A stretch of DNA of 64,000 bases from Zygnema cylindricum (Eukaryota; Streptophyta; Zygnematophyceae; Zygnematales; Zygnemataceae), in the NCBI GenBank assembly GCA_037447655.1, contig JBBHKE010000339.1, positions 248,001 through 312,000 of the forward strand, read 5' to 3'. How positions within the stretch are numbered: position 1 is the stretch's first letter; each line of letters opens with the position of its first letter. Positions 1 to 64,000 of the stretch are shown here, in pieces. The notes under the pieces are model-generated. The model saw only the letters and a program-made list of their open reading frames with translations, searched no databases and was not told the origin of the DNA. The position numbers and the translations under genes are program-made.

Positions 1-60
1 CCCCTCCTTCTATCCATCCCCTCCCCACCCCCCTCCCTCTCCCCCTCCCCCTCCTCATTC
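1..60. repeat. Pyrimidine-rich low-complexity tract
   Basis: Almost pure C and T, built from short CCCCTCC-like runs. It ends just before the splice acceptor at 81-82 and may be partly the polypyrimidine side of the preceding intron. Confidence 0.7.
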
Positions 61-82
61 TATTCTTTTGATTTCTCTTCAG

Positions 83-1050
83 GACAAAGTGTACCATATC
101 CATGGAACCGTAACAATGGACGTTTCTCCGTTGACCGCTTTCCATTTTTTTTCCGATCTCAACAATGGTACAAAATTTTTCCGAAATTGCGTAAGCGTCG
201 AAGTCGAAGATTGCGGAGATCATTTTCTTCTAACTCACTATATGAGATGGAAATTTCTCACTTTTTCTGGAGAGTACGATTTAAAGTACAACTGTTATAT
301 CGATAACATGAACCAAACTGTCCGTCTTCAATTGTGAGATTTTTTTTTCAAACTCCCATAAGTTTTGTAGTTCTCAACCTTTTGACTTGAAGTGAATGAA
401 ATTGAAATGAATTGAATTGAATTGAATGGAATTAGATTGAAGTGATTTTGTATCAGGTTTCATTTGAGTTTTGTACTTTTATCCGATGAGATATGCATCC
501 ATTGAATTGTTAATGTTGAGTTTTTTTTAAACAGATCCGAATAATATGTCGGTTAGCATGTGTTTAAAAAGTCACAATAACGCATACATAAAGCTGTAAT
601 TGGGTTTTTGGGAAAATATTAGGATATCTTCCCGATTCATGAAATCTTTTGAAGGTCTTATCACCGTCAAAGACATTCCAACAAATTGCGGAAAATTGGC
701 TTCAAAAGTTCAGTTTGACCAAAAGCTTCAGCCAATTGTTCGACTGCCTCTTTTCGGTAAGTATTTAGTTTAATCTTTAGTTTAATGCAGTTTTATCTTA
801 GTATGTAGTTTCTATTTTTTTTCTTTAGTATTCTTTAGTGTTCTTTTGTTTATTTTTCTTCATACATCCAATCATTTGCGTATTATTACATAACGCAAGT
901 GTTGACAAATGTTTCCTTCCTACTTTATTTATAAATTCCTCCCTTTTTATTTTTGCAGCTAGAATTGCGGGGAGGATTATTCGAAATGTGCTTATGGATC
1001 TTTGTCGTGAAGCGAAAATGGTTCAAAAAAATGACAGCGAATTAAATTGA
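83..1050 (+). CDS. DUF220-like SRPBCC/START-fold protein, 3' part (three exons)
   Basis: Seen: three exons, 83-333, 623-756 and 959-1050. Each is bounded by AG acceptors (81-82, 621-622, 957-958) and GT donors (334-335, 757-758), and the reading phases join exactly; the stop TGA is at 1048-1050. The upstream part lies outside the window. The 158-residue fragment reads as an alternating beta fold with a conserved Trp-Lys-Phe/Ser-Gly strand pair, an SRFMKSFEG block at the start of exon 2, and a C-terminal helix (IIRNVLMDLCREAK). Known: this order resembles plant DUF220 / coenzyme-Q-binding START-like proteins, whose ligand is unknown. Inference: it is an intact host gene and the only ordinary gene recognised here. 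The introns are 289 and 202 bp. The ATG at 68 lies in the upstream intron and is not the start. Exact family membership is from memory of the motif pattern. Confidence 0.68.
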
Positions 1051-1140
1051 GTTTTTTTTCTTTGGATTACTTCTAGTAAGGGCAATATCGGCTTTCTATT
1101 GTTGTTTGTAAAAGCCAACTACAAAAAAACTGTACACATT

Positions 1141-1146
1141 AATAAA
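1141..1146 (+). promoter_or_regulatory. Candidate poly(A) signal
   Basis: AATAAA lies 91 bp after the stop codon of the DUF220-like gene and is followed by a TGTAATAC stretch, consistent with a plant 3' end. Confidence 0.5.
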
Positions 1147-1791
1147 ATGTAATACAGTATTATCCGTCAAATCTTTTTTCTTATTTGATGTTTTTATTAG
1201 TTTTTTTTTTCGTTATTTTGTGGGGAGGAAATTGACATACCCAATTGCTGATTTTGTTACAATGACAATTTTATAATGCTTATCTTTTCTAATAATACTT
1301 TTCTTTTTTACGATGATAAAAAAGTATTAATTGCGAAAAGAAGTAAAGAATTTGTGTTAAGAAATAAATGTATAATGATAAAATGTCCAAGGAGAAAAAA
1401 TGAAAAAATGCTGTGTCAAAACATAACATGAAGATTTCGTTTTTAGGTAACCATTTACGTAAGCATGTTTTTTTTCTTTTGGGGGAAAACACAAGAGAAA
1501 TCAAATTCACAAAAGTCAAAATGAAAAAAAATCATCCTAAAACCCTTCCCTCTCTATACCTCCTATTCACACGAAAGTCATTTCCTCATCCTAATTTTAA
1601 TTCCTCATGATTTTTGTAAATTGAAAATTTATTTTTTCAGTCTCCTTTAAAAACTCTAGCGTAGAATAATAACTGATCTCAATGTGCATCTTTTGTTGAA
1701 TAACTGTGGAAATGTTTCCATGTATCTTTTCAGTTGAGAGTAACCTATTTTTGAAGCTTGTAGTAAATGTTGCGATATTCCATGAGTTTCT
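1147..1791. other. Intergenic AT-rich DNA, nothing recognised
   Basis: It holds poly-T and poly-A runs and only short chance ORFs. No repeat or gene signature was seen before the LTR that starts at 1792. Confidence 0.5.
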
Positions 1792-2928
1792 TGTTAGGAT
1801 TTACAATTGTTTACGTGATATTGGTTCGTAGTTAGTGTGGATTTAGATTTGGTCGTGCGTCGGTTCGCGGATTTGTTTTGTTTAGTTTCATTTTGTATTT
1901 TGTACGTGTACGTTTCACGTGTACACGATTAGATTTGGTTTGATTTGTTTAGTTCCGTTTGAGTTTTAGTACAGTACACCGTCAATCGCTATTAGAGTAT
2001 ATAACGCCAATTCGGTGCCCTTTTTTCAAAAAAAAAAACCCGAAATACAATCCATATATTTTTTCCATTATTCTAATTAGGTTTTTCAATTAGCGTTAAT
2101 AATAAAGTACACTGCGATGGATAGTGTGGATACGGACATGATATTTCCGTCAAAATGGTACTTTTGAATTACAAAGGCATAAAAGACCTTAACATTATTG
2201 AGCACACATGTGAATTGCACTGAAGAAAGAGATGAAAACTCGTCGACAAAATCACGTTCTCATATGTTAGTCCGTGACCATGTGAACAATGCGACGGCGT
2301 CAATTGATTTTGTACGAATACACATATTACTGTAGACATCGAAATGGTATTATTATTCAGGACAACCCAAATTACAGTTAGGGATTAATTAGTATATATA
2401 TATTTTTTTCAATTTTTTTTTTCCCAATTAGTGTTAATAACACTAATTTTTTTTTACGCTATTTATTCCTTTACTCTAATAGCGATTGACGGTGTACTTC
2501 AGGAAGTTTCGTTTCGTGCGTAGTACGTCTAGTAGTTTCGTTTTGTGTAAGTTAAGATGTTCGTACATGACTTTGTTAGATTCGTTTCTAGTAGTTTCAT
2601 TTTGTGTAGTACCATATTTGCATCTAAGTACATTATGACGCTTCTAGAGATAGTGTTCTAGATTGTTTCAGTGGCTAAGTTAAAAAGCCATCGTGTGAGT
2701 TAGATTGAATTAATTAAGAGAAAATCAAGAGAAAATTGGGTGAGAGATTTAAGAGATAATTAAGGATTGAGTTAATATGAGTTTATTTTATTGAGTATTC
2801 AATTTGCCTCCATTTTGGAATATGAGCTTCCAATGTGTTTGTAGTGTTTGATGTAATTTCAATTTCGCTTCCTCATTGAAACATTTGAGTGATTGTGAGC
2901 GCATTCCAATTGACTTTTATTCCTATCA
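1792..2928 (+). repeat. 5' LTR of copia element A (with nested MITE)
   Basis: It begins TGTTAGG and ends CCTATCA directly before a recognisable primer-binding site at 2929. Removing the nested MITE at 1977-2494 leaves an LTR of about 617 bp. No 3' LTR remains, because the element is truncated downstream; the boundaries therefore rest on the TG...CA ends and the primer site rather than on an LTR pair. Confidence 0.6.
1977..2494. mobile_element. Tc1/mariner-type MITE with TA duplication
   Basis: The first 23 bases (CACCGTCAATCGC...) are the exact reverse complement of the last 23. TA dinucleotides flank both ends (1975-1976 and 2495-2496). The 518 bp interior has no coding capacity, and it contains a 23-bp near-perfect palindrome at 2426-2448. 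TA duplication plus terminal inverted repeats is the pattern of mariner-superfamily non-autonomous elements. It sits inside the LTR of element A and so is younger. Confidence 0.8.
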
Positions 2929-2946
2929 TTTAGTATCGGAGCAGTG
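2929..2946 (+). promoter_or_regulatory. Primer-binding site of element A (tRNA-iMet 3' end type)
   Basis: TAGTATCGGAGC, immediately after the LTR, differs at two positions from TGGTATCAGAGC, the usual plant copia site complementary to the 3' end of initiator tRNA-Met. This contrasts with the anticodon-arm type sites of the other copia families in the window. Confidence 0.65.
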
Positions 2947-5204
2947 TTTATTCCATTCAAATTTGAGTTAAGAATTAATTACAAAGTGAGAGTTTATAAG
3001 TTATGAGTGGAATTCTCCTCTCACCTTGGGAGATAAGGAGCTTATAAAAATTACGTGGAAAGAGTAAGACATCGCAAGGGAGGAAAACACTGGAACCGGT
3101 TTTGGAGTTGAAGAATTGGAGAGTCTCTCAATGGCGAAGAATGTACCATTCGTTGATCATTACTATCGATGAACTTACGAATCTCTCGGCAAAAAGAAAG
3201 AAATTTTCGAAAACACCTTTGGTGGTAATTTAGATGATGAGAGTTCTAAGCAGCTGAACGGGAAAGGAAGCACCTTTGCGATGATGATGATGGTCAGATC
3301 AAATGAAGAGTCCAACCAGACGAATAGTTGATTAAGCGTATTCTAAAAACCACTAATGAAACGATATCATGGAAAAATATATGAGGAACCTTTCTCCAAA
3401 GAAAACCAGAAAATTACTTATTGGGAAAATACCATTAGACGCGAAGAAGAAAATGGATGTTAAAGATATGCGTTTTGGCCCAGCTTTACTGAGTAGAGGT
3501 GTTTGGTTCATGACATATGTTGTCGTACAACTCATGCTTGTTAGACTCATCTACAAAACTTGTATGAGAAAGGATTTGCAACTAAGTCTAATTATGTATT
3601 TCAAGAATTTATTCAGTTTAGGATGTAAAGTAATGAGTCAATTGACGATGCTCTAAAAAGATTTAATGTTTTGATAGAGCAATTGAATAACGCAAGAAAG
3701 TTTCCTTCTGAAGATGAAAAAAAATTGTGTTTCTAAATAGATTACCATCTAAGTTTGATGTCACAGTAGAAGTCAAGATCTACAAAGAAACCCACTTTTG
3801 ATTTTGTTATTAACCTTCTAAAAAGTGCAAGAAGAGTAAAGAGAAAGATAACAAATTTTTTGGAAATAGTGGAAATCTAAATGTAAACCTCACTGACACA
3901 TTTGAGGTATATTTTCCACGTGGTCGTAGAGGTAGATGAAGGTTTAGATCAAGAGCGGGTAGAAATAATTTTCAATATTTAGGTTTTGGAAGATATTATA
4001 GAAATCAAGGTAATCTAAGTCTTGTCACTTGTTATGAGTGTTATAAGAAAGGACATATGGCTATTAACAGTCCAGATAGGGAAAAGCAGAGCAATATTTG
4101 TCAAAAATGGGGACATGTTAGTGCTCACTGATTAAACAAAATGGAGGAGGATCATCTTATTACGCGGAAAGAGGACAAGGTCGAGTTGGACAATGAGGAC
4201 GAGTTGGTGGAAGATTAGGACAATCACGTGGAGGAGGACATCAAACCTAATATTCCGATTCTTATAACGATCAAAGGGATAAGTCTCCAAATTTTTCTAT
4301 GATGATGAAAAAAATGGAAATATTGCTATCAATTCTACAAATTCCGCATACGGGAATCAAAGGTTTAGAAACTGGATAGTTGATTGTGGAGCAACTCATC
4401 ATGTTTGTAGTGATCTTAGTTTTTTTACAGAATTTAGAAAGCTTACAGTTCCTAAACTATTACAATTGATAGTGGACAAGTTGTCCCAATTGATAGAGTG
4501 CGAACTGTCAGATTAGATTTACCTGTCAAGAATATGAATGGTAAAATTGTTGTAATGAAGGTGAATGTTAACAATACTTTGTACTTTCCCGATGTAGTTG
4601 TAAACCTTGTTAGTGTTCTTAAAATACAAAGGAATGGTGGTAGAGTAACCTCGTTTGAAAATGGAAGAATAGTTTTCCAAGATAGAGAATGAAATCAATT
4701 TGGAGAAGGTTATGTAACTGGTTGTATGAAAAGTAAATTAAAATGGATTAGACCACAAAAAGATCAGGGTCAAAACATTTCTGTTAATAGTGTAAGTTCA
4801 TGAAAATGGGATTTAGTTTTATAGCATCATAAACTTTGTCATACTTTTGAGTCTAATATAAAAAATATGATGAAAAGTGTTGCGGTAAAAGGCTTAGAGT
4901 ATGTATCGGGAGAGAAAGTTTGAGGTTGTAACGGTTGCGGCAAAGGAAAACAAATTAAGAAGTCTCATTTGTAAAAGATGTGAAGTATAAAGCTAGTGCT
5001 CCCCTTAAGCTAATTCATGTAGAATTATGTGGAGATGTCAAACTAGTAAGTTTAGGGGGACACAAAAATATATTTGTTATTGTGGGTGATTATAGTCGAA
5101 GAGTTGGGTATATTTGCTATAACATAAGTTAGAAGCGTTGTGTAAGTTTTAAGAATTTTTATTATGGCTAAGAGAGAAACAGATAGAAAGTTAAAAGCAA
5201 TTAG
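2947..5204 (+). pseudogene. Decayed copia gag-pol, element A
   Basis: Fragments lie in copia order but with many stops and frameshifts. A UBN2-type Gag segment is near 3570-3780 (an ALKRFNVLIEQLNNARKFPSEDE-like stretch split by stops). Two zinc knuckles follow at 4030-4130; the first has its last Cys changed to Ser. An aspartic protease block is at 4372-4445, reading DCGA where DSGA is expected. The GAG-pre-integrase HHCC region is at about 4815-4960, and the integrase N-terminal catalytic block at 4985-5130. It stops at 5204, where element E begins. RT and RNase H are absent. The Gag and zinc-knuckle sequences differ clearly from the B, C and D families, so this is a separate and older copia lineage. 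Confidence 0.7.
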
Positions 5205-6090
5205 TGTTGTTTTGAAAGCTTTGGTCCTCACTAAGTCTCATATGTGAGGGGAGTGTCTTCTGGGTACTTAGTTTATTTTATGGAAGTCTGGTTCAGTACT
5301 TACCATAATTAGTGTGACAGTGAAGAGTGAGGGAGTACACTGTGTATCACACTCTTGGGACACGCGTTAGCAAACTGAGATGAGACGTTCTGCAAGAATT
5401 TGTTCTACAATAAGATTCACCGGAAGACCGAGGTGTCACACAAAGTTTCATCTTGGATGAAACTTTTGAAAGATGGACGGCGAAGATTTGGTGCCTACGG
5501 ACGCTGGTCAACCAAGACCGCGTCTATGATTATCCGAAGTGTTTTTTACAATACAGTGTGACATAACATATCCTTGTTTTGTACATAAGGGTGTTTTGTT
5601 TAATTAAGGACTCAATTTAGATTCATTTTGTATAACATACCCATACCTTGACATATTTAGGTATCCTCCCTAGCTCTAGTAGATATTATTCATGCATGGC
5701 TAATATGCCTTCTTACCTTCGTTAGGATTGTGAGTGGCTACTAGCTTTCTAAGGGATAGATCTTTTAAGTGTACGAGTAGGACTTAACCATTTTAGAAGT
5801 TAGGAACTTGTTGTATCAAATTATGCTTTAGCATTTTGATATCTTTGACTTAGAGTTTCTCTCAGATCTGTTTGCAGATTTTTGTTTAAATTTGCACTTG
5901 TGTTCCTTTTTGTATTATCTGCATTGTGTCAGATTTGTAAATCAATTGGTTGTCGATTTTGTCTTTGGCTCTGTTCTAAGGTTGTTTGTTTTTCTGAGCA
6001 ACTATGAGAGCTTCTTGCTTATATTAATTTTGTGATGACTACTCTTGCCTCATCCTCATCTTCAATGGGTGTATTACCCACAAAACAACA
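5205..6090 (+). repeat. 5' LTR of copia element E
   Basis: It begins TGTTGTTTTGAAAGC, matching the start of the B-element LTR, and ends CAAAACAACA. Aligned parts with B include the GTGACAGTGAAG and CTTGGGACACGCGT blocks. As in B and D, the LTR runs past the gag ATG (6035) and ends at the second base of a codon, 18 codons in. Confidence 0.75.
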
Positions 6091-7083
6091 AGTTCCAGGC
6101 CCACCCTTACGAATACTAGTTTTCGATGGAAGAAAATACCTTTGTTGGTCTAATTTGGTGGAGTCTTATTTTACTCAGGTTATACTTTTTGATGTTGTTG
6201 ATGGCATTAATGGTGAAACTGATGCATCCTATGGCTGAAAAATCAGCAAGCTTTGCATCTCTTAAAGTTAAAGATTTTAAAAGATCTACTTATGTCACAT
6301 ATGAAGATGAAAAAGGCATCAAAAATTTGGCCTTCACTGAAAACTATCTATTTTAAAGCTAATGCTCAGCATGAGATTATTACAGCTGGGAACATTTGGG
6401 ACTATAGGTATACAGGTGGTAGCATGGCTAAATATTATAATGGACTTAGACTTTTGTTGACAGAGAATGCATGTTCAAGGCGAAACTTCTCTCTTTATCT
6501 TCAGGCTATGATTCTTATGCGAGGTCTTCTTGAAGAATATGAAAGAGCCTCAACAAATCAGAAAGAAATGAATAAGTCAAGAATCTAGCGACAACCATAG
6601 AACTAATGCTAGAGGGAGAGTCAACAGTTATAACTTTTTATCATTGAAAGTCTTATGTAGCCTTTAACGCTAGTATCAAAGAAACAGATCTCAAGGTTAC
6701 CAAGGTTTTCAGCCATATAACAAATGTGTCTATTATTATAATCAATGACATCTGTATAAACAATGTCCTAAGTTTCTTAAAGCTTGTATAAACAATGTCC
6801 TAAGTTTCTTAAAGCTTGTGAAACAGGTGTGTTTAAAAATGGATGGAAGCCAAAAGGGATATACACAACACAGAGGCCACCTCTTACACCACTGACTCCT
6901 AAAACTGAGGTGTTTTGAGATGACACAGCGAAGCCGGAGTCGGTTGACAAGGGAAATGCGCAAGATGTTGTCAGTTTTCCAAAAACCGACGACAAAGGGT
7001 TCTTTGCACTTGCAAAAGTGATGGGGGGAGACAAAGACTACGGGTGGATCATGTACTTCGGAAGATCTTCTCACATGTTTTAA
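6091..7083 (+). pseudogene. Truncated copia gag-protease, element E
   Basis: Gag begins in the LTR at 6032/6035 with a Ser-rich N-terminus, then V-P-G-P-P-L-R, and continues through three frames: 6032-6238, 6253-6588 and the zinc-knuckle region near 6715-6790. The TAGN-IWDY-TGGSM block (about 6360-6430) matches Gag of B and D. The zinc knuckle is disrupted by a 32-bp tandem duplication. The coding region ends just after the protease motif (GWIMYFGRSSHM, about 7045-7080), where DSG has become YFG. No integrase, RT or 3' LTR follows. It is dead and truncated at its 3' end. Confidence 0.75.
6753..6816 (+). repeat. 32-bp perfect tandem duplication
   Basis: Two identical 32-base units (6753-6784 and 6785-6816) lie within the zinc-knuckle region of element E. 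The length is not a multiple of three, so it shifts the frame. Confidence 0.9.
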
Positions 7084-8827
7084 CTAAATTAGTTAGCAGA
7101 TTTATACGATGTAATTTCTGTTCATGCCTCATTTGTTTCTGTCGTTTCAACTTTTTTTCCGCGTTACATATTCTATTATTATTTTCATAAGGTTCATAAA
7201 TTGTATACAATGATTACGAACATTGGTATATATATATTTTTTTAAATACAATACAAATACTTTTTACTTTTTTTTTTTATGTGACCAACATTACAAACAT
7301 TGGTTTTTTTTTTTTTTGGATAAATACAATACAAACACTTTATAGTTGCTTATAGCGATTAGTGCGAACGTTTCAATCGTGACGAATTATACGTAACAAA
7401 CGCATTGAACCTTTTGAACAAATCGAAAAAAATCGTTAATGAATTCTCATCCGTACAATTTCCGTACAATAATAAAAAAAAAAAATTTACATATAGCGCA
7501 GTTTGTAAGTTTCCTGATAAATGAGCGCTAAAGTATTATACATGTTTAAATAAATGTACCACTCCATGTTTGTATCGGAATTCCTTCATCAAGTGGTAGC
7601 GGACAATGTAAAATTAGGCTACGCCAGGACTCTGGCACACCCAGGTTCGAACATCCGCAAGGGCACATTTTTATCAAAACAATTTGGGCATGGTTGCGTC
7701 TGTCGAAGTGAAGAGAAGATAGTAAAAAGCTTAGGAGGGAGGAGGGTAGGATACAGGGAGGCAGCTTCCTCGCGGTTTCGTTTTCAATGTTTTATGGTGA
7801 CTTCTTTCAAAATTTTTTGAAAAAGGCACCCGTACAATTTTCAAACTTGCCGCGCGAAAATAGTGTGACATTTCAACGTCTCTTTTCGAAAATGTCTGTA
7901 CATTTCCGAAGAATAGACCTACAAGTTACGAGATATTTGTGTTCAGTTCACTAAACAGAAAGTACCAATAACTATGGCGTATCTTTCGTTACTTCTGTAC
8001 ATTTTTTTTTTTTCCCATAAATTTCCAGTTTCAATTTAAAGAATTTTGCGATTTTCAAAATCGCCGCTTAATATACGCTTATTCGAAAATTTTAAATCCA
8101 CATTTGAACAACATCAAATACTTTGAATACTTTGTTTTGGTGATACTTTGATTACTTTGTTTTATCATGTTAATTGCAAGTAAGTATTAATGATATTTTT
8201 TTTTATGGAAAATGATGACAATTTTTTGTTTCTTATAGCCTAAATTTTTTAATAACCAAATTTTTTTTTAGGACCATAATTGGGTTTTAATCAAACCCCT
8301 ATAAACCTTTAATCACGTAATGATAATGTGCTAACCAAGCCCCTAAAACCCCTACACGTATCTTTGAGAAAAAAAAAATATATTTATATATATAAATATA
8401 TATAATATACATAAAAACTATATATATAAAAAAACAGAAAAAAAGTTTGTCGTCTTAATTCTAGAAAACATTAACACTCCAAAAATATAAACCCTTGTTG
8501 AAATTGAACTCTTTTAAGTCCTTTGTTTTTCGTATGATGAAGTTGAGTCATTGCTTTTAATCTATATAAAAATAAAAAATAAACCTACGATTTTGTATAT
8601 GTTGCTAAGGAAACCAAAGCTAGGCGAAATTTTGTAGACAATCTTTTTGATTTGGAAATTTCATTCCATTAGCAACAGAAAATAATGACATCTTCTAAAA
8701 TAAAAGAATAACACCTTCATGTCTCTACCTCTCTTTCACCACCACCTCTATCACGACCCCCAACTACTCCTAGTGGTTCATTGATATCGAATGTGAGACA
8801 TCAAGCAAAACATCAAATCCTCCGTCT
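7084..8827. other. AT-rich intergenic DNA with minor repeats
   Basis: No gene recognised. An imperfect direct repeat at about 7200-7345 carries AAATACAATACAAA twice. An AT dinucleotide-rich stretch lies at 8365-8435. At 7590-7670 there is a weak tRNA-like pattern, with a TGGTAGCGGA A-box-like and a GGTTCGAACATCC B-box-like sequence, which could be a SINE relic but has no clear ends. The 88-residue ORF at 7554-7820 spans it and looks like chance. Confidence 0.45.
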
Positions 8828-11800
8828 TTGACCGCGTTATCGTGGACCCCTCTAGTTTTAGAGAAGAAATCAACTCCTGTACCCAACGCGGAGCCTTCTC
8901 GAGTTCCATGTCCTGGGTGTGGTAAGTTGTTCGCAGATGGGGCCTGTGTCTCGAGACATTCAAAAGCTTGTCCAAGGACCAAAGCTAATATCCCCCCACT
9001 TTCCCTTGAATATCCTAGGCACCCTCATGTTCGTCGCCAACCATCTCTGTCTGATTGGCAGTTTGTTTGAGGCCATGATGTTCTTACGTGCTATCACTTG
9101 GGCTACCCGCGTCCGTGTCATTACACTCGTATACCCATCATCTTCGAGAACATTTCTAAACAGCTTTGCATTTTCATTTAGATTTATAGGCTAATGATGT
9201 GTCAAATGAAGTAGCATGGCATCTACTATTTATGTTTTTGCTTTGGGTTTTAGTTTTGCCATCTCGAGAGGGAGCTAGTTGAGCTCGTGAGAGTAGGGCT
9301 TGATATCAGCGCTTTTTGCGTGGCGATTGGGAGTCTTTACAACAAGAGCATACAAATCGAGTTATTGGCCTTTCTGTCTCACCACCTCGTCGTTGCGCCT
9401 CATTACGGAATTTTACAGCGAGACTGCACCGAGTTGTCCTCCTTGGTCATTCGAGTGTATTTTCCTAAAATGCGAGAGCTCGTTGGCCTTTCACACACTC
9501 TCCATCTTCAGAGGCAACTATTGACGCGTTGCGTTTGTTACATCCTCTTACACTTGGTGACATCCTCTCATTTGTTGAAGGGCATGATCCTCTTGAATCG
9601 TTTGATTTGGATCGTGAAGCCTTTACCAAGGCCCTCAACAAGTCCTTGCACCTTTCGACGAGAGGTCCCTCTGGGATGGTTTATGAATTACTCCATGATA
9701 TCTTTCCTCCTGAGACCCCATCCGTAGGATTCGACCTCCTCTTTAAGGTAACCTCTAAGATGGCTTGTGGTCACATTCCCCATAGTGTAGTCCCGCTTCT
9801 TTCTGCCGCTCGACTTGTGGTTGTTTCTAAGCCTGCTGGTGAGATTCATCCAATGGCCATTGGTGAAGTTTTGTACTGCTTGGTGGCTCGTGCTATTTGC
9901 ATCTAACTCCAAGGAGTGTTTCACAACCATTTTCGTCGCTTCAAGTTGGTGTTGCTACAAAAGAGGGTTGCGAGGCTGTTATCTATAACTTGCGAACTGT
10001 TTTAAATCTGGTTTGGACACCGTGGTCTCTCACGTGGATGTGGCTAATGCCTTCAATACAATATTGAAAAGTAAGCTTTAGTAAGCCTTAGAAATTTGAG
10101 TCTAAAACTTAGAATATTTTTGGAATACCAACTGTTCAATATTGACCATATTTAGTGTAGATTTTTTGTAGTATCTACACGAATTGATATCTTTAAGTTA
10201 ATTAGTGTGTAGGGCCGCCAATGAATGTAGACGTGATAAGAATCACCCGGATTTTTAGGGTATAGATATTGTTAGTGGACAATTCTGGTCCAAACACTTA
10301 GATTTTTGTCTGTAGGGTGTCTGGTGAACCATGTACATACGTTTTAGATGTTTTCTAGATCTTTTGAGTATTTAGTTCAATTAGGATTGATCAATTCAAA
10401 ATAGAATGTACATTCTACACAAGAATGAAGGAAATGAGAGCACTGAGTGCAGTTTAAGGTGTTTTATGCTCTATTGTCTCTAATTTGCTTGTAGTACATG
10501 TTTGTTTGGTTGAAATACCTCTTTCGTTTGGAGTTACATATCTTACACTATAGATCTAGTCTTTTAGGCATTTCTCTTTGGGTTTGCTTCCGCTAACATG
10601 TCTGATAATGACTCAGCTCCTATTGCAAGTGCTCCTATTAGCCCTAGTGCTCCTATTAGCCCTAGTGCTCCACCTGCTCCTGCTGGTGCAAGTGTGGCTC
10701 CTAGTGGGAGTGGATCACAGCCGAGTCTTAATGCCCATGACCTCCAACATACAATTGATGGTAATGCTATTTTACGAGAACTACAAATTGCACCTTCACC
10801 TATCAATCAATTGTTCCCTTTTGTTCGATCCTTAAATGCGCGGCCTAGCCCTCTACTCTTTCCTCTTGGGGGTCTTTTGGGTGATGTTGCCACTATAGAG
10901 TCCGCAACCGGCACTCGCCAAGGTGATCCTTTAGGGGCACTAATTTTTGCTCTTGCCCATCTTCAGGCATTACGAGCGTCAAACACAACCTTCCGGGCTG
11001 CTTATTTCCTTCAACCGTGGATGACACATATATCGTAGGTCCGTGCGATCAAGTTTTTTTTGCTTTCTCTCATTTTGTGGACCAACTTCATTGGATCGGT
11101 TTCTATGTTAAACCATCTAAGTGTGTGGCTTGGTGCCCACGAGGTTTGCAGGCAGATTTGCGCCTCCCCAACGATTTTGGTCTTGCATCTCACGATGAGG
11201 GTATCAAGGCTTTAGGTTGCCCTATTGGTGGTACTTTTTTGATCAAATTGGTGGTTGAGGATGCGTTGTTGGAGGATCTTTCTCACAGCGACGATCTCCC
11301 TAAGCTGTCGGATGCACAAGGGGTGTTTTCGATCTTGATGCGTTGTTTTGTTCCTTGCCTTCTCTATCTTGCGCGCACTTTACCACCTACAACTTTTTTT
11401 TTTCTTCCTTTAAAGATTTTGACGACAAACCTTTCAGCGTGCTTCAATACCTCGTTGGTCATGGGATTTTTTTGTCATCAAGAGGGGCCATTCGCTCATC
11501 AACAAACCAGTCTCCCTATTTGTAGTGGCGGTTTAGGTTTGATTTCCGGGGCCAAAGTTGCGCCAACCGCGTATCTGGGTAGTTGGGCTTTGGTGGTTCC
11601 TACCATCAATTCTCGTTTTATTGTGGATGATGTCCCCATTCTGTCGCATGTTGTCTCTATGGTGGAAGACGCGATGTTTCCATTTCACGAAGCTCTCCTT
11701 TTCGCTCGTGCGCTACTTCCCTCGGATGCTTGAAATCCAAGTTCCACCTTTTCATTCTCTCATGGCCAAAACTAACTCCCAACTTCAACAACGCATATTT

Positions 11801-11935
11801 GGGTAAGTGGCCGCCGCTGATTTTATGAAACTCTTGGAGGCGCTACCTTTTTCTCAAGCGCGTGCTCATCTACGTTCGTTTTTTGGGCCTGGGGTTGGTG
11901 CGTGGCTTCAAGCAACACCAATTTTTTGACGCTCC
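8828..11935 (+). pseudogene. Non-LTR (LINE-like) reverse transcriptase, broken
   Basis: A C2HC-type zinc finger (CPGCGKLF...SRHSKACP) lies at about 8905-8970. After a degenerate stretch, RT sequence runs from 9529 through 11733 in several frames. Seen: an LSTRGPSGMVYELL block (9655), AARLVVVSKPAGEIHPMAIGE (9807; RPIAIGE-like), motif A HVDVANAFNT (10030-10058), motif B TRQGDPLGALIFALAH (10912-10960) and motif C DDTYIVGP (11020-11040). A thumb-like region follows to 11733, then a terminal FSQARAHLRSFFGPGVGAWL block at 11850-11910. It is interrupted by a solo LTR at 10062-10749; joining 10061 to 10755 restores the reading frame through motif A. It has several frameshifts and stops and no endonuclease that I recognise. 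The motif set suits a non-LTR-like RT group seen in algae and early plants; the clade is uncertain. Confidence 0.62.
10062..10749 (+). repeat. Solo copia LTR with 5-bp target duplication TACAA
   Basis: TACAA flanks both sides (10057-10061 and 10750-10754). The insert starts TATTGAAAAG, a TG-to-TA change from a C-like TGTTGAAA start, and ends CTCCAACA. Near its 3' end an ATG at 10598 opens a Ser/Ala/Pro-rich reading frame of 50 codons that runs to the LTR end, breaking after two bases of a codon. This is the same LTR/gag overlap as in the B, C, D and E families. Excision joins the RT reading frame of the host LINE exactly (ANAFNT-IDGNAIL), which supports the boundaries. Confidence 0.78.
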
Positions 11936-13357
11936 GTCTATCGTCTGACCAATTTACTTTTGTCTTGTGTCAGTTCAATTGCACGTGCTTTTCGCTGATT
12001 GGTTAGTTGTATTGCTTTGACCTTTGGCTTTTCAGTACTGTCTCGTGAGAAAACCCCAAAGAAATTCAAAGCATACCTTCTATTAGAGAACTTTTGTCTT
12101 GTGTGTTTGGACTCTATTACCATTTCTGTTTTGGAATCTGTCTTTTTGTGGGAAATGTAGTTCAGGCTGGTAGTTGGCACTATCTCTTCTTTTGGGCGAT
12201 TTTGGCTTTTTGCTGCTTCAAACTGAGAAAATTCTAGCTGGATCCGAGCCGCGGAATTCGAGGTGTTAAGGAGGATCTTACCTGGTTTCGGTACCATTGA
12301 GGGGGGAGTTCGTTTCTGCTGTGTGTCATCGTTTATTGCCGGGGTATGTTGAGCTTGCCTTGTTATTATTTATAATTATACCTTATATGCTATTTTTTGG
12401 AGTAAGGTGATATTGTTAAACCTGAAACAACCTTTTATTTTGATTTTTTATTATATATCTGCGTGGAAGTTCATCTGTGTACTCGTTGAGGGTCTCTTTT
12501 TGCTCCGGAGGTATTGAGGTCGGAGGGGATTTTTGGCATTGCCCAGAAGATTAGAGGGGTTTTAGGTAGCATTTATTCGGCTTCCGCCGGATTAGCACAA
12601 TATTGAAAAGCAACTGTCTCCTTTGGCTTACGGGGGATAGACGCTTTAATCTGGGTACAATACTCTTCCGAGAGAGTAAGATTTCCATTTCCAGTCAGGT
12701 CCTCTTCTCGGTAGTCATCACTTTATGGAAGGCGGAGAAGTTTAGGAGAAGGGGACTCCATAAACCGGATCCGGAGGGCAGGGTAGGCAGGAGGCGTTTG
12801 TACCAAAAGAAGGGTCTCCTTTGACAGAGAAATTTGTTCCAGTGGCGTCTGTCTTTGATTCTCTGGCCAAGTAACCATTTGGGCCACCCGTTCCTCCACC
12901 TTCTTCCTAGCTTGACTCCCGAGCAGTTCCCATATTTGGCCGAGGCCGCCACCAGGCCAAGGAAAGGAATAAAATGTCTCTTATTGCTCGCCGAAAAAGG
13001 TTGGCACATAAGGAACCATTCTCGGGTCACTTCTCAAAAGTTGGTTTCCATACTCGATCCAAGATACCCAGGGACGAAATTTCGATTGACCCCTTGGTGT
13101 TGGCAGATCCACGTCGTCTTGGCCGCAAGAAACTCCTTGCTCTTCAGGACCTCCATGAGCTTAAGGTGAAGAAGGAGTTAGTTATAAGAGTGGCTCGGAC
13201 AGATCGAGCTAGGGTGGATGGACTAGTGCGATGGGTGGTGGAAATTTTGAGCAGTTCCTCCGAGGGTAGTTCTTGATAGTCGGTACCGGAACGGCCCCGG
13301 AGAGCTCCAGCTCCCCGCCCTCAGCCATCTTTCTTTTAGGACACTTCCACCAGCATG
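11936..13357. other. Unassigned DNA between LINE relic and element D
   Basis: No family recognised. Part of it has higher GC and coding-like texture: an open frame at 12974-13276 encodes a basic, Arg/Lys-rich peptide ending in a Ser-rich tail. The same frame is open upstream (about 12790-12868) if a 42-bp stretch from GTAACC to CCTAG (12869-12910) is treated as an intron. This is only a suggestion. The ORFs at 11938-12297 (minus) and 12603-12824 show no recognisable domain. Confidence 0.35.
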
Positions 13358-14168
13358 TGTTGTCCTGAGGCAAATGGTGCCCCGGAAGAAGAAGAAGAAG
13401 TATTAGCAGTTGCCATATTAATCAATACACAAAGAGGAAACTCTCACGAAATACCCACAAATGACCAACTTCACAATGAAGCCCCAAGAAAACCAGACAC
13501 ATCCTAGGTGTGCAAATTTGCCACAATGTAAATTATACACCAAAGACATGACATGCAGAATTTCATAAGGTTCTGCCCAAAGATCACAATGATCTTGTAA
13601 TTCAAAGACACCCAAAAATTACTTTGCAGTTTTCCATACACAGAATTCCTAACTCCAAAAAATATTCTAAGTCCTATATATACAAGTGATCCTGCAGCTG
13701 ATCTACATCGTTGGTTGACCGATACACTAAATCTAATCAAACAAAAACCCGCCGTCAACCGTTCACAATATTTACAACAAACCTAAAACTAACAACCGCT
13801 AAATTGAAATAGTACGCGGTCAAAGTTCGCCCGCTGAAATGACGTCGCAGTCAATATTCTTCTTCCAAAAATGACAGCGGAATCCGTCCGCCTTCCACGC
13901 ATACTTTCATCGCCGAAGATGAACCTCCACATGTAAACTCGGTCCCCAAACGAACTGTACTTTCCATCATCCGAAAAATACAATCTTCACTTCCCCACGG
14001 ACCGACACGTGTGCCCGGAGTGTACTCAGCCCGTTTACTCACTTCGGACTTACATACCACACTAAAAACCTTTCTACGATAAATCAGTCTGAACACAAAA
14101 CGACTAAGTCCGAAATCTCTTTCTCACACACGAGATATAGAGAGGACTAAAGGTTTCCAAAAACAACA
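13358..14168 (-). repeat. 3' LTR of element D
   Basis: It is near-identical in order to 18373-19181. On the minus strand it includes the gag start codon and the Ser-rich N-terminal codons near its end (about 13358-13413). This explains why a gag start appears downstream of the 3' LTR without invoking a tandem element. Confidence 0.85.
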
Positions 14169-14190
14169 CTCCCCTAAACCTTTAGACTCT
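14169..14190 (-). promoter_or_regulatory. Polypurine tract of element D
   Basis: On the minus strand a purine-rich AAAGGTTTAGGGGAG directly precedes the TGTTG start of the 3' LTR. This is the plus-strand primer position. Confidence 0.75.
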
Positions 14191-14191
14191 C

Positions 14192-15660
14192 TCAGCCACT
14201 AAGTCCACACTCCTCTCTACATAACTTCAATTTAGGTGCCGGTAAAGCCATAGTCATCATATCGGCTACCATCATCTCATCCGGCATATAAGTGACTTTC
14301 AAAATTCTGTTCATCACCTTCTGTCTCACAAAATGCAACTTGATATCAATGTGTTTGCTTTTGAAGTGATGACTTGGGTTAGATGCAATCGCAATAGCAG
14401 CCTGGTTATCACACCACACTATTTGAGGCCCGGATTTCATAAAATGGAGTTCTTGAAGGAGAAACTTTACCCACAATAACTCCTTGACGGCTGAGCTTGC
14501 TGCCATATATTCACCCTCTATTGTAGACTGAGCCGTTACCTTTTGATGCTTGCTGCTCCAGCAACATGTTCCACTTCCTATCTTCAATATAAATCCGGTG
14601 GTGGAATGGCGGCTTGGCATGTCTCCGTAACTAGCATCGCTCCAAGTCTGAATTTTAACTTCGTCTCCACTGAGAGCAAGTCGAAGGTTTCGTGTCCCTG
14701 CAAGGTACTGGAGAACCCTCTTTGCTGCCTCCCAATCCGTTTTCCTACGATTTTGCAAACTTCGGCTCAAGGCACCAACTGCTGCCGCAATGTCTGGCCT
14801 CGTGCAATTCATGAAGTAGATTAGGCTGCCGACAATCTGCCGGTATGGAATGGTGGCCATAAAATCTGCCTCCCTTGACTCCAAAGTGTCGTCAAAAATG
14901 ACTCCTCCATCGGCCTACATGCCTTCCACTTTCTGCTTAAATTCCATGGGAGTGGCACTTCCCTTTGCCTCTACCATGCCGAATCTTTCAAGCACATTCC
15001 TTATTGCTTCCTGTTGCGTTAGATAGATTATTCTCCTATCTCTATGCCTTTCTACTTCAATTCCAAGAATATATTTTGCCTCACCTAAATCCTTCATCTC
15101 AAATCTTGAATTCAAGGCTGCTTTAATTTTATTAATCTCATTCAATGACTTACTTAGCAGCAGCAAATCATCTACATATACTGCAATGTAAATAATCCCA
15201 TCTTCCCTTTCTATAACATAGACTGAGTGATCTGAACTAATCCTTACAAAGCCAAGACCGGTTAGAAACTCATCTAGTTTTAGATTCCACTGACGAGGAG
15301 CCCGCTTAAGGCCGTACAAGGATTTCAACAACTTACATACCAAATTTTATTTTCCTCTCTCTACATACATTTCAGGCTGCTTCATATAAATCACTTCTTC
15401 TAAGTCTCCATGCAGGAAAGCGGTTTTAACATCCATTTGATGTAATTCCATATCTTCAATGGCCGCTAGAGACAACAAAATTCTAACAGTTGGAAACCGG
15501 ACAACCGGAGAGAAAGTCTCTTCATAGTCAATTCCCTCCTTCTGACTATAACCTTTTGCAACAAGCCTAGCCTTTTATCTTTCAATGGAATTATCCGGAT
15601 TTAACTTAACTTTGAAGACCTACTAACAACTGATTGCCTTTCGATCCGGCGGAAGTTCCA
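14192..15660 (-). pseudogene. Copia RT-RNase H, element D
   Basis: On the minus strand, the RT N-terminal part (15340-15660) carries the GCKWVFK-like, ARLVAKG and EETFSPVV-like blocks, but with stops. An open RT frame at 14915-15343 follows, with the YVDDLL catalytic motif and KDLGEAKYILGIEVER. RNase H is at 14192-14884 (230 residues), with WSDASYGD, GEYMAASSAVKELLWV, WCDNQAAIAIASNP, HHFKSKHIDIK and the terminal ADMMTMALP. Frame breaks separate the parts, and a stop near 14890 splits RT from RNase H. Known: these domains copy the element RNA into DNA. It is closely related to the B element. Confidence 0.85.
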
Positions 15661-15684
15661 CAAGCTCCCAAGTGTGAGCCTCCA

Positions 15685-17415
15685 TTATCGATTGCATTTC
15701 ATCGTTCGCCGCGGAGATCCATTGATCTTTTTCCGGAGCTGAAAAAGCCTCCTGTATGGTAGCCGGTTCCATTGTGCTGGCAGAAAATAGAGCATTCTCC
15801 ACCGGTTCACCTCGGTAGCCGGTTCCATTGTGCTGGCAGAAAATAGAGTATGCTCCACCGGTTCACCTCGCAGCTTGCTGCTTTGCCTTCTTCCCCCCGG
15901 AAAATCTGAGGCTGGAACTGTCGGATCCGTACGTGGCCGCCGAGGAGGAGGAGGAGGAGGAGGAGGAGGAGGTGGCGGAGGTTGAGTATTTTCGACAAGT
16001 GGAGCAGCCGGAGTGTCCGGAGTATGAATAGGAGATGTCCCATCACCGATAGATGAGGAAGAGATGGTGGAAGATGTAAAAGGAACACTCTCAAAAATAA
16101 CATATTCTTGAATTTTGGCATTTTTCTCTAAATCTGTCATGCCAAACACATCAACCGATTGACTTTCTTCCTTAACGTGAATATTTCTTGCAACTTGAAG
16201 AGTTTTTCTATCCGTATTGTATACTCTATAGCCTACGGACTCATCATCATATCCCATAAAAATCTCGGGAACCGATTTCGGACTAAGCTTAGAAATAGGG
16301 AGATTATCCAAAATAAAACATTTGCTCCCAAAAACCCGGAAGTGACTAACATTAGGCTTTCTTCCGGTCCACACTTCATATGGTGTTTTTCCTTTCACGG
16401 CTCTAGTTGCTATTCTATTTCTTATATACGAAGCACAAGAGAAAGCCTAACCCCAAAACTTGAAATCTATCCCTTTATCTAACATCATAGATTTTGCACT
16501 TTCTGTTAAAGTTCGGTTGAGTCTTTCCGATACTCCGTTTTGCTCCGGAGTATAGGGAATTGTATATTGCCGAGAAATGCCGTTTTCTTTTAAATAGTCC
16601 GAGAATGCATGAGAGATATATTCACCTCCGTTGTCGGACCGAAGGGAGAGGATAGGCTTCCCATGAAGCTTTTCCGCCCAAACTCGAAAGTGCTTGAAGT
16701 GAGTGAACACTTCACTCTTCTCCTTCATAAAGTAAACCTTGCTGTACCGGGAAAAAACATCAGTAAAAGAGACCAAAAACCGGCTGCCACTGAGGGATGG
16801 GACTTTTGACGGTCCCCACACATCCGAATGAATAATTTGCAGCAAATCCGTAGCCTGATTATCCGCGGCCTGAGGTAGGGGTAACTTATGAAGCTTTCCT
16901 AAAGCACACCCATCACATACATGAGAGTCTTTCTGGCCTAAATTAACACCATCTATCATATTTTGTTTTACCATTTTATTAAGTCTCTCATGATAAACAT
17001 GACCGAGCCTCTTATGCCACAAAACATTTTCCGGAAAGACACTAGAGTATGCAAAGTCAATTTTATTAGCCAAGTCCATTCGGTACAACAAGTTTGGGCC
17101 TCTAGTTCCTACCAAGGCTACTCTTCCATCTTTGCTTACTACCTTTTTCCCATTCTTTTGCAAAATTTCAAATCCTTTCATTTTGGCCACCGAAGTGGAA
17201 AACAATTTTTTCTTAAACTTAGGAATATAGAGAACATCATGCAAGGTCCTTTTTACAACCTGACCATTGATGTCACAAGCTAACTCCACGCTTCCCTTTG
17301 CCGTAGCCTCCACGCCGCTGTCGTCCGCATAATAAATCCGGCGAGTGGGAATTTGAGTGAGGGTTTTGAAGTAAGCACGGTTGCCGCACATGTGGGAAGA
17401 GCATCCGGAGTCCAT
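15685..17415 (-). pseudogene. Copia protease start, GAG-pre-integrase and integrase, element D
   Basis: From 17415 downward on the minus strand: MDSGCSSHMCGN (aspartic protease DSG), the LGHVYHERL...CDGCALGK HHCC zinc region, and an integrase core with HSDVWGP, SDNGGEY and EQNGVSERLNR (the D,D,E triad). One stop at about 16447 interrupts the frame; it resumes at 16398 with the KGKTPYEVWTGRKPNVSHFRVFG block. A proline run encoded by (GGA)n at 15942-15972 (plus strand) lies in the hinge before RT. A 56-bp tandem duplication at 15761-15872 then shifts the frame. A TAG at 17419-17421 stands where the Trp of GWIMDSG is expected, separating this ORF from gag. Confidence 0.85.
15761..15872. repeat. 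56-bp tandem duplication in element D
   Basis: Two copies, 15761-15816 and 15817-15872, differ by a few bases. 56 is not divisible by three, so it breaks the pol frame. Confidence 0.85.
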
Positions 17416-17418
17416 AAT

Positions 17419-18440
17419 CTACCCGTTTTCTTGAGGTCCCTCCATGAGATCCTTTGCGAGAGCGAATAACTCATCGTCATCTGATTGCAGAAATCTGACC
17501 ACGTCGTCTTTTTCCTCCACCGGTTCGTCTTGTGGCGTCTCATCGGTTGCAAAGAACGCCGCATTTTTAACCGGCAGTTTTGATGCCGCCACTTTGGATG
17601 GTGAATCCTCCGACCGTACCTTCCACCGCGCACGATAAATTCCTGTTTCACACGCTTTTATAAATGCCGGACACAGCCGAAAAACATGACCTTGACCAAA
17701 GCAACAGACACACCTATCATATTGCCTATAATTCGGATTAGGGGTAAAGTTCCTATTTCCGGAAAAACCAGCCGGCTTATATGTCTGAGCATTGTAAGCT
17801 ACCGCTGAGTGTCCACCATTTAATGCTATCTGAGTGGCCTCTTCCTCTAAGAGATAATCTTGAGCTATAGCTATATTCCATTTACTCTTCTCCAACCTCT
17901 TTAATTGTTCCGCGGCTCCTTTATATTCAGAGGAAACCCTCTCATTAGAATCATAGCTTGATGATAGGGAGGAAAATTTCCCCCGGAACATGCATTTTCT
18001 GACAAAAGAAGTTTCAAGCCGTTACAATATGAGTTCATATCCCCCCCAGTATACTTATAATCCCAAATCTTTCCAGCAGTTATAACCTCATTCTACTCAC
18101 TAGCTAGGACATAAGATTCTTTCAAAGCCTTCCATATTTCAGATGCCGTAGAGATATTGATATATGTCATGCTCAAATCTTCCGACAAGAGTAATTTAAG
18201 AACATGCAAAGCATCCTCATTTTTCTTATCAAAATCCGGATCCGTATTTGGAAGAACACCGGAAACCACATCATATAGTTTTACTTGCTTAAGGTAAGAC
18301 TTAGTTAAATCCGCCCAATACAAATACTTTTGCCCATTGAACACCGGGATCCGTGAGGGTGGGCCCGTGACCTGTTGTCCTGAGGCAACTGGTGCCCCGG
18401 AAGAAGAAGAAGAAGCACCAGTTGTTGCCATATTAATCAA
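17419..18440 (-). pseudogene. Copia gag, element D
   Basis: On the minus strand the start codon lies inside the 5' LTR (ATG near 18431). The N-terminus is Ser-rich, followed by QQVTGPPSRIPVFNGQKYLYWADL. The UBN2-like Gag core runs to 18093, where the frame stops. It resumes in another frame at 17991 and contains a CCHC zinc knuckle (CVCCFGQGHVFRLC, about 17685-17730) before the acidic tail. Known: Gag packages the RNA and forms virus-like particles in the cytoplasm. The primer-binding site overlaps codons 19-25. Confidence 0.82.
18352..18372 (-). promoter_or_regulatory. Primer-binding site of element D inside gag
   Basis: On the minus strand GGTCACGGGCCCACCCTC directly follows the LTR end. 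It matches the complement of the initiator tRNA-Met anticodon arm (GGTTATGGGCCCACC) at 13 of 15 positions, and it encodes V-T-G-P-P-S. Confidence 0.65.
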
Positions 18441-19181
18441 TACAAAAAGAGGAAACTCTCACGAAATACCCACAAAAGACCAACTTCACAATGAAGCCCC
18501 AAGCAAACCAGACACACCCTAGGTCTGCAAATTTGTCACAATGTAAATTATACACCAAAAAAATCACATGCAGAATTTCACAAGGTTCTGCCCAAAGATC
18601 ACAATGATCTTGTAATTTAAAGACACCCAAAAACTGCTTCGCAGTTTTCCATACACAGAATTCCTAACTCCAAAATATTATAAGTCCTATATATACAAGT
18701 GAACCTGCAGCTGATCTACACCGTTGGTTGACCGGTAAACTAAATCTAATCAAACAAAAACATGTCGTCAACCGTACACAATATTTACAACAAATCTAAA
18801 ACTAACAACCGCCAAATTGAAATAGTACACGGTCAAAGTTCGCCCGCTGAAATGACGGGGCAGTCAATATTCTTCTTCCAAAAATGACGGCGGACTCCGT
18901 CCGCCTTCCACGCATTCTTTCATCGCTGAAGATGAGCCTCCACGTGTAAACTTGGTCCCCAAACGAACTGTACTTTCCATCATCCGAAACACACAATCTT
19001 GACTTCCCCACGGACCAACACGTGTGCATGGAGTGTACTCAGCCCGTGTACTCCCTTCGGACTTACATACCACACTAAAAACCTTTCTACAATCAATCAG
19101 CCTGAACACAAAACGACTAAGTCCGACATCTCTTTCTCACACACGAGATATAGAGAGGACTAAAAGTTTCCAAAAACAACA
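18373..19181 (-). repeat. 5' LTR of element D
   Basis: It is 809 bp. On the minus strand it starts TGTTGTTTTTGG at 19181 and ends GGACAACA at 18373, two bases into a Gln codon of gag. It pairs with 13358-14168. Confidence 0.85.
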
Positions 19182-21000
19182 CCTAACTATCCAGGTTTCA
19201 GAGAAGGTGACATTCTTGCAGGTACAAATCAGATCGAAAATGACTCGGCCGTGGAAAATCCAGTGACAACTCTACCGGAAGCGAAAGACGAGATGGAAAA
19301 TGATTCGGAATCAAGGGATAGGGGAGAAGCCGAGATTGTTCAAAAGAACCCACAGCAACCATCTATTCCGGCCGCAGATTTTGAGGGGGGAAGGAGAAGT
19401 AGCAAAAGGTTGCAAGAAAAACAGGCTAATTACAAGGTAACAAAACTCTCTCATCCAGATGAACCTCAAACTTATGGAGAGGTGATGAATTGTCCAGAAA
19501 GGAATCGGTGGAAGACAGCCGTTAATGAGGAGATGGCCTCAATCATGGCAGCCGATACTTAGGAGCTGGTGGATTGTCCACCTTACCGAAAACCAATCGC
19601 GTGTAAGTGGGTTTTCAAATTAAAACTAAAGGCAGATAACACCATTGAGCACTACAAGGCCAGGTTAGTGGCCAAAGGATTTACACAGAAAGAGGGAATA
19701 TACTACGAGGAAACCTTTACCCTAGTCATTAGATTTCTTTCCGTCCGCATACTTCTCAGTCTGGCAGCAGCGAAGCCTTTTTGCATAGAGAATTGGAAGA
19801 GGAGATCTTCATGAAACAATCCAAGGGATTTGTGGAACAAGGAGAGGAGAGTAAGGTATGCCGGCTGATTAAATCTCTTTATGGTTTGAAACAGGCGCCC
19901 CGATAGTGGAATAAGAAGCTTGATGAGTTTCTTACCGGTCTGGGATACATCCGGATCAGCTCAGATCACTCAATCTATGTTTTTGAAGATGAGGAAGGCG
20001 TTATTTTTATTGTAATTTATGTTGATGATTTGCTTGTTCTAAGTAAATCAATGAAAAAAATTAATATACTGAAAATTGATCTTAAGGGGAGATTTGAGAT
20101 AAACGATATGGGAGAGGCAAGATATATTTTGGGAATTCAAGTAGAAAGAGACCGAGAAAGAAAGATTATAAGGCTAACTAAAAATGAAGCAATATGGAAC
20201 ATGTTGGAAAAGTTTCAAATGGATAAGGCTAATAGTTGTACAACTCCAATGAAGTTGAAGAAGTGAAGTGAGGGGAATTTGGAAGGAGTTATAATCTTAG
20301 ACAAGGAATAAGGTCCGCAAGAATAGAAGTACATAAAGACTATTCTTTACAGGCAAGTAGTGGGAAGCCTAATCTATTTTATGTATTGTACCCGACCGGA
20401 TTTGGTTGCAGCTATAGGAGTGCTGAGTAGAAGTCTGAATGCTCCCACTAAGAGAGATTGGGAGGCAACTAAAAGAGTCTTTAGGTATTTGATAGGAACT
20501 AGGGATCTATGGTTGCATTTGGGTGGAGGGAATACTGATATCACTACCTGGAGTGATGCCAGTTATGGTGATGCTCCGATGTGGAGATGTACTTCGGGAT
20601 ATGTATTCTATGTGGGTGATTGAGCTTGTTGTTGGAGTAGCAAACAACAAAAGGTTATTGCTCAGTCCACAATGGAGGCTGAGTATATGGTCTCTTACTA
20701 TGCTGTAAAAGAATTTATGTGGGTCAAGTCTTTGCTTGGTGAGCTTGGTCACCTTAACAGAGGTGTGTAGAATTTTTTTTGTAATAATCAGGCTGCAATT
20801 GCTATTGCTGCCAATCCTAAACATCATTTTAAAGCCAAAGACGTGGACATTAGACACACCTTTGTTAGAGAGAAGGTGGAAAACAAAATAATCAGTTTAG
20901 AGTACAGACGAGATAGCGAGATGGTAGCAGATATGATGACTAAACCTGTGCCTTCCCCTAAGCTAATTTTCTGCGGAGAGAATTGTGGCTTGAAATAAAA
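19182..21000 (+). pseudogene. 3' half of copia pol, element C1 (RT-RNase H)
   Basis: It starts abruptly at 19182 in the hinge after integrase, where D abuts. RT segments are at 19251-19562 and 19569-19814, then 19990-20266 with YVDDLLVLSKS. RNase H is at 20360-20998 with WSDASYGDAP, QSTMEAEYM and MMTKPVP, and ends CGLK. A stop TAG at 19560-19562 replaces a conserved Trp, and the same stop occurs in C2 (34884-34886). About 36 nt around the LHQMDIKTAFLQG motif are deleted near 19762. Other stops lie at 19902, 20264, 20621 and 20768. It is dead. Confidence 0.85.
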
Positions 21001-21023
21001 GTGTGATTAGAAAATAAAGGCCG

Positions 21024-22051
21024 TGTAGAAATGAATGGTTAATTGTAGTATTTTCTAGATCTAAATACAGAAAAGAAGCCGAGGTAGTCTGCCTCTAACT
21101 TCACTCTTCAGCTCCCACACTTCTTGAAGTCACTGAAGGTTGAAGAGGGAGCTAGAGCCATGGCTGACTATGCTGATTAGAGATAGAGTTACGGGTGTTA
21201 GATTTTGTTAGATTTATCAAAATATATCGACCGGTCCAAGATTTGAACCTGGTACCTGCCGTCTATCAGGGTAGCCAGTAGCCTTAGCCAATTAGTCTAA
21301 GATCAAGGTTGAAGCTATAAGGTTTGATAGTTATTTAAATGTTAACATGTAGGCTATTTCATTTAAAGCGATATTTAGACATAGATACACTTTGTCATGT
21401 ACGGCGTACGGAACATCCGTAATGGATACAGCGCAATTTGTTTCGAATGCAAAACAAATATTGCGCAAGTATTTATTACGGCCACGATTGTAATCCGGCT
21501 TAATCTAACAGCCACGGAGCATGCTGAGATCACGGAATAGGTTTTCGGCGGTTTGTGGTCGACATCACATCAATCGCCACGTGGCACAATCGCATTGGAT
21601 TATGGCATCTCCGAGGATTCCAGGACCGAATCCAAAAATGACATGTGTCCACTTGTTGGCCATGTCGTACAATGGCCGTACATAAAGTACACTCGCACCT
21701 GTACCTTTATGTACGATACACTATTATGATTGGTGTCGTACTTCAGTAGATAGAGTTTTTAGAGAGGGATAGGTCCTAGAAAATTTGATAGATTGGACCC
21801 TCTCTCCTAGAAAGCTTCTATACAAAAGGTCAACTTTGACCCTTCATAACTTACTGCTCAGGGGTAAATATTCATAGATTCTTTTAGCTATAGACTCAAC
21901 GGAGTCTTATCTTCAAAGAGGTGAAGTCGGTCAGATATTTTATTTGTCAGAGTGGTAGTTATTTTTGTGTAAACACAAAGGGGTTAGGGTTATCCTAGGG
22001 GCTCCGAGTGAGCTGCCTACTCTGAGGGCCAATGGAGGTCTCAGAGTTTCA
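21024..22051 (+). repeat. 3' LTR of C1
   Basis: 1028 bp, TGTAGAAATG...AGAGTTTCA. It contains an antisense tRNA-like module at 21228-21302 (B-box complement ATTTGAACC, A-box complement near 21290). A cluster of GTAC motifs at 21664-21745 is followed by ATGATTGG (a CCAAT box in reverse). Near the end an ATG opens ATGGAGGTCTCAGAGTTTCA, the first codons of gag. Confidence 0.82.
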
Positions 22052-23610
22052 AGCAGGGTTTTTTATCACACATGCTTTTGCTTTGTTGCCCAACTCCTGT
22101 TCTGCCCTAGATCCATGGCGAGACGGAGCACTAATTCTTTTCCTCTCCTCACAAAATTTTCGACTAGACACTACATCCGAGGACGAGGAACGAGTAAAGA
22201 AAAAGGGCTAAAAATAATCTTTGGTTAGGTGGATCGCTAGTTTGATTGTTAGCGGATAGTAGTCACAGGGATGTGCCTCACTTGATTGAACGCCTCTCGC
22301 TGATTGAACAAATTCACACCGAGCTGGGTCATTATGGGACCAAGCGCACCTTAAGCTTGTTGCAGGCACGCTATTGGTGGTCTGGGATGCAATCTGATGT
22401 CGCAGCGGTATTGCACAAGTGTGCCATATGTGATCCTCTACGTACCTCTTTTAGCAACCTGCAGACTACCCTCCAACCATTACTCATCAAGGGGTTATTT
22501 TACCGCTGGTCGTGCAATTTGGTGGGTCTTTTTCCCATATCTCGGAGGGGGAAACAATATACAATGATCATGATTGAGAATTTTAGCAAATGGGTTGAAA
22601 TAGTAGCGTTACCACACAAAACTACAAAGCTCACCACCGTCGTTTTTAAGGAACATGTCCTTATGAGATACGGCGCTCCAGCCGAAGTCCTCACAGATCA
22701 AGGGACTGGATTCCAAGGAGAATTCTAAGAAATGCTAGATGACGCTCTCATAGACCATCGTCGAACAAGCCGCGATCATCCACAAACTGATGGATTGGCG
22801 GAACGTGGAGTTCAGACCTTCAAGCGGGCATTACGCAAGCATTGCTTGGAAAAACATATAAAAGTGTGGGACGAGTCACTTGGCTATATTGCAATGGGGT
22901 ATCAAATGTCGGTATAGGCGAGTCTTTCTAATTTCAGTCAATACTATGTCTTATTTGGGCGTCAACCCTTGTTGGGTAGGAATATCCAGAAAGCCGCAAG
23001 CTTTCCGCTTCCCTTACTGTCTAACGGGGTTTTTTTGGAAGAACTTACTAACAGAGCGATGTTTTTTGCCCGAGAGATGCCCATGGCTTTTGACAACCTG
23101 CAGATCGCCCAACACCGAGATACTTTCTGCTTTGCCACTACACGCAGCTGCAGCTACCTGCCTTAACAGAAGCCCTACCGAGTGGGAGATTATGTCTACT
23201 TACGGCGTCTATCCTTCAATACCTTGAACACAAATGTTTCACCTCATATTCTCCGAATTATCGAAGTAGACACGAATAGCATGCTAGGACTTCAAGGAGC
23301 AGATACGCGAAACTTTTGGGAGCATTTGAAGAACTATGCTCCATGTTATTTACGAGATCTTTCCCAGGACATGGACCCTATGCGTATGCTTATCATTGAG
23401 GCTACAGAATACACACTTTGCAACCGAGCCGATGGAGAAACATCAATGCTTCTATGCGACCATTGCAACCAAGGATTTCACATGGAGTGTTTGGTTCCTC
23501 CGTTAATAGCAATTTCAGACGGTCATTGGTTTTGTCACGGCTGCCGAGAGTTAACAGTCGTATTGGCCAGCTCTTTGGCAGACTCTTTGGTAGACTAAAG
23601 AGCCTGGGGG
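22052..23610 (+). pseudogene. Gypsy integrase with PHD finger, element G2 fragment
   Basis: The RNase H-integrase linker (about 22080-22245) and an integrase are in one frame from 22246. HTELGHYGTKRTL...HKCAICD forms the HHCC zinc domain. The core follows, with DxxG-like NLVGLFP at the first Asp position (Asp changed to Asn), TDQGTGF and DGLAERGVQTFK. A C-terminal PHD finger lies at 23410-23555 (CNRADG...LLCDHCNQGFHMEC...WFCHGC). Stops at 22726, 22915 and 23164, plus one near 22237, replace Gln/Arg-like codons. The linker is in frame with integrase, which shows that the frame break at the same place in G1 is a one-base deletion. Everything upstream of the linker is missing. Confidence 0.82.
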
Positions 23611-23856
23611 GGGAATAAACTGAGCCTCCTAACTTCCTCTCTCACCCTACCTTTATTATTCTTATGATATGTTTTGCTCGCTGCTTGTACATATTTATTT
23701 TCACTTGTTTTTTGAGATGTTCATGACTTTCTCGCTTATTTATTTATCATTTATCTTTCAGTTGGTTATGTTGCATGTTTATCATTATCGTTGTCACATG
23801 CAGGACATGTTGGTGACATCGAATGTAATGAGTACAGCAGTGAGCTGTGCGATTTT
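23611..23856 (+). other. G2 3' region after the polypurine tract
   Basis: A G-run (CTGGGGGGGGGAATAAAC) follows the stop. About 200 bp then align loosely with the 188-bp segment at 51560-51747 of G1 and end CACATGCAGGACA. The next bases, TGTTGGTGACATC, may be the start of a G2 LTR, cut at 23856 by the insertion of C2. Confidence 0.5.
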
Positions 23857-24904
23857 TGTAGAAATTAATGGTACATTTTAAGTATTTTCTAGGTCTAAAT
23901 AGAAATCTAGAAAAAGCCGAGGCAGTCTACCTCTAACTTCTCTCTCAAACTTCTCAAACTTGTCGCAGTCACTCAGATATTCGAGAGGAAGCTAGAGCCA
24001 TGGCTACCTAGGCTATCCAGAGGTTTACAGGAAACATATATATTAATTTGTTTACCGTTAGAGGTTTATTTACTAAAAGGATATGTGTTGCCCCCGGGAT
24101 TTGATCTTAGTACCTGCTAGACGGTAAGCAGCCTGTAGCCGGTTGCCATATGCGTTATGTCTAGACTTAGTGTTACGTACTATTACGTTTGATATTTAGT
24201 TATACATTACCAAGAAAGATATTTCATTTTACAGAAACCATTTACGGGGTACATAGATTCAGTAATGTAAAAGTACAGATTGTGGTACGGATATAGAAAT
24301 GAATACCGCGCATTTGTTTCTTTAGCGAAACGAATACTGCGCAGGTATTTATTACAGCTAAGATTAAATGTGAATTTAATCGGGCGGCCGAAATGAATGC
24401 CGAGATCGCGGAAGAGGATTTCGGCGGTTTGTGGTCATCGCCACATGGGATAACACGTGGCGGAATAACATTAGATCGCGGCATCTCTGAGAATTAAGAG
24501 AGCAAATCCAGATATACCACGTGTCGACATTTAGGCCATGTTCTACAATGGTACGTACAAAAAGTACACCGGCAGCTGTACTTTTGGGTACAAAAGTGGA
24601 ATATGATTGGCTCCGTTATTCAATAGATAGAGTCTGTGAGAGAGATAGGACCCTCTCTCCCAGAGAGCTTCAGTACAAAAGGTCAACTTTGACCCTCCAT
24701 AACTTACTGTTCTGGGGAGCAAATTCAGAGATTCTTTTTGCTATCGACTCAGGGGGGTCTTCCCTTCACAAGGGTAAAGTTGGTTAAGATTTTTGTCTGC
24801 AACGGTGACAGTTGTTCTTGCTGAAACACAAAGGGGTCGGAGTTATCCTAGAGGCTTCTTAGAAGCTGTTCACTATGAGGACTTATAGTGGTCTCAGAGT
24901 TTTA
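23857..24904 (+). repeat. 5' LTR of C2
   Basis: 1048 bp. An antisense tRNA-like module lies at 24090-24168 and GTAC clusters at 24540-24595. The end CTCAGAGTTTTA is a CA-to-TA change. The gag ATG expected about 20 bases before the end has decayed to ATAG. Confidence 0.85.
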
Positions 24905-24922
24905 GGTTATGGGCCCACCCTC
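24905..24922 (+). promoter_or_regulatory. Primer-binding site of C2, half-tRNA-iMet type
   Basis: GGTTATGGGCCCACCCTC follows the LTR directly. Its first 15 bases are the exact complement of the anticodon stem-loop of plant initiator tRNA-Met (GGTGGGCCCATAACC, from memory). Drosophila copia uses the same internal tRNA region after cleavage of the tRNA. Confidence 0.75.
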
Positions 24923-25756
24923 TAGGGTACCAATCATTAATAGAACTAGCTTCATATACTGGGAAAGTATGATGATAGGAGCTCTATGCGAAAAAAGGTT
25001 TTGGGGGATAGTGAGTGGACGGTTGGGGCGTCTATCAAGTCTTGGAATCCCTCCAAGGTTTGGAGGAAGCAAATTCCCCAGGAAAGAGGATCCACCTTCA
25101 ACGGAGAAAACAAAAAAAAGAGAGGTGGTGGACAAAGGAAAGGAGAAGGAGACGACCACACCAATAGCAACTGGTTCGGCATTCATGTCACCTATTCCGA
25201 GGAACGAGGAGAATGATACTGAAACCTGGGACTTCAACAATATTGCGGCAAGCACTTCATCCTACGCCATCTCACTTAAGGACTTCCATGTCCTCATTTG
25301 CAGGTAGAAAGGGCATTCGATCTTTGGATGGCTCTCATAAAGATGTACCGAAGTGGTACGATTCAGCAACAACAGTTGGCTGATCAGAAAGTTAAGGAGT
25401 ATGTTTATAAAGGGGGGAAGATGTTGGATTTTTTCAATGAGCTTGCTACACTCTTCTTGGAGCTAGAGAGTGCGGGAAAAGATTTTAGTGAAAAAGTAAA
25501 GGTTGACTGTTTACTGATGAAGTTACCCGATGAGTTCGAGAACATAGTCACAGTGCGCAGGACTTGCCGGACTCAAGGTGGATATGGAACTCAGTGGTAG
25601 GGTTGATTCTCGTTTGGGAGAATACGATTTAGATCCAAAGGGGAGGAAAGAGTGGCCAAGCCTTGGCAACTGCGACCGATTGGACGAACAAGGATTCTCG
25701 GAAACCGGTTAGAAACTATGGGGGAAGGGAGCTTAAAAATCAGACCGACAAGTTCG
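24905..25756 (+). pseudogene. Copia gag of C2, first part
   Basis: It reads GPPSRVP, then FIYWESMMIGALCEKRFWGIVSG, then after a frame break FDLWMALIKMYRSGTIQQQQLADQKVKEYVYKGGKMLDFF and KLPDEFENIV, all typical of C-family UBN2 Gag. The frame shifts at about 25300 and again near 25570. It is cut at 25756 by element B; the duplicated GTTCG is at 25752-25756. Confidence 0.82.
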
Positions 25757-26599
25757 TGTTGTTTTTTGAAAGCTTTAGTCCTCTCCATGCCTCAGCTGTG
25801 AGGGAGAGAGAGCTATTCAGGACTTAAGCTATTTTTGGTTGAGTTTGGTTTAGCGGATACCAAAATTCGTGTGACAGTGAAGTTGGGAGTTCAAGGTTCA
25901 TTCACACTTGGGACACGCGTCGTCACTTGAGAGAAATGCGTGAGTATGTCCTCCGTGGACGTACGGAAATTCGGCAGGACCACGAGACTTCGTGAAGTTA
26001 GTTCTACGGTGCCAAATCCTCTAATAGGACGGCTGACAGCCGCCGCCAACAAATACTGACGGGGCGTGACTATATCACTATCATTTTAGGTTTATCTGAA
26101 CTTCGGTGTAAATATTTGGTAGAATAAAATTTTGTTTGTAGTGAATTAGTTGTTTAGTGTTGAGAATGTGGTTTATGACATACCTTCAGTACACAGGTAT
26201 ACTCATACTATTTTTTGTGTTAGAATGTTATATGTACGGCTAGAATGCCTCCGTACAGCTTAGTGTAGCTTCGGTGTATAGAAGTAGGACTTAGTGAATT
26301 TGATTCATTAGGAACAAATGATATGAAAACTGGACACTCAGTTTTATGTAATTTCATTTCTGCATATCTCAAAGATCTGTGAGCGGAATTCATTGAAATT
26401 TTTTGTGTGTGTTCCTTTGTATGTTTTTACACTGTGGAACATTTTCAGGATCATTGGATCATTTTTTTGAAAGTTATAATCTGTCAAAGTTGTTGTTCAG
26501 CCATCGGTATTTGTGGAAGCTTCCTCTTTTGATTTGTTCAACGATGACTACTGCTGCATCTTCTTCATCTTCAGTGCCAGCAGTTGTCTCAGAACTACA
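25757..26599 (+). repeat. 5' LTR of B
   Basis: TGTTGTTTTTTGAAAGC...CTCAGAACTACA. It includes the gag ATG at 26544 and 18 codons plus two bases; the intact target duplication proves this end. It is near-identical to 30691-31534. Confidence 0.92.
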
Positions 26600-27530
26600 G
26601 GTCACGGGCCCGCCTTCAAAAATTCCGGTCTTTGATGGACGCGAATATCTGTATTGGGCAGATTTGGTTAAGTCTTACTTCAAGCAAGTGAAACTTATTG
26701 ATGTGTTAAACTGATCACTGGCAAAATCTGATGCCAGCTTTGATCACAAAAATGACCAGGCTTTGCATTTAGTAAAGCTTATGATATCAAAAGAATTACA
26801 TATGACATATATTATTGTTACAAAGGCATCAGAATTGTGGGATGCATTGAAATCTTCTTATGTTAAAGCTAGTGACCAGCATGAGATTATAACTGCTGGT
26901 CAGATCTATGAGTATAAGTACACAGGTGGTAGCATGGTGGAATACACTAATCGGTTTCGAATGTTACTGTCAGAAAATACATGTTCTTGGGGGGACTTTC
27001 TCCCCTTATCATCAGGCCATGATTCTCCTAAAGGGGCTTCTTAATGAATATAAAGGAGTCTCAGATGAAATGAAAAATTTGTCTAAACCTCTTTGGAATT
27101 TGCAAACAGCTATAGAGTTTATCTTGGCATAAGAGGCTACTCAAACAGTTTTAGGATTTGGAAAACCAGCTGTAGCATTTACGGCTCAGTTTCAGAAGGA
27201 AAGTAGATATCAAGGGAATCAGTTTAATCCTTAGTTTGAGAAATGTGTTTATTGCTATACTGATGGTCACTCCTTCAGAGCTTGTCCTTTGTATATAAAA
27301 GCTCTAAAAACAGGTACCTTTGGAAAAGGATGGAGACACAGCGGACCTCCCATTTCCCAAAAACGTCCAAATAAAACTGTTGCATTTTCAGCGGAGGATA
27401 CGGAATTGAAGAAGAAAACGACCGAGGAAACGACACCTGATGTGATCAGTTTTCCAAAAACTGATGACAAAGAGTTCTTTGCTCTTGCCAAACTCGCCAT
27501 GATGGAAGGAGAAAAGGACCTCGGTTGGAT
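26544..27530 (+). pseudogene. Copia gag of B
   Basis: The ATG is inside the LTR, followed by a Ser-rich N-terminus and then LQVTGPPSKIPVFDGREYLYWADLV. A stop at 26712 and a one-base frameshift at about 26995 (in a G6 run) interrupt the Gag core, and a further stop lies at 27130. The zinc knuckle CVYCYTDGHSFRAC is at about 27247-27290. The end overlaps the long ORF that continues into protease and integrase. Confidence 0.85.
26600..26617 (+). promoter_or_regulatory. Primer-binding site of B inside gag
   Basis: GGTCACGGGCCCGCCTTC directly follows the LTR. It is related to the iMet anticodon-arm complement, with three differences in the first 15 bases, and encodes V-T-G-P-P-S. Confidence 0.6.
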
Positions 27531-28623
27531 AATGGATTCCGGCAGCTCTTCACACATGTGCTGGAACAAGTCGTGGTTTAAGGAGATGTCTTCTATTCCT
27601 TTACGTTTATTCTTTTATGCTTCTGGCTATGCCGTTGAATTAAATGCCAAAGGAAACATAGATCTGGATTGTGTGATAGATGGAAAGGTTGTTAAGAGAA
27701 CTTTGTATGATGTCTTGTATGTTCCAAAGTTCAAGAAAAATCTGTTTTCTACATCGGTAGTTGAAAGCAAAGGCTCTGAGGTTCTCCATAAAAATGGCAA
27801 GAAAATAGTGAGCAATAATGGAAGAGTAGCTATAGTAGGAACTAGAGGCCCAAACTTTTTGTACCGCATGGACCTGGCTAATAAAATTGATTTTGCGTAC
27901 TCCAGTGTCCTATGTGATAATGTTTTGTGGCATAAAAGACTTGGTCATGTGCATCATGAGAGACTTACTAAGATAATAAAGCATGACATGATAGAGGGAG
28001 TCAAGCTTGGTCAACAAGAGTCTCATGTTTGTGATGGTTGTGCTCTCGGAAAGCTTCACAAGCTTCCCATATCACAAGTTTCTGATCACCGAGCCATAGA
28101 TGTTCTTGGTATTATTCACTCTGATGTTTTCGGCCCTTCTAAAGTTCCCTCTCTGGGTGGCAACCGCTTCTTTGTCACCTTTACAGACGATTACTCCCGG
28201 TATAGTCGCATATACTTTATGAAGGAGAAGAGAGAAGTCTTCACTCACTTTAAGCACTACAAAATCTGGGCGGAGAAACTTCACGGCAAATCTATTCTTG
28301 CTTTGCGGACGGATAATGGTGGAGAGTATGTATCTCATGCCTTTGCTGATTTTTTGAAAGAAAATAGCATCTCTTGTGAATTTACTGCTCTGTACACACC
28401 GGAACAAAATGGTGTTGCCGAGAGACTTAATCGGACTTTCACTGAATGTGCTCGATCCATGATGGCCGATAAAGGTGTGGATCCAAAGTTTTGGGGGGAA
28501 GCTTTTCATTGTGCTTCCTACATCAGAAATAAAGTGGAAACTCGAGCTGTTAGGGGTAAGACACCTTATGAAGTTTGGACAGGCAGAAAGCCAAATGTCA
28601 GTCATTTTAGAGTTTTTTGGTAG
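27289..28623 (+). CDS. Copia protease-integrase ORF of B (444 codons)
   Basis: A single uninterrupted frame. The Gag tail (residues 1-80) is followed by the protease motif WIMDSGSSSHMC (about 80-91), the GAG-pre-integrase HHCC zinc region WHKRLGH...CDGCALGK (about 205-255), and an integrase core with HSDVFGPS, RTDNGGEY and EQNGVAERLNR (the D,D,E triad; about 270-390). The end is KTPYEVWTGRKPNVSHFRVF, where a stop TAG at 28621 appears at a G run (a one-base shift; the frame resumes as FGSKCFILDNLP at 28624). The first Met is internal to the original polyprotein. Function by family: polyprotein processing and cDNA integration. Confidence 0.88.
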   Translation: MYIKALKTGTFGKGWRHSGPPISQKRPNKTVAFSAEDTELKKKTTEETTPDVISFPKTDDKEFFALAKLAMMEGEKDLGWIMDSGSSSHMCWNKSWFKEMSSIPLRLFFYASGYAVELNAKGNIDLDCVIDGKVVKRTLYDVLYVPKFKKNLFSTSVVESKGSEVLHKNGKKIVSNNGRVAIVGTRGPNFLYRMDLANKIDFAYSSVLCDNVLWHKRLGHVHHERLTKIIKHDMIEGVKLGQQESHVCDGCALGKLHKLPISQVSDHRAIDVLGIIHSDVFGPSKVPSLGGNRFFVTFTDDYSRYSRIYFMKEKREVFTHFKHYKIWAEKLHGKSILALRTDNGGEYVSHAFADFLKENSISCEFTALYTPEQNGVAERLNRTFTECARSMMADKGVDPKFWGEAFHCASYIRNKVETRAVRGKTPYEVWTGRKPNVSHFRVFW

Positions 28624-30668
28624 CAAATGTTTTATCTTAGATAATCTTCCTAATTGGAAGCTTAGTCCAAAATTTGTACCTGGTGTCTTTTTAGGCTATG
28701 ATGATGAATCTGCAGGTTATAGAGTGTATAATCCTGAGAGAGGATGCCTTCCAACAGCCAGGAATATTCAGATTAAAGAAGAAATTCAATCTGTTGACGT
28801 TTTTAGCATGGATGCAGCTGAAAGGAATGAGAAAATATAAGAGTATATTATTATTGAGCAGGTACCTTTTACTCCATCCTCTTCTACTTCTTCTACCTCT
28901 CTCCCAAATGCCTCTGGGCCGTCTAATACTCCTTCTGGAGCTGCTCCTTATGTCGATGCTCCTCCCAATTTACGCCTTATGCAGCAAGGTAGGGAACCAA
29001 CAGTTCCCGCGTCACATTTTCCGGGGGGAAGAAGGCAAAGCAGCCGTTTGAGGCGACCGAGTTTAGAGTGCTTTTTCTGCAAGCACAAGGGAGCCGCTAA
29101 CTATTCATGAAGCTTTTTCCGTTCCTGAAAAGGATCATTCGATCTCGGGTGCAAATGAAGAGATAAAGTCAATTATGGAAGCCCAAACTTGGGAAATTGT
29201 GGAGCTCCCACCAAACCGGAAAGCTATCGGTTGTAAGTGGGTCTTCAAATTAAAATTGAATCCTGATAATACAATTAAGAGATATAAAGCTAAAATGGTT
29301 GTTAAGGGATATAGCAAAAAGGAGGGAATTGAGTATGAAGAGACCTTCTCTCTTGTGGTTCGCTTTCCTATTGTTAGAGTTTTGCTATCTCTAGCTGCAA
29401 TAGAGGATATGGAATTGCATCAGATGGATGTTAAGACGACTTTCTTGCATGGTGATTTGGAGGAAGTAATTTATATAAATCAGCCAGAGATGTATGGAGA
29501 AAAAAGGAAAGAAAATCTGGTCTGTAAACTGTTGAAGTCCCTGTATGGTCTAAAATAGGCTCCGAGACAATGGAACCTGAAATTAGATGAGTTTTTAACC
29601 AATCTTGGCTTTACCAAGATCAGTTCAGATCACTCAGTCTATGTAATGCAAGGTGATGATGGAATGATTTATATGGCATTTTATGTAGATGATTTGCTAC
29701 TGATTAGCAAATCCATCAACGAGATTAATAAAATAGAATCAGCTCTGAATTCCCGATTTGAAATGAAAGACTTGGGTGAGGCTAAGTATATTCTAGGAAT
29801 TTAAGTAGAAAGAGACAAGAAACAAAAAATTATTTATTTAACTCAAAGGGAAGCAATCAAGAACATGTTAGAAAAGTTTGGCATGTCAAAAGCAAAGGGG
29901 AGTGCCACTCCTATGGAATTCAGGCAGGAATTAGAGGGCACGGAAACGGATGGTGGTGTTTTGGTTGATGATTTCTCAGATTCAGGGGAGGCAGATTCTA
30001 TGTCCTCCATTCCTTACAGGCAGATTGTCGGAAGCCTCATTTATTTCATGAATTGTACTCGTCCCGACATTGCTGCAGCGGTTGGAGCCTTGAGCCGAAG
30101 CCTGCAAAATCCAAGGAAGTTGGACTATGACGCAGCAAAGAGAGTTCTTCGTTATCTTGCAGGAACTCGAAATCTTAGACTCTTTCTCGTTGGAGGGGAA
30201 GTTAAAATTCATACATGGAGCGATGCGAGCTATGGAGATATGCCCAGACCACGCTCCACCACCGGATACATTTTGAAGATCGGAAGTGGAACTTGCTGCA
30301 GGAGCAGCAAACTTCAGAAGGTAACAGCTCAGTCTACCATGGAGGCTGAGTACATGGCTGCCTGCTCGGCAGTTAAGGAGTTAATTTGGGTAAAGTCTCT
30401 TCTCCTAGAGCTTCTCTTTATGCAATCTGGACCACAGATAGTGTGGTGTGACAATAAAGCAGCAATTGCTATTGCATCTAATCCCAGTCATCACTTTAAG
30501 AGTAAGCACATGATATCAAGCTACATTTTGTAAGAGAAAAGGTGATGGGAAAAGTCCTTAAGTTGAGTTATTTACCGGATGAGCAAATGGTGGCTTATAT
30601 GATGACAAAACCCTTACCTGCTCCCAAATTGAAGTTCTGTAGAGAGGCATGTGGACTGAGTGACTAAC
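28624..30668 (+). pseudogene. Copia integrase tail, RT and RNase H of B
   Basis: The hinge is at 28624-29130. RT is at 29175-29558 (QTWEIVELPPNRKAIGCKWVFK ... [16 protein letters not shown]), with a stop TAG at 29556 in place of the Gln of LKQAPRQW. The YVDDLLL catalytic motif is at about 29680-29700. A stop at 29803 follows KYILGI. RNase H is at 29865-30533 (WSDASYGDMP, QSTMEAEYMAACSAVKELIW, WCDNKAAIAIASNPSHHFKSKH), with a one-base shift near 30510 and a terminal MMTKPLPAPKLKFCREACGLSD. Confidence 0.86.
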
Positions 30669-30674
30669 AGAGTC

Positions 30675-30690
30675 TAAAGCTTTAGGGGAG
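30675..30690 (+). promoter_or_regulatory. Polypurine tract of B
   Basis: AAAGCTTTAGGGGAG lies directly before the TGTTG start of the 3' LTR. Confidence 0.75.
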
Positions 30691-31534
30691 TGTTGTTTTT
30701 AGAAAGCTTTAGTCCTCTCTATGCCTAAGCTGTGAGGGAGAGAGAGCTATTCAGGACTTAAGCTATTTTTGGTTGAGTTTGGTTCAGCGAATACCAAAAT
30801 TCGTGTGACAGTGAAGTTGGGAGTTCACGGTTCATTCACACTTGGGACACGCGTCGTCACTTGAGAGAAATGCGTGAGTATGTCCTTCGTGGACGTACCG
30901 AAATCCGGCAAGACCACGGGACTTCGTTAATTCAGTTCTACGGTGCCAAATCCTCTAACCGGACGACTGACAGCCGCCGCCAACAAATACTAACGAACGT
31001 GACTAGATCACTATCACTTTAGGTTTATCTGAACTTCGGTGTAAATATTTGGTAGAATAGAATTTTGTCTGTAGTGAATTTAGTTGTTTAGTGTTGAGAA
31101 TGTGGTTTATGACATACCTTCAGTACACACGTATACTCATACTATTTTTTGTGTTAGAATGTTATATGTACGGCTGGAATGCCTCCGTACAGCTTAGTGT
31201 AGTTTCGGTGTATAGAAGTAGGACTTAGTGAATTTGATTCATTAGGAACAACTGATATGACAACTGGACCACTCAGTTTTATGTAATTTCATTTCTGCAT
31301 ATCTCACAGATCTGTGAGCGGAATTCATTGAAATTTTGTGTGTGTGTTCCTTTGTATGTTTTCTACACTGAGAACATTTTCAGGATCATTGGATCATTTT
31401 TCTGAAAGTTATAATCTGTCAAAGTTGCTGTTCAGCCATCGGTATTTGTAGAAGCTTCCTCTTTTGATTTGTTCTACGATGACTACTGCTGCATCTTCTT
31501 CATCTTCAGTGCCAGTAGTTTTCTCAGAACGACA
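30691..31534 (+). repeat. 3' LTR of B
   Basis: 844 bp, ending TCAGAACGACA and followed by the target duplication GTTCG. It carries its own gag ATG and 18 codons at 31478-31534. Confidence 0.92.
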
Positions 31535-31589
31535 GTTCGGACCAGGGGCTCCCAAAGGTTTATGATATTTTTGTAAGAAACCGAGGCAC

Positions 31590-32933
31590 TGTTGATATTT
31601 GAGAATTTTCTAGGTCTGTATTAGGATAGAAAAAGAGCTCAGGCGGTCTGCCTCTAACTCCCCTCACCAAGCCCCCACATTTGTTGTAGTCACTGAAGGC
31701 TGGAAAGGGAGCTATAGCCATGGCTACCTAAACTCTCTAGAGAAGACAGGGGTGGATTAGGTTGATTTACCAAAACGTACTTGACGGACCCAGGATTTGA
31801 TCCTGGTACCTGCCGTCCGTCAAGTCAAAGTAGCCATTAGCTTTAACCGTTAAGTCCAGAACTAGTGTTGAATATATAGAGTTCAATAAATATATAAATA
31901 GTTACACGTAGATTAATGCGTTTAACGGGAAATAGATACTTAGTACATAGATACACTTTAATTTAGTACAGAGTACGGTACGGGGACGGAGCGGATACCG
32001 CGCATTTGTTTTGCTATCGAAACAAATACCGCGCACCAATTTTCGACAGCTAAAATTGAATGTCGGTTTAAATCGGACGGCCGCGATAAATGCCGAGATC
32101 GCGGAACAGGTTTTTTGGCGTTTGCGGACGTCACCACTCTGAATGACACGTAGCGACATTGTACAGGTTGTGGAATCTCTGGAAAGGAACATAACAAATC
32201 CGGATGTGACAAATGTCACATTATAACATCATCGTACAATGTCCGTACAGCAAGTACTCCAGCACCTGTACTTTCTGTACGGTACCGTTTTTCTAACGTG
32301 GCATGGCCTGGCGCCACGTGGAGGGATAAGATTTGGAAGCTGGAAATCTGGGGATTATAAGAGCGAATCCGGATAGGACATGTGTTAAGTTTTTAGCCAT
32401 GTGGTACGATGGCCGTACAAAAGGAACACTGGCACCTGTACCTTTATGTACTATACAGTAATTTGATTGGTCCGTACCTCAGAACTAGAGGGTTTAGAGA
32501 GGGGTTTAAGACTTAGAATATTTCTGGGAGGTAGCTGCCTCTCCCAGAGAGCACCTTCTATAAATGGCAAACTTTGGCCAAACATAACTATCAATTCAAT
32601 TTACCATTTTCAGTGATTCTTTTTGCTGCAGACTCAGGGGAGTCTAGGCTACACAGGGGTGTAGTCGGTAAAAGTGTTTGCCTGCCTGGGTGGCTGCATT
32701 TCTAAGGGAAAGTAAAAGTGGGTGAATGTGTCCAAATCTTATATTCTAACTTTGCATTCTATGGTGGAACTGAGCACACAAAAAGTCTAATTTCACAGGG
32801 GTGAACCTGTAGTGGGGTTTTTATTGTCAAGGGGTCAATCATTTGGGTTTATATCAAGTTGGAGTCAGCACTATCTAGATTAGCTTCTTTTGATCTGCGA
32901 ATTCTATGTGGCAATGGAGCCCATAGAATTTCA
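31590..32933 (+). repeat. Solo C-type LTR in C2 gag (GGCAC duplication)
   Basis: It is flanked by GGCAC at 31585-31589 and 32934-32938 and interrupts the zinc knuckle of C2 (CKKPRH). It starts TGTTGATATTTG and ends ATAGAATTTCA; the gag ATG at 32914 opens ATG GAG CCC ATA GAA TTT CA. A tRNA-like module lies at 31782-31861. It is 1344 bp, about 300 bp longer than the other C LTRs, because the GTAC-rich promoter block is present twice (about 32200-32285 and 32385-32465). Confidence 0.9.
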
Positions 32934-33540
32934 GGCACTATATGGCAGAGTGCACTAAGCTAACCGATTTTTGGTTAAAGGTGGGGCAGACCGGTGGTAC
33001 CCCGAGAGGAAAGAAAAGGCCCTTGTGACACAAGTACATGAGGCGGAATCCAAGGATGAGGACGATGAACTCCTTTAGGATGGGGAGTTGGAGGCGAAAA
33101 AGAGGTCGAAATTCCACGAATGCAGAAATGTGGTTACGGTGGATTGAAAGGTGAAGCAGGCTGGATTATAGATTCAGGTGCCTCCATGCACATGTGTAAT
33201 GATAGGCACCTGTTCACTAAGATAAGAAAGATTCCCACCGTAGAGATAGAGTACGGGGATGGGAGGATAGTCACCACTAGTCTTGTAGGATCATTAGATT
33301 TGAAAGTGTTAGTAGAAGGAAAGACATCCATAGTAACATTCTCCGATGTATTGTTTATTCCGGAGCTGAAACAAAAACCTCATCTCTACATCTGTATTAG
33401 ATGATAAGGGTTTTTTTACTAGCACTAGGGAAGGAGTCTTTACTGCTAGTTTTGAGGAGGATGTCTATTTCATTGCTGAGAAAGGTAGCCATGGGATGTT
33501 TAGGCTGATTTTAAGTAATGAAACGAAGAAACTTTATTAA
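32934..33540 (+). pseudogene. C2 gag tail and protease
   Basis: After the solo LTR the Gag frame resumes with HYMAECTKLTDF, the second half of the zinc knuckle, then an acidic stretch. The protease block AGWIIDSGASMHMCNDRHLFTKIRKIP is at 33160-33235, followed by VTFSDVLFIPELK. Stops lie at 33077 and 33537. A frame break is near 33372. Confidence 0.8.
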
Positions 33541-33558
33541 GCTGGTGTTCATGATATT

Positions 33559-34482
33559 ATGATGTGGCATAAGAGGCTTGGGCATGTGAATCTAGATAAG
33601 TTAAGAGAGATGAAAATGATGGGAAAGGTGGAAAGGATTCAGTTCATTGAGAGTGATAATATAAGTGATTGTAGTGGAGGTGCTCAAGGTAATGCACACA
33701 GATTACCCTTTCATAAAACATCCACCTATAAGGGAGAAAAATTTCTAGATCTAGTACACACAGATATTTGGGGACCGGCTAAAGTGCCCTCACCGAGAGG
33801 GAAGAGAATTATAATGACTATCACGGATGATTGGTCTCGGTATTCCCGGGTGTATTTTTTGAAAAACGAGTCCAAAGCTCAGGATTGTTTTAGACAATAT
33901 AAAGCATGGAGCGAAAAACTCCATGAAACTCCAATCAAGAGAGTAAGGAGTGACAATGGTGGAGAGTATACTTCTAACCAGTTTGAGGATTTTCTGAGGG
34001 AAGATGGGGTCCAACACCAAAAGACAGTTCCAGAAAACCCGGAACAGAAAGGGGTAGCTGAAAGGTTAAATAGAACACTAAGTGATAGTGCTAGAAGTAT
34101 GTTGTCAGATAAAAAGATAGGAAAAAGGTTTTGGGCAGAAGCAATGAACTGTGCTAATTACCTCAAAAATAGAGTTCTTACTTCAGCTATAAAAGATCAA
34201 ACACCTTATGAGAGATGGACAGGCCGAAAACCAGACATATCCCACTTAAAGGTTTTCGGCAGTCAAGTATTCAGTCTAGATACAGATCGGTCTAATTGGA
34301 AGCTAGATCCTAAAGGAAAATCGGGATACTTATTAGGATATGATGAGAATATTAAAGGATATAAATTTTATGATCGAAAAAAGGAAGATATAATCTTAGT
34401 AAGGCATCTAGTAGTTATGGATGAAGGAAAGTCTGTGGATCTCTTCAAATATACAAAGTCAGTAAAATCAGATTTCAGTTAG
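33559..34482 (+). CDS. C2 integrase ORF (307 codons)
   Basis: An open frame. MMWHKRLGHVNLDKL...CSGGAQGNAHRLP is the HHCC region, with CSGC changed to CSGG. It continues VHTDIWGPAKVPS, VRSDNGGEYTSNQF and EQKGVAERLNRTLSDSARSM (the D,D,E triad kept, QNG changed to QKG), then QTPYERWTGRKPDISHLKVFGSQVF and the C-terminal GKSGYLLGYDE region. A relic of the C2 polyprotein. Confidence 0.82.
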   Translation: MMWHKRLGHVNLDKLREMKMMGKVERIQFIESDNISDCSGGAQGNAHRLPFHKTSTYKGEKFLDLVHTDIWGPAKVPSPRGKRIIMTITDDWSRYSRVYFLKNESKAQDCFRQYKAWSEKLHETPIKRVRSDNGGEYTSNQFEDFLREDGVQHQKTVPENPEQKGVAERLNRTLSDSARSMLSDKKIGKRFWAEAMNCANYLKNRVLTSAIKDQTPYERWTGRKPDISHLKVFGSQVFSLDTDRSNWKLDPKGKSGYLLGYDENIKGYKFYDRKKEDIILVRHLVVMDEGKSVDLFKYTKSVKSDFS

Positions 34483-36375
34483 AAAATTCCGATGACTTTG
34501 AGCTTCCTAACTATCCAGGTTTTAGAGAAGATGTCATTCTTGCAGGTACAAATCAGACCGAAAAAGACTCGACTGTGGAAACTCTAGTCACAGCTCTACC
34601 TGAAGCGAAAGATGTGGTGGAAATTGATTTGGAATCAAGGGATAGGGGAGAAGCCAAGATTTTTCGAAAGAATCCACGAGAACCATCTATTTTGACCTCA
34701 GATTTTGAGGGAGGAAGGAGTAGTACCAAAAGATTGCAAGAAAAACAGGTTAACAACAAGGTAACAAAACTATCTCATCAAGATGAACCTCAGACTTATG
34801 GAGAGGCGATGACTTGTCCAGAAAGAAACCAATGGAAGACAGCCATCAATGAGGAGATGGCTTCAATTATGGCAGCCGATACTTAGGAGCTGGTGGATTG
34901 TTCACATAACCAAAAACTAATCAGTTGTAAGTGGGTTTTCAAATTAAAACTGAACCCAGATAACACAATCGAGCGCTACAAGGCCAGATTAGTGGCAAAG
35001 GGATTTACACAAAGAGAGAGAATTGACTACGAGGAAACCTTTGCCCCGGTCGTCAGATTTTCCTCCGTCCACATACTTCTTAGTTTGGCAGCAGCGGCAG
35101 ACATGGAAGTGCACTAGATGGACATCAAGACAGCTTTTTTGCAAGGAGAATTAGAAGAGGAGATCTTCATGCGACAACCCGAGGGGTTTGTGGAGGAAGG
35201 AGAGGAGAGTAAGGTATGCCGGCTGATTAAATCTCTTTATGGTTTGAAACAGGCGCCTCGACAGTGGAATAAGAAGCTTGATGAGTTTCTTACAAGTCTG
35301 GGATATATCCAGATCAGCTCAAATCACTCAATCTATGTTTTCGAAGATGAGGAAGGTTTTATATTTATTGCAATTTATGATGATGATTTGCTTGTTTTAA
35401 GTAAATCAATGGAAAAAATTAGTAAACTGAAAGCCGATCTTAAGGGGAGATTTGAAATGAAAATTATGAGGGAAACAAAATATATTTTGGGAATTCAAGT
35501 AGAAAAAGACCGAAAAAGAAAGATTATAAGATTGACTCAAAAGGAAGCAATAGGGAACATGCTTGAAAAATTTCAGATGGATAAAGCTAATAGTTCTACA
35601 ACTCCAATGGAGTTGAAGAAGGGAAGTGAGGGGAGTGAGGAAGAAGGAGTCATAGTCTTAGACGAGGAATTATCTCCTGAAGAACAGAAGTTCATGCAGA
35701 CGATTTCTTACAGGCAAGTAGTGGGAAGTCTAATCTATTTTATGAATTGTACCCGGCAGGATTTAGCTGCAGCTGTAAGAGTGTTGAGTAGAAGTCTAAA
35801 TGCTCCCACTAAGAGGGATTGAGAGGCAGCTATGAGAGTCCTTAGATATTTGATAAGAACTAGGAATCTATGGTAACATTTGGGTGGGGAGAATACTGAC
35901 ATCGCTACTTGGAGTGATGTCAGTTATGGTGATGCTCCGATGAGGAGATGCACTTCTGGATATGTATTATATGTGGGTGATGGGGCTTACTGTTGGAGTA
36001 GCAAACACCAAAAAGTTATTGCTCAGTCCACCATGGAGGCTGAGTATATGGCCTCTTGCTCTGCTGTAAAAAAATGATGTGGGTGAAGTCTTTGCTTGGT
36101 GAGCTTGGTCACCTTACGAGTGGTGTGCAGAATTTTTTTTGTGATAATCAGGTAGCAATTGCTATTTCTGACAATCCTAAACATCATTTTAAAGCCAAAC
36201 ACATGGATATTAGACTCAGCTTTGTTAGAAAGAAAGTATAAAACAAAATAATCAGTTTAGAGTACCGACCAGATTGTAAGATGGTAGCAGATATGATGAC
36301 CAAACGTGTGTCTTACCCTAAGCTAATTTTGTGCAGGGAGAAGTGTGGTCTGAAATTAAAGATTGACCAGAAAAT
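34483..36375 (+). pseudogene. C2 RT-RNase H
   Basis: The hinge at 34575-34886 ends at TAG 34884-34886 in place of Trp. RT is at 34893-35117, stopped by TAG at 35115 where a Gln stands in C4. It resumes at 35118-35822 with [17 protein letters not shown] and a damaged catalytic motif YDDDLL (Val to Asp). RNase H is at 35880-36360 with WSDVSYGDAP, QSTMEAEYMASCSAVKK, then a frameshift, and MMTKRVS. The frame ends shortly before C4 inserts at 36376. Confidence 0.85.
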
Positions 36376-37384
36376 TGTTGAAATAAGTAGTTTTTTTTGT
36401 ATTTTCTAGGTCTAATATAAATTAGCGAAAACATATATAGAAAATGATGGCAGCCTGCCTCCATCTCTTCTCTCTTTCCCCCATACTTGTTGTAGTCACT
36501 GAAAGAGAGAGAGAGCGATGGAGCCATGGCTGCCTCAGCTCCATAGGAAGGATTAAAGAGTGACTTAAGTCACTCTCAACAAAAGGTTGAGTCCGGCAGG
36601 ACTCGAACCCCCGACCGGTAGAGCGCGGCGTAGCCGTTAGCTCTAACCAGTCTGTCGTAGAAGTCCGTTAGATGATATAGGGTTTCATTCATATTTAAAC
36701 TATTGAACTATACTGAAATGATTTAATTGCAATATGAACGAAACGCACATAGAACTTGTTAAGGTTTAGTGCAAACGTCATTTCGCACGAAACAAATGAT
36801 ACGGACCTTTGTTTTTAACAGTCGACATTTAATGTTGGATTTTATCCGACGGCGCACATCATCGCCGAGTTCGCGGAATGGTCACTTTGGATTTTATGGA
36901 CGTGGCATGACGTGGCGCCGCGTGGAAGGATGACATTCGGTCGCGGGAATTTCGGAGAATATACGAACGAGTGGAAAAATGACACGCGTCCACTCAATAG
37001 CCTTGTCGTACACCGGCCGTACAGAAAGTACATAGGCCGTAGTACCTTTCTATACTTTACAGTAATATGATTGGTTCGTACTTTAGTAGATAGGGGTTGT
37101 GAGAGGGATTTAGGACTTAGGAAATTTTGGTAGATAGAGACCTGGCTCTCTAAGAGAGCCTTGTATAAATTGGCATTTTTGCCGGCTCATAACTTATCGG
37201 TTGGTTGGCCGTTTTTAGTGATTCTTTTTGCTACGGACTCAGGAGAGTCCACGCTACACAAGGGTGCAGTCAAATTGTCAGTTTGCCTTCTTGGGCAGCA
37301 ATGATTGTGGCTTCAAGTGGGTTAGTTAAATACTATCTAGAGGCTTCCTGTATTCTGTGGTCCAATGGAGGACACAGAATTTCA
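36376..37384 (+). repeat. 5' LTR of C4
   Basis: 1009 bp, TGTTGAAATAAG...ACAGAATTTCA. An antisense tRNA-like module lies at 36586-36660 (B-box complement at 36598-36609, A-box complement at 36634-36649). GTAC motifs lie at 37010-37085, the CCAAT-type ATGATTGG at 37067-37074 and the TATA box TATAAAT at 37164-37170. The gag ATG at 37365 is inside the LTR. Confidence 0.9.
37164..37170 (+). promoter_or_regulatory. TATA box of the C4 LTR
   Basis: TATAAAT lies about 90 bp after an inverted CCAAT box and the GTAC cluster. The same arrangement recurs in the other C LTRs, for example near 32568 and 53174. The transcript would start about 30 bp downstream and contain the gag ATG within its R-U5 part. 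Confidence 0.6.
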
Positions 37385-38285
37385 GGTTAAGGGCCCACCC
37401 TCTAGGGTGCCCACCTTCAATGGATCTGGGTTCATCTATTGGGAAGCCATGATGATGGGAGCTTTGTGTGAAAAACGATACTGGGGTATCGTCAGTGGAC
37501 AAGTGAAACGTCCACCTTCGGGAACTCCACCAGGATTTGGGGGAGTAAGGTTTCCTGCAACAATGGCTGCCACGGTGGAGGAGGTAGATGATGGGGACAG
37601 CAGTGTGTCCGAAAAGGGGAAAGGGAAGGAGACACCCCTCACTCCTATTGCCACTGTATCGAAAGCGGCAACCGTGAAGACCGTGGAGAACGTTACTCAA
37701 ATGTGGGAGGATGTAAACATGGCTGCCAAGAATCTCATTCTGAGGCACCTCACTCAAGGTTCGGCCACTCCTCATCTTCACATTTACAAGGCCGAGGAGT
37801 TGTGGGTGATTTTGGTGGAGATTTATAGAGCTAGAACTATTCAGGAGCTCCAGTTGGCTGAGCAAAAGCTGGTGAGTTACACTTACAAAGGAGGAAAGAT
37901 GTTAGATTACTGTAATGATCTTTCTTGTTTGTATATAAAAATGGAAAGTGCTGGGTGGATAGGTAAAATGAAAATGAAAGTTAACACCCTTATCATGAAA
38001 TTACCAGATGAGTTCGAAAACATAGTGTACCGAGTACAGGGAATGCCTGATAGTTCATGGAAATAGAACACAGTAGTCAGGATGATACTTGTGCAGGAAA
38101 ACACAATGGAGATTAGGAGAGGAGGAAAGAGCATTCAAGCTCTAGCATCAGGAGGGGACTGATGGGCGAAGGACCCAAAAAAACCTTATAGAGGGGAAAG
38201 AGATCATTCTAGGGGACAGAGGCCCCCAAAGGGTCTTTGTCATTATTGCAAAAAGCCGGGACACTTTATTGCAGATTGTGTCAAG
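37365..38285 (+). pseudogene. Copia gag of C4
   Basis: The start ATG lies in the LTR: MEDTEFQVKGPPSRVPTFNG, with the LTR boundary after the second base of the Gln codon. The Gag core follows, with FIYWEAMMMGALCEKRYWGIVSGQ, AEELWVILVEIYRARTIQELQLAEQKLVSYTYKGGKMLDYCN and KLPDEFENIV. Stops are at 38064 and 38160. The zinc knuckle CHYCKKPGHFIADC is at about 38238-38280. Known role: particle formation and RNA packaging. Confidence 0.86.
37385..37402 (+). promoter_or_regulatory. Primer-binding site of C4 inside gag
   Basis: GGTTAAGGGCCCACCCTC has one mismatch in 15 to the complement of the iMet anticodon arm. It encodes V-K-G-P-P-S. Confidence 0.75.
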
Positions 38286-40144
38286 TTGTCAGAGCTGAGG
38301 CTCCAAGAGAACCGTGGAGGGGGTTCTTCCGGAGGGAAGAAAAAGACACTTGTGGTTACAAAAGTGTCAGGAGAAACCGAGGATGAGTCCTCTGAGGAGG
38401 ATGGGGAGCTTCTTCTTGACGAGAGTTTGGAGGAGAAGGAGATTCCTTGGAGGCAGAAGTGTGCCCTTGGAGCAATCCGGGAAGCTCCACAAGAAGGATG
38501 GATCATCGACTCAGGTGCATCCATGCATATGTGTCGTGATAATGAACTCTTCACTAAGTTAAGAAAGATTCCTACTATAGAGATAAAGTATGGGGATGGG
38601 AGAGTGGTTACTACAGATCTAGTGGGATCAGTAGATCTGAAAGTTTTAGTGGAGGGTAAGACTTCTATACTTACATTCTCAGATGTACTTTACATTCCTC
38701 AGCTGAGTAAAAATCTTTTCTCTACGTCTGTGTTAGATGACAAAGAGTTTGATACCTTCACCAGAAAGGGAGTCTTTACAGCTAAGTATGGGGATTAAGT
38801 TTATTTGACAGCAGATAAGGGTAGCCAAGGAATGTTTAGGCTTAACCTGAGTAATGAAAAGAAGAATGCTTACTATGTTGGTGTTCCTAAGGTGATGATT
38901 TGGCATAAGCGGTTGGGGCATGTGCATTTTGATAGGTTAAGGGAAATGAAAAAGCTTGGGGTAGTAGATGGCATTCAGTTTGGGGATAATGAAATGATGG
39001 ATGATTGTAGTGGTTGTGCTCAAGGTATGGCTCACAGACTTCCCTTTCCTAAAGCCGCCACATATTGAGGTGAGAAAGTGTTAGATTTGGTCCACACAGA
39101 TATTTGGGGACCTGCAAAAGTACCTTGCATTGGGGGAAACAGGTTTATGATGACAATAACTGATGACTGGTCTAAATACTCTAGAGGCTACTTTCTGAAA
39201 ATAAAGTCTGAAGCATCAACTTACTTCAAATAATATAAAGCTTGGAGTGAGAAGTTGCATGAAACCCCCATTAAGAGGATAAGGAGTGATAATGGGGGGG
39301 AATATACCTCTAACGAGTTTTAGGAATATCTACAAGATGAGGGAGTGCAGCACCAGAAAACTGTACCATATAACCCGGAACAAAATGGGGTAGCTGAGAG
39401 GTTGAATCGAACACTAGGAGATAGTGCATGCAGTATGTTGGCAAACAAGAAAATAGGAAAGAGATTTTGGGCAGAAGCAATGTATGTGCCAACTACATTA
39501 AGAATATAGTCTTTACCTCAGCTGTAAAGGGAGTGACACCTTATGAAAGATGGGTTGGAAGGAAACCAGATATCTCACACCTTAAAGTATTTGGTTGCCA
39601 AGTTTACAGTCTTTACACGGATAGGAAAAACTGGAAACTAGATGCTAAGGGAAAACCTGGATACTTTGTGGGATATGATGAGGATGTTAAGGGATATAGA
39701 GTCTATGACTTAGCAAAGAAAGATATCATTCTGGTCAAACACTTAGTTTTCATGGATGAAGGGAAGTCATTTGACCCCTTCAAATATACAAAGAAGATAA
39801 GGATCAGATTTGAGTCCGAAAGTGAAGAGAACTTTGTCGTTCCCGAAAAAGACATGGGTGAAATCATGATGACAGACTCAGGGGAGATCCAAGATACAGG
39901 AGACGCACCGGAAACCTCACATACTCCTATGGACTTCGAGGAGATAGAATAAGTGGGACAAGAACCGGTTTCCATGGACAGGGGAGCCGATGAGACAGTG
40001 AGAAGAAATCCAAGACTTCCATCCATTCTTGCTTCAGAGTTGGAGGGAGGAAGGAGGAGCAGCAAAAGATTACAGGAAAAACATGCCGCTCATAAGGTAA
40101 CTAAGCTATCTCACCCTGATGAGCCTTAGTCTTACTCGGAGGCA
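38286..40144 (+). pseudogene. Protease and integrase of C4
   Basis: The protease WIIDSGASMHMCRDNELFTKLRKIP is at about 38500-38575, in the open frame 38286-38798. HHCC is at 38805-39068. The integrase core continues with HTDIWGPAKVP, RSDNGGEYTS and EQNGVAERLNRTLGDSA, but with stops at 38796, 39066, 39231 and 39321. A one-base deletion near 39482 (compared with C2) changes the frame to 39428-39952, which holds VTPYERWVGRKPDISHLKVFGCQVYSL and the acidic hinge. Further stops are at 39950 and 40127. Confidence 0.85.
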
Positions 40145-40588
40145 GTGAATAGTCTAGAGAAAGAAAGATGGATTAGAGCTATAAATGATGAGATGGCTTC
40201 TATCATGGAAGCAAATACTTGGGAACTAGCAGATTGTCCTCCAAACAGAAAACCTATTGGGTGTAAATGGTTATTTAAACTAAAATTGAACCCAGATAAT
40301 ACCATTGAGAGATATAAGGCTCGATTGGTAGCAAAGGGGTTCACCCAAAAAGAGGGGATTGACTATGAGGAGACCTTTGCTCCAGTTGTTTGGTTCCCAT
40401 CAGTAAGGATTCTCCTCAGTCTGGCAGCAGCGGAAGACATGGAGATACATCAGATGGACATCAAGACTTCTTTCCTCAATGGTGAGTTAGTGGAAGAAAT
40501 TTTCATGAGACAACCCGAGGGGTTCGTGGAAGAAGGAGAAGAGAGCAAAGTCTGCATGCTCATAAAGTCCTTATATGGACTAAAGTAG
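40145..40588 (+). CDS. RT N-terminal part of C4 (open 147 codons)
   Basis: [57 protein letters not shown] and MDIKTSFLNGELVEEIFMRQPEGF are typical copia RT motifs 1-3. It ends at TAG 40586-40588, where Gln of LKQAPRQW is expected; the same frame continues to 41713. Confidence 0.85.
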   Translation: MNSLEKERWIRAINDEMASIMEANTWELADCPPNRKPIGCKWLFKLKLNPDNTIERYKARLVAKGFTQKEGIDYEETFAPVVWFPSVRILLSLAAAEDMEIHQMDIKTSFLNGELVEEIFMRQPEGFVEEGEESKVCMLIKSLYGLK

Positions 40589-41713
40589 GCTCCCCGACAG
40601 TGGAATAAGAAACTAGATGAGTTTTTTACCAGTCTGGGATATATCTATATCAGCTCTGACCATTCTATCTATATGTTTGAAGATGAAAATGGTGTCATTT
40701 TTATTGCAATTTATGTGGATGATTTGCTTGTGTTGAGTAAATCCTTGGAAAATATCAATAAGTTAAAAACAGAACTTAGAAGCAGATTAGATATGAAGGA
40801 TTTAGGGGAGGCAAAATATATTTTGGGGATTCAAATGGAAAGAGATAGGGGGAAGAAGTTTATCAGACTTACTAAGAAAGAAGCAATAGGTAATATGCTT
40901 GAGAAGTTCCAGATGGAAAATGCTAACAGTTGTACCACTCCTATGGACTTGAAAAAAATAAGTGATGGGAGTGTAGAAAGAGGAGTGTTGATCTTAGATG
41001 ATCAAATGAGTACAGAAGAGAGAGAGTTTATGAAGACAATCCCTTATAGACATGTCGTAGGAAGTTTAATCTATTTTATGAACTGTACCAGGCCGGACAT
41101 AGCGGCAGCAGTTGGAGTACTCAGTAGGAGTCTTAATGATCCTAAAAAGAGGGATTGGGAAGCAGCTAAGAGAGTCATGAGATATGTGGTAGGAACCAGA
41201 GAGTTGTGGTTGCATTTGGGAGGGGAGCACACTGACATCACTACTTGGAGTGATGCCAATTATGGGGACTCACCTATGAGACGATGCACTTCTGGGTATG
41301 TGTTGTATGTTGGGGAAGGTGCATGCTGTTTGAGCAGTAAGCATCAAAATGTGGTTGATCAGTCCACTATGGAGGCTGAGTACATGGCCTCTTGTTCTGT
41401 TGTGAAAGAGTTGATGTGGGTCAAGTCCTTGCTGCAAGAACTGCGGTATATGAAGAAGGGAGTGCATGAAGTGTTCTGTGATAATCAAGCGGCCATAGCA
41501 ATTGCAGCCAATCCAAAACATCATTTTAAGGCTAAACATATAGACATAAGATTAAGTTTTGTAAGAGAAAAAGTTGAGAATAAAATAGTGAATCTTGTAT
41601 ATAGATGTGATGAGGAAATAATAGCGGACATGATGACCAAACCTGTGCCCTCACCAAAGTTAAAATACTGTAGGGAAAAATGTGGATTAAAAGAAAAATT
41701 AAAAATAGACTAG
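40589..41713 (+). CDS. RT catalytic part and RNase H of C4
   Basis: Open from 40589 (APRQWNKKLDEF) to the stop at 41711, with the first Met at 40673. It holds YVDDLLVLSKS (about 40711-40740), KDLGEAKYILGIQMERD, PYRHVVGSLIYFMNCTRPDIAAAVG, and RNase H with WSDANYGDSPMRRCTSGYVLYVG, QSTMEAEYMASCSVVKELMWVKSLL, CDNQAAIAIAANPKHHFKAKHIDIR and IADMMTKPVPSPKLK. This is the longest intact RT-RNase H stretch among the C copies. Confidence 0.9.
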   Translation, partial: APRQWNKKLDEFFTSLGYIYISSDHSIYMFEDENGVIFIAIYVDDLLVLSKSLENINKLKTELRSRLDMKDLGEAKYILGIQMERDRGKKFIRLTKKEAIGNMLEKFQMENANSCTTPMDLKKISDGSVERGVLILDDQMSTEEREFMKTIPYRHVVGSLIYFMNCTRPDIAAAVGVLSRSLNDPKKRDWEAAKRVMRYVVGTRELWLHLGGEHTDITTWSDANYGDSPMRRCTSGYVLYVGEGACCLSSKHQNVVDQSTMEAEYMASCSVVKELMWVKSLLQELRYMKKGVHEVFCDNQAAIAIAANPKHHFKAKHIDIRLSFVREKVENKIVNLVYRCDEEIIADMMTKPVPSPKLKYCREKCGLKEKLKID

Positions 41714-41726
41714 AGAATAAGGGGAG

Positions 41727-42158
41727 TGTTGAAATAAGTAGTTTTTTTTGTATTTTCTAGGTCTAATATAAATTAGCAAAAACATATATAGAAAATGATG
41801 GCAACCTGCCTCTATCTCTTCTCTCTTTCACCCATACTTGTTGTAGTCACTGAAGGAGAGAGAGAGCAATGGAGCCATGGCTGCCTCAGCTCCATAGGAA
41901 GGACTAAAGAGTGACTTAAGTCACTCTCAACAAAAGGTTGAGTCCGGCAAGACTCGAACCCCCGATCGGTAGAGCGCGGCGTAGCCGTTAGCTCTAACTA
42001 GTCTGTCGTAGAAGTCTGTTAGATGATATAGGGTTTCATTCATATTTAAACTATTATACTATACTGAAATGATTTAACAGCAATATGAACGAAACGAACA
42101 TAGAACTTGTTAAGGTTTAGTGCGAACGTCATTTCGCACGAAACAAATGATACGGACA
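41727..42158 (+). repeat. 3' LTR of C4, left part
   Basis: It follows the polypurine tract AATAAGGGGAG (41716-41726) and matches the 5' LTR from 36376. A tRNA-like module lies at 41937-42010. It is broken at 42158 by G1; the right part is 52815-53387. Confidence 0.92.
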
Positions 42159-43034
42159 TGTCATGCCGCATCTCGTCGGCCATTTTAGTTTTTTATATTT
42201 AGGTGTTAGGAAGGGCAGCCGCTACACTAATTTGTATTTGGGTATTATTTGGGTTTCGCAGGACCGTACGACGTGTACCGTACGACCTACATTTTCCGTG
42301 ATTTTCGCCGACGGCGGATTTGATTATTTCGCGTCGACCGTACGACTTACGTCGACCGGAATTCCCGCGGCCACAAATTGGACCGTACTTGCGGTCCTGC
42401 CGTACTTATTTATTTTTTCCGGATTTCTCGCTGACGACACATTTTCGAATCGCGTCGAGACAAACAAACTTACCGTACTATATATATTTTGCGCGATTCT
42501 TGCCGACGGTAGCTTTGATCATTTGACGCGACCGTACGACTTATATTATCCGGAATTCGCGCGACGACAAAGTGGACCGTATCTGCGATCCTGCCGTACA
42601 AGCTTTCATTTCCTTGAATCCCGGCCGACATCAGATTTTAATCATTTCGCGCGGAGTAGCATCTCGACCGTCGACGCAAAGTATACGATTCTCGTAATAT
42701 CTCATCTTGACCGTTGACGCGTGTGACAGACAAAGATACTGTCAGTTCTGACGAAGCTACGCTATTGGACTATTTTAAGTCGTGAACCATTTGGAGGTTC
42801 ACGCATTCACATGTAGATAGGAAGGGTTTTAATCCGTAGGTTATAGATTCTGTAACGTAGGGCATAGGATTTCGGCTTCCTATTGGCTGAATCCAAACTA
42901 GACGCAAATATTTACATTGCACGCTGTACTCTGATTGGCTTGTTTTCGCTAGGCGTAGTTTTGGTTACTTAGTTCATTTCGCATCATTTCCTGCACACAA
43001 TTTTCAAGTGCAAGAATTATTCATTTGATTTATT
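42159..43034 (+). repeat. 5' LTR body of G1
   Basis: It matches 51750-52626 over 876 bp with few differences. It holds two diverged direct copies of a block of about 110 bp (42300-42410 and 42493-42605), rich in CCGTACGAC and GTCGACCG palindromic words, probably in U3. The match to the 3' copy ends at GATTTATT. Confidence 0.85.
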
Positions 43035-44385
43035 TTCAGTATCGAGGATTCTCTGCAGCCATCTTTTTATTTGTAAAATTGTCCGGATAGCTTAGAGGCG
43101 ATTTTCTGCCTTTGCGTGAAGCGTCTAGTTTTCTATTACATTATCAATATCTTGTAAAGCCTTACAAATTAATCTATACGGCTTCGGCCAAGACCTACAC
43201 GGTTTCCCTTCACTTTTCTCGTCCTTTTGGGTGGATTTCGACCGCGATCTCACATCACAAACTTCTTTCCCCGGCTGTGGCTGAATTTTAATTAGTGTGG
43301 AAGTTGCATGTTGGGATTATTGATTTGTGGTTTTGTTTCTTGAGATTGTGTATTTATTTCTATTTGGCTTTTGCGCATCTTTTGAGTTTGGTTATCTCAA
43401 ACCTCATAAGTGTCGGGCATATTGTCATTTTCGGTTTTTATTTATCTTTCTCGGTTGTTTATGCTTTGATTTATTCTATTTAAGTATAAATTCAGATTAT
43501 CCTTGATAAGATAACTCCTGCAAGGAATATAAATAGACCGTGGGGCCTAGTGGTCATCCATCGGCTTAGTATTCCTGCACTTGAAAATTGTCTTATTTTC
43601 TTTTCTCGCTTGTTTGTTTTTCTTTCAATTTCGGTTTTCTTTTTATTCAAAGAAAAAAAATATATATATATATATATATATATCAAAAATATATATTATA
43701 GGTACATTTCTACAAATATCTATAACTAGCTTTACATTTATAATTACCATTTGCTAGTTAGTTGACGTCTTATCTTATTGGCCAATTTTCGGCCAAGGAT
43801 ATACTACACTAACTTAAGTATTTGGTTTTTGTTTTCCCCATTTTCTTTGTTATATGTCTTGAGCATCGTTTGCTCACATTGAGACATACTTCACTAAGAG
43901 TGGAGTTAGTGGAGCGGATCCGTTCTTGGGAGCTCTCCAAAACTTTGGTTATAGCGAACAACCGTGTTCACCCTTGGCAATCACCAGATTGCTAAGAGTG
44001 TTATGTAAGTATCACGATGCCTTGCGGGTACAGGCGCGTGTTAAGGTAGTCGGTTGATCGCATAGAGGGATCGTGTTTGGAGTGGATTAGTGTTAATCCA
44101 CTTGTATTGAGCACTGCATTTGTCCAGCTTTCCTTGCTTGCTATCTGGCCCTGAGTGGCCTTGGCTGAGTTTGCTCTGCCCGAAGTGGGATTTCTTCCAT
44201 AGATCTTGCCGTTGGAGGCATTGGTTAGCACTTTTGTGGATTGTGTCGCTTTAGATCTGCACTTGGGAGTGCTTGGATAGTAAGTTATTTGCCTTTATAG
44301 ATCTGGCCCTTCGGCCTTGTCCCCTTGTTTGCAGGGTAGAAGGTTTTGGTAATACCGCTTCCTGATAGATCTGGCCATCGAGGCC
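43035..44385 (+). other. G1 leader (rest of 5' LTR and/or untranslated region)
   Basis: No coding sequence and no convincing primer-binding site. A 21-base stretch at 43571-43591 is the reverse complement (20 of 21) of 42997-43017 in the LTR body. An (AT)n run lies at 43663-43682. The LTR may extend into this part, but the 3' copy lacks it, so the boundary is unknown. Confidence 0.5.
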
Positions 44386-45528
44386 TTGTTAGAGATTGAT
44401 TGGCTGATTGGACAAAAGAATGGTGTGGCCTGGCATTTGAAGCATATCGGAAAGATCGGCTTTGTTATCTGGTCATCATTTGGTGTTATCATTTTTATGC
44501 CCACCGATTGGGATAATCTTGATTATCCTGTCAGAACCACTCGATCGTCGGCCTCGTTTAGGCCCACGGAGTCCGGACCATCAGATTTTTCTAGTCTTTT
44601 GGACCATCCTTTCCTAAATATTTCGGGTCAAATTTCCCCTTCGGTTCGATCTACTCTCACCTCGGTATCTTCCTTATCATCAGTCTCTTCCACATTTTTC
44701 GAAGAGGAATCTGACCACGATTCCCTTGACGGGTTGAATTCCGATTCACTATCTTTTTGGTTTCCACAAATTATCAATCCAGTTTTATCCCCTAGCATTC
44801 CGTTATTGGAAATGGCTTCCACATCCGAGGGAGGGGGGCGCCTTCATTTCTGTTTTCCAGGAATGAAGGACACCATGACTTTATCGCATTTTCGCATGCT
44901 ATTCGATACCGAAATGCGTGATCTTGCATTTCGGTACCAAGATCGGTTTGACCTACGGGTCGCTTTCTCTCTTTTAGGTCGTTAACTTCGCGGTTCAGCC
45001 CTTACTCTTTATTCTCGCAAGTATGATTCAGTACTTGCGATGACGGAGTTTTCTCCAGCGTTCGCTGGGAGTCCTGCTATTACAAGACAACCAGAAATTC
45101 CTTATCAACCGGCTATCCCTGAAGTCCTTGATCTCAAAGGCAATGTTATTACAGCAGCAATTGCGGAAATAACGCAACAGTTCGCTATAGCCGCACGTGC
45201 TGGAATTCCAGCACGACCAGCGATGACTATCCCTATATTGGATCCGCTCTCTGTCATGTTTGAAATGTTGCAAGCGGAATACCATATGCAAAACCCTGAC
45301 CAAGTTCGCAAGTTAATGAACTTCGAACGGAAGTCAGGAGAGACCGCCCCTGCCATGCGTGCTCGTATGGAAGCTCTTCGGGAAGCATTGCCGGACTTAA
45401 TGTCGGATGCTGAAGCTGTCCAAAAATTTGTAGGACAGTTTCCGAGTCAGTCTAAGAAATTTATCCAGAGTCACCTGACTCAAATGTATGGCTTGAAGTT
45501 CACTTTCGACTAAGCCGCCGAGCATGCC
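44386..45528 (+). pseudogene. Gypsy Gag of G1
   Basis: One frame with stops at 44983-44985 and 45511-45513. A Ser-rich acidic N-terminal region precedes a Retrotrans_gag-like core (LRGSALTLYSRKYDSVLAMTEF, then FEMLQAEYHMQNPDQVRKLMNFERKSGETAPAMRARMEALREALP and a terminal FPSQSKKFIQSHLTQMYG). The last block is the typical MHR-like end of the capsid region. The first Met at 44386 is the earliest in the frame, but the true start could be at 44500 (MPTDWDNLDYP) or further upstream. It continues in frame into the zinc knuckles. Confidence 0.78.
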
Positions 45529-47103
45529 GTGGAATACGAAATGCAAAATTGTTGGTGGGAAGCCCATGACCGACCTAAAGCGGTCCCGAAAAAACCGATT
45601 GTTCCACCATGGAACAATCCTCGTCCTAACAACCGGCCTCCTAAAGTCCCGGCCATGGGAACCCCACCTGTTGCTCCTAGAAACCGATTATGTTTTCGAT
45701 GTGGGAAGACCGGGCATGATGCCCGAATGTGTCCAGAAAAAACTGCTACCTGTACACATTGCAAGCAAACCAGACATTATGTCCATCGTTGTCATATAAA
45801 AAACTCGGAATATTCCTATCAAAACCAAATTAAGAGTGGTGGCATCCCAGCTCGATCCGCAAGACCGGCTCAACCGGTTAAAGAACCGGAAAGAGACACC
45901 ACTCCCCCTAAGGTATCCCGAAGAGAGAGAGAGCGTTTAGAAATGCAAGAGCAAATGGCGGCTATGATGAAAGAACAATTCGCAGCTTTCATGACCCAAA
46001 TGAAGCCACAATTTACAGGCATGGCTCGCACTGTTGTCCACATGCCCACGTTGGCAGGTCGAATCTTACGAGATTCCACCATCCAACAACGAGAGGCTAC
46101 GTTCGACAAAGGTTCGACCGATCACAATCGTGACGGTAAAACCCCTAACACACGTATTCCTTTGTCATTCACTAAAGAACCTTCTCCTCCTTTGCCCGAA
46201 AACGCTTCAGCCATCGCGGGTGAAGCTCTCAACATAGTGGATCGAACTATACATGAGGCACACCGCGTGAAAGAACGCTTGTGCATTCTTTCCGCTATGA
46301 TTTCCGACTCACCGAAAATCTCCCCTATCTCCTTACTCTCCAATAGCTTGGCTGCAGTTGCCGCGTTACAAGCACTTCAGCTGCACAGAAATCTTGCTGC
46401 TATTCAGCCTATTTCCATAGAGGAGCGAAAGTCTCTCGATCCTCACATCAATTTTTTGGATAATGCGAAGGGTGCATTGTTGATCAATGGTATAGCCCCT
46501 TCCCTGCCTCTCATGGATACCGGTGCAAAGCCGGTGATATTGGGCTCTGGCTTTGCACTGAAGCTTGGTCTAACTCCGGACAAGCTTCAGTCCACTTCTA
46601 CTCGCTTGTTAACATCAGCGGGTAGAACCGAACCGGTCCTAGGAATCACTAAGGAACCGCTTGTTTTCAGGTTCCAGAACGAAACGTCCACAGACTTTGC
46701 TGAAATCTCGGTTCACGCTCTAATCACTAAATGTAGTGACGATGAATGCCTAGTGGGACAGGACGTTATATTTCGTGTAGGGGGTGGTGTTGACATGCAT
46801 GATCAGACATTTTCCTATAGGCCCACTAGCTTCCCGGAACGCAAAATCTGCATTCCGCTAATTTCCGCTAGGAAGCCCATGCCTATTATGGCAAATTCGG
46901 CCACCTCTATACCTGCATTTTTAGGGAATTCGGTGGGTGCCGAAATATTTCATTCATTGTCAGCAGAAGAAATTCTGCCCGATAGTTCTTACTTACCAGA
47001 AATTTTCAGTGACCCAGGTTTTCTTATAGATCGAGGGAATTTGACCGGATCTATAACCAAACCTTGTCAATTCCACTTTCTCCGGTCTCTTCCCCAATCC
47101 TAG
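45529..47103 (+). CDS. Gag zinc knuckles and aspartic protease of G1
   Basis: An open frame of 524 codons that continues Gag. Two zinc knuckles, CFRCGKTGHDARMC and CTHCKQTRHYVHRC (residues about 55-90), bind RNA. A basic, Met/Gln-rich linker with a coiled-coil look (RRERERLEMQEQMAAMMKEQF) follows at residues 120-160. The protease is at about residues 315-430: LLINGIAPSLPLMDTGAKPVILG holds the DTG active site, with a second block ECLVGQDVIFRVGG. After this comes a region of about 90 residues without a recognised domain. It ends at TAG 47101-47103; the methyltransferase lies in the -1 frame and overlaps by up to about 90 nt. I see no canonical slippery heptamer, so this may be a mutation rather than programmed frameshifting. 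Confidence 0.85.
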   Translation: MEYEMQNCWWEAHDRPKAVPKKPIVPPWNNPRPNNRPPKVPAMGTPPVAPRNRLCFRCGKTGHDARMCPEKTATCTHCKQTRHYVHRCHIKNSEYSYQNQIKSGGIPARSARPAQPVKEPERDTTPPKVSRRERERLEMQEQMAAMMKEQFAAFMTQMKPQFTGMARTVVHMPTLAGRILRDSTIQQREATFDKGSTDHNRDGKTPNTRIPLSFTKEPSPPLPENASAIAGEALNIVDRTIHEAHRVKERLCILSAMISDSPKISPISLLSNSLAAVAALQALQLHRNLAAIQPISIEERKSLDPHINFLDNAKGALLINGIAPSLPLMDTGAKPVILGSGFALKLGLTPDKLQSTSTRLLTSAGRTEPVLGITKEPLVFRFQNETSTDFAEISVHALITKCSDDECLVGQDVIFRVGGGVDMHDQTFSYRPTSFPERKICIPLISARKPMPIMANSATSIPAFLGNSVGAEIFHSLSAEEILPDSSYLPEIFSDPGFLIDRGNLTGSITKPCQFHFLRSLPQS

Positions 47104-48150
47104 TCCCTACAGACTCTTCTGGGTTTCTTCCCATTGATTGGAATCCGGTCCAATTGAAACCTCATCCAAATGGATTAGTGATTTTGGACCTTTTTGTTGG
47201 AATAGGCACTTCTCTCTTGGCATGTTTGCGGAATGGATTATTAATCCGATTTTATTATTCGGTGGAGATTGATCCGTTAGCACGGAAAGCACAATTACAT
47301 CATCGTAATCTGTTGCATTCCCAATGCCCGCATTTGTTACCAAAATCTGCATACGAGCATATGCATACTGCCCTCCCACAAGACATTCGGATTGTGGGCA
47401 ACCATCACTTACTGGAGATTGGTCCAATCGATCTAGTTTTTGGCGAATAGGAGTGCCAGGGAATGTCTCGGGCCGGGAAAGGTCTCGGATTAGCCAATCC
47501 CCGCACCAAATTATTTTTTGAGTTGATTCGCATCCTGCATTTTCTACAAACTTTAGATCATCATATAGGGTACATCTTGGAAAATGTCGCTGCCTATAAT
47601 GATCCAAGACCTACGGTTTTGGCTGATTATCAACGAATCGAACAATTAATTGGACCGCCTCTTATTATTGACGCGGCTCGCCATGGTTGACTAGCACACC
47701 GGGTTCGCTCCAAATGGACAAACCTGATCGATATTGGTAGACTCCGCGAGGCCAACTTGTTAGTTCGTCCTCCTCCTATAACATTCAGGCTGCCCTTCTT
47801 CCTTTTCATAAGGTGCAGCCTTGCATTCAAAAGGACTGTCCCCCTAATTTCAGTGTCAATGTCCCGGGTCAACCTCTCAAGGTGCTTCCTACCTTAGTTT
47901 CTTACCCACATTCACATGCATTCTCTAATGACGGTCCTGGCATGCTCCGAAACATTCATACCGGTGAGCTCGAAGAGCCTACCTCTACGGAACGAGAACA
48001 CCTAATGCATTTCATTCCCGGCACTACTGCCGCTCCTGGTCTTACTGAACGTCAAAGATGCACTTTATTAGGTCGTGTCATGGACCCTCAGTCTTTGTCT
48101 TTTGTTTTAGGTCTTGGGTTTGCAGCTGGTCGCCACTCTCAGGCACATCC
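47064..48150 (+). pseudogene. DNMT3-like cytosine-5 DNA methyltransferase domain in G1
   Basis: Seen in order: motif I VILDLFVGIGTS (47175-47213; AdoMet binding), motif II-like YSVEIDPLARKA, motif IV region ECQGMSRAGKGLGLANPRTKLFFEL (47451-47525; catalytic Cys in CQG), motif VI ENV (47580-47588), motif VIII-like IDAARH and LAHRVRSKW (about 47670-47715), and a target-recognition/motif IX-X region ending TERQRCTLLGRVMD (48040-48080). Known: C5 methyltransferases use motif IV Cys, motif VI Glu and motif VIII Arg to methylate cytosine. LLGR plus the spacing resembles DNMT3 more than DNMT1 or Dcm, and the motif order is not the rearranged one of plant DRM. Broken by TAG 47448-47450 (just before CQG), TGA 47688-47690 and a frameshift near 47800. 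It lies between protease and RT, so it was made as part of the polyprotein. Confidence 0.88.
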
Positions 48151-50194
48151 GTCTCAACCAGCTGGGGGGGGGAATGCATCACTAAGAAAATCTTTCCGTC
48201 CCACTCTCCAAGGGACCACATTTCAATTTTTCCTCTTTCCTTCTCCAATTCCACCAGTTCCGGAAATCTCTGTCTACGATTTCCTCAATCCTAGCCATAT
48301 GTCCTGGTCTATTCCCGCATATACGGCTGTCCAGTCTACAAGTCCCATGCATATTCCACCCACTCCTCATTGGAGTGCTGCTTTTCCAACACGCAGTTGG
48401 AATCATTCGGTTAATTGCCTTAAACAGACACCTGTAGCTTACGAGTTAGGTCAAACGCTTATCGCAGATGAGCAGTTGGCCTTTGCACAAGCCATGGAAG
48501 CTATGACGACCGAAAATCCTGATGCTCCTAAATGGAAATTCGGCACAAATCTAACAAAGGCCGAACAAGAGTTACTGAATGACGTAGTTTTACGAAATAT
48601 CGATGCCTTTGCCTTTTCTATGAATGATTTGGGTCGTCACACTGCTTATAAAATGTCGATAGATCTCGAAGATGATCGCCCTATATTTAAACCGAAACAT
48701 CGTTTGTCAGAAACTGAATGGGAAATGGTAGACAAGCGATGTGCTGAACTAGAGGAAGCTGGCCTAATCTATCGGTCAGACTCCACATTTGCAGCTCCCA
48801 CTGTCATGCCTCGGAAAAAAGATTCCGAGGGAAATTTTACTGAACGTCGAATGTGTGGTGACTATCGTGAACTAAATGCTAGAACAGTTCAAGATCGTCA
48901 TCCCATGCCTCTTGCCGAAGAAATATTTGATCATGTAGGCGGAGCAAATTATTTTAGTATCCTTGACCTCCGTCAAGGATTCAATCAAATCGAGATAGAG
49001 TAAAAAGACCGGCATAAAACTGCCTTTTGGGGTAGCGTTGGCCGATGGGAATGGGCTGTAATGCCATTCGAACTGAAAAATGCTCCGGCAGTATTTCAAA
49101 AAGTCATGGACTCCGTTCTTGGAGGCTGTAAGTTTGCTAGATGTTACATCGATGACCTTATCATTGCCTCGGCTACTATCGAAGAGCACGCTGCTCACAT
49201 CGAATGGGTATTGACTGAATTGAAAAAGGTCGGATTAAATTGTCATCCAGCGAAATGCACCTTTGGAGCCGAGGGAGTGCCTTACCTCGGCCATTTTATC
49301 TCGGCTGAGGGGATCACTCCTCTCGAAGCAAAGGTAGAGGCAATCAGTAAATTGCCTGCTCCCACGGACCTCACCAGTCTACGAGCTTTTCTCGGACTTG
49401 CTAATTATTATCGCAGGTTTGTATCTAATTTTAGCACCATCGCATCTCCGTTAAACGACCTTCTTAAGAAGGAAGTGGCGTTTATATGGGGTCCCGATCA
49501 GATTTCCGCATTTCAAAAATTAAAAACCGCTTTATCAAGTGCCCCAATTTTCTGTCCTCCCAATCACAAACTCCCTTTTTGTCTTCAAACAGACTTTGGG
49601 AAACCCGGAATCGCTGCCATTTTGACACAAAGAGAGTTGAGCGGAGAGGAATACGTAGTTGCTTACGCGAGTAGAAGCAATAACCGGGCCGAATCAAATT
49701 ATAGTAGCTACGAGAGAGAGTGTCTAGCCGCTGTTTGGGGAGTCGTTCACTTCCGCCATTATTTGTACAGAAAACCTTTCACACTCTTAACTGACCATCA
49801 GCCCTTACATTGGCTGATGACGAAGGATAAGCTTTCCGGGAAGTTAGCCCGATGGGCTTTAATCTTACAAGAATATGACGTTGAAATAATTCACCGACCA
49901 GGTCTGCTTAGTCTAAACGTAGACGGAATTTCCCGAAATCCTTTGCCCCGAACAACAGATAACGGAGTTCGACAAGATTTCGATGACGACGATGTTCCCG
50001 TCATGCCAATGGGTTCTTATCTTACTTACTGCCTGGCGTCTATTCCGAACCCCCGTCCCGCCACAGATCCTTGGCGTGATGGGCCTCTCATTCTTTTCCT
50101 ATCCTCCCAGACCTTCAGGTCCGGCACCACCTCTGATGAAGAAGACAGAGTGAAAAAGAGGGCCAAAAGTTACCTTTGGCTCAGGGATCTTTAG
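48151..50194 (+). pseudogene. Gypsy RT and RNase H of G1
   Basis: The frame from 47813 runs through the methyltransferase end and a Pro-rich linker into RT (about 48640 on). MCGDYRELNARTVQDRHPMPLAEEIFDHVGGANYFSILDLRQGFNQIEIE is followed by a single TAA at 49001, then FELKNAPAVFQKVMD, the catalytic YIDDLI (about 49147-49165) and the thumb. RNase H (about 49575-49930) has LQTDFGKPGIAAIL, SSYERECLAAVW, LTDHQPLHWLM and LARWALILQEYD. The frame ends at 50192. Apart from the one stop it is intact. Confidence 0.9.
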
Positions 50195-51273
50195 TTCGGT
50201 TGTTGGCAAACGGAAGCCATAGGCACGTTCCACGGCCTACCGAGCGTCTTTCTCTCATTGAGCAGATTCACACCGAGCTTGGTCAGTACGGTACCAAGCG
50301 AACGTTAAGTCTAGTTCAGGCACAGTATTGGTGGTCAGGAATGCAAGCTGATGTCGCTGCTATTCTGCACAAGTGTGCCACCTGTGACCGTCTCCGAACT
50401 TCTTTCTCTAACCGGCAGACTACGCTTCAACCTCTACCTATTAGAGGTTTGTTCTATCGATGGTCGGTCGATTTGGCTGGACCTTTTCCTATCTCACGTA
50501 GGGGTAAACAATATATCATGATTATGATTGAAAATTTCAGTAAGTGGGTAGAAGTCGTAGCACTACCTCACAAGACCGCTAAGTTAACTACCGCAGCTTT
50601 TAAGGAACATGTCCTTATGAGATACGGTGCCCCAGCCGAGGTCCTAACGGATCAAGGTACAGAATTTCGGGGAGAATTTCAAGAGATGCTTGATGAGGCT
50701 CTCATCAATCATCGTCGTACTAGTCGAGATCACCCCCAGGCCGATGGCCTGGCTGAACGAGCAGTCCAGACATTTAAGCGTGCCTTGCGTAAGCATTGCT
50801 TAGAGAAACACATTTCGGTTTGGGACGAGTCCCTTGGTTACATTACCATGGGATATCGCATGTCGGTTCAGGCTAGTCTGGCTAATTTCAGCCCGTATTA
50901 TGTTTTATTTGGGTGACAACCATTGCTCGGTCGCAATATTCAGAAGGCCGCAAGCTTCCCACTTCCGCTGATGTCTGACACTATTTTTTTGGAAGAACTC
51001 ACTCGTCGTGCTTTGCTTTTTGCCCGTGAAATGCCCATGGCTTTTGATAACCCGCAGATTGCCCAGCATCGGGACACACTTCGGTTTGCCACCACTCGCA
51101 GCGGCAGTTACAAGCCGCAACAGAAGCCCTATCGGGTGGGAGATTATGTTTATCTTCGCAGGCAATCTTTTGACACTTTGGACACGGATGTTTCTGCACA
51201 CATCCTACGGATTATCGAGGTGGATCCGAACGGGATGTTAGGATTACAAGGAGCGGACACACGGACTTTTTGA
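50176..51273 (+). pseudogene. Gypsy integrase of G1
   Basis: The zinc region HTELGQYGTKRTL...LHKCATCDRL lacks the second His (GQYG; G2 keeps GHYG). The core has SVDLAGPFP, LTDQGTEFRGEF and DGLAERAVQTFKRALRKH (the D,D,E triad). A C-terminal part with QQKPYRVGDYVYLRRQSFDTLDTDVSAHILRIIEVDPNGMLGLQGAD is an SH3-like GPY/F-type region. Stops TGA at 50914 and 51271 interrupt one frame that continues into the PHD finger. The break from RNase H is a one-base deletion near 50185, judged against G2. Confidence 0.88.
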
Positions 51274-51540
51274 GAGCACTCCAAGAATTGTGCTCCATGT
51301 TACTTACTAGATTTGTCGCAGGATATGGATCCTATGCGTATGCCGATTACGGAGGCGACGGCATGTACCTTTTGTCATCGATCGGACGGGGAAACCACCA
51401 TGTTACTTTGTGATCATTGCAATCACGGGTTTCACATGGAGTGTTTGGTGCCACCTTTATTGGCGGTTCCGGACGGTCACTGGTTTTGCCACGGATGTCG
51501 TGAGCTACCGGTCGTGTTGGCCAGCTCCTCTGCCGGCTAA
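51274..51540 (+). CDS. C-terminal PHD finger of the G1 integrase
   Basis: CTFC-x11-CDHC-x4-H-x2-C-x14-CHGC (51364-51500) is a complete C4HC3 PHD finger with the conserved Trp two residues before the seventh ligand (GHWFC). It is in frame with integrase and ends the polyprotein at 51538-51540. Known: PHD fingers read histone H3 tails. Inference: it replaces the chromodomain of chromoviruses for target choice. G2 carries the same finger. Confidence 0.88.
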   Translation, partial: EHSKNCAPCYLLDLSQDMDPMRMPITEATACTFCHRSDGETTMLLCDHCNHGFHMECLVPPLLAVPDGHWFCHGCRELPVVLASSSAG

Positions 51541-51544
51541 AGAG

Positions 51545-51559
51545 CTGGGGGGGGGGATA
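51545..51559 (+). promoter_or_regulatory. Polypurine tract of G1
   Basis: A run of ten G followed by ATAA lies just after the PHD stop. G2 has a similar nine-G run at the same place. Confidence 0.6.
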
Positions 51560-51747
51560 AACCGACCTAACCATAACCAACTAAGTCGTTGACCTTTCTT
51601 TTCCTTCCACCTTGCCTGTTGTTGTATTTATCCATTTTTACTTTTGTGTTATATTTTATTTACGAGATCTCGCTATTATTTGAGTTTAAGTTGAGCGCAG
51701 CTTATGATATTGCATGCACCTTCATGTTATTTGACACATGCACGACA
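51560..51747 (+). repeat. 188-bp segment S, first copy
   Basis: AACCGACC...CACGACA. It lies between the polypurine tract and the TGTCATG start of the LTR body. It is repeated almost unchanged at 52627-52814, the extreme 3' end of the insertion. Confidence 0.9.
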
Positions 51748-51749
51748 GC

Positions 51750-52626
51750 TGTCATGCCGCATCTCGTCGGCCATTTTAGTTGTTTATATTTAGGTGTTAG
51801 GAAGGGCAACCGCTACACTAATTTGTATTTGGGTATTATTTGGGTTTCGCAGGACCGTACGACGTGTACCGTACGACCTACATTTTCCGTGATTTCCGCC
51901 GACGGCGGATTTGATTATTTCGCGTCGACCGTACGACTTACGTCGACCGGAATTCCCGCGGCCACAAGTTGGACCGTACTTGCGGTCCTGCCGTACTTAT
52001 TTATTTTTTCCGGATTTCTCGCCGACGACACATTTTCGAATCGCGTCGAGACAAACAAACTTACCGTACTATATATATTTTGCGCGATTCTCGCCGACGA
52101 TAGCTTTGATCATTTGACGTCGACCGTACGACTTATATTATCCGGAATTCTTGCGACGACAAAGTGGACCGTATCTTCGATCCTGCTGTACAAGATTTCA
52201 TTTCCTTGAATCTCGGCCGACATCAGATTTTAATCATTTCGCGTGGAGTAGCATCTCGACCGTCGACACAAAGTATGCGATTTTTGTAATATCACATCTG
52301 GACCGTCGACGCAAGTGACAGACAAATCGACTGTCAGTTCTGACGAAGCAACGTCATTGGACTATTTTAAGTCGTGAACCATTTGGAGGTTCACGCATTC
52401 ACATGTAGATAGGAAGGGTTTTAATCCGTAGGTTATAGATTTTGTAACGTAGGGCATAGGATTTCGGCTTCCTATTGGCTGAATCCAAACTAGACGCAAA
52501 TATTTACATAGCACGCTGTACTCTGATTGGCTTGTTTTCGCTAGGCGTAGTTTTGGTTACTTAGTTCATTTCGCATCATTTCCTGCACACACTTTTCAAG
52601 TGCAAGAATTAATCATTTGATTTATT
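51750..52626 (+). repeat. 3' LTR body of G1
   Basis: 877 bp matching 42159-43034. It includes both internal repeat blocks and ends at GATTTATT, where it joins segment S' instead of the leader sequence found at the 5' end. Confidence 0.9.
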
Positions 52627-52814
52627 AACCGACCTAACCATAACCAGCTAAGTCGTTGACCTTTCTTTTCCTTCCACCTTGCCTGTTGTTTTATTTATCC
52701 ATTTTTACTTTTGTGTTTTTTTTTATTTACGATATCTCGTTATTATTTGAGTTTAAGTTGAGCGCAACTGATGATATTGCATGCACCTTCATGTTATTTG
52801 ACACATGCACGACA
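52627..52814 (+). repeat. 188-bp segment S', second copy at the G1 end
   Basis: A near-identical copy of 51560-51747. Its terminal CACGACA abuts the GACAT duplication and the resumed C4 LTR. Confidence 0.9.
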
Positions 52815-53387
52815 GACATTTGTTTTTAACGGTCGACATTTAATGTCGGATTTCATCCGACGGCGCACATCATCGCCGAGATCACGGAATGGTCACTTTG
52901 GATTTTATGGACGTGGCATGACGTGGCGCCGCGTGGAAGGATGAAATTCGGTCGCGGGTATTCCGGAGAATATACAAACGAGTGGAAAAATGACACGCGT
53001 CCACTCAATAGCCTTGTCGTACACCGGCCATATAGAAAGTACATCGGCCGTAGTACCTTTCTGTACTTTACAGTAATATGATTGGTTCGTACTTTAGTAG
53101 ATAGGGGTTGTGAGAGGGATTTAGGACTTAGGAAATTTTGGTAGATAGAGACCTCTCTCTCTAAGAGAGCCTTGTATAAATTGGCATTTTTGCCGGCTCA
53201 CGGCTGGTTGGCCGTTTTCATTGATTCTTTTTGCTACGGACTCAGGGGAGTCCAAGCTACACAAGGAAGCAGTCAAATTGTCAGTTTGCCTTTTTGGGCA
53301 GCAGTGGTTGTGGCTTAAAGTGGGTTAGTTAAATACTATCTAGAGGCTTCTTGTATTCTGTGGTCTAATGGAGGACACAGAATTTCA
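52815..53387 (+). repeat. 3' LTR of C4, right part
   Basis: It continues the LTR interrupted at 42158 and matches 36803-37384. It ends ATGGAGGACACAGAATTTCA, the first codons of gag, followed by the AAAAT duplication. Confidence 0.92.
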
Positions 53388-53400
53388 AAAATAAGGGGAG
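53388..53400 (+). promoter_or_regulatory. Polypurine tract of C2
   Basis: AAAATAAGGGGAG, restored C2 sequence after the C4 insertion, directly before the C2 3' LTR. Confidence 0.8.
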
Positions 53401-54410
53401 TGTAGAAATTAATGGTCCATTTAAAGTATTTTCTAGGTCTAAATAGAAATATAGAAAAAGCCGAGGCAGTCTACCTCTAACTTCTCTCTCCAACTTCTCA
53501 AACTTGTTGTTGTCACAGAGAAATTGGTGAGGAAGCTAGATCCATGGCTACCTAGGCTATCCAAAGGTTTACGGGAAATATATATATTAATTTATTTACC
53601 GTTAGAGGTTTATTTACTAAAAGGATATGTGCTGCCCCCAGGATTTGATCTTGGTACCTGCCGGACGGTAAGCAGCCGGTAGCCGGTCGCCTTATCTGTT
53701 ATGTCTAGACCTAGTGTTACGTACTATTGTGTTTGATATTTACTTATACATTACCAAAAAGGATATTCCATTAAACTGAAACTATTTACGGGATACATAG
53801 ATTTAGTAATGTAAAAGTACGGATTGTGGTACGGATATAGAAATGAATACCGCGCATTTGTTTCTTTAGCGAAACGAATACCGCGCAGGTATTTATTACA
53901 GCTACAATTAAATGTGAATTTAATCGGACGGTCGGAATGAACATCGAGATCGCGGAAGAGGATTTTGGCGGTTTGTCGTCATTGCCACATTGGATGACAC
54001 GTGGCGGAATAACATTGGATTGCGGCATCTCCGAGGATTAAGGGAGCAAATCCAGATATACCACGTGTCGACATTTAGGCCATGTCGTACAATGTCCGTA
54101 CAAAAAGTACACCAGCAGCTGTAGTTTTGTGTACAGAAGTGGAATATGATTGGCTCCGTACATCAATAGATAGAGTCTGTGAGAGAGATAGGACTTAGAA
54201 CAATTAGGAGATAGGACCCTCTCTCCCAGAGAGCTTCTGTACAAAAGGTCAACTTTGACCCTCCATAACTTACTGCTCATGGGAGAAAATTCAAAGATTC
54301 TTTTTGCTATCAACTCAGGGGAGTCTTGCCTTCACAAAGGTGAAGGTGGTTAGAGTTTTTGTCTGCCAGGGTAGCAGTTGTTCTTGCTGAAACACAAAGG
54401 GGTCAGAGTT
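53401..54410 (+). repeat. 3' LTR of C2, 3'-truncated
   Basis: It matches 23857-24820. A tRNA-like module lies at 53632-53710 and GTAC motifs at 54085-54165. The last 75 or so bases, including the gag ATG, are replaced from 54411 by unrelated sequence, so no target duplication can be checked. Confidence 0.85.
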
Positions 54411-55865
54411 CGGGCTTTGTGAACCTGAGTGGTCGGTTTCGCGCATTGGGAGGGATCCACGTCCCCCACCCCATCATCATTTCGTTTTACGATGTGTCGC
54501 ACCTCGCGGCCATAAAAATGTGTATATATGTTTAGGGATTTTAATTTTTTGTGTTTTTGTTTATATTAAAAAAACAAAATCACATAGTAAAAATTCCTAA
54601 ACTTGCAAACCATAATCAGATACCAGGTAGGTATTTTGTGGTGGTGAAACTTACGGGGCATTTCTAACGGTGAACCGAGGGGGACATATTTGGTTGGAGG
54701 TCGGGTTCCGTACAATTGAAATCGGAAAGAATGAATGAAAAACTGTACCGAAGAACTACTCTCGCGGGGAGTGGGGGAGGAGTTGGTTGATTTTTTTTTG
54801 GCAACCAAACGTCGCGTCAATATATAGCGATACAAATTATTGATAAATCAAACCGATATATGGGTAAAATATAACGAAATTGAGGTTCCACATGTATCAA
54901 TTATCGGGTTCCCAAAAATAGGTACAGAAAGTTTATCGGTAGAGGGATCTCAACACACAACACTAGTAATGAGACTAAGGATATCTCCTATGAGATATGG
55001 CAATAACATGTTTAGTAACGTCGAATACAACGGCTGCTTGGCTATCTTGTGAAACGACACTGTGAAGACGAATTATGGACGATGTTCACAAAGGGTAAGG
55101 TCCAAAGACTGCGAAGAAAAAACTATCACGGCACAAAAGGGGTCAAATAAAATGAATAAAAGTAACTAATAAAATTGTAAATAAAGAATCACGGCACAAA
55201 AAAAGAACGCTAAATTCAACTCCGAGGTAAGTAAACACCAAAAATAAATAACACTACAAAAGATAGATCACAAAAAATGAAAAAACCTACAGTATATGAC
55301 TACCCATAACCCTACAATTTAAAATCCACACACGCAACTAACGTGGACGTGGACTCAATCCGTAGGAGGATGATCTAAGAGGACCCGCCTATCATTTCCC
55401 ATCGCGATCCACCGAAGAAGAGCCCTAGGATGCTCTCGTTGAAGGGCAATTAAGACAAGCTCATGGTAAAAGGCTTGATCGAAGATTCAAATGTTTTTCA
55501 CGCACAATTGCACAGGAAATCGCCAAATGACTTCACCAAAAGGCTAACAATCTCCCACGCAAATGGGATAAACAACTTTGCTTGTTCTTAGTGAGTAAAA
55601 TCTTATTCCTTAAAAGCGATTGAGTCTTAAGCCATCACCCTCGTAAGCAATGGCGCACGAGATAAAACGATGGTCATAGTCATATCAATGAGGATTCCCT
55701 CACCTATGGTCCTCCCAAACCGTAGAGCAAAACCAAGTCATTTGGGGGACTTCTAACACGATAACAATCAGACATTTAGAAGGAGAGGGTGAGGGAAACC
55801 CTAGCGTAGACGTAAGGAATACGTAAACACGTTAGACAAAGTGTCAAAAATGTCCAAGTGTTAAT
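54411..55865. other. Unassigned DNA
   Basis: No element or gene recognised. The longest open frame, 54840-55052 (70 codons), has no recognisable motif. The stretch 55330-55850 has somewhat higher GC but no long frame on either strand. Confidence 0.4.
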
Positions 55866-56854
55866 TGAAATTCTGTGTCCTCCATTAGACTACAGAATTC
55901 AAGAAGCCTCTAGATAGTTTTTAACTAACCCACTTCAAGCCACAACCACTGCTGCCTAAGAAGGTAAACTGACAATCTAACTGCAACCTTGTGCAGCATG
56001 GACTCCCTTGAGTCCGTAGCAAAAAAAGTTACTGATAACGGCCAACCAGCCGATAAGTAATGAGCCGGCAAAAATGCCAATTTTATACAAATCTCTCTAT
56101 AAGAGAGGTGTCTACCTACCAAATTTTCCTAAGTCCTAAACCCCTCTCACAACCCCTATCTACTAAAACACAAACCAATCACACGACTGTAAAGTGCAGA
56201 AAGGTAGTATGCCAATGTCCTTTATGTACGGCCTGTGTACGACAAGGCCACTGAGTGGACGCGTGTCAACGTTCCACTCGTCTGTATGTTCCCCAGAATC
56301 CGTGCTACCAAATGTTATCTCTCCACGTGGCGCCAGGTCATGCCACGTCTATAAACGCCAAAATGACCATTCCGCGATCTCGGCAGTGATATACGCCGTC
56401 CGATTAAATCCGACATTAAAATGTTGACCGTCGAAACAAATGTCCGATTCATTTGTTTCGTGCGAAATGACGTCCGCATTGAACCTTTAACTAGTTTTAT
56501 GTTCCTTTATTCATATTTTAGTTAATCAGTTTCAATTCCATGTACGAGTTTAAATACGTATCAAACCCTATGTATCTTAACGGACTTCTACGACAGACTG
56601 GTTAAAGCAAAGGGCTACGGCGTACTCTACCGGACGGAGGTTCGAGTCTTGTCGTACTCAACCTTTTGTTGAGAGTGACATAAGTCACTTTTTAGTCGTG
56701 CCTGTTGAACTAAGGCGGCTATGGTTCAACCACCCTCTCTATCCTTCAGTAACTACAACAAGTATGGTGGCTAGAGAGAGGAGGTGGAGGCAGGTTGTCC
56801 GCCCTTTCCTTTTTCCTTTTTATACTGATATATTTAGACCTAGTAATTTCAACA
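55866..56854 (-). repeat. 3' LTR of C5
   Basis: On the minus strand TGTTGAAATTACTAGG...ACAGAATTTCA, 989 bp. A tRNA-like module in plus orientation lies at 56588-56662. The polypurine tract (GAAAATAAGGGGAG, minus strand) is at 56855-56868. Confidence 0.85.
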
Positions 56855-56868
56855 CTCCCCTTATTTTC

Positions 56869-57660
56869 TAGTCTCGTCCACATTTTTCTCTGCAATATTT
56901 TAATTTTAGAGAGGGCACTCTTTTTGTCATAATATCTGCCACTGTTTCCTTATCATATCTTTATACAAGATTCACAATCTTATTCTCAACTTTTTCTCTC
57001 ACAAAAATTAATCTTATGTCCATATACTTAGCCTTGAAATGATGTTTTGGATTAGCTGAAATTGCAATGGCAGCTTGATTATTATAAAATACCTCATGCA
57101 CTCTCTCCTTCATATACCCCAATTCTTGCAACAAAGATTTGACCCACATTAGCTCTTTCATAGGAAAACTAGAGGCCATGTACTCAGCCTCCATAGTAGA
57201 CTGAGCAAACACCTTTTGTTGCTTACTACTCTAACAACAAGCACCTTCTCCCAGATACAACACATACCCAGAAGTGCATCTTCTCATAGGTGCATCCCCA
57301 TAACAGGCATCACTCCAAGTAGTGATATCAGTGTGCTCCCCTCCCAAATGCAACCATAATTCCGTGATTCTACCAGATATCTCATGACTCTAATGACTGC
57401 CTCCCAATCTTTCTTCCTAGGATCGTTAAGACTCCTACTGAGGATTGCTACTCCGGCCGTTATGTCCAGCTACTCTTGTCGCTATGTCCGACCTCGTATA
57501 GTTCGGAAATTAGATCAAACTTCCTACGACCTGTCTATAAGGAATAGACTTCATAAACTCTCTCTCCTCTAGACTCATCTGATCATCTAAGATTATCGGT
57601 CCTCCTTCTACACTTCTATCACTTACTTTCTTCAAGTCCATGGGAGTGGTACAATTGTTT
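56869..57660 (-). pseudogene. RNase H fragment of C5
   Basis: Minus strand, closest to C4: AQSTMEAEYMASSFPMKELMWVKSLLQELGYM, NNQAAIAISANPKHHFKAKYMDIR and VEKVENKIVNLV-like sequence in the frame 56961-57212. Upstream, stops and a duplication-like lesion near 57460-57500 break the RT-RNase H junction. It ends at 57660 in the sequence coding for TTPMDLKK, where an LTR fragment takes over; all of gag, protease, integrase and most of RT are deleted. Confidence 0.82.
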
Positions 57661-58133
57661 CGATTAAATCCGACATTAAATGTCGGCAGTCAAAACAAAT
57701 GTGTGATTCGTTTGTTTCGTGCGAAATGACGTCCGCACTAAAACTTTAAATAGTTTTATGTTCCTTTGTTCATATTTTAGTTAATCGGTTTCAAGCCCAT
57801 GTACAAGTTTAAATACGTATCAAACCCTATGTATCTTAACGCACTTCTACGACAGACTGGTTATAGCTAACGGCTAAGTCGTACTTTACCGGTCGGAGGT
57901 TCGAGTCCTGTCGGACTCAACCTTTTGTTGAGAGTGACATAAGTCACTCTTTATTCCTGTCTGTTGAACTAAGGCAGCCATGGTTCAACCACCCTCTCTA
58001 TCCTTTAGTGACTACAACAAGTATGGTGGCTAGAGAGAGGAGGTGGAGGCACGCTGTCCGCCCTTTCCTTTTTCCTTTTTATACTGATATATTTAGACCT
58101 AAAAAATACTCTAGAAATCTAGTAATTTCAACA
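57661..58133 (-). repeat. 5' LTR fragment of C5
   Basis: It matches 56396-56854 (the first part of the LTR on the minus strand) and ends TGTTGAAATTACTAG at 58133. A tRNA-like module lies at 57847-57922. The flanking 5-mers of C5 are TTAAT (55861-55865) and TCAAC (58134-58138), which is at best a decayed duplication. Confidence 0.8.
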
Positions 58134-58626
58134 TCAACAATGTTGGTTTGGCTTGAAGCCACGAACCGGCCCCCGACTCGAAACATGAACAAAAATGGGT
58201 ATGCACATGAACAAAAGTAACGAGTCTAAGAGGCTATTAACTTCACTGGTGGTGAATTGCTCTGATATGCGCTATTGCAAATTAAAGTTGCTTTCTGAAT
58301 GAGAGATGGAAAACGTGGAACGTGACTTCAACCGTCTAGAGAATGTACAACCACGAATCGTTATTAGCGTCAAGGTTTTTTTCGCCACTTTAAACATATT
58401 TTCTCCGTACACATTTGTTGGATTATCAATTTGAGACGCCAATCGGAGGTGAGAATGTTACCTTTCAATCGCAACCGTCAAACCCACAATCTGACAAGTG
58501 GGTACAGAGAAAAGATGTTTTAAGTGGCAAAAAAAAAAATGACGCTAATAACAAATCATGGTTGTTGTGTACTACTCGAGGAAAGGCTGCAACCATTTTC
58601 AGTAGTTACACCTTGACTCGCTATTA
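58134..58626. other. Unassigned DNA
   Basis: One 70-codon frame (58415-58627) without recognisable motifs. Nothing else seen. Confidence 0.4.
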
Positions 58627-59616
58627 GGGCACTTTCCCATGTAACCGAAACTTTAATCTTATAACTTTGTTTCTAACGAAGATTCTCCGTACTTCAAAAG
58701 TGACAAGCGTAGCACATCTACTTCAAAAGTGACAAACGTAGACATGTACTGAACATATGATTGATAAACGGTACACAAAATGTTGTGAAACTTCCACTCG
58801 GCTTCAATTTCATATGTCCACCCGCATGCTGAACAGTTTCAGTCACTTCGCAATGTCTGCACGCCACATTGTCGACGTGGAGGCATTGAAGATGTTTAGG
58901 GTTTGTGACATTACGTCACGCACATCACGCTCAATTATGAGAGAGTCGACATCAGAGATTCTAAAACTTTCCGCCATGGTTTCCCTATTGTATTTTTTTG
59001 TTTTTCTCACTCTACTTGCCATCAAAATACGCCCAAAGATAGTCAAAAGAAATTGTTTTCACAGATCTTTCATTAGATACCATTATTGACGTTTTTCGTT
59101 GCAAGAATTGTGAGAAAGAAACGGTATTGGGAGAGGGCGGGAGAGATGCGCTTTCACTTACTTCGCTTTTGCAAAATGGCGTCCGTTGGTGGAGACACCT
59201 CCACGGCCCGTGTACGGGAAAAAGCGCACAGATATAAGTCGAACAAGCGCACGGAAAAAAGTCACGCACATGCGGGAACGTGCGGTGGGTTATTTTTTTG
59301 GTACTCCGCGCACAAAAATTGTCAAAAACTTCGGACACGCGCGATAGCATATGCCTATTCGCTCACCTCATGGAACTATATTAAAATCACCTCGCAAGGT
59401 GATTTTATATAAAGTTTGAAGAAGAGCTAAAAGAACGCGATAGTGGGTCGAAACTTGCTAGAGGACAAAGTGTACATATAAAGTTTTAAGGTAACGCAAC
59501 TTGTATGGTGGTAATTATAATTTTTTTATACAGATGTAGATTTTTTTCATTTTTTCCCAAGTTATAGAGGAAAACAACACATAATAACTGGAACTTTAAC
59601 ACATGGGAAAGTGCTC
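58627..59616. mobile_element. PIF/Harbinger-like non-autonomous element
   Basis: TTA duplications lie at 58624-58626 and 59617-59619. The first 16 bases, GGGCACTTTCCCATGT, match the reverse complement of the last 16 with one mismatch. A TWA-type 3-bp duplication plus a G-rich TIR start is the Harbinger/Tourist pattern. The 990-bp interior has short frames (for example 59012-59350, minus) but no transposase motif. A perfect 10-bp-stem hairpin lies at 59382-59407. Confidence 0.7.
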
Positions 59617-59619
59617 TTA

Positions 59620-59841
59620 GTGTTACTAAAAGTCAGAGCTTTGAAAGTCCCTCTCCTCTTTCTCTTTTCTCAACCACTCACTACCGTACTACCGTACTAC
59701 CTTACTGTACCTTCCGCAATTGTTCGTACAACTCTACACTCCCAACCTTTTTTTTCATTCTTTTTATACTTTTTTTTTCTTTCCTTTTCATTTTTTATTC
59801 TTTCCTTCTAGAATCTTCTATTGAGTCCAATCAAAGCTTCC
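59620..59841. other. Short unassigned stretch, T-rich
   Basis: It contains a small CTACCGTA repeat at 59682-59705 and T-rich runs. No gene. Confidence 0.4.
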
Positions 59842-59846
59842 CCCTC

Positions 59847-60975
59847 TGAAACTTTGAGACCTCCATCGGTCCTCAGAGTAGGCAACTCACAAAAAACTTA
59901 TCTAGATAGTGTCGAATTCAAGTTGATTTAAAACCCAAATGATTGACCCCTTGTCAATCACAACCCCATAATAGCTTCACCCATGTGAAATAAGACTTTC
60001 AGTGTGCTTACTTCCACCACAGAATGCAAAGTTAGAATATGACCCTGGATAACATTCCCCAATTTGACTTTCCCTTAGAAATGCAGCCACCCTGGCAGGC
60101 AAACACTCTGACCAATTACACCCTTGTGTAGCCTGGACTCCCTTGATTCCGCAGCAAAAAGAATCACTAAAAATGGTCCATTAAGTGATTTTTAATTAAA
60201 TGGCAAAATTTGCCTATTTATACAAATGCTCTCTAGGAGAGAGGTGGCTACCTACCAAAATTATTCTAAGTCCTAAAACTCCTCTCTAAGCTCCTTATTA
60301 CTGAGGTACGGTCCAATCGTAAGATTATACCGTACCAGAAAGTACAGGTACCGCCATACTTTTTGTACGGTTTATATACGACTTCGTCATAATGTGATAT
60401 TTGTCACATCAAGAATTATCATCTCGCGTTCCGGAGATCCCGCAATCCTCCCGGATCTTGCCACGTGTCATCCGGAGTGGCGATGCTTGAAAACGTCACG
60501 TCGTCCACTCCGAAATCTCGGCTCGCACCACGGCCATTCGATGAAGAGTGACATTTAATATTGGCCGTAAAATAAAGTATCGTTTCGTTAATTTCGTGTA
60601 GAGTCCGTCTCGTAAGCGGTTATATGAAATATATTGCGTCGTTGAAGTTTATATATTCAACGTACCATATATGGTTTAACTGCGATCCTAGACTAATGGA
60701 TAAAGCTACCGGCTATCGGACGCTTGACGGACGGCAAGTTTCAGGATCAAATCTTGGGTCAGTCAAGACTCTTTTTGGTACACCTACCAAAAAACTACAG
60801 CCTGTATCTCTCTCTGGGCAGCATGGGCAGCCATGGCTCTAGCTTCCTCTCCAACCTTTAGTGACTACGGCAAGTGTGGGGGTTTGGAGAGTGGAGCGAG
60901 AGGCAGGCTCCCTTTGCTGACTTCCTCTTATTAAATTTTCTTTATTTAGACCTAGAAAATACATACATTTCAACA
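59847..60975 (-). repeat. Solo C-type LTR, minus strand
   Basis: 1129 bp. Target duplication CCCTC lies at 59842-59846 and 60976-60980. Read on the minus strand it starts TGTTGAAATGTATG and ends ATGGAGGTCTCAAAGTTTCA, the gag start codons. A tRNA-like module (plus orientation) lies at 60686-60765. It landed at the edge of a CT-rich microsatellite. Confidence 0.9.
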
Positions 60976-61500
60976 CCCTCCCAATCCCCCTCCCTCTCCC
61001 CCTCCCCCTCCCCCTCCCGGTAAGAAAGGTTTTAGGGTTGGGAGAAGCAGTACGGTAAAGAAGGAGATAGAATAAAAAGGTTTTTTATTTTTTAGGGTTA
61101 ATGGCTATAGAAGGTAAAGGAAAGAAAATTACAAGAAGTATAAAGGGAGAGAGGGAGAGGGAATGGAGGGAGGGGAAGAGAGGGAGGGAGGGAGAGGGGG
61201 GAGGGAGACAAAAAAAAATGAGAGAGGGAGTGTGGTGGCGATGGATGCGACAAAGAGAGAGGGGCGGAGGGAGGGAGGGAGGGGAGAAGGGGGGAGGTTG
61301 GGGAGGGAGAGTGAAGGGGGGATATGGAGATAGAGAGGGAGTGATAGAGCGGTAAATGAGGCGAAGGGGAAGTTGATAATGATGTTTTCCTTATGCCATT
61401 TGAAATTGAACCATCTTTGTCTATTTGTTGAATGTATATTTGTAGGGAGAGGGAGAGGGAGAGGGAGAGGGAGAGGGAGAGGGAGGGAGAGAGGAACCTA
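60976..61500. repeat. CT/GA-rich low-complexity region
   Basis: A CT-rich tract lies at 60976-61018, GGGAGA-rich DNA at 61145-61345 and a (GAGAGG)n array at 61444-61492. ORFs across it on both strands are composition artefacts. Confidence 0.85.
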
Positions 61501-62469
61501 TCCCTGTTTTTGATTTTGCTCTTGTTCCACATTTTTTAAAAAGAGTGGTTAAAAAAAAAAAATTGTCAAGTCTTTGCAAAATTTGCTCTAAAGTGTAACA
61601 TTTTTCAAGTGACATATGAAAGTATTGAAGACCTTGACGAATATGATGCAATTTTTTTTTGCTAAAATTGTGTAAAATTGGGCAAAGGTTTGGATAATTT
61701 GGTCGATATGAAGAGAGAAAGTAAGCCCAAGTCAAAATTGAAGTCCTTCTTGAAAGAGCTAAAAACATATGAGAAAAGTCAGCCATTTTTTTTTTTTAAT
61801 TATTTTTTATATGAGAAAACCCCAAAAGTACTACGGAGCTTTGTAAACTACACCGCCCATCGTTGTTAATGTTAATAACACTAATTCTGTTGTGATTTTT
61901 TTTGGCCAAAAATCACAAAATAGATTAACAGCATTATTTAAGGAAGTGGATCAAAATCTGCCACGTCACCTTGCACTAAATTAGTATTATTAATTATCAT
62001 TTCGCATTTACACTAATTTTTCTTTAATACTAATAATGATGGTCGGTGAACTAGATTCCTACCCATTCCCTCTCGTAGTCCTCTAATCCTTCCACAAGGT
62101 CCTTCCTCTTTTACACCTTTGTCCTCACAAGTGCCTCGGCATTTGTCTACCTTCTCGTCCACTTTAATAGTAAAGAACAATTTTTCAACTGGTTTTATCT
62201 CACTCTTTCTCTCTCTCTGTTTCTCTCTCTTTACCCTTCTCTCACCTTCTGCAACCCCCCTCCTGTGTGTCTTTGTTCAAACGTCCTCCTTTTTGGCTGC
62301 ATCTCACACTTTTTTTGTGTAACTCTCCAAATGCTATAATTTTATCTTTCCTTTCTCATTCCTTTTTTTTGTCGCAAGGGATACCTGACCGAAGTGGTTA
62401 TAAATAGCATTGAAGTTCAATAAAGTTGTCAACAATACACAAAAACACTTGGGCAACCACAAAAATATC
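61501..62469. other. Unassigned DNA with a possible small MITE
   Basis: At 61857-62042 the ends CCATCGTTGTTAATGTTAA and, inverted, CCATCATTATTAGTATTAA match at 15 of 19 positions, all differences being transitions. A hairpin with TGTGATTTTT arms lies at 61891-61917. No clear target duplication. CT-rich sequence follows at 62190-62260. Confidence 0.35.
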
Positions 62470-62925
62470 GACAATACATGGAGGCGTGGTATCTTGAGCA
62501 ACTAAAAAACATCTCAAAAGAGATGAAAGAATTGAAAGCCTTGAAGAGGAAAGCTGATCTCGACCCGGAAAGCTTGACTTCTGAATAAAACTACAACCTT
62601 CTTGAATTTGGGAAGGAGATGAAGAGGCTTGAAAAAAAGACAAGTTGTATTGTAGTATGTTGGATATGAATACTAGGTGTTTTTGGGTATTGGAAGACAT
62701 TTCGAAAAAAATGGACAAATTAGAAGCCTTGAAGGTGAAAAGTTCCCTTGACGCGGATAGTTTGACTCGTGAAGAGAGGTATAACCTCCATGAAATGGGG
62801 AAGAAGATGAAGAGGCTCGAAGAAGATCAAGTGTTGTATTGTCATTTTCTAGCAAGATCTTTGGTTGGTCCACAAGAAACGATTAGTGTGCCTATTTACA
62901 ACTTGAAATGGACGGAGTTATGATA
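62470..62925 (+). pseudogene. Duplicated charged helical peptide sequence
   Basis: Two diverged copies of a unit of about 60 codons. The first (62479-62586, ending in TAA) reads ISKEMKELKALKRKADLDPESLT. The second, in the frame 62645-62923, reads ISKKMDKLEALKVKSSLDADSLT and then YNLHEMGKKMKRLEED. Both are Lys/Glu/Leu-rich and likely coiled-coil. The copies are about 198 bp apart and out of frame with each other. I do not recognise the family. The stop in copy 1 and the lack of splice evidence suggest a relic; it could also be an exon pair. Confidence 0.4.
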
Positions 62926-63773
62926 ATGTTGGTGAAAGCTCTTTAGAAGATTGTAGAAAAGTATGACGTTTTTTAGCTGACTAGATAAATAGAATTTGAG
63001 CATTTTAAGTTGGTTGTACAATTTTCAAACCATAATTATTTGTTTGTTACGGTGCACTCCGCCATCTCGTACTCAAAAATATGTGTGACCATTTTTTTAG
63101 TACCAATGGAGTTAAAAAATCGACGACGCTTCTGTATCTCGTGTACCTTTTGAGTAGTCTTGGTTGGATTGTGAAATATAGAAATTAAGCTTTCCCAAAT
63201 CATACTTTTGTTATGGTTTCAAATAGAACCTTCATTTTTTATTCGGTTGAACGTTGGTATACTTTGTTAGAATGGTTTTTGACAAGCAAAGGGTTGTAAG
63301 GTTATATGATATTTTAATATGAGCAACCTCGTTTTATTTTTTTTGTTTGCATCTCCAAGGGGAGTGGAATTGTTTCTAACCATTTAAAAAAAACTATGCC
63401 ATAAATTGGCTTACATGCCATTCTGGAATAAATTCAATTTTTTGCAATTTTTGACTATATATTTGGGTTTACCCTTTTGAAAAAATATACGGAAGTACAG
63501 ATTAATTATTTTTCAAAGCACATCGGCGAGGAATTTTCAAACCTATAAAAGACTCAAAATCAGTAGATGAAGAATTAAAAATTGATTGACAAGGTTTTTA
63601 AACCTCGGATTTTTTTACATATTTTGAAAAAGTATATTAATAACTAACTTGTGTTTTCTATGACCTTATTCACATTCTTTTTCAAAACACTCTCCAAGAC
63701 ATTACATATTTTAAATCATTATTTGTTGTAACTAAAAAAATGTTATTTAAATGCAAAAGTGATGTGTACTATT
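62926..63773. other. AT-rich DNA, nothing recognised
   Basis: No frame, repeat or element signature stands out. Confidence 0.4.
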
Positions 63774-63815
63774 GAGAGGGAGAGGGAGGGAGAGAGAGAG
63801 AGAGGGAGAGAAAAA

Positions 63816-63848
<33 letters not shown>

Positions 63849-63856
63849 AAGAGAGA
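63774..63856. repeat. (GA)n microsatellite
   Basis: GAGAGGGAGAGG-type array running up to the N gap. Confidence 0.9.
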
Positions 63857-63866
63857 NNNNNNNNNN
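63857..63866. other. Assembly gap (10 N)
   Basis: Ten N bases inside or at the end of the GA microsatellite. The frame that spans it on the minus strand is not real. Confidence 0.95.
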
Positions 63867-64000
63867 TATCCTTTTGCATATTTTGCGATTTTTTGGGATT
63901 TTTAGAACTCTTTGGGATTTTTTACGTTGCTTAGACCAAAAAAAATCGAAAACACTACGTTCAGACAAACAACTGTCATCACAACACATAGCCATTCCTA

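Follow-up and report, generated by a model that had tools for sequence, protein, structure and literature searches.

The window, a stretch of 64,000 nucleotides from Zygnema cylindricum, holds a decayed retroelement, G1, whose parts are listed in Table 1. Its limits rest on the ends of its repeats, on a 4-bp target site duplication and on homologues of the uninterrupted insertion site, which lie in the same window at 36765-36850 (one base differs) and on the minus strand of 56400-56490. The element that hosts G1 carries an RVT_2 domain at 40130-41710 (Pfam; E values of 5.9e-45 and 1.1e-23 in two pieces), which we take to be a copia marker, and we label the host element accordingly. Repeated elements, most of them of copia type, are densely nested on either strand at 13358-21169, 28872-42157 and 52819-57661 and are 66-95% alike; their copia assignment was checked by Pfam at 40130-41710 alone, and two of them provide the empty sites of G1.

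Table 1. Features of element G1 and of its second copy, G2, in window coordinates
Feature	Position	Strand	Remarks
Whole element G1	42159..52814	+	10,656 bp; starts TGTC, terminates GACA; decayed; inside copia-type element
Target site duplication GACA, left copy	42155..42158	.	
Repeat A, copy 1 (A1)	42159..43034	+	CpG-rich, 78 CpG; 96.2% identical to A2
Gag, zinc knuckle and aspartic protease	44803..46872	+	tblastn of P0003 residues 45-795; MDTGAKP at 46513-46533; stops at 44983, 45511
Methyltransferase motifs I-VIII, frame 0	47103..47765	+	PF00145; 47% identity to P0003; stops at 47448, 47688
Methyltransferase C-terminal third, DNMT3-like LLG block, frame 2	47750..48145	+	tblastn of P0003 and P0002; alignment
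Reverse transcriptase and RNase H	48533..49978	+	RVT_1 1.3e-16, RT_RNaseH 1.6e-35 (Pfam); tblastn of P0004; stop at 49001
Integrase (H2C2, rve)	50140..51270	+	Integrase_H2C2 1.7e-13, rve 3.4e-13 (Pfam); stop at 50914
PHD finger, polyprotein end	51361..51501	+	PF00628 1.7e-11; PDB sequence matches
G10 tract, directly 5' of B1	51547..51556	+	probable polypurine tract; role inferred
Repeat B, copy 1 (B1)	51557..51747	+	95.3% identical to B2
B1/A2 junction GACAGCTGTC, palindromic	51744..51753	.	both element ends joined, 2 bases between
Repeat A, copy 2 (A2)	51750..52626	+	matches A1
Repeat B, copy 2 (B2), right element end	52624..52814	+	
Target site duplication GACA, right copy	52815..52818	.	
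Second copy G2, 5'-truncated	22089..23807	+	integrase, PHD, G tract, single B

The intact polyprotein of a relative, P0003, aligns with G1 by tblastn as a single collinear chain: gag and protease at 44803-46872 (29% identity), the first part of a methyltransferase (MTase) at 47094-47765 (47%), the end of the MTase with reverse transcriptase (RT) and RNase H at 47750-50248 (49%), and integrase with a PHD finger at 50140-51531 (57%). In the gag and protease piece, both zf-CCHC and Asp_protease_2 score slightly below the curated Pfam cut-offs. The order protease-RT-RNase H-integrase is that of Ty3/gypsy elements, as are the TG...CA ends and the short GACA duplication; in copia elements the integrase precedes RT. 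Each of the four stretches matching P0003 contains two stops, and the frame shifts from stretch to stretch. G1 is thus a dead copy, incapable of making the enzyme.

An earlier note on this DNA had recognized a cytosine-5 methyltransferase between the protease and RT from a series of motifs, and we found every one of them in G1: LDLFVGIGT (47184-47210), ECQG (47451-47462), SRAGKGLG (47466-47489), ENV (47580-47588), AHRVRSKWTNL (47694-47726) and LLGRVMD (48065-48085). The domain extends to about 48145, and its catalytic Cys codon is kept. The search with profile PF00145 that the note had proposed was significant, both for 47451-47687 alone (E = 1.4e-5) and for 47103-47798 with X at the stops (E = 7.7e-8), and the top sequence match of 47013-47885 among solved structures, again with X at the stops, was DNMT3A (6.7e-9). 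Given these motifs, E values and the structure match, the similarity is far above chance.

The note had also argued that the domain belongs to the element because it is in frame with RT. As stated, this argument fails, for three frames are involved: frame 1 for the protease, frame 0 for the initial two thirds of the MTase, and frame 2 for its C-terminal third together with RT. The conclusion nevertheless stands on other evidence, namely the PF00145 match, the fold of the P0003 domain, the collinearity with P0003, in which protease, MTase and RT all lie within one frame, and the 15 of 98 database matches that have the MTase beside protease and/or RT. Although the broken domain, split over two frames, is what chance motifs or a later-inserted fragment of a host gene might look like, we give that explanation next to no credence and reject it on the strength of P0003, which together with 23 further protein records (some of them gene models over decayed copies) carries an MTase beside retroelement domains.

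The motifs stand in the canonical order (I, IV, VI, VIII, X), and the fold, taken from the P0003 domain, is that of DNMT3. A first structure model, built from 4 sequences (pLDDT 58.9), matched DNMT3 chains in all 50 structures listed; it was replaced by a later one, for which DNMT1 and DRM chains are absent among the 50 matches listed by VIA-align, an absence that proves nothing. A DRM-like order was rejected, as motif I precedes the other motifs both in G1 and in its relatives; in DRM2 chains, the best-matching stretch spans motifs I to IV. Identity to the catalytic domains of DNMT3A and DNMT3B is about 25%, and motif IV reads PCN in DNMT3A but ECQ or PCQ in the G1 family. The ECQ variant, with Glu in place of the usual Pro before the catalytic Cys, occurs in P0002, P0003, P0007, P0029, P0054 and the window (47451-47462), and thus in part of the family members with the G1 architecture. 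DNMT3A and DNMT3B also carry PWWP and ADD domains; Pfam listed neither for P0003.

The earlier note had pointed to captures of such enzymes by retrotransposons in a charophyte and in dinoflagellates, which de Mendoza et al. (2018; PMC5890265) indeed described. KnitGypsy-Dnmt3 of the charophyte Klebsormidium nitens has a Dnmt3-type, unrearranged MTase inside a gypsy Pol reading frame, and the legend to Fig. 4 of that paper gives it a DIRS repeat structure, which the paper sets out as A-coding region-B-A-B, together with gypsy-typical domains. G1 shows the same combination of gypsy domains and repeats, and we regard its membership of this kind as mostly settled at the level of sequence. The likeness drawn here with the published description concerns the kind of MTase, the gypsy domains and the repeats, and G1 differs in its PHD finger, a term absent from the main text of the 2018 paper. 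SymbioDIRS-Dnmt3 of Symbiodinium, as described there, is similar in having Dnmt3 in Pol, split repeats and two domain orders, but it has a tyrosine recombinase where G1 has an rve integrase, and its MTase is presented as an independent acquisition. The earlier note is thus partly confirmed: the observation is real, the detail of the frame was wrong and the interpretation was right in kind. Its account lacked two parts of the finding, the PHD finger, which is common to G1, P0003, P0005 and P0090, and the split repeats.

Relatives were collected by protein searches that returned 4 matches in one case and 109 in another. Of these, 98 (P0002-P0099) were checked for neighbouring domains, and the remaining 15, all weak, served as outgroup. 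The set of 4 came from 1004 candidates in a longer length class, after an MTase-only protein search had given no match among 218. At least one neighbouring domain was present in 24 of the 98, while 74 had no neighbour on their piece and were left untyped. Two architectures emerged. In type I, that of G1, the MTase follows the protease and/or precedes RT (15 of 98; the protease scores of P0013, P0025, P0054, P0061, P0090 and P0097 are weak, at 34-52 bits); in type II it follows RNase H and/or precedes the integrase (9 of 98).

The main MTase tree comprised 44 rows (30 of the 98 matches, chosen for broad MTase cover, the first MTase part of G1 and 13 outgroup rows), with P0043, P0105 and P0114 dropped as long branches. 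All element rows stood apart from the outgroup (100/100), and G1 grouped with P0003, P0002, P0007 and P0029 (97/87). Could the two architectures stem from separate captures of related host DNMT3 genes? The different position of the MTase in the 15 and the 9 matches would suit this, and the tree divides by architecture into a type II side of 12 rows, 4 of them untyped (93/88), and a type I side of 19 rows, 11 of them untyped, which reached only 81/57; an earlier quick tree (47 rows, 31 of the 98 matches) gave the type II side 98 and left the type I rows unresolved. For the dinoflagellate DIRS elements, moreover, the authors of PMC5890265 infer independent acquisitions for two layouts. Against this, the MTases of P0003 and P0004 are 40% identical, much like their RT (33%), RNase H (49%) and integrase (46%), and PHD fingers are present in type I (P0003) as well as type II (P0005). 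We consider two captures rather unlikely; a divergence of the MTase close to that of RT, RNase H and integrase fits one old capture followed by a later move. One row within the retrotransposon MTase clade, P0014, is filed as a DNA cytosine methyltransferase of a Candidatus Obscuribacterales metagenome-assembled genome, and therefore probably comes from a eukaryotic contig binned with a bacterium.

Six of the MTase matches carry eukaryote names: Cymbomonas tetramitiformis (P0047, type II), Closterium sp. NIES-53 (P0061, without motifs IV and VI), Riccia sorocarpa (P0075, C-terminal part), Marchantia polymorpha Mp_7g09570 (P0090, with a PHD finger and without motifs IV and VI) and Sphagnum jensenii (P0097 and P0099, C-terminal part). 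None of the six is K. nitens. P0061, P0075, P0090, P0097 and P0099 are incomplete, so that each is either a decayed copy or a gene model built on one. Streptophytes and dinoflagellates are the hosts named in a 2025 paper (PMC12344493), which writes "LTR Copia" for what the 2018 paper calls Gypsy; in the open-access literature searched, no title or abstract opening reported DNMT3-bearing gypsy elements in bryophytes. G1 is a new member of a kind known since 2018, for which the present analysis extends the range of hosts, adds a second architecture and makes the anatomy clearer. Scans with P0003 found no relative in viral contigs, and scans with A1 found none in genome contigs. The MTase profile picked out 4 IMG/VR loci (L001-L004) encoding C5-MTases weakly similar to the G1 family (28-40%). 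In the DNA available for these loci the MTase query pieces matched, and the protease, RT, RNase H, integrase and PHD pieces did not, so we took them for ordinary viral MTases and rejected them as viral relatives.

G1 does not have a plain LTR at each end. Its repeats are laid out as A-coding-B-A-B, and because of this layout we file it with gypsy by its pol and with KnitGypsy by its repeats. Split direct repeats are also the layout of Ngaro elements; G1 is like DIRS and Ngaro elements in this respect, but has an rve integrase, TG...CA ends and a 4-bp duplication, and Pfam listed no phage-integrase (tyrosine recombinase) domain, the mark of DIRS elements, for the ten G1 pieces scanned. Within repeat A lie direct repeats of 195 bp that have diverged and carry GACCGTACGAC-like motifs. 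Inspection by eye of the sequence following A1 revealed no primer site of the tRNA type (TGG); A1 has no exact match of at least 8 bases to the reverse complement of 43030-43075 (46 bases) that would suggest self-priming; and the 64-kb window contains no tRNA genes or Rfam families.

The second copy, G2, is 74% identical in DNA to 50045-51565; P0003 residues 1886-2344 match it at 22171-23544 (53%, tblastn), a stretch with 5 stops. It stops short of the MTase, has a G-rich context before B resembling that before B1, and ends in one B instead of B-A-B. This single B, and the fact that G1 is the only complete copy in the window, would agree with the layout of G1 being a later rearrangement, by tandem or nested insertion, rather than the form of the family. 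Such an origin is very unlikely, as the whole is bounded by the 4-bp duplication with homologous empty sites present, the A and B pairs have diverged alike, and KnitGypsy-Dnmt3 is described in PMC5890265 with the same layout.

How might the layout as a family form arise? The G10 tract before B1, the end of A1 at the coding-side junction and the fusion of A2 to B2, as if the right end of one B+A repeat met the left end of the next, lead us to infer an LTR made up of B+A. RT would make cDNA with this LTR of about 1,070 bp, the cDNA ends would join into a 2-LTR circle, and the integrase would open the circle at the palindromic internal B/A junction (GACA-GC-TGTC); integration would then yield A-coding-B-A-B with TG...CA ends and a 4-bp duplication. 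That the A pair and the B pair have diverged to a similar degree supports their common synthesis. According to PMC1180852, the integrase of foamy virus cleaves the palindrome at a 2-LTR junction, a similar use of a palindromic circle junction as substrate, except that the palindrome described there is the LTR-LTR junction and that of G1 would lie inside the LTR. The single B at the end of G2 and the lack, by eye, of a TGG primer site are points against this route, which we judge evenly balanced between right and wrong; a DIRS-type replication route may apply instead.

CpG sites are concentrated in repeat A. A1 has 78 CpG in 876 bp (observed/expected, o/e, 1.81), the first 400 bases of the repeat reach an o/e of 2.1, and each of the 12 windows with the highest values, out of 1263 (median 0.78), overlaps A1 or A2. 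Between A1 and A2 there are 9 CpG transitions in 164 CpG positions and 10 in other columns (877 in all), which means no more than that CpG sites may have decayed to some extent after insertion. The copia pieces in the window have an o/e of 0.34-0.50 in three of four. In intact relatives, the MTase would be packaged together with RT and integrase and would methylate CpG on freshly made cDNA, above all in the LTR with its many CpG sites; the copy would thus have its epigenetic state fixed by the time it integrates, and the PHD finger may steer the integrase or the new copy toward marked chromatin. We find this account of their working plausible without being persuaded of it. No CpG depletion was seen in the coding part of G1 (o/e 0.91; window 0.77), which speaks against self-methylation, as long self-methylation and deamination might have left one.

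Instead of element cDNA, the target of the MTase may be the host or RNA, with indirect selection through restraint of copy number or through host defence. The Discussion of PMC5890265 raises RNA methylation, for LINE elements, and a benefit through lower transposition, PMC6338049 raises the idea of defence, and an LTR rich in CpG would be the natural target for silencing by a CpG methyltransferase. The MTase sits inside Pol beside RT, and so with the cDNA, which is position and not proof; we hold action on host or RNA to be the less probable explanation, and a minority one. As to activity, PMC5890265 reports de novo CpG methylation for SymbioDIRS enzymes, whereas the KnitGypsy MTase gave no methylation in a yeast test that its authors call inconclusive.

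G1 is, then, very probably a dead Ty3/gypsy copy of the order gag-PR-MTase-RT-RH-IN-PHD, of the KnitGypsy-Dnmt3 kind, in which a DNMT3-type C5-MTase was a standing part, and our explanation of its identity, working and layout as a whole is likely to be right. A bolder reading, which we offer as speculation with little expectation that it holds in full, is that of a widespread green-lineage, integrase-bearing family reaching from prasinophytes to liverworts and mosses, which took up a host DNMT3 once and kept it with the PHD finger, whose circle is opened by a DDE integrase at a palindrome within the LTR and whose CpG-rich LTR is methylated before integration. If true, such a retrotransposon would both write and read the epigenetic marks of each new copy it makes. 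The split-repeat anatomy suggests how a circle could serve an ordinary integrase, a route open to testing, and the question of DNMT3-gypsy relatives can now be reached in model bryophytes. DNA methylation is a main weapon of plants against transposons, and the G1 family carries that weapon itself.
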